Assembly: GCF_000374825.1 (NCBI RefSeq)
Contig: NZ_KB895376.1
Location: 251,460 to 315,459, forward strand
Reading direction: 5' to 3'
Source: Paenibacillus sanguinis 2301083 = DSM 16941
GTDB lineage: Bacteria > Bacillota > Bacilli > Paenibacillales > Paenibacillaceae
DNA length: 64,000 nt
Below the pieces are notes generated by a model that was not told where the DNA came from, made no database searches, and saw only the letters and a program-made list of their open reading frames with translations. This document shows, in pieces, positions 1-64,000 of the stretch (position 1 is the first letter of the stretch; each line of letters begins with the position of its first letter). The position numbers were made by a program, and so were the translations under genes.

Positions 1-2148
1 GGACAGCTCTGCGCGCACCCAGTTCAGACTGGCATCGCCAAGCAAATCCACCGTTAATGCTGTAGCATTGTTCGGAATCGCTCTACCGCTTCCCCCGTTA
101 AACTCGGCATAAGCAAACTTGCTGCCACTTCCCCCGGTCAGATCATAATCAAGCTTAAGCACTTGGGAATTGGCACGCTCTCCGCTGCCTGGCACAATCG
201 TGGCCGATCCGGTCACGCTCGCTGGAAGCCCAGTAAAGAAAATCGGATAGCTGATATTCTCAAAGCTTTCCCAGATCGTCTCCAAGGAAGCTGCAAGTAC
301 CACCGGTGTACCGGTAAATCCGTCATAAGAAGGCGTTGCATAAGCAAACTTCGCCCCATCATTAATGGACTGTACAGTCAACACTCCATTTTTTACACTA
401 GCCTTCATGCCGCTAAAGGTCCATTTTACAGATTCAGAAGGTACTTCAATCGCAGCTCCATTTTTGATTTTCGCCGTGACGGCAACCGTTACACTAGCTC
501 CTGCCTCCAAGGGGGCAAAGGTTGTACCCGGCGTTAAGCTCGCCAGATCGGAGCCGCCCAGCACCTTCACATCCTTACTGGCGTTAGCTTCTCCGCTGGA
601 TGCCGTTATTTTGGCCGTCCCCGCCTTCACGCCCTTAAATCCTCCATCAGTCCAAACTACATTGCCATTGCTGGCCTTCCATGAAGCCTGGATATTTCCT
701 GTATCCATCGGATTATAGTAGGTATCATAGCCTTTCAAGGAGTAAGGAACCGTTTGTCCAATCAGCAGCGTGGATGCGCCACTTACCTTAAGCCCCTTCA
801 CCGCCCCTTGCGGGGCCGTACTGAATACACCCAAGCCATTGGCAACTGCCCGTTGCCCTGCTGAGCCATTGGAGGTGGTAAATGTTAGCTGGGCATCCGT
901 TTCAGCAAGCGGCCGCGTCACCATCGTGGTAGAGCCGCCTCCGTCCAGATTCAGACCCTTCCAGACACCAATGCCTGTCATGAAGCCTTGCAATTCTTTC
1001 AACGTCATCCCGCTGCTATTGCTATTCTTCTCGGCGGTAATGATATAAGCTTTCTTCCCATCCTTGGAATAACCGACAGCGGTGCGAGCTACCGCGCTTC
1101 CCCCGCTAATAGATGTGGTAGAACGAGTAAATGCGGAAGCCTTGCCCTGATCCACCAGCAAGGTATGTCCGCCAATCATCACTTTCAGGTCGGCCGGATG
1201 GATGATTTGTCCACCAGTTTGGGAGTGCAGCTCATAACTAGCATCCACTCGCGCGCCTACTGTAAGGTGTGAAGCCACATATTCCGCAGCAGCCCCATGG
1301 GCGCGCAATATATAGCCATCCTGCGGCACAGGTCCTGGGATAGCAGACTGCAAGGATATCTGCGTGATAACGCCGTCCTGCACCAGCACTTCTGTCGGCG
1401 TCGTTGAACTGTCTGCCGGCCGCGCCTCCGCCTTCCACGCACTGGTATAAAGGTACATTTTCCCTGCATGGCTATAGGTCTTTTCAGGTTCTATCATATA
1501 CGATTCCTGGTTAATTCCGCTAAGAGGAAAAGTGCTTCCATCTTCAGCGATTACGGTACCGTTAAAGCTGAACCGGTCAATCATCGGCGTTCTGTCATTA
1601 CTCACTACAAAGGCATACATTCCTTGCAATTGAGCGGGGCTGGTGATCATCGTTCCTTGGGATACGGCTCCTCCCATAGGAACCCCCTGTCCCCGGGTGG
1701 CAAAAAAGTCGCCATTCACGCCAGCTACGGCTCCGTTTTCTTTGGCCATGTTCTCTACCGTTTGTCTGGTCGTTACTTGCCCCCCTTTGCCCGTCATCAC
1801 ATCCAGTTCAACATAGGGGTTAGTCAAGTCCACTTCAATCACGTTGGCCAGCACCTTCACCGACTTGCCAGAGCGTTTGACTGTATATTCGTATTTGACG
1901 AGCTTGGCTCCAGAGGTAAGCATTTCTTCCCCGCGCTTCGCTATTTGGCTGGCAGCAGCATCCGCCGTAAGCGCACTCCCCCCCAATGGACCAAGTCCAA
2001 TGACAGGTTGAATCCATATTAATCCCGCCAGCGTAATCAATGCCAGCTTCTTGCCATGGCTCACGGCCAAGCGGGTGAATTTCGAGTTAGGACGGGCAGC
2101 TTCTGATTTGACGACTACTCTTGCAGTTTTCTCTTGTTTGACTACCAT
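1..2148 (-). CDS. Phosphodiester glycosidase (NAGPA) family exoprotein, C-terminus cut by window edge
   Basis: This open frame runs off the left edge after 716 codons. A hydrophobic segment at about residues 34-50 looks like a signal or anchor. The NAGPA-type domain (about 95-430) shows GVNGDFF near 143, ARTAVGYSKDG near 354 and LDGGGSTTM near 401, which are the usual conserved blocks of that family. Behind it are an Ig-like stretch (about 450-610) and a beta-rich region. Family members cleave phosphodiester-linked sugars, and the substrate here is unknown. I chose the ATG at 2148 because GGGAGAG lies 12 bases upstream. The frame stays open further upstream, with an ATG at 2169 and then no good start, so the N-terminus is uncertain. 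A DnaA-box cluster lies about 200 bases upstream. Confidence 0.85.
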   Translation of the reverse strand, partial: MVVKQEKTARVVVKSEAARPNSKFTRLAVSHGKKLALITLAGLIWIQPVIGLGPLGGSALTADAAASQIAKRGEEMLTSGAKLVKYEYTVKRSGKSVKVLANVIEVDLTNPYVELDVMTGKGGQVTTRQTVENMAKENGAVAGVNGDFFATRGQGVPMGGAVSQGTMITSPAQLQGMYAFVVSNDRTPMIDRFSFNGTVIAEDGSTFPLSGINQESYMIEPEKTYSHAGKMYLYTSAWKAEARPADSSTTPTEVLVQDGVITQISLQSAIPGPVPQDGYILRAHGAAAEYVASHLTVGARVDASYELHSQTGGQIIHPADLKVMIGGHTLLVDQGKASAFTRSTTSISGGSAVARTAVGYSKDGKKAYIITAEKNSNSSGMTLKELQGFMTGIGVWKGLNLDGGGSTTMVTRPLAETDAQLTFTTSNGSAGQRAVANGLGVFSTAPQGAVKGLKVSGASTLLIGQTVPYSLKGYDTYYNPMDTGNIQASWKASNGNVVWTDGGFKGVKAGTAKITASSGEANASKDVKVLGGSDLASLTPGTTFAPLEAGASVTVAVTAKIKNGAAIEVPSESVKWTFSGMKASVKNGVLTVQSINDGAKFAYATPSYDGFTGTPVVLAASLETIWESFENISYPIFFTGLPASVTGSATIVPGSGERANSQVLKLDYDLTGGSGSKFAYAEFNGGSGRAIPNNATALTVDLLGDASLNWVRAELS

Positions 2149-2348
2149 TTTAAATAACGACTCTCCCATCTGTTTAAACAAAATCTGTGCCGGATCAGGA
2201 CTACCTCCCGCCTCCGAGCTAATTAGTACTCTATTTATAGACTGTATTTAGCCAGAAAAGTTACGAAAAAAAACAAGATTGTTAAAGAAATCTAGCAAAT
2301 AGGCAATTGAATTCATTAGATCAAGAAATCTATGAATAGCATCATGAA

Positions 2349-2473
2349 TTATCCACAATAACTCTGATTTTGTGGATAAACACTGTGGATATTGTGGGTA
2401 AATACATATGTTTTTATATTTATCCATCTATTGCTTGTGGATTTTGTGAATTCGGTGGATAACCTGTGCATAA
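2349..2473. promoter_or_regulatory. DnaA-box cluster
   Basis: There are two perfect DnaA boxes: TTATCCACA at 2349-2357 and its reverse TGTGGATAA at 2371-2379. Four more 9-mers differ at one base: TGTGGATAT 2384-2392, TGTGGGTAA 2393-2401, GGTGGATAA 2454-2462 and TGTGCATAA 2465-2473. Weaker matches occur at 2420 and 2436. Six good sites in 125 bases is far denser than chance. It is probably a DnaA-binding cluster that titrates DnaA or regulates the downstream gene. No dnaA, dnaN or rpmH gene is nearby, so it is not the classical oriC. Confidence 0.75.
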
Positions 2474-2536
2474 GAAAAACATCTATTGATGTACTCTCTT
2501 TGAAGCCAGACCACGTTAAGCGGTAGTTTTTCTTGT

Positions 2537-2584
2537 GATTATAGAATTGTTCAGCTACGCTGAAAACCTATAAATTCTATAATC
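2537..2584. repeat. Composite inverted repeat (12-bp outer stem, inner TTCAGC stem)
   Basis: GATTATAGAATT at 2537-2548 is exactly inverted at 2573-2584, and the loop contains TTCAGC-TAC-GCTGAA. The sequence GCTGAAAACCTA inside it recurs twice at 51180-51285, so it may belong to a dispersed small repeat. It may also help terminate the ABC-2 operon transcript. Confidence 0.6.
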
Positions 2585-2589
2585 TTAAA

Positions 2590-2630
2590 AAAAATCCCGA
2601 TTCAGGGTATTCCCCCGCATCAGGATTTTT
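2590..2630 (-). terminator. Terminator after ABC-2 permease gene
   Basis: AAAAATCCCGAT pairs with ATCAGGATTTTT over 12 positions with one wobble. On the minus strand it is followed by a run of T, 10 bases beyond the permease stop codon. Confidence 0.85.
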
Positions 2631-2640
2631 CCTTTTCAAG

Positions 2641-3816
2641 CTATCCTTCTTGCCCCGCTATTTTCCTGAATGAAATAAAGCGAGAGTAAAGCAGCCCGAT
2701 CAGTAAAGCGACCAAACCGATTACTGCCGTAGCAATACAACTGTTCAATATATAAGGCGTTGATAAGCCTTTTAACATAATTGAACGCAACGCTTCGAGA
2801 TAATAAGTTAGCGGCAATACATGAGCGATACCCTGTAGCAAATCAGGCATCCCTTCAAGTGGCCAGGAATGTCCTGACAAGGAGAAGGAGGGTAAGGCCA
2901 CTAACATGGAAACCTGCAATGCAATAATTTTATTAGGAGCTATCAGGCTGATCACATAGCCAATAGCAGCTACAGTAAAGGAAAAAATGATCGCTATCAA
3001 TAGCAGGGACCACGCTGAGCCACGGAATGATAACTCAAATACAGAAGTAAGGATGAGCGTAACAACGAAAATATTAGCTATGCTTATCAAGAAATACGGG
3101 AACATTTTGACGAAGGCGATTTTCCAGGGATTTCTCTTCCATACTGCAAACCGCCCCCAGGTCTTATCTTCCTTCTCACGCGCAACTGCCATTCCCACAG
3201 CCATAAAAACTACCTGCTGTAAAGTAGTGCCTGCCATCCCCGTAACCAGAAAATCCTCATAATCAAAGGTTGAATTGTATAGCGCTCGGGAGCTAAAAGG
3301 AATGTTCGACAAAGCGGCTCCCACTTGTACATCATTCATTCCTTGCTGCTGCATTCGCTTGGATGAGGCCCCATAGCTGTAAGTAGCTACAACCTCATTG
3401 GCTCCCTTAAGCACGGAATTTGTAATCATTAAGTTCGTTCCATCTACAAAAGTAATGATCGGTGTAGCTGTACCGCGCTTTAGCAGCGACTCCAGATTCC
3501 TTGGTATAACAGCACCGGCTCTTGCTTCCCCCTTGTCGATTGCTGCCTTCAGGGCTTCTGCTGAGCGAACCTCACCAACAATTTTTATCGATTGATGTAC
3601 ATCCAGCGCTTGAATAATTTCCTGGCTCAACTGACTCTGATCTTCATCATAAATCAGCATAGGGATATCTGTTAACGTACGATGACTATAAAGAGACGCG
3701 AAAAAAAAAGTATAAAATATAGGACCAATTAGAAGAATCGTGAAAATAACCCGATCACGGAAAATCTTTTTCCATTCATCAGCTAACGCATATCGGACAG
3801 TGAGCTCCTCATTCAC
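2641..3816 (-). CDS. ABC-2 type transporter permease
   Basis: A protein of about 391 residues with the ABC-2 (YhgE/YbhR-like) layout. It has one N-terminal membrane helix (FTILLIGPIFYTFFFASLY), a large extracytoplasmic domain of about 150 residues, and five or so C-terminal helices that include the conserved PLTYYLEALR block. Such proteins form the membrane channel of ABC exporters. The start is taken as GTG at 3816, which overlaps the HlyD stop by 8 bases and has GGGTGA upstream; a start at 3852 is possible. It is the last gene of a TetR-HlyD-permease operon. No ATPase gene accompanies it, so the energy source must come from elsewhere or from a shared subunit. The substrate is unknown. Confidence 0.85.
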   Translation of the reverse strand: MNEELTVRYALADEWKKIFRDRVIFTILLIGPIFYTFFFASLYSHRTLTDIPMLIYDEDQSQLSQEIIQALDVHQSIKIVGEVRSAEALKAAIDKGEARAGAVIPRNLESLLKRGTATPIITFVDGTNLMITNSVLKGANEVVATYSYGASSKRMQQQGMNDVQVGAALSNIPFSSRALYNSTFDYEDFLVTGMAGTTLQQVVFMAVGMAVAREKEDKTWGRFAVWKRNPWKIAFVKMFPYFLISIANIFVVTLILTSVFELSFRGSAWSLLLIAIIFSFTVAAIGYVISLIAPNKIIALQVSMLVALPSFSLSGHSWPLEGMPDLLQGIAHVLPLTYYLEALRSIMLKGLSTPYILNSCIATAVIGLVALLIGLLYSRFISFRKIAGQEG

Positions 3817-5134
3817 TGGCTTCACCCGCTTTGTCGGCTTGCATCGCTCCACTGTCCTTCCCGTACCATTCCAATGTCATTCCGGTCGGGGTATCGTTCG
3901 GCAAATCTATCAATTCTACCTTGATTCCAAAGGAGCGAATATCTACATCCCCTCCATTTTGTGTTGCTTTTTGCGAAGCGAAGGTCGCTGCCTGAGCTAG
4001 CGTAATTACTTTAGCCTTATACATTGTGCCGTCAGCAACGAGCTTGACCTGAACCGTATCCCCTTTTTTCAATCCGGATATTTCTGTCTCTGGCAAATAA
4101 AATTTAGCAGTTCTTGCCGAATCCGTTTGTTGGATGGTAAATACCGGGAAACCCGAACCTACTATTTCCCCAAGTTCAGCAGACTGAGATAAAACAACAC
4201 CATCGACTGCCGCATACAGCTTGGTATATCCTAAATACGTAGTCGCTTCCTCCAATGCTGCCGCAGCCTGATATTGACCGGACTTAGCGGTGCGTTGGGT
4301 CGCCTCTGCCTGCTCAACAAGGGCGCCTGCCGCCTGAACGTCCTGATGCTTGATTTCTACCTGCGCTTGATTCGCTTCTGCCAAGGCCAATGCAGCTTTA
4401 GCTTGCTCCAATTGCGCTACTGCCGCATCAATTTCCTCCTGACGCGCACCCTTCTTAGCCATATCATGCTGCTCGACTGCCGCGTCATAGGTCGCTTTAG
4501 CCTGTATAGAGGTAGCTTTAACTTTATCCAGATCAGCCTGACTCACTATACCTTCATTAAAAAGCTCTGTAGTACGGGTCAAAGCCTTCGTGGCGATATC
4601 ATAAGCCTCTTTAGCCGCTTGCATTTGAATTTCCAATTGTTTTAATTCCTGTTGTCTGACCCCTGTTTTCAAACTATCTACCTTGGCTTGCGCCGCTTTG
4701 ACCACCGCTCTGGCCTGTTCAACCTGATGATTGATGGTTTCGGCCGTCAACGACGCTGCCTCCTGGCCCTGCTGCTCCTTTACCTTGGCTGCAGTAACAG
4801 AAGCAGCAGCTTGCTCGATCTGCCCTTCAGTAACGGCGAGGGCTGCTTCCGCCTGAGCTACCTTGGCCTTGACTTCATCACTTTCTATCCTGGCCAGGAC
4901 CTGGCCCTTTGTAACCTCGTCCCCCTCTTCCACCAGCATCTCAATAATTCGGCCCCCAACCTTGAAGCTGGCACTTAATTGATCGGCTTCAATGGTTGCT
5001 GTCGGACGGCTGGCCTTCTCACTGCCTGAAGTAATCCGGTTTGAGTTTAGAATCCAGATTCCACTTACAATAAGCAAGGCAATAGCTACATAAACCAGAA
5101 CTTTCGGTTCTACAAATTTCTTAAGCTTATTCAT
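3809..5134 (-). CDS. HlyD-family membrane-fusion/adaptor protein
   Basis: A 441-residue protein with one N-terminal membrane helix (about 13-31), a biotinyl-lipoyl-like segment, a long Ala/Gln/Glu-rich coiled-coil hairpin (about 80-290), the second lipoyl half (TYLGYTKLYAAVDGVVL) and a beta-barrel C-terminus. This is the standard HlyD/EmrA/YbhG architecture. It would be anchored in the membrane and extend into the cell wall, working with the ABC-2 permease encoded immediately downstream. GGGAG lies 9 bases before the ATG. The gene starts 29 bases after the TetR stop, which points to co-transcription and drug- or lipid-responsive control by that regulator. Confidence 0.9.
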   Translation of the reverse strand: MNKLKKFVEPKVLVYVAIALLIVSGIWILNSNRITSGSEKASRPTATIEADQLSASFKVGGRIIEMLVEEGDEVTKGQVLARIESDEVKAKVAQAEAALAVTEGQIEQAAASVTAAKVKEQQGQEAASLTAETINHQVEQARAVVKAAQAKVDSLKTGVRQQELKQLEIQMQAAKEAYDIATKALTRTTELFNEGIVSQADLDKVKATSIQAKATYDAAVEQHDMAKKGARQEEIDAAVAQLEQAKAALALAEANQAQVEIKHQDVQAAGALVEQAEATQRTAKSGQYQAAAALEEATTYLGYTKLYAAVDGVVLSQSAELGEIVGSGFPVFTIQQTDSARTAKFYLPETEISGLKKGDTVQVKLVADGTMYKAKVITLAQAATFASQKATQNGGDVDIRSFGIKVELIDLPNDTPTGMTLEWYGKDSGAMQADKAGEASE

Positions 5135-5163
5135 CTCTCATCACTCCCTAGAAAACTTATGAA

Positions 5164-5772
5164 TCATTTTTTAGTTTTATTTGTTGCTGATTGTTTTGTG
5201 GAAAGACCAGCGGCCAGAAAAATACTCATAAAGTCCTTAATCTGGTCTCTCGATAATGGTTCATAATGGCTGTTCCATTCCAGAGTCAAGGCTACGTAAA
5301 GCTTGAGCATCACAAACGAAACTACCTTGGGATCCAGCGAACTAATCTCCCCACGCTGCCCGGCGTTCACAAGCTGCCGTTCAAGATAGTCAAGAATGGC
5401 CTGTTCAACCTTCTCTAATCCTTCCCGAGCCTGGGGTGTTCCAAAGCTACGCACCTCCTGAAAGAGCTTGGCAAGCATCTCATGCTTCCTCCGAAATTCC
5501 AGCAAAGCATCCATGCTTTGATAAAGATTTTCAAAAAAGCTACGTTCCTCAACAATCGTTTCTTCCGTCACAGACTTCATATCTGCAATAATTGACCACA
5601 ATATTACATTAAACAGCTCTTCCTTGTTGGCAAAGAATGTGTAAATCGTCCCTTTCGCTACGTTTGCAATTTTCGCAACCTGATCCATGGTTGTTGCCTT
5701 ATACCCAAACAAAGAAAATGAACGCTCAGCTGCTTGAATAATCATTTCACGGCGATTTATTTCACTTGTCAT
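5164..5772 (-). CDS. TetR/AcrR-family transcriptional regulator
   Basis: About 202 residues with a TetR helix-turn-helix near the N-terminus (ATTMDQVAKIANVAKGTIYT) and a ligand-binding helical C-terminal domain. The ATG at 5772 is preferred over an upstream start at 5796 because GGAGG lies 6 bases before it. It is the first gene of the operon with the HlyD and ABC-2 genes and so probably represses its own pump. The operator candidate at 5804-5838 supports autoregulation. The effector is unknown. Confidence 0.9.
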   Translation of the reverse strand: MTSEINRREMIIQAAERSFSLFGYKATTMDQVAKIANVAKGTIYTFFANKEELFNVILWSIIADMKSVTEETIVEERSFFENLYQSMDALLEFRRKHEMLAKLFQEVRSFGTPQAREGLEKVEQAILDYLERQLVNAGQRGEISSLDPKVVSFVMLKLYVALTLEWNSHYEPLSRDQIKDFMSIFLAAGLSTKQSATNKTKK

Positions 5773-5803
5773 GGTAAGCCTCCTTAATCGCTGCATTGAA
5801 CTG

Positions 5804-5838
5804 AATGACTAATATTTATTTTTGGTCATTTAGTCATT
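5804..5838. promoter_or_regulatory. Candidate TetR operator
   Basis: AATGACTAA (5804-5812) and TTAGTCATT (5830-5838) form a perfect 9-bp inverted repeat. A further TGACC half-site lies inside it. The repeat sits just downstream of the promoter and upstream of the TetR gene, a typical autorepression position. Confidence 0.55.
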
Positions 5839-5842
5839 AAGT

Positions 5843-5871
5843 AAAATACCACCTTTTGCGCAAGTTTGCAA
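5843..5871 (-). promoter_or_regulatory. Candidate sigma-A promoter of the TetR-HlyD-ABC-2 operon
   Basis: On the minus strand, TTGCAA (5871-5866) and TATTTT (5848-5843) are separated by 17 bases. Both boxes match at 4 of 6 positions. The operator-like repeat follows at once. Confidence 0.4.
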
Positions 5872-5913
5872 GTATATTTTTGGGCTGTGTGTTAAAGTAC
5901 TGAATGTTAACAC

Positions 5914-5971
5914 AAAAAAACCTCCAAGGTCGTGCCACATCATAAAGATATGGTCACGTACGCTTGAAGGT
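5914..5971 (-). terminator. Terminator after metK
   Basis: ACCTTCAAGCG..ACGTG pairs imperfectly with CACG-ACCTTGGAGGT on the minus strand and is followed by TTTTTTTG. It lies directly after the metK stop. Confidence 0.75.
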
Positions 5972-5987
5972 ATTTGGGTAGCTTTAA

Positions 5988-7193
5988 CTATGAAAGAGCT
6001 GCTTGCGTTCTTAAATTTTCGGCTTTATCGATTCTTTCCCAAGGTAAATCCAGGTCTGTTCGACCAAAATGCCCGTAGGCTGCTGTTTGACGATAAATAG
6101 GACGCCGGAGATCCAGCATCTCAATAATACCTGCCGGACGCAAATCGAAGTTCTTGCGGATTAACTCTACCATTTTCGCTTCCGGAATTTTGCCTGTACC
6201 GTATGTATCTACGTTTATAGATACCGGATTGGCTACACCAATCGCATAAGCAAGTTGAATTTCCAATTTATCTGCCAGACCGGCAGCCACAAGATTTTTG
6301 GAGACATAACGGGCTGCATAAGCCGCCGAACGGTCCACTTTGGTCGGATCCTTCCCGGAGAAAGCCCCACCGCCATGACGCGCATAACCACCATAAGTAT
6401 CTACAATAATTTTACGCCCGGTAAGCCCGGCATCTCCTTGTGGTCCACCAATGACAAAGCGGCCTGTAGGATTAATAAAATATTTCGTATTTTCATCCAG
6501 AAGCTCAGCAGGAACTACCGAAGAAATAACCTGCTCTTGAACATCCTTGTGTATCTGTTCGAGAGGAATATCTTCAGCATGCTGGGTGGATACTACAATT
6601 GTATCTACCCGTGACGGTTTTCCGTCAACATATTCTACTGTCACCTGTGTCTTTCCATCAGGACGAAGGTAGTCAAGTATTCCACTCTTGCGAACCTCAG
6701 CCAGTCTGCGAGCAATTCGGTGGGACAGAGCAATCGGCAATGGCATATACTCCGGTGTTTCATTTGTAGCAAAGCCGAACATCAAGCCCTGATCGCCAGC
6801 ACCAATATTATTCGTATCCTCATCCTTTGAGGAAATTTCGCGATTTTCCAATGCAACGTTAACGCCTCTGGCAATATCGGCAGATTGCTCATTTAATGAA
6901 GTCAAAACGGCGCACGTATCTGAATCGAAACCAAATTTGGCGCGAGTATAACCTATTTCTTTAAGCGTTTTGCGTACAATTGCAGGAATATCAACATATT
7001 CCGATCTAGTGCTGATTTCGCCAATCACCAATACAAGCCCAGTAGCTACCGATACTTCACAAGCAACCCGGGCATAAGGGTCGTTTGCCAAAAATGCATC
7101 CAGCACTGCGTCAGATATCTGATCGCAAATTTTATCCGGGTGCCCTTCGGTAACGGACTCGGAAGTAAACAAGTGCCGCCCTTGAATAGACAT
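5988..7193 (-). CDS. metK: S-adenosylmethionine synthetase
   Basis: A 401-residue protein of normal family length. It makes S-adenosylmethionine from methionine and ATP in the cytoplasm. The signatures visible are [12 protein letters not shown] (ATP-binding hexapeptide region), [19 protein letters not shown] (second signature) and the N-terminal [16 protein letters not shown]. The gene stands alone between its own terminator and that of the spore-protein gene upstream. Many Firmicute metK genes have an S-box leader, but the 148-base leader region here shows only an 8-bp hairpin next to the ribosome-binding site. Confidence 0.98.
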
Positions 7194-7208
7194 GAATCCA
7201 GCCTCCCT

Positions 7209-7230
7209 AAGATAACATGACGGTTATCTT
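7209..7230 (-). promoter_or_regulatory. metK: Small hairpin in metK leader
   Basis: AAGATAAC and GTTATCTT form an 8-bp stem with a 6-base loop, ending 3 bases before the GGGAGG ribosome-binding site of metK. It could influence translation or be a protein-binding site. Its function is not known. Confidence 0.4.
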
Positions 7231-7253
7231 GTATATCCAAATAATTTCAAAAA

Positions 7254-7290
7254 CCAACCCTTTTCCCTTACAGCCTAGGAAAAGGGTTGG
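7254..7290 (-). terminator. Terminator after the alpha/beta spore-protein gene
   Basis: CCAACCCTTTTCC (7254-7266) is exactly inverted at 7278-7290. On the minus strand the stem is followed by TTTTTG. It lies about 50 bases after the spore-protein stop. Confidence 0.85.
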
Positions 7291-7341
7291 TAGACATTCC
7301 TTATTTGCCATGATATCGCATTACCTTACTCATGTCAAAGA

Positions 7342-7626
7342 TTAGGGCAAAAGAAATGATTGCTGGGCCTGGGCAATCAGGCGCTTGGAAATTTCACCAC
7401 CGATTGAGCCATTCTCTCGTGATGTAAGATAACCCATACTCCCGGAAGAGTACTGAGCCGTGTCTGGAGCATACATTCCCAGTTCATTCCCGAACTCCGC
7501 ATCACCTGTTCCCAGGGGGGTACTACCTCCAAGGTGTATACCCAACTCTGAGGCAATTTCCAGCTTCCACCGAGTCAACACAGCATGGCTTTCCGGAACA
7601 AGCTTGGTCCTACGCTTTGCTGTCAT
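7342..7626 (-). CDS. Alpha/beta-type small acid-soluble spore protein
   Basis: A 94-residue protein with the two family signatures: KLEIASELGI near residue 24, which contains the GPR protease cleavage context, and SRENGSIGGEISKRLI near residue 68. These proteins coat and protect spore DNA and are degraded at germination. It is longer than the usual 60-75 residues because of a Gly/Thr-rich insert between the two motifs (about residues 33-64), and it lacks the usual exact DNA-binding consensus in places, so it is a divergent member. GGAGGTG lies 8 bases before the ATG, and a sigma-G-like promoter lies upstream. Confidence 0.9.
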   Translation of the reverse strand: MTAKRRTKLVPESHAVLTRWKLEIASELGIHLGGSTPLGTGDAEFGNELGMYAPDTAQYSSGSMGYLTSRENGSIGGEISKRLIAQAQQSFLLP

Positions 7627-7661
7627 CCTTCACGCACCTCCACAATGTTTGTCCACATTTA

Positions 7662-7690
7662 TAGAGTGCGCAAGAGCGGAAAATCAATGC
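7662..7690 (-). promoter_or_regulatory. Candidate sigma-G promoter of spore-protein gene
   Basis: On the minus strand GCATT (7690-7686) and CACTCTA (7668-7662) are 17 bases apart. This is close to the forespore sigma-G pattern (GnATR, then CATnnTA) and is fitting for a small acid-soluble spore protein. Confidence 0.45.
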
Positions 7691-7729
7691 TAAAGAGTTA
7701 TTGTCTGTGCAGGGAAAAAAAGACTTCAT

Positions 7730-8263
7730 TTACTTGAGTGAATAAGCCCCTCGTACCAATACCGTCAGGCTATATTCGTTGCCAGGTTGAACCTGAAGTC
7801 CTCGCCCTTCTCTGGGAAAGGAGAGCAAATGGTTTTTGGATACTACCCATCCGTTAGGAATATCAATACCATCTGTCAGATCCGTAACCCCATCGACATC
7901 CTTGCTATAGACTACAGCAAGGCCTGCGCGAACAACAAATTCTGTTCCAGCATCTGCAATCAGTTTTTGCCCCGGCTTAACCGTCACCACTTCTACCGGA
8001 GCAGCCACCGCTGGAGGAGTTCTGTCATTATCCTTGGGCAATGGAGCAGGAGACGGAGACGGGGTAGGGGACGGAATATTCTCGCCTCTTAATGCCTGCT
8101 GAATCGCCTTATCTACATAGCTTTTTGTTACCACAGGATCCTCACTTGTGCCTGGTTGCGTTGCGGCACTAGCTCCTCCTGTAGTCAAATTCAACAATGC
8201 TCCGCTCCACAAGCTAATGCCTACTACGACAACCGGAAGTACAATATTCCATATCTTTTTCAT
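7730..8263 (-). CDS. Secreted protein of unknown function with Pro/Ser linker
   Basis: About 177 residues. The ATG at 8263 is chosen because AAGGAGG lies just upstream; a start at 8296 is less likely. An N-terminal signal segment (KKIWNIVLPVVVVGISLWSG) is followed by a short helix, a Pro/Ser spacer (PSPTPSPSPAPLP) and a compact C-terminal domain of about 90 residues rich in V and G. I do not recognise the domain. The gene begins 41 bases after the 842-residue secreted protein and is probably co-transcribed with it, so the two may be partners at the cell surface. Confidence 0.8.
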   Translation of the reverse strand: MKKIWNIVLPVVVVGISLWSGALLNLTTGGASAATQPGTSEDPVVTKSYVDKAIQQALRGENIPSPTPSPSPAPLPKDNDRTPPAVAAPVEVVTVKPGQKLIADAGTEFVVRAGLAVVYSKDVDGVTDLTDGIDIPNGWVVSKNHLLSFPREGRGLQVQPGNEYSLTVLVRGAYSLK

Positions 8264-8304
8264 TCCCGTCCTCCTTGACTCAAATCTCCCAGGCACAAAT
8301 CCTG

Positions 8305-10833
8305 TTATTCATCCGAATCTGTATCATCCGAATCCGCATCATCCGTGGAATCAGAATAGTAGAGTGATCTGCTACCCAGTTTAACCTTGTGATTTTCAAA
8401 CAGATCATAAATGGTCAAATCGAAATCATCATCTTCGGTCAAATCTTCCAACAGGGCACGGTCAAGACTGAAGCTCATTCGTCCGCCATCCATGACCTGA
8501 AGGTCAACCCCAGGAACAAATTCCTTGTTAAACACCCATCCGTTGGAATCTTTGATTTCAAACAAATATTTATGCTTGGTCTCACCGAGATCGTAGCCCG
8601 TCTCATGACTAAGATCATAGGTGAAGCTCACCAGGCCGGACAAATCAACGTCGACCTTTCTTACAGATAGCTCATAAGGCGATAGTGGCAAATCCCGCAA
8701 GGAGCGTTTCACTCTCGGTTTTACAATATCCAATTCCATGGCTACCCCATTGACGTAGCCCGCAGCCTCGCCTTTAACTGGTGTTAATTTGTTATCAGTA
8801 ATGCCTTCCCCGATAATTAGCTTGACATAACTTGTTGACACAGGTTCCCTTACTTTTGCCCAGAACGTAACAATATTCTTTTCTCCCGGTCCGATCTGAC
8901 TGTCCGTTTGGCTTACTGATGCCTTATATGTTCGACCATTCGAGGTTTGGAAGGCACCCACGAATTGGGAAAGATCCATGGAGTACTCTTCAAGATTTTC
9001 AACCATGACCTCGGCATAAAGCAAATCGCTTGATACGCTGCTGTAGATGCGGGAATTCAATACACTAATCTCTTGCTTGCGTCCTAGCGTATCGAATGTA
9101 AACGAAGCCCCCCATGGAATATCGGTTATTTCTGGAATATTGCCTGTATTACCAAATCGTACCCAGTCTGTGCTGTTCTCTCCTAACTTCTCACGGAGCA
9201 CAACTTGAAGCTGGTTGAAATTCAGATAACCCGGAGCCCTCGCAACTACATATATATCTGTAGACATGCCCGCCCCGATCAGCCGATCAGGCTGCGTGAG
9301 CACCAGCTTCGTTTCTTCCGTTAGTTCGGCAGAGTCCATCTGTAGAACCCCGCTTAAATCCGGTAATTGCAGTGTCTTTGCATTGGGGTTATCGATAGTA
9401 ATTTTGGCATTTATCATTTGGCCATCGCCCCATGGCAGCTTCTGCACGGAAGATAAAGTAACCCCCAAAGCTCCATTTTTCGTCTGAATTTGTTGCCTTG
9501 TTCCTATCATATTCTCTACCGGGTGTAGCTCAGGCAACGCAAAGATAGCTACCGGGTAAGTCAAGTTCTCCTTATTCTCCTCCGAGAGTGGCAGGTTCAT
9601 AAATAGACGTGGGTTAACCGTGCTGATATTCTTGGGTATGGTTACCGATAGAGTGATGTATTTATCTTCCTGCGGCTGGAGGGTCAACTTCTCAAGTGCC
9701 GGAAGATTCACAGGCAGACGATAGCCATCCGAAGTATGCAACTCAAACTGGTATTCAGGCAAGTCCACTACGGTTGCTCCCGTATTGCGCAAAGCAACAC
9801 GCACAGATAATAAATGTTCTCCATCGTTCTGAGTGATCGTTACCTGACCAACCTGTGCAGCTAATTTCCCGTTTTTCACCTGCAACAAGGTTTCAGAGCC
9901 AGGTTGTATGGCTTTCCATTGACTAGCTTCATTTGGCAACTGCATGGTAGCAATCGGCAGGCTCTGTTTGGCAGTCTCATCTTCAATGGCGATCTGTAAT
10001 CCCATACCTGATAGCTTGACTGCTTTCGGAATTTGAGCTGTCAAATGAAGTATTTTCTTGTCATTAGGCTGGATTTTGTACTCCACGCTTCCGGGATCTA
10101 ATGTTAGCGGGTAGCTCAATCCCGTAGCTGTACGAATAACAAACTTAAAGTCGGGAGCCTCAAACAATCTGTAGCCCTGATTGGATAAAGCTAGCTTCAG
10201 GCTGACATAATTGTAATCACCGGAGGCATAAGTTGTCACTCCCTCTACCTGAGCCTTTATACGAGCATCGGTAATGGGCAATGTTTTTGACTGGTTTGAA
10301 GGGGTGGACATCAAATAGCCTGCGGGTACCTTGAATTGCCCTTTGAGTGCCTCATAACCTGGCTGGCTAAAATCCCATTTAATGACTTGAAAAATTAAAT
10401 GCTGAGGTTGAATATGCTTGGCTACCCGAGTGGTGAACGTTAACGTGGTGGAAGACCCGGCCGCTACCTTCTTCTTCTCCTTGTCCTGGCTAATCAATGA
10501 TGTACTATATATAGTCCCGCTTACCGTTTTAACCTTAGACCAATAGTCAATCAAATCAATGGCCTTATTATCATTATTCTGAACCAATAATGTATAGGTC
10601 AGAACATTCTCATGGTCAAGAGTCAAAATGTTTACATCTGTCAGTCGCACTACACTTTTGGCGGTGATTTTTACTGGAGGCAAATTGGCTAATGTATGTA
10701 CCGTGCCTTGGCTTGCCGCTGTCTTCAGCTTGGCTGCCCCAGGGATACCCGCAGCCGTTGCGTGTGATGATAGGGGGGTCAATACCGATGCTGTCAAGAT
10801 AGCAGCCGCTGTAACCAATGAAATTTTACTCAA
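8305..10833 (-). CDS. Large secreted beta-rich protein with acidic tail, unknown function
   Basis: An 842-residue protein. TTG is the start, with AGGAGGAG about 5 bases before it. Residues 1-28 form a signal peptide ending near SHATAAG. The body contains about five repeated segments of roughly 120 residues, each with motifs like 'V.L.N.G...' and 'DLP.Y.F....TS.G..YP', suggesting tandem Ig-like or CARDB-like beta domains. The last 15 residues are almost all Asp, Ser and Thr (DSTDDADSDDTDSDE), perhaps a calcium-binding or flexible acidic tail. No family is recognised with confidence. It sits downstream of the TolC-like gene and upstream of a small secreted protein. Confidence 0.8.
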   Translation of the reverse strand: MSKISLVTAAAILTASVLTPLSSHATAAGIPGAAKLKTAASQGTVHTLANLPPVKITAKSVVRLTDVNILTLDHENVLTYTLLVQNNDNKAIDLIDYWSKVKTVSGTIYSTSLISQDKEKKKVAAGSSTTLTFTTRVAKHIQPQHLIFQVIKWDFSQPGYEALKGQFKVPAGYLMSTPSNQSKTLPITDARIKAQVEGVTTYASGDYNYVSLKLALSNQGYRLFEAPDFKFVIRTATGLSYPLTLDPGSVEYKIQPNDKKILHLTAQIPKAVKLSGMGLQIAIEDETAKQSLPIATMQLPNEASQWKAIQPGSETLLQVKNGKLAAQVGQVTITQNDGEHLLSVRVALRNTGATVVDLPEYQFELHTSDGYRLPVNLPALEKLTLQPQEDKYITLSVTIPKNISTVNPRLFMNLPLSEENKENLTYPVAIFALPELHPVENMIGTRQQIQTKNGALGVTLSSVQKLPWGDGQMINAKITIDNPNAKTLQLPDLSGVLQMDSAELTEETKLVLTQPDRLIGAGMSTDIYVVARAPGYLNFNQLQVVLREKLGENSTDWVRFGNTGNIPEITDIPWGASFTFDTLGRKQEISVLNSRIYSSVSSDLLYAEVMVENLEEYSMDLSQFVGAFQTSNGRTYKASVSQTDSQIGPGEKNIVTFWAKVREPVSTSYVKLIIGEGITDNKLTPVKGEAAGYVNGVAMELDIVKPRVKRSLRDLPLSPYELSVRKVDVDLSGLVSFTYDLSHETGYDLGETKHKYLFEIKDSNGWVFNKEFVPGVDLQVMDGGRMSFSLDRALLEDLTEDDDFDLTIYDLFENHKVKLGSRSLYYSDSTDDADSDDTDSDE

Positions 10834-10911
10834 TACTTCTCCTCCCTCATTGCTGTGATATCATTACATGTTCATTTCATATAAACGCTTCATCTTATAT
10901 AAAAGTTGCGC

Positions 10912-10940
10912 AAAAAAACAGGGCCAAATCTTTTGACCCC
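10912..10940 (-). terminator. Terminator after TolC-like gene
   Basis: GGGTCAAA and TTTGGCCC pair with one mismatch on the minus strand and are followed by TGTTTTTTT, about 30 bases beyond the stop codon. Confidence 0.7.
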
Positions 10941-10969
10941 GCCCTACACATATTATTTTCACAATGAAT

Positions 10970-12487
10970 TTATCTTGCTGCTACCAGCCATGGTTTGGAA
11001 TAAGCCAACTTTGCATTATCCAGGCCGGTAACAATGGTTATTATCTGTTGATTTAATGTTTCTAATTGCAGTTGTGCTTCAAACACTTCATATTCTGTTG
11101 CCATACCTAACTCATAACGCTTCTGCACAACATTCAAGGCCTCATTGGCACTACCAATGGATGCCTGAAGCTGGCTATATTGTGTCTCCAGTTTCTTGAT
11201 TTGATCATAGGTTTGTCGAACTGCATCCTCAAGCTGCTTCTTGGCATCTGCAACACTCAATTTTTTCAATTGGACATCGATCTTCACGTTATCATAAGAA
11301 TTGACGGTCTGCCCCACGAATGTAAAATAATCAAGATTAAGTTCCGCCTGCTGGACGCCACGCTCTGCCATCCAAACAGTAGGACTATCCTTTTGTATTC
11401 TCCCTACATGAGCATCGACGTCATCCTCAAATTCCTTAAATTCAGGGACATCTACAATCTCGTACTTCTGATCCGGCTTATAACCAATTAAAGCGTTCAA
11501 ATCCCGGTAGGACTCGCTCAAATTTTTATCTGCAACGTCCCTTGCTGCCTTGCTTTGTTCAACGGCATTTTGTGCTTGAGTAACCTCATATTCGCTAGCC
11601 ATCTGATTAGACAATTTGGTCTGAGCAATCCGCAGCTTCCATTCTGCGTCCTGTAAGCTCAGATCTGCCAAACGTTTGGCTTCAATAGCGTTAATAATGG
11701 AATTGAGTCCACTTCTTACCTGATAGGCTAATCCTTCCTTAGTAACTTCTAATTGCTTTTTGGAGACAAGATACTTGATTTGGGATTGACTGTAATTATT
11801 CCAGGCAGAGTTGGCATCCGGGTTGCCACCCTGGTTAGAAGCGGGAATATAGTCAATGTTATCTGCTGCATCCTCTAAATTGTTGTCCTGAATTTTGAGA
11901 GCCTTCTCTTGGGATTTAATATCATTGCTATGAGAAATGGCAAGTGCAACGGCATCTTCATAAGAAAGCGGCTCTGTATTTGTCTCCAATGGCAGCTCCT
12001 TGCTGGCATCAGGAGCTGGAGCCAGCGGATCAGTATGACCTGATTCTTCTGCCTTGGCAGCTGAATCAACCCGAACAGTTAATGTAGCGGGCTCCCAGCT
12101 TACCTGGGCTCCAAACGCTTCCCCTACAAAACGAAGCGGAACATAAACAGAACCCTGAATCAGCTTGGCAGGAACCTGCAATGTCATCTTCTGCCCATTC
12201 TTGTAAGCAACCGTCTGGTTGACTCTCAGTTCAATCGTATCGTTCCCTTTGGCTGCGGTAATTAACCCGGTGGCTTGATCATAGTCCACTCGAGCACCCA
12301 TGGATTGAAACAGAGCCCGCATAGGAACCAGAGTAACATTATTGCTTTGTACGGGCTTCTGCTCAAAGGTGCGGGGTACGCCATCAAGAACTACACTGAT
12401 ATCATTTGCAGCATTAGCGGAGGCCCCCCCGGCTATAGCAGAAGATAGAAGTAATGTGGAAAGTAAACCCGAGCTGAATCGTTTCAT
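10970..12487 (-). CDS. TolC-family protein with N-terminal stalk (copper amine oxidase-like) domain
   Basis: About 505 residues. The ATG at 12487 has AAGGAG 8 bases upstream and begins a signal peptide (KRFSSGLLSTLLLSSAIAGG). Residues about 30-140 form a stalk domain with the paired motifs VPMRALFQSMGARVDYD and VPLRFVGEAFGAQVSWE. From about 170 to the end is a TolC/outer-membrane-efflux fold with long alpha-helical hairpins (for example NQMASEYEVTQAQNAVEQSK and ELGMATEYEVFEAQLQLE), the internal duplication expected of TolC. In Gram-negative cells TolC is the outer-membrane channel of tripartite pumps. Here it is in a presumed single-membrane cell and lies next to RND permease and adaptor genes. 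Confidence 0.88.
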   Translation of the reverse strand: MKRFSSGLLSTLLLSSAIAGGASANAANDISVVLDGVPRTFEQKPVQSNNVTLVPMRALFQSMGARVDYDQATGLITAAKGNDTIELRVNQTVAYKNGQKMTLQVPAKLIQGSVYVPLRFVGEAFGAQVSWEPATLTVRVDSAAKAEESGHTDPLAPAPDASKELPLETNTEPLSYEDAVALAISHSNDIKSQEKALKIQDNNLEDAADNIDYIPASNQGGNPDANSAWNNYSQSQIKYLVSKKQLEVTKEGLAYQVRSGLNSIINAIEAKRLADLSLQDAEWKLRIAQTKLSNQMASEYEVTQAQNAVEQSKAARDVADKNLSESYRDLNALIGYKPDQKYEIVDVPEFKEFEDDVDAHVGRIQKDSPTVWMAERGVQQAELNLDYFTFVGQTVNSYDNVKIDVQLKKLSVADAKKQLEDAVRQTYDQIKKLETQYSQLQASIGSANEALNVVQKRYELGMATEYEVFEAQLQLETLNQQIITIVTGLDNAKLAYSKPWLVAAR

Positions 12488-12566
12488 CTCATATGCTCCT
12501 TCTCCTTTATTTTTAAAAAACCAGATAATAAGATGTATAAAAATCGATGCTTGATACAATACTATG

Positions 12567-12598
12567 AAAAAAAGGGTTCCAAGAGGAACCCCTTTTTC
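12567..12598 (-). terminator. Terminator after the 774-residue surface protein gene
   Basis: AAAGGGTTCC and GGAACCCCTTT form a near-perfect stem with a short loop, and the minus strand continues in a run of T. Readthrough into the TolC-like gene may be partial. Confidence 0.85.
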
Positions 12599-12616
12599 AA
12601 TACCAACCCACAAAGA

Positions 12617-14941
12617 TTAGTTGTTTACTTTAACTGTCTTTGTAGCTTCATCATAGCTGATGTTTGCTCCCAAAGCTTGAGCTACCCAGCTAACTGGCAG
12701 GACAGTACGATCACTCTTAGTGGATGCTTTAACATCCATGTGAATAACAGCACCGTTGATGATCAATTGGTTAGTATTCAGTTTGATTTGTACGACGCGG
12801 TCGCCTTTCAGCAAAGTAACCGTCGAAGTTGCTTTATCAAACTTGATGTTTTGTTTGGATACACCTACAGCTTCAGCTACATAACGAACTGGCAAGAATG
12901 TACGGCCATTTTCGATATAAGGAGCAATATCAGCAGTGTAAGTAGCACCATTTACAGTATAGCTAGTGCTTCCAATAGTGAATACCGATTCAGTAGTTTG
13001 ATCTGTTGGCGCAGGAGTGGATACCTTGGCTACAGATACCTTAGCTACAGCATCATTATCTTCCCAATCGGAGTATTTTTGAGTTTCAGATACAGCATCG
13101 CCTCTAACAGACAATTCGATTGGTCCTTCTGGAACAGTACGGTCTACAATAATGCTCACATCGGAAACAGAAATTGTACTAGCCGTATCGCTCTCAGCAT
13201 CAACATTGAATGATACTACTTTATCATTGCTGGATCTCTTCACGTTCGAGATATCCAGATCTCCACCCGAAACTTTCACTGTTGGTGTTTTTGCAAATTT
13301 AACTCCATCTGGCAGTTCAAGACGAACTTCCTTGTCATCAACCAAAGCGCCAGCGGCTCCTTCTTTAATGGTGAAATCACCAGCTTTTTGCTCTCTGGCA
13401 CCGATAACTACTTCTGGAGTTGTCTCAACAGATGCAGTAACAGGAGCAACCACTTTACCTACTACCAGTTCACCTTCGATACCTGCGGATCCACCAAAGG
13501 CAAGTTTCAAGTCACCTGTAAAGTCAGGGGCCAAAGCTACTTCCAGATCTTCAAAATCCAGGGTAGCCGCATCGGTATCATTTGTACGTTCTGCTTTAAA
13601 CTTGGCTGTACGGTTATTAGTACCTGTATATCCTGCAAATTTCAAAGTTACGCCTTCGTCTTTAATAGTTCCTGTAAGGTCAGCAGGATCGTCTTTCTTC
13701 TCATCATGCTCATATTCTGGCTGCCATCTTGCACCTTCAGGCAAGGTGATTTCCAGGTAACGTCCATTCGCACCAGTTACGATACTTTCACCAATAGTTT
13801 CTGTCAAATGGAATTCAGCAATTTCTTGCTCATCTCGGCCAGCAATCAGAGTAGGCGCATCTTCAGCCGTCAGTGTTGAACCATATTCACCGTAAGTACC
13901 GATTTTGCCTTCTGTAATGTTGGTAGTCGTGTCGCCACTTACACGGGCGATAATTTCGCCTTCTTTTACTTTGCTTGAATCCTCAACAATAAAGTTGAAA
14001 GGAATTTCAATTTTGGTTGGAGTTTTTGTTTGACCAAGCTTCTTGCGATCATCTGCATCCTTTTTAACTTTAATGATCAATTCTTCTTTTTTGTCTGGAT
14101 CTGGCTTAACGTCAAGCCATTCAGCTTTAAAGTTACCAATGATAGTTTCTATCTTTTTATTCTCTCTCAAGTCATCCCATTCATATCCCTTAGGAAGCTT
14201 GATTTTTATTTCAGTGCTTTCGTTGAGTGCACCGGCAAATGGCTCTTCCAAGATAAGATTTGGAGTAAATACTTCATTGGAGGTATCCAAGCTGCCAAAA
14301 GACAAATTCATACTGTTGTTCTCGTCGTTCACTTTAGCAACGATCGCCTCACCAGCAGGGAATGGGCTGGAAGAAGGAGCGCTAAATCTTACTTTAGCTT
14401 CACCATTTTCACCTTCTTCTACATACAGAGCACCAAGTGTCAATGTGAAGACAGCAGGATCCTTTGTAAGAGTTACAGGTTTGCCGATATATTCCACAAT
14501 GATCCGGTCAGTTTTGGACTGTTCAGTAATTTTGAAGTCCCCGTTGTCAATAACTTCGACATCACCTTCATTACTCAGTTCCAGTTTGTTCTTTGCATCA
14601 GGGAATTTTTCCAAATCAAATGCAACAAAATCAGCTCCTGCAATGCTGTAAGTTGTAGATGTAACTGATTCTTTTTCAGCCAAGTCAAAAGGCAACTCAA
14701 TTTCAAGTGTATCGCCTGCTTCAAGGCTAGCAAATTTAGGGATTTCAAAAACTACGTTCCCCACACGTTCATTCGCATCTTTAGCAGAAATTGTTGGTGT
14801 AGTAAGGGCCTTAATAGTTCCGGTACCAGCTGCTTCAACAACTGTTGGAACACTCAGTGCCGTAATTGGTGCAGCTACCCCAGCAATCAAAGTTGCTGTA
14901 GCAAGCACGTTAATAATCTTTTTATTAAACTTTGTTGTCAT
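12617..14941 (-). CDS. Secreted surface protein with C-terminal stalk domain
   Basis: About 774 residues. The ATG at 14941 is chosen because AAGGAGGAG lies 11 bases upstream; an upstream ATG at 15013 has a weaker context. The signal peptide ends after VVEAAG. The middle contains at least three related beta domains, each opening with a phrase like 'VVIGAREQKAGDF' or 'LIAGRDEQEIAEF' and followed by 'LP.G..W' or 'LPDGVKF'. The last 110 residues are a copper-amine-oxidase-like stalk domain (FLPVRYVAEAVG and VLPVSWVAQALG). The strong promoter, long leader and own terminator suggest high expression, as for an S-layer-like protein. No enzyme motif is visible. Confidence 0.85.
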   Translation of the reverse strand: MTTKFNKKIINVLATATLIAGVAAPITALSVPTVVEAAGTGTIKALTTPTISAKDANERVGNVVFEIPKFASLEAGDTLEIELPFDLAEKESVTSTTYSIAGADFVAFDLEKFPDAKNKLELSNEGDVEVIDNGDFKITEQSKTDRIIVEYIGKPVTLTKDPAVFTLTLGALYVEEGENGEAKVRFSAPSSSPFPAGEAIVAKVNDENNSMNLSFGSLDTSNEVFTPNLILEEPFAGALNESTEIKIKLPKGYEWDDLRENKKIETIIGNFKAEWLDVKPDPDKKEELIIKVKKDADDRKKLGQTKTPTKIEIPFNFIVEDSSKVKEGEIIARVSGDTTTNITEGKIGTYGEYGSTLTAEDAPTLIAGRDEQEIAEFHLTETIGESIVTGANGRYLEITLPEGARWQPEYEHDEKKDDPADLTGTIKDEGVTLKFAGYTGTNNRTAKFKAERTNDTDAATLDFEDLEVALAPDFTGDLKLAFGGSAGIEGELVVGKVVAPVTASVETTPEVVIGAREQKAGDFTIKEGAAGALVDDKEVRLELPDGVKFAKTPTVKVSGGDLDISNVKRSSNDKVVSFNVDAESDTASTISVSDVSIIVDRTVPEGPIELSVRGDAVSETQKYSDWEDNDAVAKVSVAKVSTPAPTDQTTESVFTIGSTSYTVNGATYTADIAPYIENGRTFLPVRYVAEAVGVSKQNIKFDKATSTVTLLKGDRVVQIKLNTNQLIINGAVIHMDVKASTKSDRTVLPVSWVAQALGANISYDEATKTVKVNN

Positions 14942-15063
14942 AACCTTTTTTTCTCCTCCTTGAATATCATTAACTTTAGTATTATTTTTTTTGTCTCGAG
15001 TTATGTTACTCATCAGTCATTACACCTCCTTTCCGAGTAAAGTCCAACCCTTTATAATGATAT

Positions 15064-15216
15064 CTGTGACAATATCACAGAAGCTTGAAACCAGGATAAT
15101 GATAGAAAATAGAAATCTCACAACTACTCCAGTATTATACAATGCTATTGTGAGAAGGTAAAGATTTTTTTATCGCATTTTGTCACTCGAAGCGATTAGT
15201 AATGACAATATTGTCA
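15064..15216. promoter_or_regulatory. Two TGACAAT-type palindromes flanking the promoter
   Basis: TGACAATATTGTCA at 15203-15216 is a perfect 14-base palindrome about 40 bases upstream of the -35 box. CTGTGA-CAATA-TCACAG at 15064-15080 lies downstream of the start point and contains a related GTGACAATAT. They could be paired operators or, for the downstream one, an RNA hairpin. Confidence 0.45.
15134..15162 (-). promoter_or_regulatory. Sigma-A promoter of the surface protein gene
   Basis: On the minus strand TTTACC (15162-15157) and a perfect TATAAT (15139-15134) are separated by 17 bases. Transcription from here gives a leader of nearly 190 bases before the ATG at 14941. Confidence 0.7.
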
Positions 15217-15383
15217 CTAGCAACTTCATGCTCACAAGGTTAGACGTTACAGGTTTTAAAAAGTTGCGATATTTGAAAAAATTTTTTTCCCTGTAGTCAA
15301 CATTATATCTTCAAATGAAACCCGCCGTCACCAAGTAATTATTCCCTATATTTTTTCAAATCAGGGGTATTTTAGGGGTTTAA

Positions 15384-15426
15384 GGACGAAGCGCTCTTTC
15401 ATCTTAGATGAAAGGACGCTTCGTTA
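15384..15426 (-). terminator. Hairpin after RND adaptor gene
   Basis: ACGAAGCG and CGCTTCGT flank an inner stem CTTTCATCT/AGATGAAAG, giving a 17-pair hairpin 5 bases beyond the adaptor stop. It lacks a clear T-run, so it may be a processing or stabilising structure rather than a terminator. Confidence 0.6.
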
Positions 15427-15430
15427 CATA

Positions 15431-16774
15431 TTATTGGTTAACAACAGATATCTTCGAGCCATCGCTTAGCATGCTGATTCCCTTCACAATGATACTTTGG
15501 CCTTCAGCCAGACCTTTCGTTACCTCTACTTTGGTGGAGCTCTCCGACCCAGTTTCGATAGCAACTCTCTTGGCTTTATCTCCATCTACCGTGTATACAT
15601 ACTTCACGCCAGCACTTTCGGTTACGGCCTCCTGAGGAATCAGCAGCCCTTGCTCGTTCCCGGATTGAATATACACATTAGCCATCATACCTGCTCTAAG
15701 GGTACTGTCCGGGTTATCTACAGAAATTTCGACAGGATACGCCTTCAGGCTCTGATCCATGACAGACCCCAAGGCTGTAATCTTGGCATCGATCTTCTTG
15801 TTTAATGAAGGAACTTCAACTGAGACGGAAGATCCCACCTTGACATCCATCATTTCAGACTCGGCCAGATTCACCTTTACCAGAATCGGACTGGTATTGG
15901 CAATAGTTACAACAGGAGCTTGCGGTCCAACCAACAGGCCGGTTGTTCCACTTACTGCCGACACGGTTCCTGAAATAGGGGCCACAACTTTGGTCTTGGA
16001 TAACTGACTCTGAGCCGTCTCCAAGGCTACACGCGCCTGATTAATGCTGGCTTTGGCTACTTGCACTCCAGAGGAACGCCGCGCCAATTCCAACGATTTT
16101 TTGGCATTTTCATAACTTGTCTGCGCACTCTTCAAAGCCGTTTGCGCATCTTTATACGATAGATTGGCATTTTCTAAAGCACTTTGCGCCTGCTTCGCCG
16201 CTGTTTGGGCCTGCTCAAGCTGGGATTGGGAGACAACCCCGGCCGCAAACAATTCCTGTGTTCGTCTCAAATTGCTTTGGGCATCTCGATTAGCATTTTC
16301 TGCATCAGCGATCCCCACCTGCACCTGTTGAATAGCATTTTGCCTTTGTATAAGAGCACTGTGGGCCTGATCAACTCCAGACTCTGCTTGCTGAATGGAT
16401 TGCTGAGAACCATCCTCAGCTTGCTTAAGGCTGGCAACGGCCATATTATATGACTCTTTCGCCTGCTTGATGCTATCCAAAATGTTTTGCTGATCTAATG
16501 TGAACAAGACATCTCCCTGATTAACAGCTTGCCCGATCTTCAAATCGATGCTCTTGATAACACCGCTAACCTCAGGGGACACTTGCACCGTCTTGTTGGG
16601 AGCCAATGTCCCTACAATACCGGCTTCCGCTTCAATACTCCCCTTCTCGACCACACCCAATTCGACAGAAACCGCTTGTTCTTCGGCTACAGTCGCTGGA
16701 TTTTGCCCTCCCGAGCAACCCGCTATCGCAATGGATAACGTGAGCATTAATAACATAGTCATACTTTTCTTCAT
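15431..16774 (-). CDS. RND efflux adaptor, lipoprotein
   Basis: About 447 residues. The ATG at 16774 has GAGGTG upstream. The N-terminus is a lipoprotein signal with the lipobox IAGC (residues about 17-20), so the mature protein is lipid-anchored on the outer face of the membrane. A lipoyl-like half, a long coiled coil (about 95-255, rich in Ala, Gln and Ser), the second lipoyl half (VVAPISGTVSAVSGTTG) and a beta-barrel and membrane-proximal domain follow. This is the AcrA/MdtA layout. It is 35 bases downstream of the RND permease gene and is its natural partner. Confidence 0.92.
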   Translation of the reverse strand: MKKSMTMLLMLTLSIAIAGCSGGQNPATVAEEQAVSVELGVVEKGSIEAEAGIVGTLAPNKTVQVSPEVSGVIKSIDLKIGQAVNQGDVLFTLDQQNILDSIKQAKESYNMAVASLKQAEDGSQQSIQQAESGVDQAHSALIQRQNAIQQVQVGIADAENANRDAQSNLRRTQELFAAGVVSQSQLEQAQTAAKQAQSALENANLSYKDAQTALKSAQTSYENAKKSLELARRSSGVQVAKASINQARVALETAQSQLSKTKVVAPISGTVSAVSGTTGLLVGPQAPVVTIANTSPILVKVNLAESEMMDVKVGSSVSVEVPSLNKKIDAKITALGSVMDQSLKAYPVEISVDNPDSTLRAGMMANVYIQSGNEQGLLIPQEAVTESAGVKYVYTVDGDKAKRVAIETGSESSTKVEVTKGLAEGQSIIVKGISMLSDGSKISVVNQ

Positions 16775-16809
16775 GGTTGTTCCCCACCTCACTATTCTAG
16801 TCATATTCT

Positions 16810-19800
16810 TTAAGCTTGAATACTCTCTTGCTCCAGCTTCATCTGAGCATTGGTTCCTTTTTGTTGTTGCTTCTTCATCTTCCGGTCTTTTCGTTTTGCG
16901 ATTATATTATCGAACACAATATAAACGACAGGAACCAGGAATAACGTAATTAATGCCGAGAAGCTAAGACCAAACACAACGACAACAGCCATAGGCGCCA
17001 TCGTGGCATTTGAAACGTCATGTGAGAAAGCCATTGGGAACAACGAAAGTACTGTTGCTAGCGTAGTCATCAGAATCGGACGTATCCGTTCAGTAGCCGC
17101 GAGCAATACCGCCTGTTCTCCTCCCATCCCTTCTTGGCGAAGTTGAATGACAAAGTCAATCATCACAATGGCATTGTTAACAACAAGGCCGACGAGCATG
17201 ATATAGCCGATCAAGGCAATAATACTCAAGCTTGAGCCCGTGACAACCAGCCCAACAATTACACCTATGAGACTCGTTGGAATAGAGAACATAATGACGA
17301 ATGGGGTAAACAAAGATTCAAATTGTCCGGCCATAACCATATAGATCAGGGCTACTGATAATAAGATAGCAATCCCCAAACTCATGAACGATTCCATCAT
17401 TTGTTCTTGCTCGCCGCCGCCAGTATCCACTGAATAGCCATCCGGCAGATGCAACTTATCGAGCATCGCTGCTATTTTACTATTAACAGAGACCAAGTCG
17501 TTTCCTTCAATATCGGCCGTAATTGATACCTGACGAGCTTGATTCTTACGAGTAATTGTATCAGGTACTTCCTTAAGCTCTAACTTGGCCACCGACATCA
17601 GAGGAACATCAAGACCTTGGGCTGTTGCAATCCGCAGTGACTCAAGATAAGAATAATCCTGCTGATATTGTTTTGGAAACGCAACTTCTACATCAATTTG
17701 ATCATCACCAGTCCGATAGCTTGTAGCTACCGTCCCCTCGAATGAAGTACGAACTGCTGACAAGACTTGTGGAGTTGATAAACCGTACCTTGCAGCCATT
17801 TTAGTATCTACCGATAACGTGTATTCTTCACGCACCGCATCCAGCGAGCTGGCTGCGTTAACTGTCCCCTCCACCTTCTTCACTTCTGAGACAATTTGAT
17901 TCGAAAGTTCTCTCAAAACTTCCATATCGTCGCCCGTAAGGTTAATCTGCACTGCAGAACCTGTAGAGAGGGAGGCAGCACCGGAGACTGTAATTTCCGC
18001 ATCCGGGATATTATCAACCTTTTGTCGTACTTCAGAGGCAACTTCACCGGTCGAACGTTTGCGTTCATCCACCAATGTTGCCGTCAGTGTGGCTTCATTT
18101 GTTGCTTGCCCACTGCCGTACCCCCCACCTGAACCGATCGTTGCGGTGACGTTCTCCAATTCAGGGATGTCCAATAGGGTTTGTTCAATCTTGCTTACAG
18201 CTTGCTCCGTGTCCTCCAGCTTCGCCCCTTTTGGCATCTCGATAGCTACTGTCATTTGTCCTTCATCCATTTCAGGAATGAATTCAAATTTCACGAGAGG
18301 CAACAAGGCTGCCGAGCCTATAAACAGAAGCACTGTACCTATCAAGACCATCTTTTTATGACCCAGACTCCACTTCAAGGATTTTCCGTAGGCTGTCTTG
18401 ACTTTTTCAAAGAATATATTGAACCATACAATCGGATTCTTCCCCTTATATGTACCAGAGGTATATACCGACTCATCAGGTAGCTTGGGCAAGAAGCGAG
18501 AGCTTAGCATCGGTACAATCATCAAGGACACTACCAAAGCAGCAATGTGGGAGAATATGACCGTTAATGCCAACGGCTTGAATATCTCGCCCGCCATGCC
18601 TTCAACGAAGACGATTGGGAGGAAAACCACGATCTGAGCAAGCGCGGATGCCATGACGGCATTACCTACCTGCTTGGATCCCTCTAACGCGCCCTGCATC
18701 ATGCTCTTGCCTTCGTGTCGGTGTCTGAAGATATTTTCGATAATAACGACCGAGAAATCGACGAAAGAACCTAATCCCAGCAACAAGCCACCAAGCGAAA
18801 TAATATTGATGGTCTGACCGGAAAAGTACATCATCATGAAGGTAGCAACAAATGAAATCGGGATAACAATTGCTGCAATAATCGTTGATCTTGTACTATT
18901 CAGGAATAATAGAAGAATAACCGCAGCAATAATAAGACCTATAACTGCGTGCTCAAGCAGCAAACTTACTGAATCGCTAACCGGTTCGGAAGCATCTGTC
19001 ACCATTTCCAGCTTGGTTCCTTCCGGCAAGTCATCAGCAATAGACTTCAAGCTGTCTTTGACGGCTCTTGCAATTTGCAGTGTATTCCCACCTGAAGCCT
19101 TTGTAACAGATATATTAATACTAGGAGTTCCATTAAAAGTGGAAATCGTGGTTACATCAGATAAAGAATCTTCTACAGTAGCTATATCTTTTAACCGAAT
19201 GGTCGACGTTCCTATATTAATTGGAGTTTCAGCAATTTCGGATACTGCTTGATACTCCCCTTGGACACGAATTTGAATTTCACTATTTCCCTTAGTGACT
19301 GAACCACCCGACCCCGAAATATTATTAGCAGCCAGCGCTTGACTAATCTGATCCAAGGATATGCCATACTGGCCAAAGCTTGCAGGATCTATAGTAACTC
19401 GAATCAACCGTTCCTGCCCGCCTGTAATGCTAACAGATGCCACACCAGGAATTCTTTCCAGTTGCGGTTGAATAATATCCTCGGCAATAGGCTGCAACTT
19501 GTTGACATCTTGCTCTCCAGTGAAAGCAAGGTTAATGATTGGCATCGAATTTATGTCCATCTTCAGAACCTGAGGTGAATTAGCCGAATCCGGCAGCACT
19601 CCCCTAACTCTGTCCAAGCTGTCCCGCATATCTAGTGTGGCCTGATCCAGATCAACGCCATAATTAAACATCACCATGACCAGAGACGAACCGGCTCCCG
19701 ATTGAGATTGGATGGTATCCACATTTTGAATCGAAGCCAAGCCACTTTCAATCGGCTTGGTCACCAGCTCTTCAACTTCCGAAGGTGTAGCGCCAGGCAC

Positions 19801-19944
19801 GCTTGTGGCAACCATCGCTACTGGGAACTCCATTTCTGGCATCTGCTCGACAGGAAGCCGCGTTGCAAAAATAACGCCACCGACGATTAATGTAACAATC
19901 AACATGAATACCGTCACGGGACGTTTAATTGAAAAATGAGACAT
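16810..19944 (-). CDS. RND-family efflux permease (AcrB/HAE type)
   Basis: About 1044 residues, the full length of the family: a helix near the N-terminus (TVFMLIVTLIVGGVIFATRL), a large porter domain, helices 2-6, a second large domain and helices 8-12. The ATG at 19944 has GGAGGGG upstream. It should export substrates using the proton gradient. In helix 4 the usual paired Asp motif (VDD) reads GLGSFVDFSVVIIEN, so only the first Asp is kept and the second is Phe. It precedes the lipoprotein adaptor gene and follows the SLH protein gene. B. subtilis SwrC is a single-membrane relative. The substrate is unknown. Confidence 0.95.
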   Translation of the reverse strand: MSHFSIKRPVTVFMLIVTLIVGGVIFATRLPVEQMPEMEFPVAMVATSVPGATPSEVEELVTKPIESGLASIQNVDTIQSQSGAGSSLVMVMFNYGVDLDQATLDMRDSLDRVRGVLPDSANSPQVLKMDINSMPIINLAFTGEQDVNKLQPIAEDIIQPQLERIPGVASVSITGGQERLIRVTIDPASFGQYGISLDQISQALAANNISGSGGSVTKGNSEIQIRVQGEYQAVSEIAETPINIGTSTIRLKDIATVEDSLSDVTTISTFNGTPSINISVTKASGGNTLQIARAVKDSLKSIADDLPEGTKLEMVTDASEPVSDSVSLLLEHAVIGLIIAAVILLLFLNSTRSTIIAAIVIPISFVATFMMMYFSGQTINIISLGGLLLGLGSFVDFSVVIIENIFRHRHEGKSMMQGALEGSKQVGNAVMASALAQIVVFLPIVFVEGMAGEIFKPLALTVIFSHIAALVVSLMIVPMLSSRFLPKLPDESVYTSGTYKGKNPIVWFNIFFEKVKTAYGKSLKWSLGHKKMVLIGTVLLFIGSAALLPLVKFEFIPEMDEGQMTVAIEMPKGAKLEDTEQAVSKIEQTLLDIPELENVTATIGSGGGYGSGQATNEATLTATLVDERKRSTGEVASEVRQKVDNIPDAEITVSGAASLSTGSAVQINLTGDDMEVLRELSNQIVSEVKKVEGTVNAASSLDAVREEYTLSVDTKMAARYGLSTPQVLSAVRTSFEGTVATSYRTGDDQIDVEVAFPKQYQQDYSYLESLRIATAQGLDVPLMSVAKLELKEVPDTITRKNQARQVSITADIEGNDLVSVNSKIAAMLDKLHLPDGYSVDTGGGEQEQMMESFMSLGIAILLSVALIYMVMAGQFESLFTPFVIMFSIPTSLIGVIVGLVVTGSSLSIIALIGYIMLVGLVVNNAIVMIDFVIQLRQEGMGGEQAVLLAATERIRPILMTTLATVLSLFPMAFSHDVSNATMAPMAVVVVFGLSFSALITLFLVPVVYIVFDNIIAKRKDRKMKKQQQKGTNAQMKLEQESIQA

Positions 19945-20149
19945 CTCTTCACTCCCCTCCAATATTTCTATTTTGTATTTTTATAGACTTAGTTTACTAC
20001 GTTCCATCTCATACAGGGTTTCAACAATTTATTGCAGACTTTATCCAGTTCATTTACCTTGCTCCCCCCAATTTATAAGTATATTAATTATTATGCATCC
20101 CTCGAATAGCCATAGTCAAATTTCCCCGTATTGACGTGCATTCTAGAAT

Positions 20150-20210
20150 AAAGGGCAGATGAATTTCCGCCCTCCTAATTAAACCGTACGTGAGGTTTCC
20201 GTTTTACGAT
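20150..20210 (-). mobile_element. Remnant of a group II intron 3' end (domain V-VI like)
   Basis: On the minus strand GGAAACC-TCACGTACGGTTT resembles the 3' half of a domain V hairpin. Next comes TAATTAGGA and a 7-pair stem GGGCGGA/TCTGCCC (20172-20166 with 20159-20153) in the position of domain VI. The 5' strand of domain V is degenerate, and no reverse transcriptase frame remains. Confidence 0.45.
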
Positions 20211-20336
20211 AGTGCATTCCAAGAAAAACAAATCTTTCTTTTCCGTTCTTAGCCTCACGATACAGTTTCCCGGCTCAATCTGAAATCGATACTTGAACAG
20301 GCATTTATAAAGTCGGGGGCGGACTTGGTATATCAA

Positions 20337-20377
20337 CAAAAAAAGCACCTCTCCAATCATTCACAGAGAGGTGCTTT
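20337..20377 (-). terminator. Terminator after SLH protein gene
   Basis: AAAGCACCTCTC (20342-20353) is exactly inverted at 20366-20377, and the minus strand continues TTTTTTTG. It lies 18 bases after the stop codon. Confidence 0.9.
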
Positions 20378-20394
20378 GCACAAATTACATCTTT

Positions 20395-23300
20395 TTACAT
20401 AGCAGGAAGCTTCTTAGTTGAAGCCATTACTCTTCCAACGATAACAGCGGCATCACCGCGTAGCGTGAAAGAGGTTGGATTAAAATTATAGCCTTTTTTA
20501 GGATCGCTAGGGTCGATAGGCGAGCCACTAATAAAGCCTTTTTGAGCAATAGCAAGCACTGAAGGAGCAGCATAATAATCAATGTCTGCGTAATCCTTGA
20601 AATATTTGGCCAATCCTTTATTCACTGTCTCCCGCTTGGTTTGCAGCTTCAAATTAAGAGCCTTAGCCATGACTACCGCTGCATCTTGACGGGTAATGTT
20701 GCTGTCTGGATCAAACACCCGTGGCTGAATACCTTTGATAATACCTGCCCGCGCCGCAGTTTCCACATAACGGAAATCCCATAGATTATTAGTATAACTT
20801 CTGGAAACATCATCAAACGACAGTCTTCCCAAGTAATTCAACGGAAGCTGCTGAGCCTTAACAATCATCTGAGTAAACTCAGCACGTTTAATATTGATAT
20901 CCGGTTTAAACCCTACGGATGGATCTTCCGGATTCATTATCCCTTTAGCATACAGGGTTTCCAAATAGTCACGGGCATAAGGATGACTAATAATGTCCGT
21001 GTACGTTTCTCCCAGCTTGGCGACAACATAATAACCAAATTGATCAAACGGAACTTCAATCGTATTTTTCTTTGCATTGACAACTCCGCCAATATTCTCC
21101 CATGTTCCTGATTCTGGATTAAAATGCAGAACTGTGATCAGTTTCCCCGCATCATCAGTAACACTCGAATCATATGTCAGAGTCAGTTCCCCTCTCTTGG
21201 AAGGAATCAGTTCATCCTCAGGCGAACGGTTATAGAAGCTCTTCACCCGAGAAGTGCTAGATAACTGATAAGGTCCTACCCCTTTGGTCACAGGGTCATA
21301 GACATCAGTCTTCAAATCGTCCGCGATACCTGCATCAATCCAGAACACAGGACTGACTTTGCCAAAGCGATCCGGGAATTCGCCAACAAAATATTGCTCA
21401 CCAGTTTTGAACAAGTTATTACGATCATCCAAGTCATTGAATCTATCAACAGCACCATCTTCTCCGTTGGCTATTCCGAACAGGAAGTCATGCTTGGTAT
21501 ACACCTGATCCTTATATCTCTCCGGTGCATAATAATCATGGCGCAGCAAGCTTGTATTCGTCGGGAATGTCAATTGAAGACTACCTTCAAATACCTTATG
21601 AGACTTCTTCATTGTCTCCATCACTTGAGCACCTGGAATGTTGGCCGGAACATAAGTTACCCTTATTTCCTCTTTCAACTTCTGATCGCCAATCGCGACC
21701 TCGATTGAAATCTTGGTTTCCTTATTTGGCTTCAAGCCTTTAACAATGTAGCTAAAAACGGAATGGTAATCAATATCTCCATCATAATCAGCATCAAAAT
21801 CTATTCTTTCAGCCGTCTCGCCATCAATAGTCACACTATCCGCATTAGGCGAGTCTACAATAACTTCCACAAAATTTTGATTCAATTTCATATTGTTCGT
21901 AACCGGACGTACAATATTCAGAGAAGATGTGGAATATCTCACTTCCATACGGTAAGTAGCCCCACTACTCCCCTCACCGTTGTACAAAGTGAAATTATAA
22001 ATCAAAGCCGTGCCATCCTGCGGGACAGACTGATTGAACAAGACAAAGCTGAAGTCTTCCTCTTTTGGATGATAGTATACAGCCAGATCATCAATCGTAC
22101 TTCCTGAATTAAATACAGTTCTCGCATTATCATCGCCATAGAAAGTATCATCCAAAGACCATTCTGTCGTTTTCCCGTCAGAAGCTTCAATTTTCAGCTT
22201 ATAACCACTCTTGCCGCTAACCTTGTCCAATACATCTTGAACATTATTCATTCTGCTGCCTAAGTCAATGAAATCAAACGTACCAAAAATATTCATTTTC
22301 GGTTTGGTTGTTGTGTACGAGCCATTTCCTCCAACAAAATTCGGATCCGCTTTAGTGATCTTCACATCGTTGTAGCTATCTCGTGGGCTCTCCCCATCAT
22401 AAGTGAACGGAACAATCCCAATCGAGCCTTCCACTGGAATCAATGCGATACTGGAAGTCGTTATATTGACCTTAATTTCTCTTACATAAGAATCCGAACC
22501 GGATTGATAAACAAACCGAATGGTATTAGCCCCAACAACTAGAGCATCCGCCGCAGCATTCTCACCTCCCGCTGTAACCCGGAAAGAAGACACCTCTCCA
22601 TCAGCTTCTAATGCCACTAGTTCATTATTAATATACAAAGATACAGTCCGATCAGCACCCGTATATTTAATATCTGACTTATTGCTGATATTGAATAACT
22701 GCCCTTTAAAATGATCGACAGCATCTAATTTTTGCTCTCTAGTTTCGCCAGGCTCATTTGTATCGATTTTAATTTGCTGCCCGTCATAAACACTGTTGAA
22801 CGTTGCATAAGGCCCGTACAACATTTTAACATTCAGAGCTCGCGAATCAAATACGGTGCCAGAACCGTCTACCAATTCAAGCGGAATTGTACTGGTAGCG
22901 CTTGGAAGCGAATCTAGTGAGACGACAATCCGTTTCACTGAGGTCTGCACTCCGTTAATCATTCTCGTTGTATACTGATAGCTTGCATTTGAAGGAACAA
23001 TCTCTTTCAATTGAATGGCACTATCCGACGTTCTAATGGTTAGCTTATTGGCATCTGTCGCTGTTTCCTTAGAAACAACGATAACCTCTATCCCGGCAGG
23101 CACAGAATGGATATCAGTCGTTCTATCCTCCATCGAACTTCCGGTCAGGTTATAAGCTTCATTGCTGCCAGTACTACTGTTATAGCCTTGCAAATAGTTC
23201 ACTTCATGAATATATGATTTTCCCTTGTCTCGCAAACGAAAGAAAAAGTCCTCCGACCCGCTAAGACCGTCCACTTTCAAATTCAGATTGATTTTTGTAT

Positions 23301-24321
23301 CAAAAGCGGCGCCAGAATTAAATGGGATTACAAAAGGCACTTTTACATAACTGTTCGTTTTCTCTGAAAAATCACTGCTCGGAACTACAATGCTAGTTGG
23401 AGTAAGCGCAGGACTGCTGGATATCTGGAGTGTCACGTTATCCGGCGCTGTTTCGGCAAATGGGACCAGCACGGTTCCGTGCATCTCGATATTATTCGTA
23501 TCCACCACACTGAAATCAGGCGATGTGGTGAGATCAGCCGAGATCGTATTATCATCCGTATCCTTCAGATAAGTATCGTAAAAGGTCAATTCCCCATTAT
23601 AAAATGTAACCTGCCGCGTCGTCGTGACGGACTGATCGTTATTGGAAGCCGTAATGGTAAGTATATTATTTCCTTTGTTAACTCTAACAGTACCTGCTGT
23701 AAATCTGTAATCATTTGAACTGGATACATTAAAAGTCCATGACTTCCCGTTAGTATCAATCGTCACCTTGTTAGCATTTTTAGCAAAACCGCTGATCACA
23801 ATTTGAGTATCGGAATCACCTTCTTGAACTGCAGAAGCAAATAGTACCGCCGGCTTCCCTTCAGATAACGGCACAGTATCACCGTTTAATCTAGCGGACA
23901 GATCAGACAAGGTTGGCCCATTGCGATATTCAATATAGATCGTGTCTGATACGGAAGAGGAGCCCTTTTTGCCTTGGATAACAATTTTATTCAGACCAGA
24001 AAACAGCTTAACATTCAGAATTTTCAATTCTGATCCGCTAGGGTAGATATTTCCCGTCTGTCCAACGTTCGAACTCACCTCATCACCGTTTTTGGACAAC
24101 TGATATACGCTGTATGAAATGGTGTCCTTATTCACATTATTAAAAGAGCCCGTTAGATCGACTCGATCGGTATTAACAACACGCGCATCATTGATTGCAT
24201 ACCTTTCATTCGGAAAAATAAAGTACGTTCCTGAAGCTGCATCTGCTGTTCCAGGCCAAGCTGTCGGCACCACTGTAATCAATAGTGCAACAATCATTAA
24301 CATGGAAAGTATTTTTTTCAA
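20395..24321 (-). CDS. S-layer homology (SLH) domain surface protein
   Basis: A 1308-residue protein starting at TTG, with AGAGGAGG 8 bases upstream. The signal peptide ends near TADAASG. The long body (about 30-1120) consists of beta-rich repeats with Ig-like features and no enzyme motif. Residues about 1125-1308 hold three SLH domains (YTDIISHPYARDYLETLYAK; FDDVSRSYTNNLWDFRYVE; FKDYADIDYYAAPSVLAIAQ). SLH domains bind pyruvylated secondary cell-wall polymer, and the genes for making that polymer (tagO, tagA, csaB) lie just upstream. It is a structural or anchoring surface protein. The motifs are clear, but its exact role is not. Confidence 0.93.
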   Translation of the reverse strand: MKKILSMLMIVALLITVVPTAWPGTADAASGTYFIFPNERYAINDARVVNTDRVDLTGSFNNVNKDTISYSVYQLSKNGDEVSSNVGQTGNIYPSGSELKILNVKLFSGLNKIVIQGKKGSSSVSDTIYIEYRNGPTLSDLSARLNGDTVPLSEGKPAVLFASAVQEGDSDTQIVISGFAKNANKVTIDTNGKSWTFNVSSSNDYRFTAGTVRVNKGNNILTITASNNDQSVTTTRQVTFYNGELTFYDTYLKDTDDNTISADLTTSPDFSVVDTNNIEMHGTVLVPFAETAPDNVTLQISSSPALTPTSIVVPSSDFSEKTNSYVKVPFVIPFNSGAAFDTKINLNLKVDGLSGSEDFFFRLRDKGKSYIHEVNYLQGYNSSTGSNEAYNLTGSSMEDRTTDIHSVPAGIEVIVVSKETATDANKLTIRTSDSAIQLKEIVPSNASYQYTTRMINGVQTSVKRIVVSLDSLPSATSTIPLELVDGSGTVFDSRALNVKMLYGPYATFNSVYDGQQIKIDTNEPGETREQKLDAVDHFKGQLFNISNKSDIKYTGADRTVSLYINNELVALEADGEVSSFRVTAGGENAAADALVVGANTIRFVYQSGSDSYVREIKVNITTSSIALIPVEGSIGIVPFTYDGESPRDSYNDVKITKADPNFVGGNGSYTTTKPKMNIFGTFDFIDLGSRMNNVQDVLDKVSGKSGYKLKIEASDGKTTEWSLDDTFYGDDNARTVFNSGSTIDDLAVYYHPKEEDFSFVLFNQSVPQDGTALIYNFTLYNGEGSSGATYRMEVRYSTSSLNIVRPVTNNMKLNQNFVEVIVDSPNADSVTIDGETAERIDFDADYDGDIDYHSVFSYIVKGLKPNKETKISIEVAIGDQKLKEEIRVTYVPANIPGAQVMETMKKSHKVFEGSLQLTFPTNTSLLRHDYYAPERYKDQVYTKHDFLFGIANGEDGAVDRFNDLDDRNNLFKTGEQYFVGEFPDRFGKVSPVFWIDAGIADDLKTDVYDPVTKGVGPYQLSSTSRVKSFYNRSPEDELIPSKRGELTLTYDSSVTDDAGKLITVLHFNPESGTWENIGGVVNAKKNTIEVPFDQFGYYVVAKLGETYTDIISHPYARDYLETLYAKGIMNPEDPSVGFKPDINIKRAEFTQMIVKAQQLPLNYLGRLSFDDVSRSYTNNLWDFRYVETAARAGIIKGIQPRVFDPDSNITRQDAAVVMAKALNLKLQTKRETVNKGLAKYFKDYADIDYYAAPSVLAIAQKGFISGSPIDPSDPKKGYNFNPTSFTLRGDAAVIVGRVMASTKKLPAM

Positions 24322-24414
24322 CTTTTTGTCCTCCTCTTTAATTCGTTTTCCTCACAAACTACTTATAGAGTATATCGGATCAAGTAATTTAATTTTTTAT
24401 AGTTCCATAAAAAT

Positions 24415-24446
24415 AACCTTTGCTCGCCAAAGCTTTAGCAAAGGTT
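24415..24446 (-). terminator. Terminator after tagO
   Basis: AACCTTTGCT (24415-24424) is exactly inverted at 24437-24446. The minus strand continues ATTTTTATGG. Confidence 0.85.
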
Positions 24447-24498
24447 ACGGGAATCGTTACTTCATTTAATATCGCTAAATTGTTGCGCTTTACGCCGT

Positions 24499-25623
24499 TT
24501 ACTTGATACTACCACGCCCGGTTTCTTCCTTTACCCGCAGGCGCGCCAGAAAATCGAGCAACGGCCGCTTCGTTTTGCCGATGAGCCCAATAACCTCGGC
24601 TCCGATCTGCAAAAAAAACACCATGACACAGATGACGACAAAGGTAACCCAATTGGCGTTGTACATCGCAGCCGAGGACTGAATGATGGCCAACACACCA
24701 AAGAAAGCGGCTATACCGTAAATAATCAGTACCGTCTGACGGTGGCTAAAGCCAAGCTCGCGCAAGCAATGATGAAGATGTCCCTTATCAGGCGAGAAGA
24801 TGGGCTTCTTCTGCATAAAGCGGCGTACAATGGCGAACATCGTATCTGACAACGGAACACCAATCAAAATAAGTGGCGTCAGGAACGATACAATGGCAAC
24901 CTGCTTAAAGCCGAGCAACGACAAAAGCGATAAGCTGAAGCCCAGGAACAACGCCCCGGAGTCGCCCATAAATATTTTCGCAGGATGGAAGTTAAAAAAC
25001 AAAAATCCGATAATGCTGCCGAGCAGCAACAGACATATTAAAGCAACCACGATATTGCCCATCAGGAAAGCCATTACAGCAATCGTAGCAATGGCAATAG
25101 CCGAAACCCCGGCAGCAAGACCATCCAAGCCATCGATCAGGTTAATGGCATTGGTGACGCCAACGATCCAGATAATCGTGAACGGAATGGCGATCCACGC
25201 TTCGACTGCACCATAGGTATGGAACGGAATATTAGCGAATTCCAGACGAATGTCGAAGACAAATACAACGATGCAAGCAGTGGCGATCTGAACCAGAAAC
25301 TTCAGCTTTGCCGGTAAATCGAAGCGATCATCCAGCGCTCCCAGCAATATTGTTAATGTGCCTCCCACCAGAAAGGCCCTAATAAAGTTTACTTCGCGTA
25401 CCGTGAAGATATCCGGAAGAATCGGAAGCAGCAAGAAAAGCGTAATGACAAAGGATAAGAAGATTCCTAAACCACCGAGTCTTGGCATGATTCGCGTATG
25501 CACTTTGCGCGCATTGGGAACATCCACAGCGCCGAACTTGATAGCAAATTTCTTAACGAGCGGCGTTAGGCCCAAAGCCAAGCCAAGAGAAACAATAAAC
25601 CCGATGATATAAATCATCAACAT
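24499..25623 (-). CDS. tagO: Undecaprenyl-phosphate GlcNAc-1-phosphate transferase (TagO/WecA family)
   Basis: A 374-residue membrane protein with about ten helices. The MraY/WecA-family motifs are DVPNARKVH (about 35), NLIDGLDGLAAG (about 160), MGDSGALFLGF (about 217) and DKGHLHH (about 270). It transfers GlcNAc-phosphate from UDP-GlcNAc to undecaprenyl phosphate, the first step of wall teichoic acid or secondary wall polymer. GGAGG lies 9 bases before the ATG. It follows tagA and csaB, separated from tagA by a terminator. With mnaA at 50 kb it forms the expected polymer pathway that supplies SLH ligands. Confidence 0.93.
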   Translation of the reverse strand: MLMIYIIGFIVSLGLALGLTPLVKKFAIKFGAVDVPNARKVHTRIMPRLGGLGIFLSFVITLFLLLPILPDIFTVREVNFIRAFLVGGTLTILLGALDDRFDLPAKLKFLVQIATACIVVFVFDIRLEFANIPFHTYGAVEAWIAIPFTIIWIVGVTNAINLIDGLDGLAAGVSAIAIATIAVMAFLMGNIVVALICLLLLGSIIGFLFFNFHPAKIFMGDSGALFLGFSLSLLSLLGFKQVAIVSFLTPLILIGVPLSDTMFAIVRRFMQKKPIFSPDKGHLHHCLRELGFSHRQTVLIIYGIAAFFGVLAIIQSSAAMYNANWVTFVVICVMVFFLQIGAEVIGLIGKTKRPLLDFLARLRVKEETGRGSIK

Positions 25624-25699
25624 GCATTTCGACCTCCAATTGTTCTGCCGGAATGAATTATACTCTGTTTAGAAAGAAACTCCAACTTTGTTTTTGTGC

Positions 25700-25733
25700 A
25701 AAAAAACGCTCAAATCCATAGAAATCGAGCATT
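25700..25733 (-). terminator. Terminator after tagA
   Basis: AATGCTC and GAGCGTT form a stem that begins right at the tagA stop and is followed by TTTTTTTG on the minus strand. Confidence 0.75.
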
Positions 25734-26495
25734 TTAGCCCATTTTCGTTAGGTTTTCTTTCTCGCGCAATACGCGCACAGCGAATTTGGGCAACGCAAGC
25801 ATTCTTCGGAAGCGGGTAGGCTCCTTCAGCAGCCGATACAGCCATTCCAACCGCAGCTTGCGGAACAATTTCGGCGCCCGTCTGGCTCGTCCCGAAATAA
25901 CATCAAAGCTTCCGCCTACCCCCATCATTACCGGCACTTGCAGCTGGTCCTTATATTTTGCAATCCACGGCTCTTGAGTATCCGCACCACGGGCTACAAA
26001 CAAGAGATCGGGCTTCGCCTTGACGATCCCGGCAACCACTTCCTGGTCCTCTTCAGCAGTGAAATACCCATCCCGATAACCGGCAATCTCTGTTCCAGGA
26101 TACTGTAAGGCCAAGCGTCGAGCGGTCTCCTTAATCACATCCGGTGCTGCGCCCAGCAGGTACACCTTCCACCCCAAGCGGTCTCCTTGCTTCATTAATT
26201 CATGAAGCAGTTCATACCCGGGGACTCGTTCCTTCACGGGATCGCCGCCTTTGCGGGTCGCCCATACCAAGCCGGTACCATCCGGAACAATCAATTCCGC
26301 AGTTTGCATCATTGCTTTATACCCGGGGTTTTCAATGGCTGCCATCATCATAATCGGGTTAGCCGTAATAATATGATGGGGCTGCCTTGCAGAAACAGCG
26401 TCCGTTAAGTAAGACACCGTCTCCTCCATTCCCCACTTGCTCACAGCAACGCCAAATACCGAGACTCTAGGAATACCTTTATTCATCTTGGTCAT
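25734..26495 (-). CDS. tagA: WecG/TagA/CpsF-family glycosyltransferase
   Basis: A 253-residue protein of normal family length. Motifs include ITANPIMMM near residue 40, PDGTGLVWATR near 70, GGDPVKERVPGYEL and the C-terminal ARGADTQEPWIAKYKDQL. B. subtilis TagA adds ManNAc to lipid-linked GlcNAc, and the UDP-ManNAc donor would be supplied by MnaA (49851-51017). The ATG has GGGGAG 8 bases upstream and lies 15 bases after csaB, so the two are one transcription unit. Family members with other sugar donors exist, so the acceptor and donor are inferred. Confidence 0.92.
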   Translation of the reverse strand: MTKMNKGIPRVSVFGVAVSKWGMEETVSYLTDAVSARQPHHIITANPIMMMAAIENPGYKAMMQTAELIVPDGTGLVWATRKGGDPVKERVPGYELLHELMKQGDRLGWKVYLLGAAPDVIKETARRLALQYPGTEIAGYRDGYFTAEEDQEVVAGIVKAKPDLLFVARGADTQEPWIAKYKDQLQVPVMMGVGGSFDVISGRARRAPKLFRKLRLEWLYRLLKEPTRFRRMLALPKFAVRVLREKENLTKMG

Positions 26496-26510
26496 CCTCT
26501 TGCTCCCCCA

Positions 26511-27632
26511 TCACTTTCGTAGAAATTCGGCAATTTTCTGCGCCGGCACCCGCGCCTCCCGCTTCAGTGCATGAATCTGCGCCTCACGAGTCTTGCGCCA
26601 GGCTTCAGCTTCTTGCAGAAGACGTTCGCCTTCCGCTGCCAGAATTCTCGGGTCCAGGTCCTCCGTTGTCCCTACCGGAACACTGTTAATCCGGCCAAGA
26701 AAATGATCAATCTTCGGATCATAGGAGATGCCGAGCAATGGAATTTGCTGAGAAGCAGCATAGATCAGACTGTGCAGCCTCATCCCCACCAGCAGGCTGC
26801 AGCGGCTCACTTCCCGCAGCATCTCCTGCGGGTGCTCTGCTTCTGACGCAATGCTTACCTTGCAGCCACGTTCTTTCACATTTCCAAGTCGCTCCATTAC
26901 GAAGCGGGAAGCTTCATCGTCACCAGGAAAATGAAAAGGAAGAAAGCGGATATGCACCGGCCTACGGCGGCAGAGCAGCGCAAGCCCTTCGGCGAGCTGC
27001 GTAAGATCCGTTCGCTCCCCATTCCAGAAACGAACAGATACACCCACTATAGGCAACTCATCCGGAGTTGGCTTCTCAGGATCGCCTTCCTCCAGAACAA
27101 GTCCCATCACCGGGTCGGGGACTACCTGTACAGCATCCTTGCCGCGGATTCCCATCTCGCGAAGCAATGCGGCGGATTCCGTATCCCGCACCGAGATGTA
27201 GTCACAGCGACGAAAAACCGATGCGATGAATGGGCAGAACATCTTCCGATGCACCGGTCCAATCCCTTGAGCATAGACAAAGGTTGGCTTGCCCATCCAT
27301 TGCGCTAGCTTGATAATCCCCAAATAATAAGGGATTGACTTCAAGCCTGTCGCATCCTGGAGCAAGCTGCCGCCGCCGCTGATCAGACCGTCACTGTTCT
27401 TTATAGCCTTCCTTACCTCACCGAATTTCATCCGGTGTACAGACTCCACCCCATAAGTACGGCTTGTCCATTCCGGATCAATGGACAGGACCACAGGCTT
27501 GATGTCCACTCCGGACGTCAGACCCTCTTCCTCCAAGGCAAGCAGAATAGACTCCAGCACCGCTTCGTCCCCGCTGTTGCGAAACCCGTAATACCCCGAC
27601 AGAACTATGGTTTTAGCAGTCGTGGCGACCAT
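26511..27632 (-). CDS. csaB: Polysaccharide pyruvyl transferase
   Basis: About 373 residues of the CsaB family. The N-terminus has the typical VLSGYYGFRNSGDEAVLESI, and further blocks include VSVRFW near residue 195, a conserved MRLHSLIYA block near 275 and SYDPKI near 294. CsaB adds ketal pyruvate to the ManNAc of secondary wall polymer, which SLH domains recognise, and an SLH protein is encoded four genes downstream. The start at 27632 has AAAGGTG 9 bases upstream; a GTG at 27644 is the alternative. It overlaps the end of the DUF5693 gene by 28 bases and is translationally linked to it and to tagA. Confidence 0.93.
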   Translation of the reverse strand: MVATTAKTIVLSGYYGFRNSGDEAVLESILLALEEEGLTSGVDIKPVVLSIDPEWTSRTYGVESVHRMKFGEVRKAIKNSDGLISGGGSLLQDATGLKSIPYYLGIIKLAQWMGKPTFVYAQGIGPVHRKMFCPFIASVFRRCDYISVRDTESAALLREMGIRGKDAVQVVPDPVMGLVLEEGDPEKPTPDELPIVGVSVRFWNGERTDLTQLAEGLALLCRRRPVHIRFLPFHFPGDDEASRFVMERLGNVKERGCKVSIASEAEHPQEMLREVSRCSLLVGMRLHSLIYAASQQIPLLGISYDPKIDHFLGRINSVPVGTTEDLDPRILAAEGERLLQEAEAWRKTREAQIHALKREARVPAQKIAEFLRK

Positions 27633-29623
27633 TTGCTCCAGCACCTTTCAATGATTTGCCAAGCCAGTACGGCAAGCAAGCCTACCACCAGCCCCAACCC
27701 CAACCCCAGTACACCGCGAATCAAGGACAGGACGGCGGGAGTGTGAATATGCGCAAATGTATCCACCATCGATAATTGACCCATAACCGCCAGAATCATG
27801 GCGAACAGCGGCCAACGATAACGACAGGCTGCAAAGATGCCAACGATGAATAACGGATGCGCGAGCAAAAATTCCTTATTGCGAGGACGTACGCCAAAGG
27901 CATTCTCCAGGAAAGATCGGAAAGCAGCTTCCCCAGGCAACAGCGTTCCCGCATTCCCGGTACGGGATAAATAATATAAGGCGGCTACGCCCAGAACTGC
28001 AGCGATCGCAACCCACAATACTGTAATCGGCATCCGCAACCAATTGCGAAGCTCCTCCGCTACGGAATTGCCACGGTACAGAAATACATAAATGGCAATG
28101 AGCAAAATCGGGGCCAGATGCAGCAAACCGACACCACGGAATTGGCTCAGCACCAAACTATAAGTAATGTTATTCAGCAGAGCAATTACAAAAGGTACAG
28201 CAGCAAGCGACAATACCGAGGTTTTCAAATACAAAACGAGAGTATGGGTCAGTCGGCGTGCCCCTGTCATATCCGGGTGCTTTTCCCGAAGCTCCTCTAC
28301 CTTGCGAATAGCCAGCACCATAGCAATGGTTGGCGCACTAATCGCAGTAAACAGGGCAAGCGCCTGTTCCAACAGATCGGGACGGAGAATATACAACCCG
28401 CCTGAGCCGATCAAGCCAAGGATAAAGGAAGCTAGGGTTAACGAAGGTGTGAAGCACGATATCAGTAACGCAATGAATGCCACACCTCCCAGCACAACCA
28501 ATACCTTCAAATAAGTTTGCCAGCTTGCGTCATGTACTGTAAATGCTTCAGCAGGAGCAAACTCGAACCCGTTATTTTCAATACGCTGAACCGCATTCCC
28601 CGGAGCCTGCAACGAACGAACCAAGTTCTCGATGGGGTTCGTAATTGCCGCTTTGCCAGCATCCTTGGAAGCAGATGCATTAAGATACACCATCCGGATA
28701 TTCCGGTCCTTTGTCGCCAGAACGAACCGATCCGCTAACGTTTCCGGGCTTTGGACTGCTTCGCCGTCAGTCACTGAATGAAGACGAACCACGTTGTAGT
28801 CTGTAAGATAAGCGAGGGTATTAAACCCCTTCTGCGGTGTCTTCAGCCCCTCAATGACCACAATGCCCAGCTTATGCTCGTTCAACAAACTGGCAAAGGC
28901 TTGCAAGCTGTTCTTCGCCTCATCCTCATTAAATCCCTTCACGGATTCGCCATCAAACAAAATACGCGTAACCCCATGTTCGGCAAAGAAGGCTAGCTGC
29001 TCATTCAACGCCTCCTGATCATAAGGTGCGTTGTCGGACAATCGGGGGAGAATATGGAAGCCTTTATCCTGAAGCATCGAGAATGCAATCGGATCCAGCG
29101 GCAAGGGCTTCATCAACGCTTCCTCAATACCCATGCCGATAACCAGTCCAGCCTGATCCTGATAACTCCAGTTAGCTACCGTTACATCGAATCGGCCAAA
29201 TGCTTCTCTAATCATGGAACTTAATTGTTCTTCATTCGCCTGACTCGTAAACGCAATATAGGTGTAATTGCCATCAGGTGATATGACACTCTGGTTCAGC
29301 TTGGCCGCTTCCAGCGAGCTAAAAACCATAATCCGCCGCGCCTTCGACAATTCATCCAGCGTGCTTTCGAACATGGCCATCGTTGTCACGCCAGCTTCCT
29401 TCAATCGGTCCAGTTGCTCATCCATAAAGGTTGCTGGATCTGCTTGATAGGACGAAATATCCACCAAGGCCCGATAATTAAAGACAAACTCCACTTTATT
29501 TGCAGATGAATCTGTCTGTACCCGTTGTACGATTACTGGCAAAGATGCCAATATTCCCACGATCACTAAAACCCACAACCATTTGCGGGAGCCGTTATTC
29601 CATCGTTGCCAACTCTGAATCAC
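27605..29623 (-). CDS. DUF5693 family membrane protein
   Basis: A 672-residue protein. One helix near residues 14-32 anchors it, and a large extracytoplasmic region (about 33-375), organised like a TIM-barrel domain, follows (FNYRALVDISSY, VTTMAMFESTLDEL, HGVTRILFDGE). Then come about eight membrane helices in the C-terminal 290 residues. Proteins of this family regularly sit next to csaB in Bacillales, so a role in making, moving or modifying the wall polymer is reasonable, but no reaction is known. It overlaps csaB and follows pgcA by 24 bases, so it belongs to the same operon. Confidence 0.85.
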   Translation of the reverse strand: MIQSWQRWNNGSRKWLWVLVIVGILASLPVIVQRVQTDSSANKVEFVFNYRALVDISSYQADPATFMDEQLDRLKEAGVTTMAMFESTLDELSKARRIMVFSSLEAAKLNQSVISPDGNYTYIAFTSQANEEQLSSMIREAFGRFDVTVANWSYQDQAGLVIGMGIEEALMKPLPLDPIAFSMLQDKGFHILPRLSDNAPYDQEALNEQLAFFAEHGVTRILFDGESVKGFNEDEAKNSLQAFASLLNEHKLGIVVIEGLKTPQKGFNTLAYLTDYNVVRLHSVTDGEAVQSPETLADRFVLATKDRNIRMVYLNASASKDAGKAAITNPIENLVRSLQAPGNAVQRIENNGFEFAPAEAFTVHDASWQTYLKVLVVLGGVAFIALLISCFTPSLTLASFILGLIGSGGLYILRPDLLEQALALFTAISAPTIAMVLAIRKVEELREKHPDMTGARRLTHTLVLYLKTSVLSLAAVPFVIALLNNITYSLVLSQFRGVGLLHLAPILLIAIYVFLYRGNSVAEELRNWLRMPITVLWVAIAAVLGVAALYYLSRTGNAGTLLPGEAAFRSFLENAFGVRPRNKEFLLAHPLFIVGIFAACRYRWPLFAMILAVMGQLSMVDTFAHIHTPAVLSLIRGVLGLGLGLVVGLLAVLAWQIIERCWSKWSPRLLKP

Positions 29624-29647
29624 TAAGGTACCTCCTCAAAATGTTTC

Positions 29648-31369
29648 CTAACGGTCTACCCGGGCAAGCACTTCCCGCTGCATCGCTTCCAGTCTGGCCT
29701 TGGCATCCTCATTTGATGTTCCTCGCACACCGAAGTAAAATTTAATTTTCGGCTCCGTGCCGGAAGGACGCAAGCAGAACCACGAGCCATCCGTCAGCAA
29801 AAACTTCAAAACATCGCCCTTTGGCAGTCCATCAAGGCCTAGCGTGTAATCAAGCACATTGGCCACACGGATACCGGCAACCTCCTGAAGTGGCGTAGAA
29901 CGGAACTCCTCCATCAATGAGTTGATTTGCGCCAGACCGTCCTTGCCCTTCAATGTACGGGAAGCCAGTGTTTCCCGGTAGTAGCCAAACTGGGCATACA
30001 GTTCCTCAAGAACATCCAGCAGCGTTTTCCCTTGGCGCTTGTAGTAAGCTGCCGCTTCGCAAAACAGCATAGAGGCCACGATAGCATCTTTGTCCCGGGC
30101 ATAATTCCCGGCCAGATAACCATAGCTTTCCTCATAACCGAACAAATAAGTATAATCTCCGCTGACTTCAAACTCGTTCATCTTCTCGCCGATATATTTG
30201 AAGCCTGTCAGCGTATTAAACACTTCTATTCCATAGTGGCGGGCAATAACAGCCCCTAGCTCACTGGTTACGATTGTTTTCACTACAGCCCCATGCTCCG
30301 GCAACGTTCCCGCTTCCTTCATTTGGCTAAGTACATAGTAAACGAGCAAGGAGCCAGATTGGTTACCTGTCAGAATTTCATATTCTCCATCTGCCGTTCT
30401 TACAACAGCTCCCATCCGGTCGGCATCAGGATCGGTGCCAATGAGCAGGTCAGCCCCCACCTGCTTGCCCAGTTCAATAGCCATAGTAAAGGCTTCCCGT
30501 TCTTCCGGGTTCGGGGACTTAACGGTAGGGAAATCGCCGTCAGGCAGCTCCTGCTCCTTCACAATATGAACCTGGGTAAAGCCGATCTTCTCCAATACGC
30601 GCCGCACCGGCAAATTCCCGGTTCCATGCAATGGAGTGAAGACTACCACCACGTCCTTGGCAGCCCCTGCGGCCATAAGCTCACGGTTCACGCTAGTGCT
30701 TGCCACCACTTCCGCAAATGCCTCGTCTTCAGCTTCTCCAAGCCAAACAAGCATTCCCTTGGTCTCGGCTTCTTCACGGCCCAGACGTTTCACTTGCGCA
30801 AATGAGGAAATGGCCTGAATCCGCTCAATGACCTCCTCCGCCTCATGCGGCACCAACTGTCCCCCGGTGGCATTGTATACTTTGTAGCCATTGTATTCAG
30901 GCGGGTTATGACTTGCCGTAATAACGATACCGCCAGTAGCGCCGAGATCACGCACACTGAAGGACAACTGCGGCGTTGGGCGCAACGATGGGAATAGCTT
31001 GGCTACAATGCCGTTACCGGCCAATACCAAGGCAGCTTCCAGTGCAAACTCCGGCGAGAAATGGCGGCAATCATGAGCGATCACAACCGAAGGTTGGCCA
31101 GCCTTGCCTGCATGTGCCCGTAAAATATAATCCGCAAAGCCCTGGGAGGCCCGCGCTACCGTATAGCGATTCATGCGATTGCTGCCCGCACCGATAACAC
31201 CACGCAGCCCTCCTGTACCGAACTCTAAATCCCGATAAAACCGATCTTCCAGTTCTACCGGGTTCGTCTTCTCCAAGTCACGTAATTCCTGTTTGGTCTC
31301 TTCATCAATAGACGGATCTTGCAACCATCCTTCTACTTTCTCCAGAACGGCTTGGCTGATTTCTGTCAT
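29648..31369 (-). CDS. pgcA: Phosphoglucomutase / phosphomannomutase family enzyme
   Basis: A 573-residue alpha-D-phosphohexomutase. It has the phosphoserine loop GIVITASHNPPEYNGYKVY (Ser near residue 146), the metal loop GTDPDADRMGAV, the sugar loop FGYEESYGYLAG and the phosphate-binding RPSGTEPKIKFY. It interconverts glucose-6-phosphate and glucose-1-phosphate (possibly mannose phosphates), feeding UDP-glucose and wall polymers. The length matches B. subtilis PgcA. It leads the operon with DUF5693, csaB and tagA, which fits a cell-envelope sugar supply role. Confidence 0.95.
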   Translation of the reverse strand: MTEISQAVLEKVEGWLQDPSIDEETKQELRDLEKTNPVELEDRFYRDLEFGTGGLRGVIGAGSNRMNRYTVARASQGFADYILRAHAGKAGQPSVVIAHDCRHFSPEFALEAALVLAGNGIVAKLFPSLRPTPQLSFSVRDLGATGGIVITASHNPPEYNGYKVYNATGGQLVPHEAEEVIERIQAISSFAQVKRLGREEAETKGMLVWLGEAEDEAFAEVVASTSVNRELMAAGAAKDVVVVFTPLHGTGNLPVRRVLEKIGFTQVHIVKEQELPDGDFPTVKSPNPEEREAFTMAIELGKQVGADLLIGTDPDADRMGAVVRTADGEYEILTGNQSGSLLVYYVLSQMKEAGTLPEHGAVVKTIVTSELGAVIARHYGIEVFNTLTGFKYIGEKMNEFEVSGDYTYLFGYEESYGYLAGNYARDKDAIVASMLFCEAAAYYKRQGKTLLDVLEELYAQFGYYRETLASRTLKGKDGLAQINSLMEEFRSTPLQEVAGIRVANVLDYTLGLDGLPKGDVLKFLLTDGSWFCLRPSGTEPKIKFYFGVRGTSNEDAKARLEAMQREVLARVDR

Positions 31370-31392
31370 CGCTGGTTCTCCTCCTTAACCTG

Positions 31393-31815
31393 TTAAGACA
31401 AAGCAAACATAATTTCGCCTTCGGCGACGATCTTATCTTCTACCTTAGCTACGGCCCGGCCTTTGCCAATCGAGCCTTTCATACGAATGATATCGACCTC
31501 AAGGCGCAACGTATCCCCCGGGAAGACTTGTCCACGGAAACGGAATCCGTCCAGTCCGGCCAAGAGGCCAATCTTTCCCCGATTGCTTTCCACATTTAAC
31601 ATAGCTACAGCTCCAACCTGAGCAAGCGCCTCAGTAATCAGTACACCAGGCATTACCGGAAAGCCGGGAAAATGCCCGGTAAAAAAAGGCTCATTAATCG
31701 TTACATTTTTAATCCCGACAGCACGCTTTCCTTCCTCCAATTCAATAATCCGGTCCACCAGCAGGAAGGGAGGACGATGAGGCAAAATCTCCTGAATTTC
31801 ATTTGTATTCAACAT
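31393..31815 (-). CDS. fabZ: 3-hydroxyacyl-[ACP] dehydratase
   Basis: A 140-residue hot-dog-fold enzyme of fatty-acid elongation, which dehydrates beta-hydroxyacyl-ACP. The active-site block [20 protein letters not shown] (catalytic His near 48 and Glu near 62) and the N-terminal [14 protein letters not shown] are typical. AAAGGAGAAA lies before the ATG. It is 23 bases upstream of pgcA. In B. subtilis fabZ likewise follows flhO and flhP. A fragment of the GTTCAAAAAGTC repeat family lies 55-95 bases upstream. Confidence 0.97.
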
Positions 31816-31870
31816 ATGTATTTCTCCTTTCAGTTCATTGTATCCGGCATCATGGTTTTCAATCTGACCC

Positions 31871-31908
31871 GTTTCGTGATCAACAGATGACTTTTTGAAC
31901 TACCTTTC
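31871..31908 (-). repeat. Fragment of the GTTCAAAAAGTC repeat family
   Basis: Read on the minus strand, GGTAGTTCAAAAAGTC is followed by a segment containing TTGATCACGAA. It matches the left end of the element at 51031 with a few substitutions. It lies upstream of fabZ, within its likely leader. Confidence 0.6.
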
Positions 31909-31950
31909 AAAGTGAATAAAAACGGCAGGTTCCGGTCACACTGTAATTAT

Positions 31951-32034
31951 CCTTCGCCTCTGCAGAAGCGAAGGTTAAGATAAGGGGCTTATCCGCAAAC
32001 GACCGCATGTCGTTTACAGATAAAGCCCTTTTTT
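31951..32034 (+). terminator. Two hairpins ending in a plus-strand T-run
   Basis: CCTTCGC/GCGAAGG (31951-31974) is followed by a long stem. That stem pairs GGGCTTATC with GATAAAGCCC and AAACGAC with GTCGTTT, and it ends in TTTTTT on the plus strand. No plus-strand gene precedes it. It may be a small RNA, or it may simply block transcripts from both sides. Confidence 0.5.
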
Positions 32035-32141
32035 CACATACAGTCCCCCATCATTATACATTTTCCGCGCCTAAAAAGAAAACTCCTATCGGTCGAATTA
32101 CTGTCCGATTACTTGGCCTTAAAACCTGCAGAAATAGTAAA

Positions 32142-32174
32142 CGGCCTCAGTCCGAAAAATAGAACCTGAGGCCG
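32142..32174 (-). terminator. Hairpin after the 347-residue stalk-domain gene
   Basis: CGGCCTCAG (32142-32150) is exactly inverted at 32166-32174, 50 bases past the stop. The minus strand continues TTTACTATTT, a moderate T-rich tail. Confidence 0.75.
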
Positions 32175-32224
32175 TGCTACTATTTGTAGTATTTATTTCA
32201 GTTAATTATTGCAACAATTGTGAA

Positions 32225-33268
32225 TTAGTTAGAAAAATCATCTAATCTGCTGCTTGTTTTGTCTTCATCGTAAATATAGCCATTGATATCAGCATCATCA
32301 TATTCATCTTCAATATCATCTATGATGGCTTTCTTAAAGCTACTTTTTCTGCTGCTGCTCAAGCCTTCCCAATCTTTTCTGTCAACATAAATTTTTACAG
32401 TAATATCATCTTCGTCACCGGATAGCTTGATGTCAAAATCGACACTTTGATAAGTTCCATAATCATCATTCAAGTCGTCTTCAAGATCCCCCAAATCACT
32501 AGAGCTGGAAGACTTATCCTTCAGACTTGCCGTGCCGGAGGATGTTACAGAAATGGTGGAAAGCGTATTGGAATTTCTATCATTACGAACCGTGCCAGAA
32601 ATCTTTACAGATTTATAAGAATCATAGATTTCATCTACAATATCTTGAATAAAGCTCTTCTTCTGACTGTTTGATAAATCGTTCCAGCCCTTCTCATCTA
32701 CATTCACACGAAGCGTGACATTTCTTTCATTCCCACTCAACACAATTTCAGCTTCTGTGCTTTTATAGTCACCATAATCATGGTTCAGATCATCTTCCAG
32801 ATCATCCAGATCAACATCGTCTTTGTCATTCGCCTTTTTCTGCAAGTCTTCTTTTTCTTTCTTCAATTGTTCAATCATAGCATCTTTGGAAGCTGCTTCG
32901 GACTTGGCTGCAGCAAGCTGCTGACTTAACGAATTGATTTGATTATTCAGCGACGTAACCGTACTTTGGTCTATCGTAATCCCATTATCCACGATGACTA
33001 CCCGTTTATTGGCGGAATCCCACGACACCTTCTTATCCAGTGCAGTGCCCACCATACGAAGAGGCAAATAGGTCGTACCATTAATCATAAACGGTTCAGT
33101 AGCAGCATCTGATGGCAAGATAGTACCGTTATAAACGATGGAAATATCATTATACACCGCTTTAATCGTCTTAGTAGCTTTCGCGGCATATACAGGATTA
33201 GTAAGAGCAGCTCCGGAAATGGTTAAAGCTAATGCGGTACTCAGGATGATTGCTTTTTTGAATCTCAT
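32225..33268 (-). CDS. Secreted protein with N-terminal stalk domain and two repeats
   Basis: A 347-residue protein. After a signal peptide (FKKAIILSTALALTISGAAL) comes half of a copper-amine-oxidase-like stalk domain (YLPLRMVGTALDKKVSWDS, about 70-88). A coiled coil (about 105-150) and two copies of a module of roughly 85 residues follow, each with 'LDDLEDDLN.DYG.Y.S...DI.LSG.E.' and 'V...V...W..LS.S.K.SF...I.D'. I do not recognise the repeat family. The gene is monocistronic, lying between the EpuA-like gene and a terminator. Confidence 0.8.
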   Translation of the reverse strand: MRFKKAIILSTALALTISGAALTNPVYAAKATKTIKAVYNDISIVYNGTILPSDAATEPFMINGTTYLPLRMVGTALDKKVSWDSANKRVVIVDNGITIDQSTVTSLNNQINSLSQQLAAAKSEAASKDAMIEQLKKEKEDLQKKANDKDDVDLDDLEDDLNHDYGDYKSTEAEIVLSGNERNVTLRVNVDEKGWNDLSNSQKKSFIQDIVDEIYDSYKSVKISGTVRNDRNSNTLSTISVTSSGTASLKDKSSSSSDLGDLEDDLNDDYGTYQSVDFDIKLSGDEDDITVKIYVDRKDWEGLSSSRKSSFKKAIIDDIEDEYDDADINGYIYDEDKTSSRLDDFSN

Positions 33269-33389
33269 TTTTGGCTTAATCTCCTTTTCTTAAAATATAG
33301 TAATAAAACATATGATTAAAAATCATATAAAATTATTCTAACATTGAATTGGAGAGAGAAGCAACCCGCCTTAACTCCCCCCCTTAAAA

Positions 33390-33599
33390 CTAAGGGGCAA
33401 ATACCAGATCAAATACATGACGCCAGGTGGACCAATTCCAAATCTCCGACGGGTCCTGCTTGCCGAAGACAACATAGCCGACGAATGCACCTCCGACCAA
33501 AGCCAGTACAAGAATCAGCAATATAACGACGATGCGCAGGATCGCAACCCACGTCGCACGACTCACTACCGGTTCATTCTCATCTTTACTCATGCCCAA
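33390..33599 (-). CDS. EpuA-like small membrane protein
   Basis: A 69-residue protein with one membrane helix (ILRIVVILLILVLALVGGAF, about residues 21-40) and a conserved tail (YVVFGKQDPSEIWNWSTWRH). It matches the EpuA family, which databases label 'DNA-directed RNA polymerase subunit beta', although the sequence shows only a membrane-anchored peptide. It starts 5 bases after the flhP stop and is probably co-translated with it. Its role is not established. Confidence 0.75.
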   Translation of the reverse strand: MGMSKDENEPVVSRATWVAILRIVVILLILVLALVGGAFVGYVVFGKQDPSEIWNWSTWRHVFDLVFAP

Positions 33600-33604
33600 A
33601 CCAC

Positions 33605-34426
33605 CTATCCGCGCAAGTTGTTGGCCAGGCCCATCATCGTCTCACCAGAAGTTAATGCCCGGGCCGCCAATTGGTACGCGCGCTGCACCTGCACCATCTC
33701 AGCCATTTCATCAGTCAAATTTACGTTAGATTGCTCCAGCACACCCTGACGCACACGTGCTTGACGGTCCTCCGGAAGGGTTAGCGTATCCACCAGCGCA
33801 TCTGCTGCTTCCACTCCGCCAGGCAGAACAAACAGGTTTTCCCCTCTTTGCTCAAGTACTTCCGGCCGTTGTGGAGTGAGCAAGGCAATTCGGCCAAGAG
33901 GAGTGATCCCCTCTCCTTCTGTAGCAAAAATATTCCCTTGTTCATCAATACTTAGCGCTGCATTAGCAGCAAAGGTAATCGGTTCAGCCTCTGCATTAAG
34001 CAATACATAACCTTGATTATTCATCAGAAAAGCGGCTTCCCCATCCTCCGGATCGGGCTGGACATGGAAATTCCCCGCCCGAGTATAGACCACGTTGCCA
34101 TCTGGAGTCAGAGCACTGAACAGGGCATTCCCTTCAATCGCCAAATCGGTAAAGTTTCCGGTCTCCTTAAAGGAGCCTTGTACAAAATTCAACCCTATAT
34201 GCGACATTCTCGAGCCAAAGCCAAGGTTAAAGCCCAATGGCGTTGACCGGCCAGGTAAGGATAAATCGGCAGTATGACCCTGTACCTGGGTCAAGGTATC
34301 CTCAAAGCTGGCTTCCTTGCGTTTATAACCTACCGTATTCACATTGGCTATATTATCAGCGAGCAAATCCAGCCGTTGCTGTATCCCGCTCATGGTTACC
34401 ATCGCACTAACGACGGAGTTATTCAT
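33605..34426 (-). CDS. flhP: Flagellar hook-basal body protein FlhP
   Basis: A 273-residue FlgG-family protein: N-terminal rod motif LADNIANVNTVGYKRKEASF, the central domain of rod and hook proteins (DLAIEGNALFSALTPDG, TRAGNF) and C-terminal SNVNLTDEMAEMVQVQRAYQ. Such proteins polymerise into the flagellar rod outside the membrane. It is downstream of flhO and mbl, away from any large flagellar cluster, the same arrangement as B. subtilis flhO-flhP. In B. subtilis flhO-flhP is transcribed by sigma-D; no such promoter was identified here. Confidence 0.93.
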   Translation of the reverse strand: MNNSVVSAMVTMSGIQQRLDLLADNIANVNTVGYKRKEASFEDTLTQVQGHTADLSLPGRSTPLGFNLGFGSRMSHIGLNFVQGSFKETGNFTDLAIEGNALFSALTPDGNVVYTRAGNFHVQPDPEDGEAAFLMNNQGYVLLNAEAEPITFAANAALSIDEQGNIFATEGEGITPLGRIALLTPQRPEVLEQRGENLFVLPGGVEAADALVDTLTLPEDRQARVRQGVLEQSNVNLTDEMAEMVQVQRAYQLAARALTSGETMMGLANNLRG

Positions 34427-34468
34427 ACCGCACCTCCTGTTATAAGCAATCTACATATTATACACGGC

Positions 34469-35365
34469 TTATACACGGCCAATTTCATTAACCGCTTTAT
34501 CCAAACTCTTATCGTAATATTGAATTACCTTCTGATTCGATTCATAAGCCCGTTGAGCCGTCATGAGATCAACCATCGATTGGGCTGTACTCACATTGGA
34601 TACTTCCAGGAATCTTTGCCGCACCTCTGCTGCATCCTCTTCGGTCAAAGGGCGTACGCCAGCGGCTTGCTCATTGTCAACACGGTAGACCCCCTGTCCT
34701 TCCCGGACCAATTGATGAGGCTGCTCCACAATGCTAATCCCCAGGGTAGCAATGTCAATCTGTAACCCCATAGTGTCGACTCCTGTCAAATTCCCTGCAC
34801 CATCACTAGTTAAAGTATCAACCGCTACGTCAACAGGCAAAATGATAGGGGCACCATCTACATCAAGCACCTGGTACCCCGCAGAGGTTCGTAGCTCGCC
34901 TTGTGCATTTATTTGAAAGGTGCCATCTCGCGTATAGCGAACATTGCCTTCCTGATCTTCCACAGCAAAAAATGCCTGGGGCTGGTAAATTACTTCGCCA
35001 TTCTCAGTCACAAACTTCCCGGAAGCATCAAAAGTAATCGCCTCTCCAGTCGCCGGATCAAGCCGACTAAGTCTGGAAATCAAGGCAAAGTCGGTCAGTT
35101 TGCCGGTCTCCTCCAGATCCCCTTGCGCAAACGAGGCAAGGCTCTCCTCCGCAAACACTCCGTTCATGAGCTTTCCGATAGCACGCTGTCCACCCGTCTG
35201 CTGATCTCCAACCAAGGAAATCAACATTTCGGGAAAAGAATGGGCTACTGTGTTCACCTGCTTATAACCCGGGGTATTCAAATTGGCAATATTCTGCGTC
35301 ACCGTATCGTGACGCCGCTGCTCCATTAGCATACCGGAAGCTGCGGTATAGAGACCTCTTAACAT
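34469..35365 (-). CDS. flhO: Flagellar hook-basal body protein FlhO
   Basis: A 298-residue FlgG/FlhO-family protein beginning LRGLYTAASGMLMEQRRHDT and TQNIANLNTPGYKQVN, with the central 'YTRDGTFQINAQGELRTSAG' block and C-terminal SNVSTAQSMVDLMTAQRAYE. It is paralogous to the downstream flhP, 42 bases away. Together they form the distal rod of the flagellum. The gene follows mbl by 90 bases. Confidence 0.93.
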   Translation of the reverse strand: MLRGLYTAASGMLMEQRRHDTVTQNIANLNTPGYKQVNTVAHSFPEMLISLVGDQQTGGQRAIGKLMNGVFAEESLASFAQGDLEETGKLTDFALISRLSRLDPATGEAITFDASGKFVTENGEVIYQPQAFFAVEDQEGNVRYTRDGTFQINAQGELRTSAGYQVLDVDGAPIILPVDVAVDTLTSDGAGNLTGVDTMGLQIDIATLGISIVEQPHQLVREGQGVYRVDNEQAAGVRPLTEEDAAEVRQRFLEVSNVSTAQSMVDLMTAQRAYESNQKVIQYYDKSLDKAVNEIGRV

Positions 35366-35455
35366 GGCCTTCCCTCCAAACCATCTATATATTCAGCTCA
35401 TTCAGTTACATTCAGCGCCCTTGCGAGCCGGATCATTTCTTTATATATCGGCGAA

Positions 35456-36451
35456 TCAGAACTTTTTCTTAAGCACCTTGTCCAAATTATCAAGCATAAT
35501 GCCCGTTCCCTTCACAACGCAATGCATAGGGTCTTCAGCAATCAACACAGGCACCCGCAGCTCTTCGGCAAGCAGCTCGTCCAACCCGTTCAGCAGAGCG
35601 CCTCCCCCTGTCAGGATAACACCCCGATCAATAATATCAGCGGATAATTCAGGCGGAGTGCGCTCCAATACCGATTTTGCCGCAGCTACAATAGTAGAGA
35701 TTGGATCAGCTAACGCCTCTTGAATTTCATTAGCCGTAATTGTAATCGTCAGCGGAAGCCCGGATACCATGTCGCGACCGCGAATATCCATTTCGGCCAC
35801 GCGTCCGTTCGGATATACCGTCCCGATCCCAATCTTGATGTCCTCTGCGGTACGTTCCCCGATCAACAGCTTATATTTGGTTTTAATATATTTGATTATG
35901 GACGAGTCGAACTTGTCCCCTGCTATTTTAATAGACGAGGCCGTGACGATATCTCCCATAGAGAGCACCGCCACGTCCGTCGTCCCGCCACCGATATCAA
36001 CAACCATGTTGCCGCTAGGTTCATAAATATCCATGCCAGCGCCGATGGCAGCCGCCTTCGGCTCTTCTTCCAGAAATACTTCCTTGGCGCCGCTACGCTC
36101 GGCAGCTTGCCGAATCGCCTTCTGCTCGACGGATGTAATATTCGTTGGTGCGCATATCAAGATTCGCGGATGGCTGTACCAGCTTCGGCCCCCTACCTGA
36201 TCTATAAAATATTTCATCATCGTTTCCGTAACTTCGAAATCAGCAATAACCCCATCCCGCAAAGGACGAATCGCAATGATATTTCCAGGCGTGCGGCCTA
36301 CCATGCGTCTCGCCTCTTCACCCACGGCCAGCACCCGTCCCCCATCGCTGTCAATGGCCACGACAGAAGGCTCGTCAAGAACAACTCCCTTTCCTTTTAC
36401 ATGAATCAGCACATTGGCTGTGCCCAAATCAATACCAATATCCTTGCTCAT
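35456..36451 (-). CDS. mbl: Rod-shape determining protein (MreB family, Mbl)
   Basis: About 331 residues of the bacterial actin fold: phosphate-1 IGIDLGTANVLIHVKGKG, connect-1, phosphate-2 MVVDIGGGTTDVAVLS and adenosine block VILTGGGALLNGLDELLAEE. It forms short membrane-bound filaments that direct cylindrical wall synthesis. The start at 36451 has GGGGG 8 bases upstream. Its neighbours spoIIID upstream and flhO downstream identify it as Mbl rather than MreB or MreBH, because B. subtilis has the same order. Confidence 0.95.
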   Translation of the reverse strand: MSKDIGIDLGTANVLIHVKGKGVVLDEPSVVAIDSDGGRVLAVGEEARRMVGRTPGNIIAIRPLRDGVIADFEVTETMMKYFIDQVGGRSWYSHPRILICAPTNITSVEQKAIRQAAERSGAKEVFLEEEPKAAAIGAGMDIYEPSGNMVVDIGGGTTDVAVLSMGDIVTASSIKIAGDKFDSSIIKYIKTKYKLLIGERTAEDIKIGIGTVYPNGRVAEMDIRGRDMVSGLPLTITITANEIQEALADPISTIVAAAKSVLERTPPELSADIIDRGVILTGGGALLNGLDELLAEELRVPVLIAEDPMHCVVKGTGIMLDNLDKVLKKKF

Positions 36452-36663
36452 CATTTGATCCCCCAAAGCGTATTTTTGTAGATCACGGAAAGGAAGTGCT
36501 GCCTATTTCCATGCCATATGGTAAAAAAGTCGTTAGCGCAATAAGTCGAAATTCCGCAAAAATCGATGAAAATCCACATTATCCTATACCATATTTAAAA
36601 ATACCATACTTTAGGGGATGGATTCAATGATAATCGTCCGCTAGGACGCTGTTGCACAAAACA

Positions 36664-36948
36664 CTAGTTCAAGGAGCTGATCACCTCTCGTTTAGGTTCC
36701 CCCTTTTTTTTGTACTTAATCTTTGTCGCTTCTCCTCCACGCAGGTGGCGAATGGATTTGTGGTATTCGAGAATGTGCTTGACCTGATCGGCCAAATCCG
36801 GATTAATCTCCGGTAAGCGTTCTGTTAAATCCTTGTGCACCGTGCTTTTCGATACGCCAAATTCCTTGGCAATCGTCCGAACCGTATGCCGCGTCTCCAC
36901 GATGCACCGACCTATCTTAATTGTCCGTTCCTTGATGTAATCGTGCAC
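36664..36948 (-). CDS. spoIIID: Sporulation transcription regulator SpoIIID
   Basis: A 94-residue protein with the helix-turn-helix RTIAKEFGVSKSTVHKDLTE (about residues 24-43) and a basic C-terminus (KIKYKKKGEPKRE). It is highly like B. subtilis SpoIIID, a mother-cell DNA-binding protein that tunes many sigma-E genes and sigK. A sigma-E-like promoter lies at 36984-37011. It is followed by mbl. Confidence 0.97.
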   Translation of the reverse strand: MHDYIKERTIKIGRCIVETRHTVRTIAKEFGVSKSTVHKDLTERLPEINPDLADQVKHILEYHKSIRHLRGGEATKIKYKKKGEPKREVISSLN

Positions 36949-36983
36949 GCTCCCGCCTCCCTCAACTCGAGATAGTTTGGTAC

Positions 36984-37011
36984 ATTATATGAGGGGCGGG
37001 CCTATATATTC
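36984..37011 (-). promoter_or_regulatory. spoIIID: Sigma-E-type promoter of spoIIID
   Basis: On the minus strand GAATATA (37011-37005) and CATATAAT (36991-36984) are 13 bases apart. This resembles the mother-cell sigma-E pattern and lies about 35 bases before the spoIIID start. Confidence 0.6.
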
Positions 37012-37123
37012 TTTGTTTCCAAGCCTGACAAGCCTAGGCGAGGCCATTTATTTTACGGACAACCTTGAAAATAAGGGGAGCAACAAATGTGATGATCTCC
37101 TTCCCGACTAAGCTTATAAACGT

Positions 37124-37146
37124 AAAAAAAGAGAGCTTTCGCTCTC
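37124..37146 (-). terminator. Terminator after spoIIQ
   Basis: GAGAGC-GAAA-GCTCTC followed by TTTTTTT on the minus strand, about 70 bases beyond the spoIIQ stop. Confidence 0.9.
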
Positions 37147-37215
37147 CTTGGGCAACAGCAGCACATCCTTGCTATGAAGAATAAGCGCCTGCCTTATAGG
37201 TTAGATGGGTTTAAC

Positions 37216-37959
37216 TCAGTTCTTCGGAAGCACAGTTTCCGGATTGACCAGTTCGTCGTTTTCGTAAACGGCGAAATGCAGATGGTTATCGAGATCCTTC
37301 TCGATTTCATTGCGCCCGGCACTACCGATTACATCGCCTTGCTTGACTTCGATATCCTGCTTTACCGTTACTTCCGACAGGCTCTCATACAAGGTCTTCA
37401 GGTTGCTGGCGTGAGTAATCTCCACCACATACCCCAGCAGCGGCACCTCTTCCACTCTTGTCACCTTGCCGCTCATCGCGGCGGTTACTTCAAATGGCTT
37501 GCGGTCCTCCCGTGCCAGGTCAATCCCTGTATTCGGCGTAAACGTATCATTGTACTGAACCAAGGCAGCCTGATGCTGTTCTGCCGTGCCTTCTTTCTCA
37601 TAGAACGGCTTGACGACAGTTACCTCGGCGCTGTTAGCTACCGGCCAGGCCAGGTCTTCCGCAGACGCAATCACTTCGGTCGCTTCTTCCCCGTTCATCC
37701 CTTGTTGTGTTCCAGCCTCCTCGCCGGACAAATCGACGACATCGGTCACGCTGGCGGGGGTCGAGTCCATCGGCTTGTTGCTCGCATCCTGGTAGACCCA
37801 CACTAAGGTTAGTATAATTGCCGCTGCCGCCACATATGCTGCCGGGTAAACCCATCTCTTGGACAATAATCTCTTCCACGCGGATACCGGGGCTGCCGGC
37901 TCTCCCAATCCTTTTTTAGAAGACTCCTCGTGGGATTGTTTGTTCTGATTTTCATTCAT
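37216..37959 (-). CDS. spoIIQ: Stage II sporulation protein SpoIIQ (degenerate M23 peptidase)
   Basis: A 247-residue forespore membrane protein: basic cytoplasmic N-terminus, one helix (about 36-53, VYPAAYVAAAAIILTLVW), linker, then a LytM/M23 domain (about 125-247). In B. subtilis it pairs across the intermembrane space with SpoIIIAH and is needed for engulfment. The first metal-ligand motif reads NTGIDLA, so the usual His is Asn, while the later HLHFAV keeps both His. The domain is therefore probably not an active peptidase, as known for B. subtilis SpoIIQ. A sigma-F promoter lies upstream. Confidence 0.93.
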   Translation of the reverse strand: MNENQNKQSHEESSKKGLGEPAAPVSAWKRLLSKRWVYPAAYVAAAAIILTLVWVYQDASNKPMDSTPASVTDVVDLSGEEAGTQQGMNGEEATEVIASAEDLAWPVANSAEVTVVKPFYEKEGTAEQHQAALVQYNDTFTPNTGIDLAREDRKPFEVTAAMSGKVTRVEEVPLLGYVVEITHASNLKTLYESLSEVTVKQDIEVKQGDVIGSAGRNEIEKDLDNHLHFAVYENDELVNPETVLPKN

Positions 37960-37980
37960 TTGTTCATCACCTCAGTAACC

Positions 37981-38008
37981 AGTGTTACCGGGGTCAACTC
38001 TTTTATAC
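37981..38008 (-). promoter_or_regulatory. spoIIQ: Sigma-F promoter of spoIIQ
   Basis: On the minus strand GTATA (38008-38004) and GGTAACACT (37989-37981) are 14 bases apart, a close fit to the forespore sigma-F pattern (GYATA, then GGnnAnnnT). B. subtilis spoIIQ is also transcribed by sigma-F. Confidence 0.7.
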
Positions 38009-38018
38009 TTCGTTTATA

Positions 38019-39302
38019 TTAAATTTTTTCCAAAAAGGAAGACGCCTGCCCAAAATCAATCCCCGTATAGTAGTGTTTGAGAATCTGCGTTGTGGTGAAT
38101 CCCTGCCGGGCCATGCCGTTGGCCCCCCACTGGCTCATTCCGACACCATGCCCGTATCCATAGGTTGTAATCTTCACCTTGTCGCCGTCCAAAGCCAAGG
38201 TAAACTGACTGGATCGCAGCTCCAGCTTCTCTCGTAATTCTCGTCCGCTATATGTCTTGTCTCCAATTCGGAATTCTTTCACCCGTCTCCCAGTCGTCCA
38301 GGAGAGGGTTTGAAAGAGCTTATCCGCCTTGAGCTTGAATTCCTTTCCCCCCTCCCCTTGAGCGAAAGCAGCAATCGCAGACTGAACTGTCTTGGGAATC
38401 GGCTGACCCAGCTTGCGATAAAGCTGTGCGAGCGGCATCTCGATTGTCTCTTTGCTCTCGGGGTGCACCTCGGCATCCCATGGGCTGGCCACACTGCGGA
38501 GATACGGCACCTTCAGGGACCAGTATTCCTCCGAATTCTCCGTATGCCCTCCGCTGGATGAGAAAAAAGCAGCGGTAATGGGCTGTCCGCGAAATGTCAT
38601 GACAATCCCCTCCGTTTGACGCACTGCCTCCTGGAGCTTCGCAAGCTGCGCTGCCTTGCCTTGCTTCGGCCAGGTCATCAGAACCACGCGGGACAGGTAA
38701 GCCTGGTGTGCCGTCGTGTCATTGACGTCGGCGGCCTTGCCAGCCATATCGCCGGTCTCGTCCATGGCCAATCGCCGGACGATATAGGTACGGGCGGCAA
38801 TGGCCTGGGCCTTCAGGGCCGCGAGCTCGAAGTCCGCCGGCATCTCCGCGGCGAGCACGCCGGTGACGTATTGTTCGAGCGGCACGGTCTCGATCTTGCC
38901 CGTGCGCGTAAGATGCACGCGCACCGGCACCCCATCCGCCAGCGCCACATCGGCAGGGGGGGCTGGCGGAGCAGCGGGGCGCGCGTCTCGCGGGCCCGGC
39001 TCCGCCGCTTGCGCCGCGGCCGGGTCCGGCGGCGTTGCTGGCGCAGCCGCGCGCCAGGTGAGCAACGCTGGCAGCAGCAGCGCCAGCGCGAGCACGGCCA
39101 GCGCCGCCAGCCAAGGCGCGGCGGGCGGCCCATGCCGCCTGCTGCCAGCACGGCGGGCGGCAGCGCTTCCCCGCAGGCCGGCTAGCAGGCGACCGCTCCT
39201 TGTATCGGCCACGGCCACCTGCCCCCGTCCCTGCGGCTTCTCCTTATCGCTTGGCAAACCTGGGCCACCCGACAATTTCCCTCTGCGTTTTACCGCCTCC
39301 AT
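38019..39302 (-). CDS. spoIID: Stage II sporulation protein SpoIID
   Basis: About 427 residues from the ATG at 39302; an earlier start at 39431 would add 43 residues of unlikely sequence. A basic N-terminus, a helix (PWLAALAVLALALLLPALL) and an Ala/Pro-rich linker precede the SpoIID domain (about 150-427: VPLEQYVTGVLAAEMPADFE, AIAARTYIVRR, FFSSSGGHTEN, GYGHGVGMSQWGANGMA). It is a mother-cell membrane murein lytic transglycosylase that removes septal peptidoglycan during engulfment. It is about 85 residues longer than B. subtilis SpoIID, because of the N-terminal extension. The linker DNA (38700-39190) is far richer in GC than the flanks. Confidence 0.92.
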   Translation of the reverse strand: MEAVKRRGKLSGGPGLPSDKEKPQGRGQVAVADTRSGRLLAGLRGSAAARRAGSRRHGPPAAPWLAALAVLALALLLPALLTWRAAAPATPPDPAAAQAAEPGPRDARPAAPPAPPADVALADGVPVRVHLTRTGKIETVPLEQYVTGVLAAEMPADFELAALKAQAIAARTYIVRRLAMDETGDMAGKAADVNDTTAHQAYLSRVVLMTWPKQGKAAQLAKLQEAVRQTEGIVMTFRGQPITAAFFSSSGGHTENSEEYWSLKVPYLRSVASPWDAEVHPESKETIEMPLAQLYRKLGQPIPKTVQSAIAAFAQGEGGKEFKLKADKLFQTLSWTTGRRVKEFRIGDKTYSGRELREKLELRSSQFTLALDGDKVKITTYGYGHGVGMSQWGANGMARQGFTTTQILKHYYTGIDFGQASSFLEKI

Positions 39303-39581
39303 CTTGTCGCTCTCTTCACGTCCTGCTGGTTGTGTCACTCTAGGTATTATATTTATTTTCAAAGAATCCGCCGTTCCTTTTCTCTTATGCTCATCAATTA
39401 GTCTATGCTGCTGCATCATTCCCATCTGCACTCCCCACGTCTTCTCTCTTATACCTTTTCCCCGCTATACTTATAGATATGTATTTGTCCCGGATGCTAG
39501 AACCCGGCTTCAGCCCATTCTCTGAAATGGATGTCTTCCTCGCAAATAGAAGCTTGCCGCACGTACATCATTTCGCCGCAT

Positions 39582-39608
39582 AAAAAAACGACCCGGAATA
39601 CCGGATCG
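39582..39608 (-). terminator. Terminator after the HxlR gene
   Basis: CGATCCGG-TATT-CCGGGTCG followed by TTTTTTTA on the minus strand, 10 bases past the stop codon. Confidence 0.88.
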
Positions 39609-39616
39609 CAAGGCAA

Positions 39617-40009
39617 TTATACTTCTGTTTGATTTTGGCTTCGATGAAGAGCCTCTTTCTTGTAAAGCTCTCCCCATTCCTTCATTCTTTCAATAATCGG
39701 TATCAGCGTAGTACCGAATGGGGTCAAGGAATATTCCACCTTCGGCGGCACCTGTCGGTATACCTCACGATGCACAATACCGTCGTCCTCCAGTTCGCGA
39801 AGTTGCAAGGTCAGCATCCGCTGGGTAATGGTTGGGCAAATTCTCCGGAACTCATTGAACCGGATTGGCCCGTCCATCAAATGATAGAGCAATAATCCCT
39901 TCCATTTGCCGCCAATAATATGCAACGTAAATTCTACAGGACAATCATCACCCCGGGGATGGGCCATTTTCTCACTTTTACGGCTTCCTATGTCACTCAC
40001 CCCTTCCAT
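39617..40009 (-). CDS. HxlR-family winged-helix regulator
   Basis: A 130-residue MarR-like HxlR protein: [20 protein letters not shown] (Cys near residue 23), [20 protein letters not shown] recognition region and the wing [10 protein letters not shown]. HxlR proteins sense thiol-reactive or carbonyl stress, often through that conserved Cys. It is a one-gene unit between murA and spoIID, where B. subtilis has no such gene, so it looks inserted. No clear ribosome-binding site precedes the ATG. An AT-rich palindrome next to it may be an operator. The target is unknown. Confidence 0.9.
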
Positions 40010-40011
40010 CG

Positions 40012-40032
40012 GTATATAAATATAATCTATAC
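40012..40032. promoter_or_regulatory. Candidate HxlR operator/promoter
   Basis: GTATA..TATAC ends frame an AT-rich 21-base imperfect palindrome directly before the HxlR start, a common position for autoregulation by this family. Confidence 0.35.
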
Positions 40033-40096
40033 GCTTTTATGATCGTATCCTTATTTTAGAGTACATCCCTTAGTTACACAACCTTTACAACATGCC

Positions 40097-40139
40097 AAAA
40101 AGAAGCTCCCATCGCATCTACATGAGGGAACTTCTTCTT
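40097..40139 (-). terminator. Terminator-like hairpin after murA
   Basis: AAGAAGTTCCCTCAT pairs with AT-GGGAGCTTCTT, and the minus strand continues TTTTTGGC. It lies about 130 bases past murA, beyond a repeat hairpin. Confidence 0.75.
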
Positions 40140-40211
40140 TCTGCCTAATAACGTATAAAGTTTGTTCACAAACTTATCTTTTGATTTGCACTCGTGCTAC
40201 TGCCGCTATAA

Positions 40212-40261
40212 GTGTGTGTTCAACAAGTCTGGTTTAGTTGACCTGTTGAACTACCTCTATA
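40212..40261 (-). repeat. Hairpin copy of the GTTCAA repeat family after murA
   Basis: On the minus strand TATAGAGGTAGTTCAACAGGTC and GACTTGTTGAAC form an 11-of-12-pair stem with a 10-base loop. The outer TATAGAGGTAGTTCAA is shared with the elements at 51031 and 53298. It touches the murA stop codon. Confidence 0.65.
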
Positions 40262-40267
40262 AGTAAA

Positions 40268-41611
40268 TTAAGCCCAAGATGGCTGAATTTTCAATACAGG
40301 GGTTTCTTCTTTGACGCTAGCCGTTGCCTTACCCGGCTCCGCCGCAACTTCTTCTGCTGAAATGCGCCAAATGTTCGCTCCGAGACCCATCAGTTTCTCC
40401 GCCAGGTTCACATATCCACGATCAATGTGGTGCGTGCCGCTTACCTCTGTCGTTCCATCAGCTACAAGACCAGCAAGAATCAGAGCTGCTCCCGCACGCA
40501 AATCCGTCGCGCAGACCTTAGCACCACTCAGCCTGGTTTTGCCGCTCAAAATCGCGCTGCGTCCTTCCACCTTGATATCCGCATTCATTAACCGGAACTG
40601 ATCCACATGCATAAAGCGGTTCTCGAATACAGTCTCTGTGATGACGCTGCTCCCCTCTGTTACTAATAACAAGGCCATCATCTGCGATTGCATATCGGTG
40701 GGGAATCCGGGATAAGGCAATGTTTTGACATCCACCGACTTTAGCGGCTTATCGGCAATCACACGAACCCCATTTTCTTGAGCTTCCACCTTGACGCCCA
40801 TTTCCTCCAGCTTGGCAATCACCGGACCTAAATGATCGGCAATGGCTCCTTCTACAAAGACATTTCCGCCAGTAATCGCAGCCGCAACCATAAATGTCCC
40901 GGCTTCAATCCGGTCAGGAATGACGGTATGCTCGCAGCCATGCAGCTTCTCGACACCTTCAATACGAATCATTCCTGTGCCTGCACCGCGTACAATAGCT
41001 CCCATACTGTTCAAATAGTTGGCAAGGTCCACAATTTCCGGCTCTTTAGCTGCATTCTCAATCATCGTGGTGCCTTCAGCAAGCGTCGCTGCCATCATAA
41101 TGTTCTCGGTGGCACCCACGCTGGCAACGTCCAGATATATTTTCGCGCCGCGGAGGCGGCCATTCGATTTTGCTTCAATAAACCCGTGGCCCAAGTTAAT
41201 CTCGGCCCCCATTGCCTCAAATCCCTTGAGATGCTGATCAATCGGTCTTGTGCCGATAGCGCATCCTCCCGGCAAGGAGATACGAGTAAATCCTGTCCGT
41301 GTCAACAAAGGGCCCATGACAAGAAAAGACGCCCGCATTTTTCGCACCCACTCATAAGGCGCTTCACATGAAGCGATTTTGCGTGCATCAACCGTAATCA
41401 CTTCCCGGTCGTATGTAACACTCGCCCCAAGTGATTCCAACACTTTATTAATGGTCATCACATCGTCTAATGGAGGCGCATCGCGAATGATGCTTACCCC
41501 TTCTTCACCCAATAAAGACGCTGCAATGATCGGCAGCACTGAATTTTTAGCTCCGCTGACTTTTACGTTCCCGGCCAAAACATTGCCACCGCGGACGATA
41601 AATTTGCTCAT
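40268..41611 (-). CDS. murA: UDP-N-acetylglucosamine 1-carboxyvinyltransferase
   Basis: About 447 residues. It catalyses the first committed step of peptidoglycan synthesis, adding enolpyruvate to UDP-GlcNAc. The active-site loop [18 protein letters not shown] contains the catalytic, fosfomycin-sensitive Cys near residue 118. The N-terminal [15 protein letters not shown] and the central '[17 protein letters not shown]' are typical. The start at 41611 has GGAGGG upstream; a GTG one codon earlier is possible. The last 20 residues or so ([16 protein letters not shown]) extend beyond the usual end. The position after the ATP synthase operon and before spoIID matches B. subtilis murAA. Confidence 0.97.
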
Positions 41612-41869
41612 CACGTTTCCCTCCGCGCGTTCATTTTCACTTTTCTACCTGATATGGAAAAAAATTAAACCCGTTCATTCCCCAAATTTCATCATATCAT
41701 CGGTCATTTATGGTACACAAGACCCTTAACGTGTCGAAAAAACGTGTTTTGGCTCAGAAATCGCCGTCAATCCCATAGAAGGACCTGCTTTCGAGTTTCT
41801 AGTCCCTATTCACCATTGTTGACACAATGAATTGATGTTATTCGACATTTTCTCTGCCTACGCTTTTAT

Positions 41870-42121
41870 TCAGAACATGTATCTCAACATTTGAGTGTAC
41901 CCCCAATAATCCAATACAAACAAAGCGACAAAACGCCCTAACACAACGGCAAGCAGAAGCTGTAGCAATTTCCCTTGCGGCCCCTTTGGATTGCGGATAA
42001 ACAAATCCAGCTTTAAGTTTTGCAGTGCCCACCAAGACGCGGCGACACAGGCCAGTGATACCAGGATAGCCGTCAGGCCACCCGCGCCGACCGAAGCAGA
42101 TGCCAGGTCGATCGGATTCAT
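41870..42121 (-). CDS. DUF1146 family small membrane protein
   Basis: An 83-residue protein with two membrane helices (about 13-33 and 54-74) joined by a basic loop (FIRNPKGPQGKLLQ). It fits the YwzB/DUF1146 family, which is regularly encoded between atpC and murA in Bacillales. GGGGGA lies before the ATG. Function is unknown, but the conserved place next to the ATP synthase operon is noteworthy. Confidence 0.88.
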   Translation of the reverse strand: MNPIDLASASVGAGGLTAILVSLACVAASWWALQNLKLDLFIRNPKGPQGKLLQLLLAVVLGRFVALFVLDYWGYTQMLRYMF

Positions 42122-42363
42122 AATCTAATCCCCCATCATGTTCTATATTTATGCTGCAAGCCTCTAATCGGTTAATCCGCCAATTATAACCTTTTGAGTT
42201 AAATTTCACAATCTCTTAATATATATCGGTCACAAACATGTGAAAATATAGACCCTTTTTATCATACTTGTCACCAGGCAAATAATCCAGCTTTTCTTTC
42301 CAATGCAAGGGTTTTCATTTTACGGTAGCCTATAAAAATCAGACTAACGAACTATATCCGGGA

Positions 42364-42395
42364 CAAAAAAACGGGCACCCCATGAGGTGCCCGTT
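42364..42395 (-). terminator. Terminator of the ATP synthase operon
   Basis: ACGGGCACC and GGTGCCCGT form a perfect 9-bp stem followed by TTTTTTTG on the minus strand, 22 bases after atpC. Confidence 0.93.
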
Positions 42396-42417
42396 AAGAA
42401 GCCGGATTCAAGCAGCC

Positions 42418-42831
42418 TTACGGTTTATCGTGGCTGGATACTGTAATCCGGGTCACTGCTCTTTGCAACGCCAATTCAGCCCGGCGATGATCGATGCGGT
42501 CCTGGTTGCTGCGCGCTGCCAGACGACGTTCAGCACGTTCACGTGCCGCGATGGCCCGCTCAATGTCGATCTCCTCTGGAAGCTCGGCGCTTTCGGCTAA
42601 TACAATGACTTTATCGCCCTGTATTTCAGCGAAGCCGCCATGCACCGCAATCGTTGTCGTTTCATTGCCCTTCTTGGCTACCACCGGGGCAACCTGAAGC
42701 GGCGTCACCAATGGGATATGTCCTGGCAGAACACCAAGCTCCCCTTCAATACCGCGGACAGTCAGACTGTCCACCTCTTTGGAGAACACCACGTGTTCCG
42801 GCGTAACGATTTCCAATAATAAGGTGCTCAA
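42418..42831 (-). CDS. atpC: ATP synthase F1 subunit epsilon
   Basis: A 137-residue protein with an N-terminal beta sandwich (TLLLEIVTPEHVVFSKEVDS, GELGVLPGHIPLVTPL) and a C-terminal helical hairpin rich in Arg and Ala (about 90-125). It couples rotation and can inhibit ATP hydrolysis. The TTG start has GGAGGG 6 bases upstream. It is the last gene of the atp operon. Confidence 0.96.
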   Translation of the reverse strand: MSTLLLEIVTPEHVVFSKEVDSLTVRGIEGELGVLPGHIPLVTPLQVAPVVAKKGNETTTIAVHGGFAEIQGDKVIVLAESAELPEEIDIERAIAARERAERRLAARSNQDRIDHRRAELALQRAVTRITVSSHDKP

Positions 42832-42892
42832 GTTTATCCCTCCTGTTCGCGGGACCGTTCATTTCTGAAACATCCGCATTCACGGCGCGGTT

Positions 42893-45180
<2,288 letters not shown>

Positions 45181-45315
45181 GATTTCACCACCTCAGAACT
45201 TTGGCAAACCATCATCCTGGAATGCAATTAGATGATTTTGCGCCAAAGTTATCTTTTTATACAACTGCAAACCGACATTTTGCGATAGGAGCCAATGCCG
45301 GCCTTGCAGTTCATC

Positions 45316-46845
<1,530 letters not shown>

Positions 46846-47394
46846 CTACAGTGCTTGTCTTCGAAAAGACTTTTCGAGCCGTTCCAATTTGCCTGCAAGA
46901 CTTCCGTCATAAACCGTATCTCCGATACGAACCTTGACGCCACCCAACAGACTTTTATCAAGCTGTACCTGAACGCGCAATTTTTTCTTTAGCAGTTCGC
47001 CAAACTCCCTGGCAATCGCCTGCTGCTCTTCCTCGCCAAGCGGGTATGCGGTATACACGGTAGCATTGGCCAATCCGAGGGCATCGCTGGCAACCTTCAC
47101 GTAGCTATCCAGGAGGTCCGGCAAAATATCAAGTCTGCCTCTCTCCACCAGCAACTTAGCCAAAGAAGTAACAGATTGGGAGAGCTTGCCTTCCAATGCA
47201 CCTTGAAGGGCATTCCACTTTTCTACTTCCGAGAATTTGGGACTTAGCAGAAATTTGCGCACGTTAAAATCGTCATGGAGCGCGGCCACGAGAGCACTCA
47301 GCTCTTGCTCCACTTCCAAAGTACGTTCTTCCTTTGCAGCAATTTCATACAGCGCCTTGGCATATCGGCCAGCTACCACTGTATTGCGGCTCAT
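46846..47394 (-). CDS. atpH: ATP synthase F1 subunit delta
   Basis: A 182-residue OSCP/delta protein: GRYAKALYEIAAKE at the N-terminus, a helical bundle to about 105, and a C-terminal domain ending GVKVRIGDTVYDGSLAGKLE. It joins the peripheral stalk to F1. Its ATG overlaps the atpF stop in ATGA, so the two are translationally coupled. Confidence 0.97.
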   Translation of the reverse strand: MSRNTVVAGRYAKALYEIAAKEERTLEVEQELSALVAALHDDFNVRKFLLSPKFSEVEKWNALQGALEGKLSQSVTSLAKLLVERGRLDILPDLLDSYVKVASDALGLANATVYTAYPLGEEEQQAIAREFGELLKKKLRVQVQLDKSLLGGVKVRIGDTVYDGSLAGKLERLEKSFRRQAL

Positions 47395-47882
47395 GATTTA
47401 GTACCTACTTCGCTCAAATACTGATTGACGAGCTTCTCTTGCTCGGCCGGACTACTCTCCACCTCGCGCTCAATCAGCTTGGACGCGATATTTACAGAAT
47501 AAGAACCAATCTCGCCACGCAGGGCTTCCAAGGTTTTTTTTCTTTCATTTTCAATATCGCGAATAGCTTGTTCTTTCAGGCGGGTTGTATCTTGCTTGGC
47601 TTGCTCCAGCAATTCCTGCGCTTGCTTGCTGCTGCTTTGCTTGGATTGCTCGATGATGCTATATGCTTCCTGACGAGCTTGTTGAAGCGCCGCTTTCTGT
47701 TCTTCTACAAAAACTGTAGCCTGCTCACGAGTTTGCTTCGCCTCTTCCAACTGGCCAAGCACCAACTCACGGCGTTTCTCCATTACTGCAAAAAGCTTGC
47801 CAAAAGCATATTTATTCAACAGCCAATAAAGGATACCAAATGAAATCATGGTAATCACAATGTTTTCCCACATTACTGTCAA
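47391..47882 (-). CDS. atpF: ATP synthase F0 subunit b
   Basis: About 163 residues: one N-terminal membrane helix (about 8-25) and a long charged coiled coil (Gln, Glu, Ala, Arg) forming the peripheral stalk. TTG at 47882 is preferred because AAGGAG lies 8 bases before it; a GTG at 47891 overlaps that site. It overlaps atpH by four bases. Confidence 0.96.
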   Translation of the reverse strand: MTVMWENIVITMISFGILYWLLNKYAFGKLFAVMEKRRELVLGQLEEAKQTREQATVFVEEQKAALQQARQEAYSIIEQSKQSSSKQAQELLEQAKQDTTRLKEQAIRDIENERKKTLEALRGEIGSYSVNIASKLIEREVESSPAEQEKLVNQYLSEVGTKS

Positions 47883-47993
47883 CGTTGTCACTCCTTTCCG
47901 TCAAGCACGACAGGTGGTTTACCCGTCGAAATGTCCTCATAAAGCGAAGGCGCGGATGGCACCGGCCCTCCCCGCCAAACCCGTTGCTATTAT

Positions 47994-48296
<303 letters not shown>

Positions 48297-48299
48297 TTA

Positions 48300-49064
48300 T
48301 TAATGCTCTTCCTCATGAATCGTCGTTTGCGAAATATAGACCATCGTCAGGATGGTAAAGATATAGGCCTGCAACGCACCAACAAAGATACTGAAGCCTT
48401 GCCAAATACCCATGAACGGTATTCCGAGATAACCCATCTTCAGAATAACCGTAATTAATACTTCGCCGGCAAAAATATTGGCATACAACCGGATCGCCAA
48501 TGCGAGCGGCTTGGCCAAATTTTCAATAATATTAAGCGGAAGGAAGATCGGGAATGGCTCAATGTAATGCTTCAGATAATGCTTGCGGTTATTGCGCAGT
48601 CCCAAGTAGTTCATCAAAATAAAGACGATGATCGCAAGTCCTGCCGTAACCGAAATATCCGCCGTTGGTGATTTCCACCATAAAATTTCAGCATGCGCTC
48701 CATTTGACAATGTCTTTGTCGCTTCGATCACATGCCCAAAGACCATCTCCGGCTTATGCGCCTCTGTAATAAAGCCCAGTGGCAAACCAAGCAAGTTAGA
48801 TACGAAAATAAAAAGAATCAGTGTGAGCCCCAAGGAGACGTAAGGCTTCCCTTTCTTCAAATCCATGGCGCTCCCGATAATGCCATGAACAAATTCGACA
48901 ACCCATTCCATGAAGTTTTGCATTTTCGTCGGGTTCTCGACGGAGACGTTTGCTACAGCCAACCGGCAGACCAAGAACACGATTCCCATCGTAACTAGGA
49001 GCATCAGCACTGCGGATAAATCTAAGTTGAATCCTCCAAGATTGATTATTGGCGCATCATGCAT
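48300..49064 (-). CDS. atpB: ATP synthase F0 subunit a
   Basis: A 254-residue membrane subunit with six or so helices. The essential Arg lies in the helix LAKPLALAIRLYANIFAGEV, and the C-terminal half ends with QAYIFTILTMVYISQTT. It forms the proton half-channels against the c-ring. A GGGGAG site precedes the ATG. It begins 35 bases after atpI. Confidence 0.97.
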   Translation of the reverse strand: MHDAPIINLGGFNLDLSAVLMLLVTMGIVFLVCRLAVANVSVENPTKMQNFMEWVVEFVHGIIGSAMDLKKGKPYVSLGLTLILFIFVSNLLGLPLGFITEAHKPEMVFGHVIEATKTLSNGAHAEILWWKSPTADISVTAGLAIIVFILMNYLGLRNNRKHYLKHYIEPFPIFLPLNIIENLAKPLALAIRLYANIFAGEVLITVILKMGYLGIPFMGIWQGFSIFVGALQAYIFTILTMVYISQTTIHEEEH

Positions 49065-49098
49065 AAAATGTACTCCCCCCCTTCTGGCGTTAGACTGT

Positions 49099-49476
49099 TC
49101 AAGACTTGTTTCTAAGCCCGACCATAATGCTGGTCGGAATTGTCAACAACTGTGGAACGAAAAAACCGATTAGCGTGCCTATCATTGAGACCTGCTCGAG
49201 CTTCACTGCAACCATGACCGTCAGCAAAGCCAAACATATTCTGGTGAGCAACCCAAAGCTAAATCGACTTTTCTCGGTGCTAACTGCTATTTTCGCCAAT
49301 TGGCGCACCTTGACAGACAAAAATCGCATATACGAAAGTCCGCCCACCAAGCCTAACAGCAAACCTGCAAACAGAGGTCTTTGCTCCGGGAGTAATGCCC
49401 ATCCTAACAGCAAAGCGGATAATAACATCAGCGTTATTCGCGTTACCATAGCCACTATAGAGTTCAAGTTATCCAT
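49099..49476 (-). CDS. atpI: ATP synthase subunit I
   Basis: About 125 residues with four membrane helices, in the AtpI place before atpB. The ATG at 49476 has GGGGGAG just upstream and overlaps the atpZ end by 8 bases. AtpI-type proteins help assemble the c-ring or handle magnesium. The sequence is poorly conserved, so the name rests mainly on position and topology. Confidence 0.85.
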   Translation of the reverse strand: MDNLNSIVAMVTRITLMLLSALLLGWALLPEQRPLFAGLLLGLVGGLSYMRFLSVKVRQLAKIAVSTEKSRFSFGLLTRICLALLTVMVAVKLEQVSMIGTLIGFFVPQLLTIPTSIMVGLRNKS

Positions 49477-49702
49477 CCTTCTCCCCCACAACTTTATAGA
49501 TGAGGATAAATAAATTGGCGATACCTAATAATAACCCGGTAATTGTCCCGATCGCAATCCAGTATCCAGGACCACCAAGCCATTCCGCCAACCACTTTGA
49601 GCCCCAATAACCAGCAATGATATAAATCGCAAGCATAACACCGGCACCTCCAATATAGGCGCCCATAAACCAAGGGTTTACATTGTTATCATTTCTTCTC
49701 AT
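49469..49702 (-). CDS. atpZ: AtpZ/AtpI family small membrane protein
   Basis: A 77-residue protein with two helices (about 12-31 and 46-70) and the pattern GYWGSKWLAEWLGGPGYW followed by GLLLGIANLFILIYK. It fits AtpZ, which is often found just before atpI and is thought to work with it in magnesium transport or ring assembly. It is the first gene of the atp operon. The promoter lies so close that the leader is only about 11 bases. Confidence 0.85.
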   Translation of the reverse strand: MRRNDNNVNPWFMGAYIGGAGVMLAIYIIAGYWGSKWLAEWLGGPGYWIAIGTITGLLLGIANLFILIYKVVGEKDG

Positions 49703-49719
49703 CTTTGCAATCCCAACTT

Positions 49720-49749
49720 ATTTTACTGAATGTGTCGACTTTTTGTCAA
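49720..49749 (-). promoter_or_regulatory. atpZ: Promoter of the ATP synthase operon
   Basis: On the minus strand a perfect TTGACA (49749-49744) and TAAAAT (49725-49720) are 18 bases apart. The expected start point is about 49713, only some 11 bases before the atpZ ATG. Confidence 0.8.
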
Positions 49750-49810
49750 CGAAAGCAGTAAAGCGATATAGTGCATCTTCAGGCTCGCAATCTTGAAGAA
49801 AGCGCTAAAC

Positions 49811-49829
49811 CATACAGTCTAACTGTATG
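49811..49829 (-). terminator. Hairpin after mnaA
   Basis: CATACAG-TTAGA-CTGTATG is a perfect 7-bp stem about 25 bases after the mnaA stop, followed by GGTTTAG. The tail is weak, so it may be a partial terminator. Confidence 0.5.
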
Positions 49830-49850
49830 CTATCTTACTTAAAAACACAA

Positions 49851-51017
49851 TTATACTTCACTTGAACCTGTGAACTTTCTGTGAAAATCTTCAGGACGAT
49901 TGTTTAAAACTCCAAAATGGTGATAAATCGCATTGACGATTCTTCGCGATGCCTTACCGTCGCCATATGGATTAGCTGCCCGACTCATGGATTCGTATAC
50001 TTCAGAATCGCTGAGCAACACCTTTGTCCTTTCATAAACCATCTCCTCATCTGTGCCGACCAACTCCAACGTCCCCGCTTCGATTCCTTCCGGACGCTCC
50101 GTAGTATCTCGCAACACCAAAACAGGTACGCCAAAAGAAGGTGCTTCTTCCTGCAAACCACCCGAGTCCGTAAGTATTAAATGCGTATGTGGATAAAAAT
50201 TGTGCAAATCCACTACATCCAAAGGGTCGATAAGCTTAATCCGAGGATGACCACCCAAAGTTCTGTAAGCCGGTTCTTTAACCGCAGGACTCAGGTGGAC
50301 CGGATAAACAATGGCCACATCCTCGAACTCATCGGCGATTCTTCTTACGGCACGGAATATGTTCATGTGTGGTTCGCCTTGCGATTCGCGGCGGTGAGCC
50401 GTCATGAGAATAAGCCGCTTTCCGGCGGCCCAATCAAGCACAGGATTATGATAATCAGGCTGTACTGTATATTGAAACACATCGGTAACCGTATTGCCTG
50501 TGACATATATAGTTGACTTTTGCTTATTCTCCTTCATTAAATTCCCCGCTGACCACTCCGTGGGAGAAAAATGAATATCTGCCAAAACACCAGTCAACTG
50601 ACGATTCATTTCCTCTGGATACGGGGACATTTTGTTCCAGGTGCGCAGCCCCGCTTCCACATGGCCAACCTTGATCTGCTGCAAAAATGCTGCATAACTG
50701 GCCAGGAACGTCGTCAACGTATCGCCATGCACAAGCACAATATCCGGCTTGGCTTCACGCAGCACTCCCTCCAGGCCTTCCAGCACACGAATCGTTATTT
50801 CATTCAGACTCTGATTCGGCTTCATCACATCCAGATCATAGTCTGGCACGATCTTGAACACGTCCAGTACCTGGTCCAGCATTTCACGATGCTGTGCCGT
50901 TACGCAAACAATCGACTCGATTTGCTCCGGATGCTTTTGCAATTCGAGGATCAGCGGAGCCATTTTGATCGCTTCGGGTCTGACACCGAAGATAGTCATT
51001 ACCTTAATCTTCCCCAT
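49851..51017 (-). CDS. mnaA: UDP-N-acetylglucosamine 2-epimerase (non-hydrolysing)
   Basis: About 388 residues of the WecB/MnaA family: VMTIFGVRPEAIKMAPLILE, HGDTLTTFLASYAAF, HVEAGLRTWNKMSPYPEEMN, MTAHRRESQGEP and TDSGGLQEEAPSFGVPVLVL. It makes UDP-ManNAc from UDP-GlcNAc, the donor needed by TagA-type enzymes, so it links to tagO, tagA and csaB at 24.5-27.6 kb. The ATG at 51017 has GGAAGG 8 bases before it. That ribosome site is the very edge of a dispersed repeat. Epimerases also lie between upp and atp in some other Firmicutes. Confidence 0.95.
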   Translation of the reverse strand: MGKIKVMTIFGVRPEAIKMAPLILELQKHPEQIESIVCVTAQHREMLDQVLDVFKIVPDYDLDVMKPNQSLNEITIRVLEGLEGVLREAKPDIVLVHGDTLTTFLASYAAFLQQIKVGHVEAGLRTWNKMSPYPEEMNRQLTGVLADIHFSPTEWSAGNLMKENKQKSTIYVTGNTVTDVFQYTVQPDYHNPVLDWAAGKRLILMTAHRRESQGEPHMNIFRAVRRIADEFEDVAIVYPVHLSPAVKEPAYRTLGGHPRIKLIDPLDVVDLHNFYPHTHLILTDSGGLQEEAPSFGVPVLVLRDTTERPEGIEAGTLELVGTDEEMVYERTKVLLSDSEVYESMSRAANPYGDGKASRRIVNAIYHHFGVLNNRPEDFHRKFTGSSEV

Positions 51018-51030
51018 GCTCATTTCCTTC

Positions 51031-51290
51031 CTATAGAGGTAGTTCAAAAAGTCGTCCTTTGATCACGAAGCAAATCAAGGAGTCTTTTCGACGTCGAATC
51101 TTGAATTCACCCGGGCCTTCCGTTGCTCACGTAGATCTATCTACGCTCCGCTACTCAGTCTCTAGCTTCATTCAACCTTCTCAGCGCTGAAAACCTAACT
51201 ATTAAATCTTCATCTCAACGTAATTTAAAAGTTAGCTTCCCAGCGCGATGTGGCTTGGGCCCTCTCAACGCTGAAAACCTAACTTTAAAA
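51031..51290 (+). repeat. Long copy of the GTTCAAAAAGTCG repeat family
   Basis: This starts TATAGAGGTAGTTCAAAAAG at the edge of the mnaA ribosome site and runs to near upp. Blocks shared with the element at 56228 include AATCTTGAATT, CCGGGCC, TTCCGT, TTGCTCACGTA and CTTCATTC. The end near upp holds two copies of a GCTGAAAACCTAAC motif about 90 bases apart. No matching right terminal inverted repeat is visible, so this copy may be truncated. It codes for no protein. Confidence 0.6.
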
Positions 51291-51310
51291 TTCTTACCAG
51301 GCTTTATGGA

Positions 51311-51940
51311 TTACTTCGTGCCGTATAAACGGTCGCCAGCATCGCCAAGCCCAGGAATAATATAACCATGCTCATTCAGATGGCTGTCCATTGCCGCCAC
51401 GTAGATATCCACGTCAGGATGCACATCATGCACCGCCTTCACGCCTTCTGGAGCAGCGATCAGGTTCATCATTTTAATCTGCGTGCAGCCGCGCTTCTTC
51501 AAAGCCGTAATTGCAGCAATAGCTGAACCACCGGTAGCCAGCATCGGATCGATGACGATCAGTTCGCGTTCCTGCACATCCGTCGGCAGTTTGATATAAT
51601 ACTCGACCGGCTGTAACGTATCCGGGTCCCGAAACAATCCCACATGGCCTACCTTTGCCGCCGGAAGCAGCTTAAGCACTCCATCCAGCATTCCTAGCCC
51701 CGCACGCAAAATGGGGATAAGTCCTAGCATTCGGCCGGAAATCACTTTTGACTCCGCTTCAGCAACCGGGGTTTGTACTTTAATGGATTCCAGCGGGATA
51801 TCCCGCGTAATTTCATAAGCCATTAAGGTGGCTACCTCATCGACCAATTCACGAAAATCCTTCGTGTTCGTCCGCATATCGCGGATAAAAGTCAGCTTAT
51901 GTTGAATCAAGGGGTGATCGCATATCACCAATTTTGCCAT
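51311..51940 (-). CDS. upp: Uracil phosphoribosyltransferase
   Basis: A 209-residue enzyme that salvages uracil to UMP with PRPP. The PRPP loop [16 protein letters not shown], the N-terminal [17 protein letters not shown] and the C-terminal uracil-binding [12 protein letters not shown]-like block (here [17 protein letters not shown]) are typical. GGAGGGAC precedes the ATG. It lies between the ROK kinase gene and mnaA, matching the glyA-upp-atp neighbourhood of Bacillales. Confidence 0.98.
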
Positions 51941-52139
51941 AATCCGTTCGTCCCTCCGCTTTTATTGCTCAGTATCGACTTGCCAGTTCGCTTCTTTGTC
52001 TCGTACGTCCCACAAATCCTATCTATTATATCACTGTCTTTTTTCGATTGCCACGAGCCTTGTCTCCTTCCCCGGACTGTGCACAAAACAAGTGATCTCC
52101 AAGCAACCTTTTCTGTAGTGTACACACCTCTATGCGAGC

Positions 52140-52191
52140 AAAAAAAGAGCCGGCGCCGCACCAGACTTTGGTGGACAGTGCCAGCTCTTTT
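52140..52191 (-). terminator. Terminator after ROK kinase gene
   Basis: AAAGAGCTGGC and GCCGGCTCTTT pair around an inner CCACCAAAGTCTGGTG hairpin, and the minus strand continues in T. It lies about 45 bases past the stop. Confidence 0.85.
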
Positions 52192-52236
52192 CGTGTTCAG
52201 CTAGATTCAGACTCAAGTCAACCACTTGCTTGAAGG

Positions 52237-53118
52237 TTAGCTTCTTAGTGCCAGTTCAGCCAGGGCCAAGGCGCCTGCCAAGCCGGCATTATCGCCAAGA
52301 CCCGGAGGAACGATATAATTATCGATATTATCCTGCAAGCTCGGATGCTGGATGTATCCGTTCAGTAACGTTTGCAGCTTGCTGCCGATCAGCGGGAAGA
52401 GTTGGCTTTGCTTCATGACGCCGCCGCCCATCACAATCTTTTGCGGGGAGAGAATCAGAACATAACTCATCAGCGCCTGTGCCAGATAATACGCCTCCAT
52501 TTCCCAGGCCGGATGCTCCGGCGGCAAATCAGCACCATTGCTCACACCCCAACGCTTCACAAGGGCCGGACCAGCAGCCAGCCCCTCCAGGCAATCGCCA
52601 TGGTATGGACAGGTTCCCTCATACGTATCCTCCGGGTGGCGTCGAACCAGAATATGCCCCATCTCAGGATGGGAGAGCCCATGAATCAATCCACCGCCTA
52701 GCGCTGCACCTGCTCCAACTCCAGTTCCTACCGTAATATACAGACAGTTGTCCAGACCTTGGGCCGCGCCCCAGCGCAGTTCCCCAAGAGCCGCTCCGTT
52801 AACATCCGTATCAAATCCTACTTTACAATTTTTAACCTGCTTGATAGCGCCAACAATATCAAAGTTGCTCCAATGCGGCTTAGGCGTCGTTGTAATGTGC
52901 CCATAAGTCGGACTGCCAAGAATCGGATCGATCGGACCAAATGAACCCACTCCGATAGCCTCTACGGACTTATCTTCAAAATATGAAAAGACCCGGTTCA
53001 TCGTTTCTTCCGGGGTCGTTGTCGGAAAGCTTACACGATCCAGTATAGTTCCGTCCTCATGACCAATTCCGCAAACGAATTTGGTTCCTCCTGCCTCAAT
53101 GGCTCCCAATAGTTTCAA
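52237..53118 (-). CDS. ROK-family sugar kinase (fructokinase-like)
   Basis: About 293 residues. The start is TTG at 53118 (KLLGAIEAGGTKFVCGIG follows), with GGAGG 9 bases upstream. It has the ATP loop EAGGTKF, the sugar site VDVNG-like DTDVNGAALGE, GTGVGAGAALGGG and a zinc-binding cluster in HMGH-like HPEMGHIL with CPYHGDCLEG. This matches the ScrK/GmuE branch of ROK kinases, phosphorylating fructose or another hexose. B. subtilis has no gene here between glyA and upp, and repeat hairpins flank the insertion on one side. The substrate is inferred. Confidence 0.9.
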   Translation of the reverse strand: MKLLGAIEAGGTKFVCGIGHEDGTILDRVSFPTTTPEETMNRVFSYFEDKSVEAIGVGSFGPIDPILGSPTYGHITTTPKPHWSNFDIVGAIKQVKNCKVGFDTDVNGAALGELRWGAAQGLDNCLYITVGTGVGAGAALGGGLIHGLSHPEMGHILVRRHPEDTYEGTCPYHGDCLEGLAAGPALVKRWGVSNGADLPPEHPAWEMEAYYLAQALMSYVLILSPQKIVMGGGVMKQSQLFPLIGSKLQTLLNGYIQHPSLQDNIDNYIVPPGLGDNAGLAGALALAELALRS

Positions 53119-53297
53119 TAGTGCCAACCTCCATTATTCTGCTCTCAAATTGATATGAACAACGTTACCATATCCTTGTATATGAGCAATTATACCATGT
53201 AACCGTTTCTAATAATAGAACAAAACCTCCGGTAGAAAGGATGTCACATTTACGCATCCCTTCCGACCAGAGTAAGTTGCAACGAACAAAGAATAAG

Positions 53298-53331
53298 AGT
53301 TCAAAAGACGACTTTTTGAACTACCTCTATA
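53298..53331 (-). repeat. Solo hairpin of the GTTCAAAAAGTCG repeat family after glyA
   Basis: On the minus strand CTATAGAGGTAGTTCAAAAA and CTTTTGAACT make a 10- to 11-pair hairpin around TCGT. It starts right after the glyA stop codon and may act as its terminator. It looks like the two ends of the larger element joined without the middle. Confidence 0.65.
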
Positions 53332-53332
53332 G

Positions 53333-54580
53333 TTAGTATTTTAATTCAGGGTACAGTGGATAACGATCCGTCAACGCAGATACCTGCTTGCGGGCAAGAT
53401 CAAGAACCCTTTCATCCTTCGGCGAGTTCAATACCTTCGCGATGATTTGTCCAATTTCACGCATTGCCTGCTCATCCATACCGCGTGAAGTAGCCGCAGG
53501 AGTACCGATGCGGATACCACTCGTCACGAACGGGCTGGTTGGGTCAAACGGGATCGCATTTTTATTAACCGTAATGCCCACAGCATCCAGTACATGCTCA
53601 GCCTCTTTGCCGGTAATGTTCAGGTTGCGCGTATCCACCAGCATCAAGTGATTGTCCGTACCACCGGAGACGATGTTAAGCCCTTCACCGATTAGCGTTT
53701 CGGCCAACACCTTGGCATTATTAACCACGTTTTGCGCATAAGTCTTGAAGGAAGGCTCCAGCGCTTCGCCAAGCGCTACCGCTTTGGAGGCGATGACGTG
53801 CATAAGAGGGCCGCCTTGGGTGCCCGGGAATACCGCTTTATCAATAGCAGCGGCCCACGGCTGTCTGCATAGAATCATACCGCCACGCGGACCGCGCAGC
53901 GTTTTGTGTGTTGTTGTCGTTACAAAATGCGCATGAGGCACAGGACTAGGATGCAAGCCCGCAGCAACCAGACCCGCAATATGAGCCATATCGACCATGA
54001 ACAACGCACCTACATCATTGGCGATGGAAGCCAGCTTTTCAAAGTCGATGATACGCGGATAAGCACTCGCCCCGGCCACAATCATCCGTGGACGATGCTT
54101 GAACGCCGTCTTGCGCACTTCATCATAATCGATCAGGAAGGTATCTTCTTGTACACCGTAAGCCACGAAATTATAGTATAAGCCGGAAGCATTTACTGGA
54201 CTGCCGTGCGTCAAGTGTCCACCGTGGGCCAGGTTCATACCCAGTACAGTATCGCCGGGCTTGAGAGCGGCCAGGTATACGGCAAGGTTAGCCTGCGCCC
54301 CCGAATGAGGTTGTACATTGGCGTGTTCGGCTCTAAACAATTCCTTCGCACGATCACGAGCGATATCTTCTACAATATCAACCTTCTCGCAGCCGCCATA
54401 ATAGCGCTTGCCCGGATAACCTTCCGCATATTTGTTGGTCAAGACAGAGCCCATCGCCTCCATAACCGCTTCGCTCACGATATTCTCCGAAGCAATCAAT
54501 TCAATATTGTTGCGTTGACGCTTGAGTTCCAGGTCCATTGCCTCCAAAACTGCCGGATCTTGCTTTCTCAACTTTTCCAT
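53333..54580 (-). CDS. glyA: Serine hydroxymethyltransferase
   Basis: A 415-residue PLP enzyme converting serine and tetrahydrofolate to glycine and methylene-tetrahydrofolate. The PLP Lys lies in [35 protein letters not shown] and [17 protein letters not shown] are typical. GAGGAGGA lies before the ATG. Its neighbours ywlG upstream and upp downstream agree with the Bacillales order. Confidence 0.98.
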
Positions 54581-54701
54581 GTTCCATAATCCTCCTCATT
54601 CGCACTCCCGCGCTGTTATTTAATGGCTACTGTTTTTCTACAGCCCCACTGTCCTTACTTGCTTTCTTCATTCCTGCACACCCACACGGATACCTGGTCG
54701 G

Positions 54702-55286
54702 TTAATCACAAGTCCGGGGACCCGGCTGCGACGGCAAGGTGTATACCGCCCTTTCACCGCCTATCAGCTTGGGCCGGGTGATGGCCGCTGTTACCCGCGC
54801 ATACCCGATCTCGCGAATCGCCGGACGAAACGGGACGGCTACACGTCGCAAATGCATGCCTATCAGTGTTTCCCCGATATCGATGCCGGCTTGAGCCTGC
54901 ACCTGTTCGGCGAGGCATGGAGATTCCAGCCGCCGATAGGCCGTCGCTGCCATGGATCCGCCCGCAGAAGGTACCGGAACGGCTGCCACCTCTTCCAGAG
55001 ACAGGCGCTCAAGCACTTCCCGCTCAAGCACCAAAGCCCGGTTAAGATGCTCACAGCACTGAAATGCCAGATCGAAGCCATACTTGCTGCGAATCTCGGA
55101 AATTCCCGCGAACAGTTCAGCCCCGATCTGTTCCGCACCAGAGGTCCCGATCCGCTTGCCCACAACCTCACTTGTGCTCGCTCCAATGACCATCAGCTTG
55201 CCCGGGCCCAGCTTGGCAGCAAGCGCTACTTCTTCCACAACCGCTGCCACCTGTGCCCGAATGGTTCCAAGTTTATCCCGCTCCAT
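54702..55286 (-). CDS. ywlG: TIGR01440/DUF436 family protein (YwlG)
   Basis: About 194 residues. The ATG at 55286 has GAGAGG 10 bases upstream. Conserved blocks are VIGASTSEVVGKRIGTSGAE, FQCCEHLNRALVLEREV, VPSAGGSMAATAYRRLESP and IDIGETLIGMHLRRVAVP. The protein is well conserved in Bacillales next to glyA, but its function is not established. It is 121 bases upstream of glyA and may be in one unit with it. Confidence 0.92.
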   Translation of the reverse strand: MERDKLGTIRAQVAAVVEEVALAAKLGPGKLMVIGASTSEVVGKRIGTSGAEQIGAELFAGISEIRSKYGFDLAFQCCEHLNRALVLEREVLERLSLEEVAAVPVPSAGGSMAATAYRRLESPCLAEQVQAQAGIDIGETLIGMHLRRVAVPFRPAIREIGYARVTAAITRPKLIGGERAVYTLPSQPGPRTCD

Positions 55287-55611
55287 CACTTTGACGCCTC
55301 TCTCCACTTAGAAATTACAAGCCATGTCTATTCCTGCATTGCCTGTCCTTATTATACCTAAAAGCGGTCCATGACGTACCCTAAAATGATAAGCAGAATT
55401 CAGCCGGAGCTAATTTATCCCAACAAAAAAAGAGCATAACACACACAGGTGCGTCGTGCTCTTTGCCCAGGCGACCGGCCGTATTCCCCGATGCTCCATC
55501 GTGGTTTGATCCACTCTCGTCGCCAGTTACATCGGAACAACTCTTACTGCTTTAAGAATAAAACAACAACCCGACAAATGCAACCATGTTTGCTTAAAAA
55601 TTTAACCGTCT
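55287..55611. other. Gap between ywlE and ywlG without rpiB
   Basis: These 325 bases hold only the ywlE terminator (55424-55464) and unremarkable sequence. In B. subtilis rpiB lies here. No trace of a ribose-5-phosphate isomerase frame is visible. Confidence 0.7.
55424..55464 (-). terminator. Terminator after ywlE
   Basis: AAAGAGCA and TGCTCTTT form the base of a hairpin with an inner ACGCACC-type arm, followed by TTTTTG on the minus strand. Confidence 0.85.
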
Positions 55612-56199
55612 TTAAAGCCCACGCTCTCTTTGTTCAAGCTTGTCTACCAATTTGTCCAAGGCCAGGCGAATCTCCGCCGCTGTTCGGTCATAATCCTGGC
55701 GCGACCCGCCAAACGGGTCCGAAATGTCATAAGACGGCGTTCGCTGCTGCAATTCGCGCACCTGCCGCTCTTGTTCTTCTGTCCATTCACCGTCAAGCGC
55801 CCGAGCTAGTTCCCATTCTGCGGTCAAACGACGAAGCTCTTCCAAATCAGCCAACACCCTAGTGTCATCCTCAGCATATTCCTTTAACGTGTAAATCTTG
55901 TCGGCCGTACCAGGGAACATCTGCACAACGTGGCGCTTATGTCCCTGTGTCAGCGTCAGGATAAGGTCCGCCCACTCCGTTAAGTCAGCCTGGAGCGGCG
56001 TAGATGCAAAGGCTTCGACAATCCCATGATCACGAAGCACCGCCTCAGCATGTCTGGATATGGGAGTGCCTGACACCGCCGCCACTCCGGCAGAGCGCAC
56101 CTCCATATCAAGCCCCCGCTCGTGAGCCAGCTTGCGCAGCAGCGCCTCTGCCATAGGGCTGCGGCAGGTGTTCCCTGTGCATACAAATAAAATGCGCAC
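55612..56199 (-). CDS. ywlE: Low-molecular-weight phosphatase, probably protein-arginine phosphatase
   Basis: A 195-residue protein with the P-loop VCTGNTCRSPMAEALLR near residue 6 (catalytic Cys, Arg, Ser) and the general-acid region SDPFGGSRQDY near residue 163. In B. subtilis YwlE a Thr in CTGNTCRS, where tyrosine phosphatases usually have Ile, gives specificity for phosphoarginine; that Thr is present here. It would oppose the McsB arginine kinase in protein quality control. The GTG start has GGAGGTG 7 bases upstream. It is about 45 residues longer than B. subtilis YwlE, mostly between the P-loop and the acid. Confidence 0.93.
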   Translation of the reverse strand: MRILFVCTGNTCRSPMAEALLRKLAHERGLDMEVRSAGVAAVSGTPISRHAEAVLRDHGIVEAFASTPLQADLTEWADLILTLTQGHKRHVVQMFPGTADKIYTLKEYAEDDTRVLADLEELRRLTAEWELARALDGEWTEEQERQVRELQQRTPSYDISDPFGGSRQDYDRTAAEIRLALDKLVDKLEQRERGL

Positions 56200-56227
56200 G
56201 CCCTATCACCTCCATATTGTATTCTGT

Positions 56228-56516
56228 AAGAGGTTGTTCAAAAAGTCGTCTTTCCATGACGAAGTTGTTCGAGGTGTAAATTCAAGACCAAATCTTGAAT
56301 TTAGCCGGGCCAAGCACAGGCTTCCGTCGTATGTTCCTTCAGAAACATTAGAGTTGCTCACGTACCCCTGCTTCCGAAGTCGTTTTCTACAAAAACGTGT
56401 AGCTCCCCTACTTACGTCTCTGGCTTCATCGGGGCTCAAGTGGTTTGAAAAAACGCACATCGGAAGCCTGAGCTTCGGTCCTGTAAACCCGACTTTTTGA
56501 ACTCGCACTGTAATTA
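56228..56516. repeat. Complete short inverted-repeat element (MITE-like)
   Basis: GTTCAAAAAGTCG at 56236-56248 is exactly inverted at 56490-56502, enclosing about 240 bases. Within it CTTGAATTTAGCCGGGCC, CTTCCGTCG, TTGCTCACGTA and GGCTTCATC match the element at 51031. It fills the space between mntP and ywlE and has no gene, so it is probably non-autonomous. Confidence 0.7.
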
Positions 56517-56524
56517 GTATTGTA

Positions 56525-57085
56525 TCAAAAGATGAAGAGCAGACCAAAAGCCAATAAAATGGCACCCCCTGCAGCCTCTCCATATTCTCCAAATTTTTGC
56601 CCCATACTCCGGCCCATTGCAAGACCCGCGAGTGACATCACCCCGCCGAAGAAGCCGAAGGCGAGTACCGTAAATAGCCAATCCCCACGAAACATTCCTA
56701 AAGAGACACCTACGGAGAAGGAGTCCAGGCTTACGCTGAGCGAGAACAAAATGATCCCCACCCAGGAATGGGGATTGACCCGTTGTATGCCACCCCCGCG
56801 AATCGAACTAACGACCATATGGCCACCCAGCAGACAAAGAAGCCCGCCAGCAACATATTGAGCAAAGTGCCCCAGCAGCATGCCAACATACTGCCCAGCC
56901 ACAACACCAAGCAGCGGCATCAGCACGTGAAACAACGCCACCATCATTCCGATACGCAGCGCTACTTGCCGCCGGACCCCCTTCATGCCCATGCCGATTC
57001 CCAAAGAAAAGGCATCCATTCCGAGGGCAACCGCCATCAACAGAATGGTTAGCAGCTCCCCCAGACGTTCATAAGCCTCCGCCAT
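56525..57085 (-). CDS. mntP: Manganese efflux pump MntP
   Basis: About 186 residues with six membrane helices. Each half carries the key Asp/Gly pattern: MAVALGMDAFSLGIGMGMKG and SLSVSLDSFSVGVSLGMF, the repeated DxFSxG motifs of MntP. It exports excess manganese. The ATG at 57085 has GGGGGA 8 bases before it. It lies next to ywlC, DUF72 and ywlE, as ywlD does in B. subtilis. No yybP-ykoY manganese riboswitch is seen upstream. Confidence 0.95.
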   Translation of the reverse strand: MAEAYERLGELLTILLMAVALGMDAFSLGIGMGMKGVRRQVALRIGMMVALFHVLMPLLGVVAGQYVGMLLGHFAQYVAGGLLCLLGGHMVVSSIRGGGIQRVNPHSWVGIILFSLSVSLDSFSVGVSLGMFRGDWLFTVLAFGFFGGVMSLAGLAMGRSMGQKFGEYGEAAGGAILLAFGLLFIF

Positions 57086-57232
57086 AACCGGTGTCCCCCA
57101 TGTCCGAGTACTTTGTACAACCATATGCGGACCAGGACAAGATCATGACTTGGGATAGGCCTGCTGCAAAAACAACATTAAAAACATTATTCCAGCCTAA
57201 CGCAAAATATTCAGAGCTATTACTCGGGCAAG

Positions 57233-58099
57233 CTACTCCATCTCCCAGCCGGCAAACAGATCTATCTGCCGTGGGGGAAGCTCTCGTAGGGGCATGCCAA
57301 GAAGCCCCCGCATCTCCAGCGCATTGCCTGCGGCATCCCCACCGGAGTTATTGTTAAATATCATACAAATCTCACGCGTACCCTTGGTAAACAGCTCCTG
57401 TAGCTGCTCCTGCCACTCCAACAGTTCTTCCCGCGAATAGCGGTACAGATTGCGAAGCTCCCGCCATCGCGGAGAACTCCCTTGGCTCCAGCCCGCAGCA
57501 TTCCTGCCGTGCAACCGAACTAAAGTCACTGCCTCGGAAGTCGGCTCAAGTACAGTAGGCACCGAGCCTGCCCCGATTTGAGGCTCATCGCATACGACGT
57601 GAATCCAGCCCTCCTGACGCATGAATTCCAAAGTACGCTCCTTTATGCCGGAGGCAAACCAGCTCTGATGGCGAAATTCCAAGGCTAACGGCAATTCGCC
57701 CATCCATTTGCGAATAGCGCGAAGCTGCCGAATATGTTCCGGCACACAATCAAACCAAGGCGGGAATTGAAACAACACCGCCTTTAAGCGTCCCGCCTCA
57801 GCCATGGGCAAAATGGAATCGAGGTATGCCTGAAACATCTCGCCGGGTGCGGCGAATGGGGACTTCCCTCGCGTATGTCCGGTCATCCCCTGGTAAGCCT
57901 TCATGACGAAGGTAAAATTCTTTGGAGTCTCCGCGAGCCAACGTTCATACACGGTTGGATTTTGGATGGCATAAAAAGAGCTGTCCACCTCTACCATCGA
58001 GAAATAACGCGCATATGTCGAGAGCTTGTCTCTGGCAGGCAGCCGGGGAGGGTACAAATCGTCATGATCTCCCCAGCCGCTTAACCCGATCTGGATCAT
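57233..58099 (-). CDS. DUF72 domain-containing protein
   Basis: A 288-residue protein with the DUF72 TIM-barrel features: QIGLSGWGDHDDLYPP, VEVDSSFYAIQNPTVYERWL, NFTFVMKAYQGMTGH and the C-terminal FNNNSGGDAAGNAL. The family is widespread and likely enzymatic, but its reaction is unknown. It begins 23 bases after ywlC and probably shares its transcript. Confidence 0.92.
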   Translation of the reverse strand: MIQIGLSGWGDHDDLYPPRLPARDKLSTYARYFSMVEVDSSFYAIQNPTVYERWLAETPKNFTFVMKAYQGMTGHTRGKSPFAAPGEMFQAYLDSILPMAEAGRLKAVLFQFPPWFDCVPEHIRQLRAIRKWMGELPLALEFRHQSWFASGIKERTLEFMRQEGWIHVVCDEPQIGAGSVPTVLEPTSEAVTLVRLHGRNAAGWSQGSSPRWRELRNLYRYSREELLEWQEQLQELFTKGTREICMIFNNNSGGDAAGNALEMRGLLGMPLRELPPRQIDLFAGWEME

Positions 58100-58122
58100 A
58101 GCTCACTCGCCCCCTCCCGCTT

Positions 58123-59349
58123 CTATGATGATCCGCCGGCATCGATAACCCGGTGACCGGCAGCTTTCATTAGCCGGTTCATCACGGCTGAGCCAAGTCC
58201 GTCCTCAAGACAGGACTCGGCAAGGATGTAAGTGACGCCGCATTCATCGAAGCGGCGAAGCGCTGCATAAAGACGGTGCGCCGCCGTCTCCAACTCGGAC
58301 TCGCGGCCGAGCGAGAGTGCACAGTCGGCACGGTAGAACGGGAGACGCTCGTCGAAGGCGAGTATCCCCGTCTTCTCCCCGCGCCCTGCGGCGGCCGCAA
58401 GCTCGGCCTGGATGCGATCCGCCATTCTATCGGCGGATCCGCGTACAAGACGCAGCTCCCCCCGCGGGGCGTAGTGGGTGTACTTCATGCCCGGCGAGCG
58501 CGGCGCCGGGCTGTCCTTGCCGCTGCCCGCATCCGCAGACGGATGCAGGGCGGCGTCCAGCCGCACGTCCGCGCCAGTTGCGCGGGCGAGCTGCTCTAAC
58601 GTGATCCCGCCAGGGCGGAGCACGGTCACGATCCCGTCCGCGCCGGCGTCCACCACCGTCGATTCCAGGCCCACCCCGGTGGGCCCGCCGTCGACGATAC
58701 CGTCAATACGGCCGGACAGGTCCTCGCCCACGTGGCTCGCCAGCGTGGGGCTCGGGCGCCCCGACCGGTTGGCGCTGGGCGCCGCCACCGGGCAACCCGC
58801 TGCGGCGATCAGCCGCAGCGCTACCACGTGGTCCGGCATGCGCACGGCCACGGTGGGCAAACCCGCCGTCACCAGGGGAGAGACGGCGCCGGGGGCGACG
58901 GGCAGCACCAGTGTCAGCGGCCCGGGCCAGAATGCCTCCATCAGCCTCCTGGCCGTCTCGTTCACCTCCGTGACGAGGCCCTCCAGTTGGCCGATGTCGG
59001 CAATGTGCACGATGAGCGGGTTGTCCGACGGACGGCCTTTAGCGGCAAAGATCGCCTCCACCGCCGCCGTATTCCGCGCATCCGCCCCCAGCCCATACAC
59101 GGTCTCCGTCGGGAAGGCCAACGTCCCGCCAGATGCCAGAACACCAGCAGCTTCCGCCAAGGTGTTCTGTTCTTCCTCCTTCAACGTTGTACCCGAAGCT
59201 GGCAACCGCTCAGACCCCAAGCTGGCAACCGACTCAGACCCCAGCGTCCACCAACGAGTTTGCTTCTGCTCCCCCTCTGTCAAAGGAAGCAAGCCCTTAT
59301 CATCCTTTTGCTCTTGACTCTTGCGTCGATCTTCGTTGATCTTCATCAT
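58123..59349 (-). CDS. ywlC: L-threonylcarbamoyladenylate synthase (Sua5 family)
   Basis: A 408-residue protein. Residues about 58-255 form the YrdC domain (TLAFPTETVYGLGADA, KGRPSDNPLIVHI, AVRMPDHVVALRL, APSANRSGRPSPT), and the rest is the C-terminal Sua5 domain that clamps over the product. It makes threonylcarbamoyl-AMP for t6A at tRNA position 37. The first 55 or so residues are an extension unlike Sua5, encoded by DNA with a tandem 24-base repeat (59197-59245). The body is strongly GC-rich (58.3-59.0 kb). The position upstream of mntP and ywlE matches B. subtilis. Confidence 0.95.
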   Translation of the reverse strand: MMKINEDRRKSQEQKDDKGLLPLTEGEQKQTRWWTLGSESVASLGSERLPASGTTLKEEEQNTLAEAAGVLASGGTLAFPTETVYGLGADARNTAAVEAIFAAKGRPSDNPLIVHIADIGQLEGLVTEVNETARRLMEAFWPGPLTLVLPVAPGAVSPLVTAGLPTVAVRMPDHVVALRLIAAAGCPVAAPSANRSGRPSPTLASHVGEDLSGRIDGIVDGGPTGVGLESTVVDAGADGIVTVLRPGGITLEQLARATGADVRLDAALHPSADAGSGKDSPAPRSPGMKYTHYAPRGELRLVRGSADRMADRIQAELAAAAGRGEKTGILAFDERLPFYRADCALSLGRESELETAAHRLYAALRRFDECGVTYILAESCLEDGLGSAVMNRLMKAAGHRVIDAGGSS

Positions 59350-59621
59350 TTCTCATCCCAAACATAAAAGTATATGGTCTATTATAACCGAACAAGCCAG
59401 GGAAAGCGCCTCAATTACAAATTGCGCATGGGATGCCGAGTTGAGATGCCGGACGTATATAAGACTTGAGTAAATGAACGAATGAACGAACAACAAGTTT
59501 TGAGTTTTAAAAAAGCCTTAAGTATACTATAGACAAGTTAAAAAGGAATATGGAAGCCGACAATACATTTCCGCCCGTCCTAATACACTAATTAAACGGA
59601 TTAACCGGATTTCTTCTGGGC

Positions 59622-59949
59622 AAATCTTAGTTAGTCAGCAATAATGATCAATTAGCGGGAAATCCTCAGACTGTTGAGAAAGTTGGTTTTCCGTACATCT
59701 CGGATAAAAGAGCCCTTATCCTATAAGGTTCTACTCCATAGAAATGGTACGTCACGCCCTTTCTCGATAGTCTGAAATCCTCCAACTAAATCTAAGTTAT
59801 TCCGCGATAATGGTCAATTAGCGGGAATTTCTCCATATAATATTTCCTTTATAGCCAAAAATAGGTCGAACATGCCGATTTATAGGTATTTTTTCCAGCT
59901 AAATCTTGAATATTAGCTCATTTGCACAAAATTAGCGGGAGGATTTCCC
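59622..59949. repeat. Three degenerate copies of an ATTAGCGGGA repeat
   Basis: Copies start with AAATCTTAGTTAGTC (59622), AAATCTAAGTTATTC (59788) and AAATCTTGAATATTA (59901), and each ends with ATTAGCGGGA followed by a T/C-rich bit at 59665, 59834 and 59949. The spacing is 166 and 113 bases. A loosely similar inverted piece occurs at about 63330-63360. Confidence 0.5.
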
Positions 59950-60054
59950 ACTAGCGTGCAGGGACGTCTTCTAGTTTCACGTTGTATACCACTCCTCCCT
60001 GCTCCCGAGCACACTTTTCATTTCTTTTGGTTATTACTTCCGGCTCATCTGGTT

Positions 60055-60150
60055 TGATTGATGGTTGGTTTGTGGTTGGTTTACGGTTGGTTTGTGGTTA
60101 GCTATCATTTGCATTTGATTTGCATTTGATTTGCATATATAGCTATTGTT
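60055..60150. repeat. Simple-repeat tract
   Basis: GGTTGGTTTGTG and GGTTGGTTTACG units alternate four times. They are followed by three CATTTGATTTG units. The tract is strand-asymmetric in G and T, with no coding potential. Confidence 0.6.
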
Positions 60151-60330
60151 TGATTTATGTTGCGGTTGTGTTTGATTTAAGTTCATTTCGTGTTCTATTC
60201 GTATCTAATAGTCATGATGCCTCCTCTTCCTTTTTAAGCAGGGCGCGCTCACCCGGTCTCCTTATAGTCCTTTTCCCCTGCCCCGCATGGAGATCAGTCC
60301 ATCAAACCGATCTAAGACAAAAAGGCAAAA

Positions 60331-60380
60331 CAAAAGGACTTCTCGCCTCACGCTCAATTCCCCGTGAAGTTCAAGTCCTT
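60331..60380 (-). terminator. Possible terminator downstream of spoIIR
   Basis: AAGGACTT and AAGTCCTT (60334-60341 and 60373-60380) form an 8-bp stem with a branched loop, followed by TTGTTTTG on the minus strand. It is 280 bases past spoIIR, so the link is uncertain. Confidence 0.45.
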
Positions 60381-60659
60381 CTAGCTTCTGACCTACAAAT
60401 ACCTCGAACGAATATCCTGCCATTTCACATACCACTTTTACCTTTTACCATTTACCTTTTCCGTCCTCAATAGGTTCATCAGCGTTATCGCATTGCAGTT
60501 CAAACGACCGCCGTTTGCAGCAAGCACCGCGCGCTGCTCCCAGCGTACGGTGCGGTCTTTTGACGCTGCTCCCAGTGCACAGTACAATCTGTCGGCCCTG
60601 TTACGCACCGTCTTTCGACCCTCAACTCCAACGAACATTGAAGAAGGCAAGCCCGCTAC

Positions 60660-61316
60660 CTAGTCCCATAGCTTCATCAGCAAGTCCCACAGAAAGAAGC
60701 GTACTTCCGCCTTTTCCGGTTCTGCCTGAATCACACCGGCAGGTGCATTGGCCGAAGCTTGAACGACTTTGCTGTCCTTCTGAGCCAGCGCATCTCCGCT
60801 GCCCGCATCGATGAAGCAGAGCGGTGGAAACAGCACACACCACCAGTTTGCACCCTCGCCTTGTCCCAGCGTGACCCGAAGCGCCTCGTAATCCCCGGCA
60901 GGATAAACAGCACCGCCGTACATTTTCGTCGGAAAAGGCACCGTCCCCAGCTCCACCTTATAATCATAACTCTTGCCATTCTCCATCAGCGTCCTGGCAA
61001 TTTGCGCCTCGATCGCTGGCATATTCTCACGAATGACCTGACGGGCCTCTCCCAGGCTTTGCGGATTTTCAAGCTGGCCCACCCATTCGTTCATTTGCTC
61101 AACAACGGCATCGCGAACACGTCGCTTCACCAACTGATCCCCTGCGCCATCCGAGTTCGCCAAAATGCGCAACCGAATAGAATTTTGGGGAATAGCCCCC
61201 GTAGAATCCGCTGCGGCGGCGGTATCGACCATTTGCCCTTCCCAGGACATCACCAACATAACAAGACTAAAAAAGAAAAGTGCAACTTTCTGAAAAATGG
61301 ATTTGTCGTACCCCAT
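60660..61316 (-). CDS. spoIIR: Stage II sporulation protein SpoIIR
   Basis: A 218-residue exported forespore protein. An N-terminal signal segment (VALFFFSLVMLVMSW) is followed by the family core IRLRILANSDGAGDQLVKRR, VELGTVPFPTKMYGGAVYPA and GQGEGANWWCVLFPPLCFID. Secreted into the intermembrane space, SpoIIR triggers SpoIIGA to process pro-sigma-E. AAGGAGAG lies before the ATG, and a sigma-F-like promoter lies upstream. It is between rodA and ywlC, in the ywl region as in B. subtilis. Confidence 0.96.
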   Translation of the reverse strand: MGYDKSIFQKVALFFFSLVMLVMSWEGQMVDTAAAADSTGAIPQNSIRLRILANSDGAGDQLVKRRVRDAVVEQMNEWVGQLENPQSLGEARQVIRENMPAIEAQIARTLMENGKSYDYKVELGTVPFPTKMYGGAVYPAGDYEALRVTLGQGEGANWWCVLFPPLCFIDAGSGDALAQKDSKVVQASANAPAGVIQAEPEKAEVRFFLWDLLMKLWD

Positions 61317-61369
61317 AACCAGTGCTCTCCTTAACCTGCAAAACGGTATTTCAGCGGCTGATGTCTATC

Positions 61370-61397
61370 AGTATGCCCGCTTGAGAGAGCCCTAAAC
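61370..61397 (-). promoter_or_regulatory. spoIIR: Candidate sigma-F promoter of spoIIR
   Basis: On the minus strand GTTTA (61397-61393) and GGGCATACT (61378-61370) are 14 bases apart. This fits the forespore sigma-F pattern with one -35 mismatch, about 55 bases before the ATG. Confidence 0.55.
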
Positions 61398-61481
61398 CTA
61401 TGAAACTACAAATCTATTATTTTTCCCAGCAACCGCCGTGAGGAGAAGTGCAATGGAACCATGAGACCTGCGGCTAAGCTT

Positions 61482-62687
61482 CTACCGCTGCCCTTCCGGA
61501 CTACTTGGCGATCTCAAGGAATAACGCGGTCTGTGCATATGCTTCTCCTCCTCTTTCTCATGACCATAGATGCGTATACTCATCGCAATCCCGATGCTAG
61601 CCATATTAATCATAAGCGAGGTCCCGCCATGGCTAATAAAGGGCAGGGTGATCCCTGTCAAGGGCATCAAGCCGATAAACATACCGACATTTTCGAAGAT
61701 TTGATACAGGAGCATGGCCACGATGCCAACGATCAAATACGGTCCACCGGTATCCCGGCATTCCAGGGAGATTAGAATAAGCCGATGAATCAGGACAAAA
61801 TAAAGCAGCAGGAGCGCGGAGCTGCCGATAAACCCGAATTCCTCGGCGATAACGACAAAGATGGAGTCAGAATACGTCAGTGGCACACGCTCGGACTGTA
61901 CCATCTCCCCCTTCATGAACCCTTCCCCGGTCATCCCTCCGGAGGCAATCGCCAGCTTGGCGTTGCGGGTATGGTAGGCCGCGTCCTCTGTAGCCTTCTC
62001 GGGAATCAGCCACGGATCAATCCGGCTAATCCAGTGTTCCCGGCCAATCTCCACGAAGAAATCATATACCTTGTCGTGATAGGTTTTATATGCGGTGATC
62101 CCGCCAATAACGGACCCGGCAAAAATCACCAGGGCGATCAAGGCATGCATGTACTTAATGTTGCCAATCCAGAGCATTCCGGCGAGAATGACGACATAGC
62201 TCAGCGCATTGCCCAAATCGTTTTGCGCCATAACCGCCACGAACGGAATGAACGTTATCAGACAGACCGGCACAACATCTCGCCAGAAGGCAAGGCGAGG
62301 CTTGCGCTTGCGCAGCAGCATGAAGCCCAGGAAGATAACCAGCAGCAACTTGAAGAATTCAGCCGGTTGGAAGCTTTGCTTGATAATCGGGATGGTTAGC
62401 CACCCCTTGGCATTGTAATAGGTATTGCCAACGAGCATAACAACCAATAGCAGCCCGAAGCCAAACAGGTATAAGTAAGGCGCATATTTGATCACCAGAC
62501 GGTAATCCAGCAAAGAAACGCCGAAAAACACCACGAAGCCGATTAAATAATACACCAGCATGCGCAAATGATAGCCATGGTAAGCCGTATTTGACGTTGC
62601 GCTGTACAACACAGTAATGCTGATCCCCATTAACAGCAGGAGGATAAACACGATGGTGTAATCGATTTTCTTCAATTTGCTCAGCAT
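61482..62687 (-). CDS. rodA: Rod-shape peptidoglycan polymerase, FtsW/RodA/SpoVE family
   Basis: About 401 residues with ten membrane helices. The ATG at 62687 has GAGGG 6 bases before it; the GTG at 62753 would add 22 residues. SEDS-family blocks include the conserved WLTIPIIKQSFQPAEFFKLL, the catalytic Asp in AQNDLGNALSYVVI, and the C-terminal PLTGITLPFISHGGTSLMIN. It polymerises lipid II for wall elongation or spore cortex. It belongs to the RodA/FtsW/SpoVE group and could be a sporulation-specific member, because spoIIR is next to it. It lacks a neighbouring PBP2 gene in the window. Confidence 0.92.
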   Translation of the reverse strand: MLSKLKKIDYTIVFILLLLMGISITVLYSATSNTAYHGYHLRMLVYYLIGFVVFFGVSLLDYRLVIKYAPYLYLFGFGLLLVVMLVGNTYYNAKGWLTIPIIKQSFQPAEFFKLLLVIFLGFMLLRKRKPRLAFWRDVVPVCLITFIPFVAVMAQNDLGNALSYVVILAGMLWIGNIKYMHALIALVIFAGSVIGGITAYKTYHDKVYDFFVEIGREHWISRIDPWLIPEKATEDAAYHTRNAKLAIASGGMTGEGFMKGEMVQSERVPLTYSDSIFVVIAEEFGFIGSSALLLLYFVLIHRLILISLECRDTGGPYLIVGIVAMLLYQIFENVGMFIGLMPLTGITLPFISHGGTSLMINMASIGIAMSIRIYGHEKEEEKHMHRPRYSLRSPSSPEGQR

Positions 62688-62802
62688 GACAAGCCCTCTT
62701 TTCCTCAAGTCGATCAGCGGACTTTCCAGCTTGCTCGGCTTAAATCTACCCACATCTCTACATTAAAAGATACGCGGTTAAAGTACAATTGGTTGCTCCC
62801 CC

Positions 62803-62838
62803 GCAAAAAAAAGAACGCCGACACGGATCGTCGGCGTC
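62803..62838 (-). terminator. Terminator after the 91-residue protein gene
   Basis: ACGCCGAC and GTCGGCGT form a perfect 8-bp stem with TCTTTTTTTT after it on the minus strand, about 115 bases past the stop. Confidence 0.88.
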
Positions 62839-62951
62839 AATAAATAACCTCGGGATAGAAAGGGGCGCGCATGGAAGGTCTTACCAGTCGGTGCACAACT
62901 CAGAGTTGTGCAATAGGCTTCATGCGAAAGCACTGTCAAGCACGATATACC

Positions 62952-63227
62952 TTACACGTTAGTAATTAAAGTCACGATTCCCGTCGCTGCAGTACCCGCG
63001 AATACTCCAATGGTCTGAATATTGCCAAGTCCAACGGAGAACGTGCTACCAGCGGCCACAGGCTGGATGAAGCTGGGAGCATTATAGCGGGTGATGCGAA
63101 GCTCGACATTCCCCGCCGTCGCCGTGATCGTGACAATACCGGTGACACCAAGCGGATCAGGGGCCACAAAATACCCTTGCCCCACCCCGGCGGCTTGCGT
63201 ATAGGGCAGCGTCAAAGTAACAGCCAT
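62952..63227 (-). CDS. Small beta-rich protein of unknown function, possibly a spore-surface component
   Basis: A 91-residue protein rich in Val, Thr, Gly, Ala and Ile, with no Cys, no charged N-terminal signal and a regular pattern of short beta strands (GIVTITATAGNVELRITRYN, FSVGLGNIQTIGVFAGTAAT). AAAGGAGGAG 8 bases before the ATG is a very strong ribosome site. It has its own terminator, and a sigma-K/E-like promoter lies just upstream. The sequence recalls small jelly-roll subunits that build filaments or surface layers, but no family is recognised with confidence. Position: between prmC and rodA. Confidence 0.8.
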   Translation of the reverse strand: MAVTLTLPYTQAAGVGQGYFVAPDPLGVTGIVTITATAGNVELRITRYNAPSFIQPVAAGSTFSVGLGNIQTIGVFAGTAATGIVTLITNV

Positions 63228-63256
63228 GTTGAATCTCCTCCTTTCAGGTTATACCA

Positions 63257-63284
63257 CATTCTATGAAACTATTTCTTAGTGGTT
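63257..63284 (-). promoter_or_regulatory. Candidate mother-cell (sigma-K or sigma-E) promoter
   Basis: On the minus strand AACC (63284-63281) precedes CATAGAATG (63265-63257) by 16 bases. This matches the sigma-K pattern (AC, then CATAnnnTA) at all but the last position. The start point would be about 20 bases before the ATG of the 91-residue protein. Confidence 0.45.
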
Positions 63285-63371
63285 AGCGACATTTGATTGA
63301 GGAGATTCATCCATTTTTCTGTTATTTCCGAGACAATTAGCTAGATTTCCGGATAATAGTCCAACGGGCTG

Positions 63372-64000
63372 CTAAGCTTTATTACGTGCAACGCCCAGCA
63401 CATGGCGTTCAATTCCGGCCAAATCAGGCACGGTAATAATCTCGTCCCAATGCCCGGCGGCGCGCAGCAGCGCAGCTACTGCTGCAGCCTGACCCATCCC
63501 CAGTTCAAAGCCGATCAAGCGCGGCGGCCGGGGCAACAAGCCAAGCTGCGCCATCATGATCCGGTAGGGAACCAGCCCGTCCGGGCCGCCGTCCAGCGCA
63601 CCGCGCGGTTCATAATCTCGCACCTCCGGCTGAAGGTGCGAAATCTCCTCCGCCGGAATATACGGCGGATTCGACACCACGATGTCCAGCGGCTCGCCAG
63701 CGAACGGTTCAAGCAGGTCCCCCTGCTTGAACGTGACGGCAAGGCCGAGCCGCCGGACATTGGCCTGCGCCACCGCCAGGGCGTCCGGCGAGATATCGCT
63801 CGCCGCGACGTGCCACGCCGGGCGCAGGGAAGCCAGCGCGGCGGCAATCGCGCCGCTGCCGGTGCCAATATCGGCGGCGCGGGGCGTGCCGCCAGGCCAT
63901 AGCGAATCGCCTTCAAGCGCGATTCGCTCCACGAGCAGCTCCGTCTCCGGGCGAGGGATCAGCACCGCCGGATTGACCTGGAAGGTCAATCCGTAGAACT
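63372..64000 (-). CDS. prmC: Release-factor glutamine methyltransferase PrmC, N-terminus cut by window edge
   Basis: The C-terminal 209 residues are visible, and the frame continues to the right edge without a start. The sequence FYGLTFQVNPAVLIPRPETE opens the catalytic domain. AADIGTGSGAIAAALA is the SAM-binding loop and VVSNPPYIP the catalytic NPPY motif. It methylates the Gln of the GGQ motif in peptide-chain release factors, and the release-factor gene prfA is expected just upstream (to the right). The visible DNA is GC-rich compared with the neighbouring genes. Confidence 0.95.
   Translation of the reverse strand, partial: FYGLTFQVNPAVLIPRPETELLVERIALEGDSLWPGGTPRAADIGTGSGAIAAALASLRPAWHVAASDISPDALAVAQANVRRLGLAVTFKQGDLLEPFAGEPLDIVVSNPPYIPAEEISHLQPEVRDYEPRGALDGGPDGLVPYRIMMAQLGLLPRPPRLIGFELGMGQAAAVAALLRAAGHWDEIITVPDLAGIERHVLGVARNKA

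Follow-up and report, generated by a model that had tools for sequence, protein, structure and literature searches.

We propose that a block of genes on a 64-kb stretch of the Paenibacillus sanguinis genome (the window) encodes a tripartite exporter for a single-membrane envelope, which reaches across the wall, its duct terminating at a wall-surface protein; we put the probability of this reading at roughly 0.55. The proposal is based on the joint presence and the joint absence of its parts in related genomes, on the missing barrel-strand segments and the kept coil length of the TolC-like protein, and on the pairing of such proteins with the stalk-domain surface protein SURF across the Bacillota. 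A barrel-less duct beside a conserved wall-surface protein suggests a route for export through the thick wall. To our knowledge, the passage of substances past the wall of thick-walled single-membrane cells is poorly understood.

All named genes of the block are present and are encoded on the minus strand in the series SLH protein, RND permease, lipoprotein adaptor, SURF, TolC-like protein and then the secreted proteins (Table 1). Matches to Pfam and TIGR01730 thus bear out the earlier note, which had read from this DNA an SLH protein, an AcrB-type permease, a lipoprotein adaptor, a stalk-domain protein and a TolC-family protein in one orientation. The two unknown secreted proteins which it had added do exist, but at 8305–10833 (with DUF4352) and 7730–8296, outside the range given for them.

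Table 1. Features of the putative exporter block (positions in the window)
Feature	Position	Strand	Evidence
SLH surface protein, 1308 aa	20395..24321	-	Pfam SLH, E 4.7e-20
Terminator-like hairpin 3' of SLH gene	20342..20377	-	14 pairs then T-run; consensus match only
RND permease, AcrB-type	16810..19962	-	ACR_tran, full length
Lipoprotein RND adaptor	15431..16804	-	TIGR01730 over cut-off
ECF-sigma-like promoter of SURF gene	15241..15267	-	GCAAC-16-CGTCTA
SURF, secreted, C-terminal stalk domain	12617..15013	-	Pfam PF07833 (Cu_amine_oxidN1)
Terminator-like stem–loop and T-run directly 3' of SURF stop	12574..12591	-	stem–loop from plus-strand scan; minus-strand T-run read from the sequence
TolC-like protein, 505 aa	10970..12487	-	Pfam PF07833 and two PF02321 (OEP) repeats
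Secreted protein with DUF4352, optional block member	8305..10833	-	PF11611, E 1.4e-09
Small secreted protein, no family matched	7730..8296	-	kept in 21/21 clade A genomes

The block looks like several transcription units and not like a single operon, as there is a terminator-like site 3' of the SLH gene and a conserved leader of SURF's own; the scan gave 16 terminator-like sites against 14.4 expected by chance. The genes of the TolC-like protein, the adaptor and the RND permease form one cluster on one strand, but with SURF and a terminator-like site in between. Given this site before the TolC-like gene and the separate SURF leader, SURF and the TolC-like gene may be expressed separately.

The TolC-like protein has a signal-peptide-like N-terminus, followed by a stalk domain at residues 34–139 and by two stretches which match the OEP family (PF02321) over the cut-off. 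Its start is placed at the ATG at 12487, which aligns with the start of most relatives' proteins. The TTG start at 12613 is probably spurious, because the reading frame from there would cross the stem–loop and T-run directly after the SURF stop codon. In the MAFFT alignment the protein lacks the barrel-strand segments and has loops of 53 and 49 residues. These loops comprise 41–62 and 42–50 residues in 64 barrel-less proteins and 77–139 and 79–129 residues in 18 canonical proteins, so that the classes do not overlap; in the diderm group this separation is partly by construction, since a limit of 440 aa in ORF length divided the two classes there, with none of the 30 proteins being intermediate. 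The proteins of Omp85-lacking genomes were recruited with a profile built from barrel-less proteins only, and canonical TolC in these genomes may therefore have been missed. The coil comprises 104 residues between fixed positions compared with 103–104 in three E. coli proteins, and its median is 104–105 in every group save E. coli (103). Both lengths are sequence measures from the alignment, and the loss of the strands is deduced from them and from the alignment itself. As judged in this way the protein is not a complete TolC, as the earlier note had assumed, since the barrel-strand segments are absent. A Pfam OEP search of the own genome gave no match beyond two TolC-like proteins and an HlyD-type adaptor.

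Clade A comprises the 21 Paenibacillus genomes with this form of the TolC-like protein, the window's genome included. In all of them the order of the block is kept and the TolC-like gene is linked with the RND and adaptor genes, a linkage which had been set as the test of the earlier interpretation. Six relatives retain the SLH–SURF–small protein–MetK arrangement, and in all six the RND permease, the adaptor and the TolC-like protein are absent together. The small secreted protein is found in all clade A genomes and in the six pump-less loci, the same holds for an SLH homologue at the same place (mostly cut by the end of the stretch in clade A), and the DUF4352 protein is present in 3 of the 21, the window included. 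Adaptor orthologues within clade A are at least 54% identical. No adaptor orthologue was seen in 117 other sampled genomes, where the best-scoring match had 31% identity and the highest identity among the matches listed was 36% over a part.

In SURF the C-terminal Cu_amine_oxidN1 domain is the sole family over the cut-off. A Pfam search found neither an SLH domain nor another known S-layer anchor, and a structure search gave no solved structure over E 0.03 outside the stalk domain. The motif upstream of SURF is the single match in the window (0.02 expected) and is taken by us to be an ECF-sigma-type promoter. A shorter promoter-like motif occurs in 27/27 SURF leaders and in 0/21 leaders each of the RND, adaptor, TolC-like, small protein and MetK genes. 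The promoter-like and stem–loop elements together are kept in all 27 SURF leaders. Of the 21 clade A genomes, 20 also have GGAGG close to the SURF start, which none of the six pump-less relatives has. The strong transcription which the earlier note had ascribed to SURF is compatible with such a conserved leader. Furthermore, SURF also serves some function apart from the TolC-like protein, because six relatives retain it without any TolC-like protein.

Omp85 was not found in any of the 57 genomes that gave a strong barrel-less match (6 of them Paenibacillaceae and 51 others) but was found in 12 of 23 genomes with weaker ones. In other Bacillota, a profile built from Paenibacillus SURF only was applied to 45 barrel-less loci from 37 Omp85-negative genomes. 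At 32 of them it detected a SURF homologue that lies on the same strand no more than 6 kb upstream, and at 27 the distance is no more than 500 bases; SURF homologues adjoin TolC-like genes in other Bacillota families too. An adaptor and a transporter on the same strand accompany 19 loci, 11 of these with SURF, and two loci have neither. The 26 loci without such a pair inside the fetched stretch indicate that the link to a pump is not universal. An RND permease, an adaptor and a TolC-like protein occur together in other families of the phylum at 10/45 loci, though not adjacent to one another in L271, and at 8/45 loci barrel-less genes lie beside MacB-type ABC genes without SURF; the own-genome barrel-less copy, in L066, likewise sits beside a MacB-type gene (Pfam MacB_PCD). 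In Desulforamulus putei (L136), SURF, the TolC-like protein and a stalk-type protein follow each other in a row, and no RND permease was seen inside the fetched stretch.

These neighbourhoods could also be explained if the TolC-like protein were a former duct that now works with SURF as a coiled-coil protein of the wall or S-layer, for example as spacer, clamp or adhesin, with the RND pump acting alone. The 26/45 loci without a pump pair and the adjacency to SURF as the commonest link (32/45 loci) point in this direction, as do the stalk domains, which were fused to TolC-like proteins more than once (three changes of state are needed on the tree). Nevertheless, we consider this explanation rather unlikely, as the TolC-like protein is absent jointly with RND permease and adaptor, as the MacB-associated genes at eight loci do without SURF, and as the coil length is held at the E. 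coli value.

Alternatively, the RND, adaptor and TolC-like genes might be inherited together as a set which lies in a surface-protein locus by chance, with a common history but no physical complex. The separate leader elements would agree with this, and so would the patchy spread of the TolC-like protein over 3/19 genera. In favour of the proposed exporter, the family survey found the TolC-like protein in 25/394 genomes and SURF in 27/388 genomes, both being present in the 21 clade A genomes. The survey used the OEP part, since the whole protein matches 197/197 genomes, nearly all of those listed through the stalk domain. Moreover, RND–adaptor and TolC-like genes are two separate sites on opposite sides of SURF which come and go together while the rest of the locus stays intact, and this counts for one machine and against chance co-inheritance. 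As the three components are also found together in other families (10/45 loci), we regard a merely shared history as improbable.

An unrecognised outer membrane with an ordinary tripartite pump, which the presence of an OEP-family protein might recall, is rejected as extremely improbable on the markers examined, namely the missing strand segments and the absence of Omp85, which was not found in the P. sanguinis genome by a search that matched in 7/14 named control genomes. As far as tested by this marker, the cell is single-membrane, as the earlier note had presumed.

The RND permease matches ACR_tran over residues 1–1021 of 1021 (E 1.8e-243), falls short of the curated cut-offs set for the NCBIfam models compared and is 25% identical to E. 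coli K-12 AcrB in an alignment. Of D407, D408, K940, R971 and T978 of AcrB, which we take to be the proton-relay residues, the equivalents of D407, R971 and T978 are retained and those of D408 and K940 are changed. The adaptor scores 214 bits with TIGR01730 versus a cut-off of 94.9 and has a visible IAGC lipobox. Its hairpin of 170 residues between the lipoyl halves compares with 80 in AcrA, and its tip carries an RLS motif (RTQELFAAGVVS, residues 181–192) that is found in 20/20 other clade A adaptors. RLS is given as the TolC-binding motif of adaptors in the part of PMC3391258 consulted. As a marker of adaptors that meet TolC the motif had to be rejected, for among 12 adaptors from relatives that lack a TolC-like protein, six carry RLS and four RLT (10 of 12 in all). 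Likewise, the idea that the long hairpin is an adaptation to the wall is unsupported, since a diderm-group MacA-type adaptor reaches 194 by the same measure; two RND-type adaptors of Omp85-lacking genomes give 80 and 124. The SLH protein has two Pfam SLH stretches (three at relaxed threshold) and is an S-layer-type protein; an S-layer is predicted here from this gene.

In the suggested mechanism the RND permease would pick up its substrate within the membrane or at its outer side and the lipoprotein adaptor with its long hairpin would extend the path outward. The adaptor would then meet the helical tube of the TolC-like protein, which appears devoid of the strands for an outer-membrane barrel, tip to tip. 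The outer end of the tube may be seated at the wall by its own stalk domain and SURF, and the substrate would leave a presumably closed path within or beyond the peptidoglycan. That lipopeptides are the substrate is only a guess, by analogy to B. subtilis YerP, which is linked to surfactin in part of a review. For the trans-wall route ending at the surface layer, as the earlier note had it, the linkage of the parts holds; the end point at the surface layer is one that we infer, and the duct most often has as its neighbour not an SLH protein but SURF, in which the SLH domain is missing. Taken as a whole, the earlier interpretation is partly supported.

A more general idea, which we put forward tentatively, is that SURF together with the barrel-less TolC serves single-membrane cells as a specialised exit port. 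This port would be old and widespread, would stand in for the outer-membrane channel and would accept either RND or MacAB pumps. At the diderm-group loci barrel-less and canonical TolC are both present in 15/15 stretches. As diderm Bacillota thus hold a barrel-less beside a barrel-bearing TolC, a tube of this type may have been retained or put to new use in lineages in which the outer membrane was lost. In the tree, 14/15 diderm-group barrel-less proteins group with 13/15 canonical ones (81/83, long branches), and a test of a single clade for all barrel-less proteins gave p = 0.116, which is compatible with one origin of these proteins as well as with several. Since one phylum includes both Omp85-lacking genomes with barrel-less ducts and Omp85-bearing genomes in which these are paired with canonical ones, it offers a comparative handle on the transition from diderm to monoderm cells. 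Moreover, the pump with its barrel-less duct and wall-surface partner provides a defined set of genes open to deletion in P. macerans as well as in species of the P. polymyxa group.

The earlier note knew of no described system of this kind. In broad terms this was mistaken, as a 2022 paper in PLoS Biol (PMC8809574) proposes pumps of monoderm Firmicutes that depend on TolC and end at the S-layer. According to passages of that paper, its examples resemble the block in that OEP proteins occur in Firmicutes with a single membrane and no BAM. Many of the genes there share an operon with those of an adaptor and a transporter. Each example species carries S-layer genes, as P. sanguinis carries an SLH protein gene, and a model of a C. 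difficile protein has an omission in the barrel domain. Paenibacillus is absent from its main text, and the text passages compared contain no surface-protein partner, stalk-domain fusion, joint presence or absence, or family-wide measure of barrel loss. The parts of PMC8277102 and PMC5491611 consulted hold nothing on ducts in single-membrane cells. In the part of the literature searched, we found no report of SURF as a partner, of the joint absence from two sites, of barrel loss across the family or of the diderm-group pairs of barrel-less and canonical TolC.

We take Dred_3141 of Desulfotomaculum reducens to be the orthologous protein, and D. reducens and Desulforamulus putei to be congeners. 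According to passages of PMC4137172, Dred_3141 (OEP family) belongs to the surfaceome of Gram-positive D. reducens as determined by mass spectrometry, Dred_3143 (PF07833) was also detected at the cell surface, and a type I-like TolC/HlyD route was suggested in 2014. As in the block, an OEP protein and a PF07833 protein thus occur in a Gram-positive cell.

Among pump systems, the MacAB–TolC type operons of Bacillota with and without Omp85 share with the block the barrel-less TolC-like genes, there beside MacB-type genes, but are ABC-energised, and the diderm-group loci L224–L238 have no SURF or stalk match among ORFs of 200 aa or more. With E. coli AcrAB–TolC the block shares the RND permease, the lipoprotein adaptor with RLS, the two-repeat OEP protein and an equal coil length. 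It differs in its duct without outer-membrane barrel, in its longer adaptor hairpin (170 versus 80 residues) and in its duct gene, which is parted from the pump genes by the gene of a surface protein.

The genes that the earlier note had named are all present and lie on a single strand, the minus strand (see the table). We take the host to be a single-membrane cell, because a search of its 4.8-Mb genome for the outer-membrane marker Omp85 gave no match; of 14 named control genomes, 7 were positive in the same search. The TolC-like open reading frame, if begun at the listed 12613, reads across a terminator-like stem–loop. The ABC-2 set beyond MetK is separate and exporter-like, and a homologue of the NAGPA protein adjoins MetK also in pump-less relatives, there with a stalk domain.

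Features of the window
Feature	Position	Strand	Remark
SLH protein	20395-24321	-	
RND permease	16810-19962	-	
Lipoprotein adaptor	15431-16804	-	
Longer promoter pattern	15241-15267	-	
SURF	12617-15013	-	secreted, C-terminal stalk domain
TolC-like protein	10970-12487	-	start best placed at 12487
DUF4352 protein	8305-10833	-	
Small secreted protein	7730-8296	-	
MetK	5988-7193	-	
ABC-2 permease, HlyD-type adaptor (RLS motif), TetR regulator	2641-5796	-	
NAGPA (phosphodiester glycosidase) protein	1-2181	-	
ZMP/ZTP riboswitch	55458-55540	-	sole Rfam match at gathering score in the window

When the OEP part of the TolC-like protein was used as the query, 25 of 394 genomes of the family, in 3 of 19 genera, gave matches. 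Four of these have a single shorter form and nothing else; the other 21 (clade A), the window's genome among them, carry a stalk-fused form and also a second, shorter copy. The fused form occurs, among others, in P. macerans, P. massiliensis, P. terrae, P. ottowii and P. brasilensis. Every clade A genome (21 of 21, one of them pieced over two contigs) has the genes in the order SLH, RND, adaptor, SURF (the secreted surface protein with the stalk domain), TolC-like, small protein and MetK, so that the linkage of the TolC-like gene to the RND genes, which the earlier note had read from one genome, is kept across relatives. The DUF4352 gene is at the block in 3 of the 21.

SURF itself is present in 27 of 388 genomes, the 21 of clade A and six from another genus. 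In these six the SLH–SURF–small protein–MetK block is whole, RND, adaptor and TolC-like genes are all absent from it, and the OEP-part search found no TolC-like match anywhere in the genomes. As SURF is flanked by RND and adaptor on one side and by the TolC-like gene on the other, two separate sites vary together. The adaptor orthologue is at least 54% identical within clade A and was not found in 117 other sampled genomes, where the best-scoring match had 31% identity and the top identity among the matches listed was 36%, over a part.

A second RND–adaptor pair (about 24–28% identity) lies beyond MetK on the opposite strand in 17 of the 18 clade A genomes of one genus, g7 (for example, L094 1206-5713 and L095 1266-5788); the stretch of the eighteenth is truncated. 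In the window's genome a second barrel-less gene, that is, one for a TolC-like protein devoid of the outer-membrane strand segments, is found next to an HlyD-type adaptor, an ABC ATPase and a MacB permease (L066, G000:C10:156000-174000, 4284-8958), and of the 24 clade B loci that were fetched, 23 have an adaptor-like gene adjoining the TolC-like one.

Homologues of SURF adjoin TolC-like genes in other Bacillota as well, with 31–34% identity across about 590–800 residues. Using a profile built from Paenibacillus SURF alone, we found SURF upstream on the same strand within 6 kb in 32 of 45 barrel-less loci, three of which have less than 2.5 kb of upstream sequence, and within 500 bases in 27. 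These loci, which are not independent, come from 37 genomes, every one Omp85-negative, and were chosen by top TolC-like scores with SURF ignored. In a scripted recount 19 of the 45 have adaptor and transporter on the same strand, with RND at 10 and SURF too at 11 of the 19; at two of the 45 both the pump pair and SURF are absent. In a wider count MacB-type genes occur at 8 of 11 loci without upstream SURF. Besides the clade A form, a fusion of stalk and TolC-like protein was seen at two further loci, and the fusion state requires three changes on a quick tree. A domain search found no SLH domain in SURF, so it need not be an S-layer protein. In Desulforamulus putei (L136, 8168-13241) SURF, a barrel-less TolC-like protein and a third protein, apparently stalk-type by its sequence, are consecutive, and there is no RND-sized gene within the fetched stretch.

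The SURF leader is highly conserved in an alignment of eight. All 27 leaders contain a GCAAC-(15–18 bases)-CGTC motif, which we take to be ECF-sigma-promoter-like, and a CTGTGA-TCACAG stem–loop; both are missing from the RND, adaptor, TolC-like, small-protein and MetK leaders (0 of 21 each). The longer promoter pattern occurs once in the window, with 0.02 occurrences expected. These elements would fit an abundant surface protein under separate control.

We aligned 82 proteins and counted the residues that separate fixed helix positions; the set comprised 64 barrel-less proteins (22 from the profile alignment, namely 21 Paenibacillaceae and one Desulforamulus, 27 from elsewhere in the phylum and 15 from the diderm group of Bacillota) and 18 canonical, barrel-bearing ones (15 from the diderm group and 3 from E. 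coli). The two loops have 41–62 and 42–50 residues in the former and 77–139 and 79–129 in the latter; the diderm-group proteins had been split beforehand by ORF length, so that their gap is partly by construction, although there are no intermediates. The coil between the loops has a median of 103–105 in every group (range 104–116 barrel-less, 103–132 canonical). A recount on the 45 loci, whose proteins are partly shared with the first count, gave loops of 51–60 and 40–52. Judged by these counts, the barrel-less proteins retain the coil and miss the strand segments. When compared with solved structures, the profile finds chains of TolC and OprM; the displayed stretches fall in the coil parts.

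Within the phylum 238 of 398 genomes have profile matches at E values of at most 0.001; some of the weakest matches may be adaptors or other coiled coils. When 80 genomes were tested, Omp85 was present in 0 of 57 with strong barrel-less matches and in 12 of 23 with weaker ones. All 15 fetched diderm-group stretches (L224–L238; gene-by-gene listing made for five) carry barrel-less and canonical TolC genes on the same strand, directly adjacent in nine, and the permease is MacB in the three checked by Pfam (L224, L225 and L231). Ten of these loci, the ones covered by the Omp85 search, come from nine Omp85-positive genomes; the other five belong to the same coded families. In the tree the 49 barrel-less proteins from outside the diderm group form one clade (99/99) and most diderm ones group weakly with the diderm canonical proteins (81/83); a single barrel-less clade is not rejected (p = 0.116).

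The earlier note did not know trans-wall export by such parts as a described system. In outline, a route of this kind had already been proposed: TolC-like proteins were reported in monoderm Firmicutes in 2022, many in operons with the remaining pump parts, in the examples only where the species has S-layer genes, with a proposed seat in the S-layer and, in the C. difficile model, an omission in the barrel domain (PMC8809574). In 2014 the surfaceome of Desulfotomaculum reducens was found to contain a PF07833 protein together with one of the OEP family, and a type I-like route was suggested (PMC4137172). Thus, the idea of such a route is not new. The reading given in the earlier note is supported in part, by the linkage in 21 of 21 and the joint absence in six. 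In the accessible portions of the literature searched we found no mention of SURF as a partner of the TolC-like protein, joint absence at two sites, family-wide measured barrel loss, repeated stalk fusion or barrel-less and canonical pairs.

We suggest that the path would lead from the permease through the adaptor into a helical tube of the TolC-like protein, the outer end of which may be fixed at the wall by the stalk domain and SURF. The adaptor has an RLS motif at its hairpin tip, which binds TolC in Gram-negative systems (PMC3391258); RLS or RLT is also found in 10 of 12 adaptors of TolC-less relatives. The same hairpin measure gives 194 residues in a diderm-group MacA-type adaptor and 80 and 124 in two RND-type adaptors of Omp85-lacking genomes, so that hairpin length by itself is no mark of wall function. 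Compared with AcrA of E. coli the hairpin of the window's adaptor is longer, with 170 residues between the lipoyl halves against 80, and the RND permease shares with AcrB three of the five relay residues.
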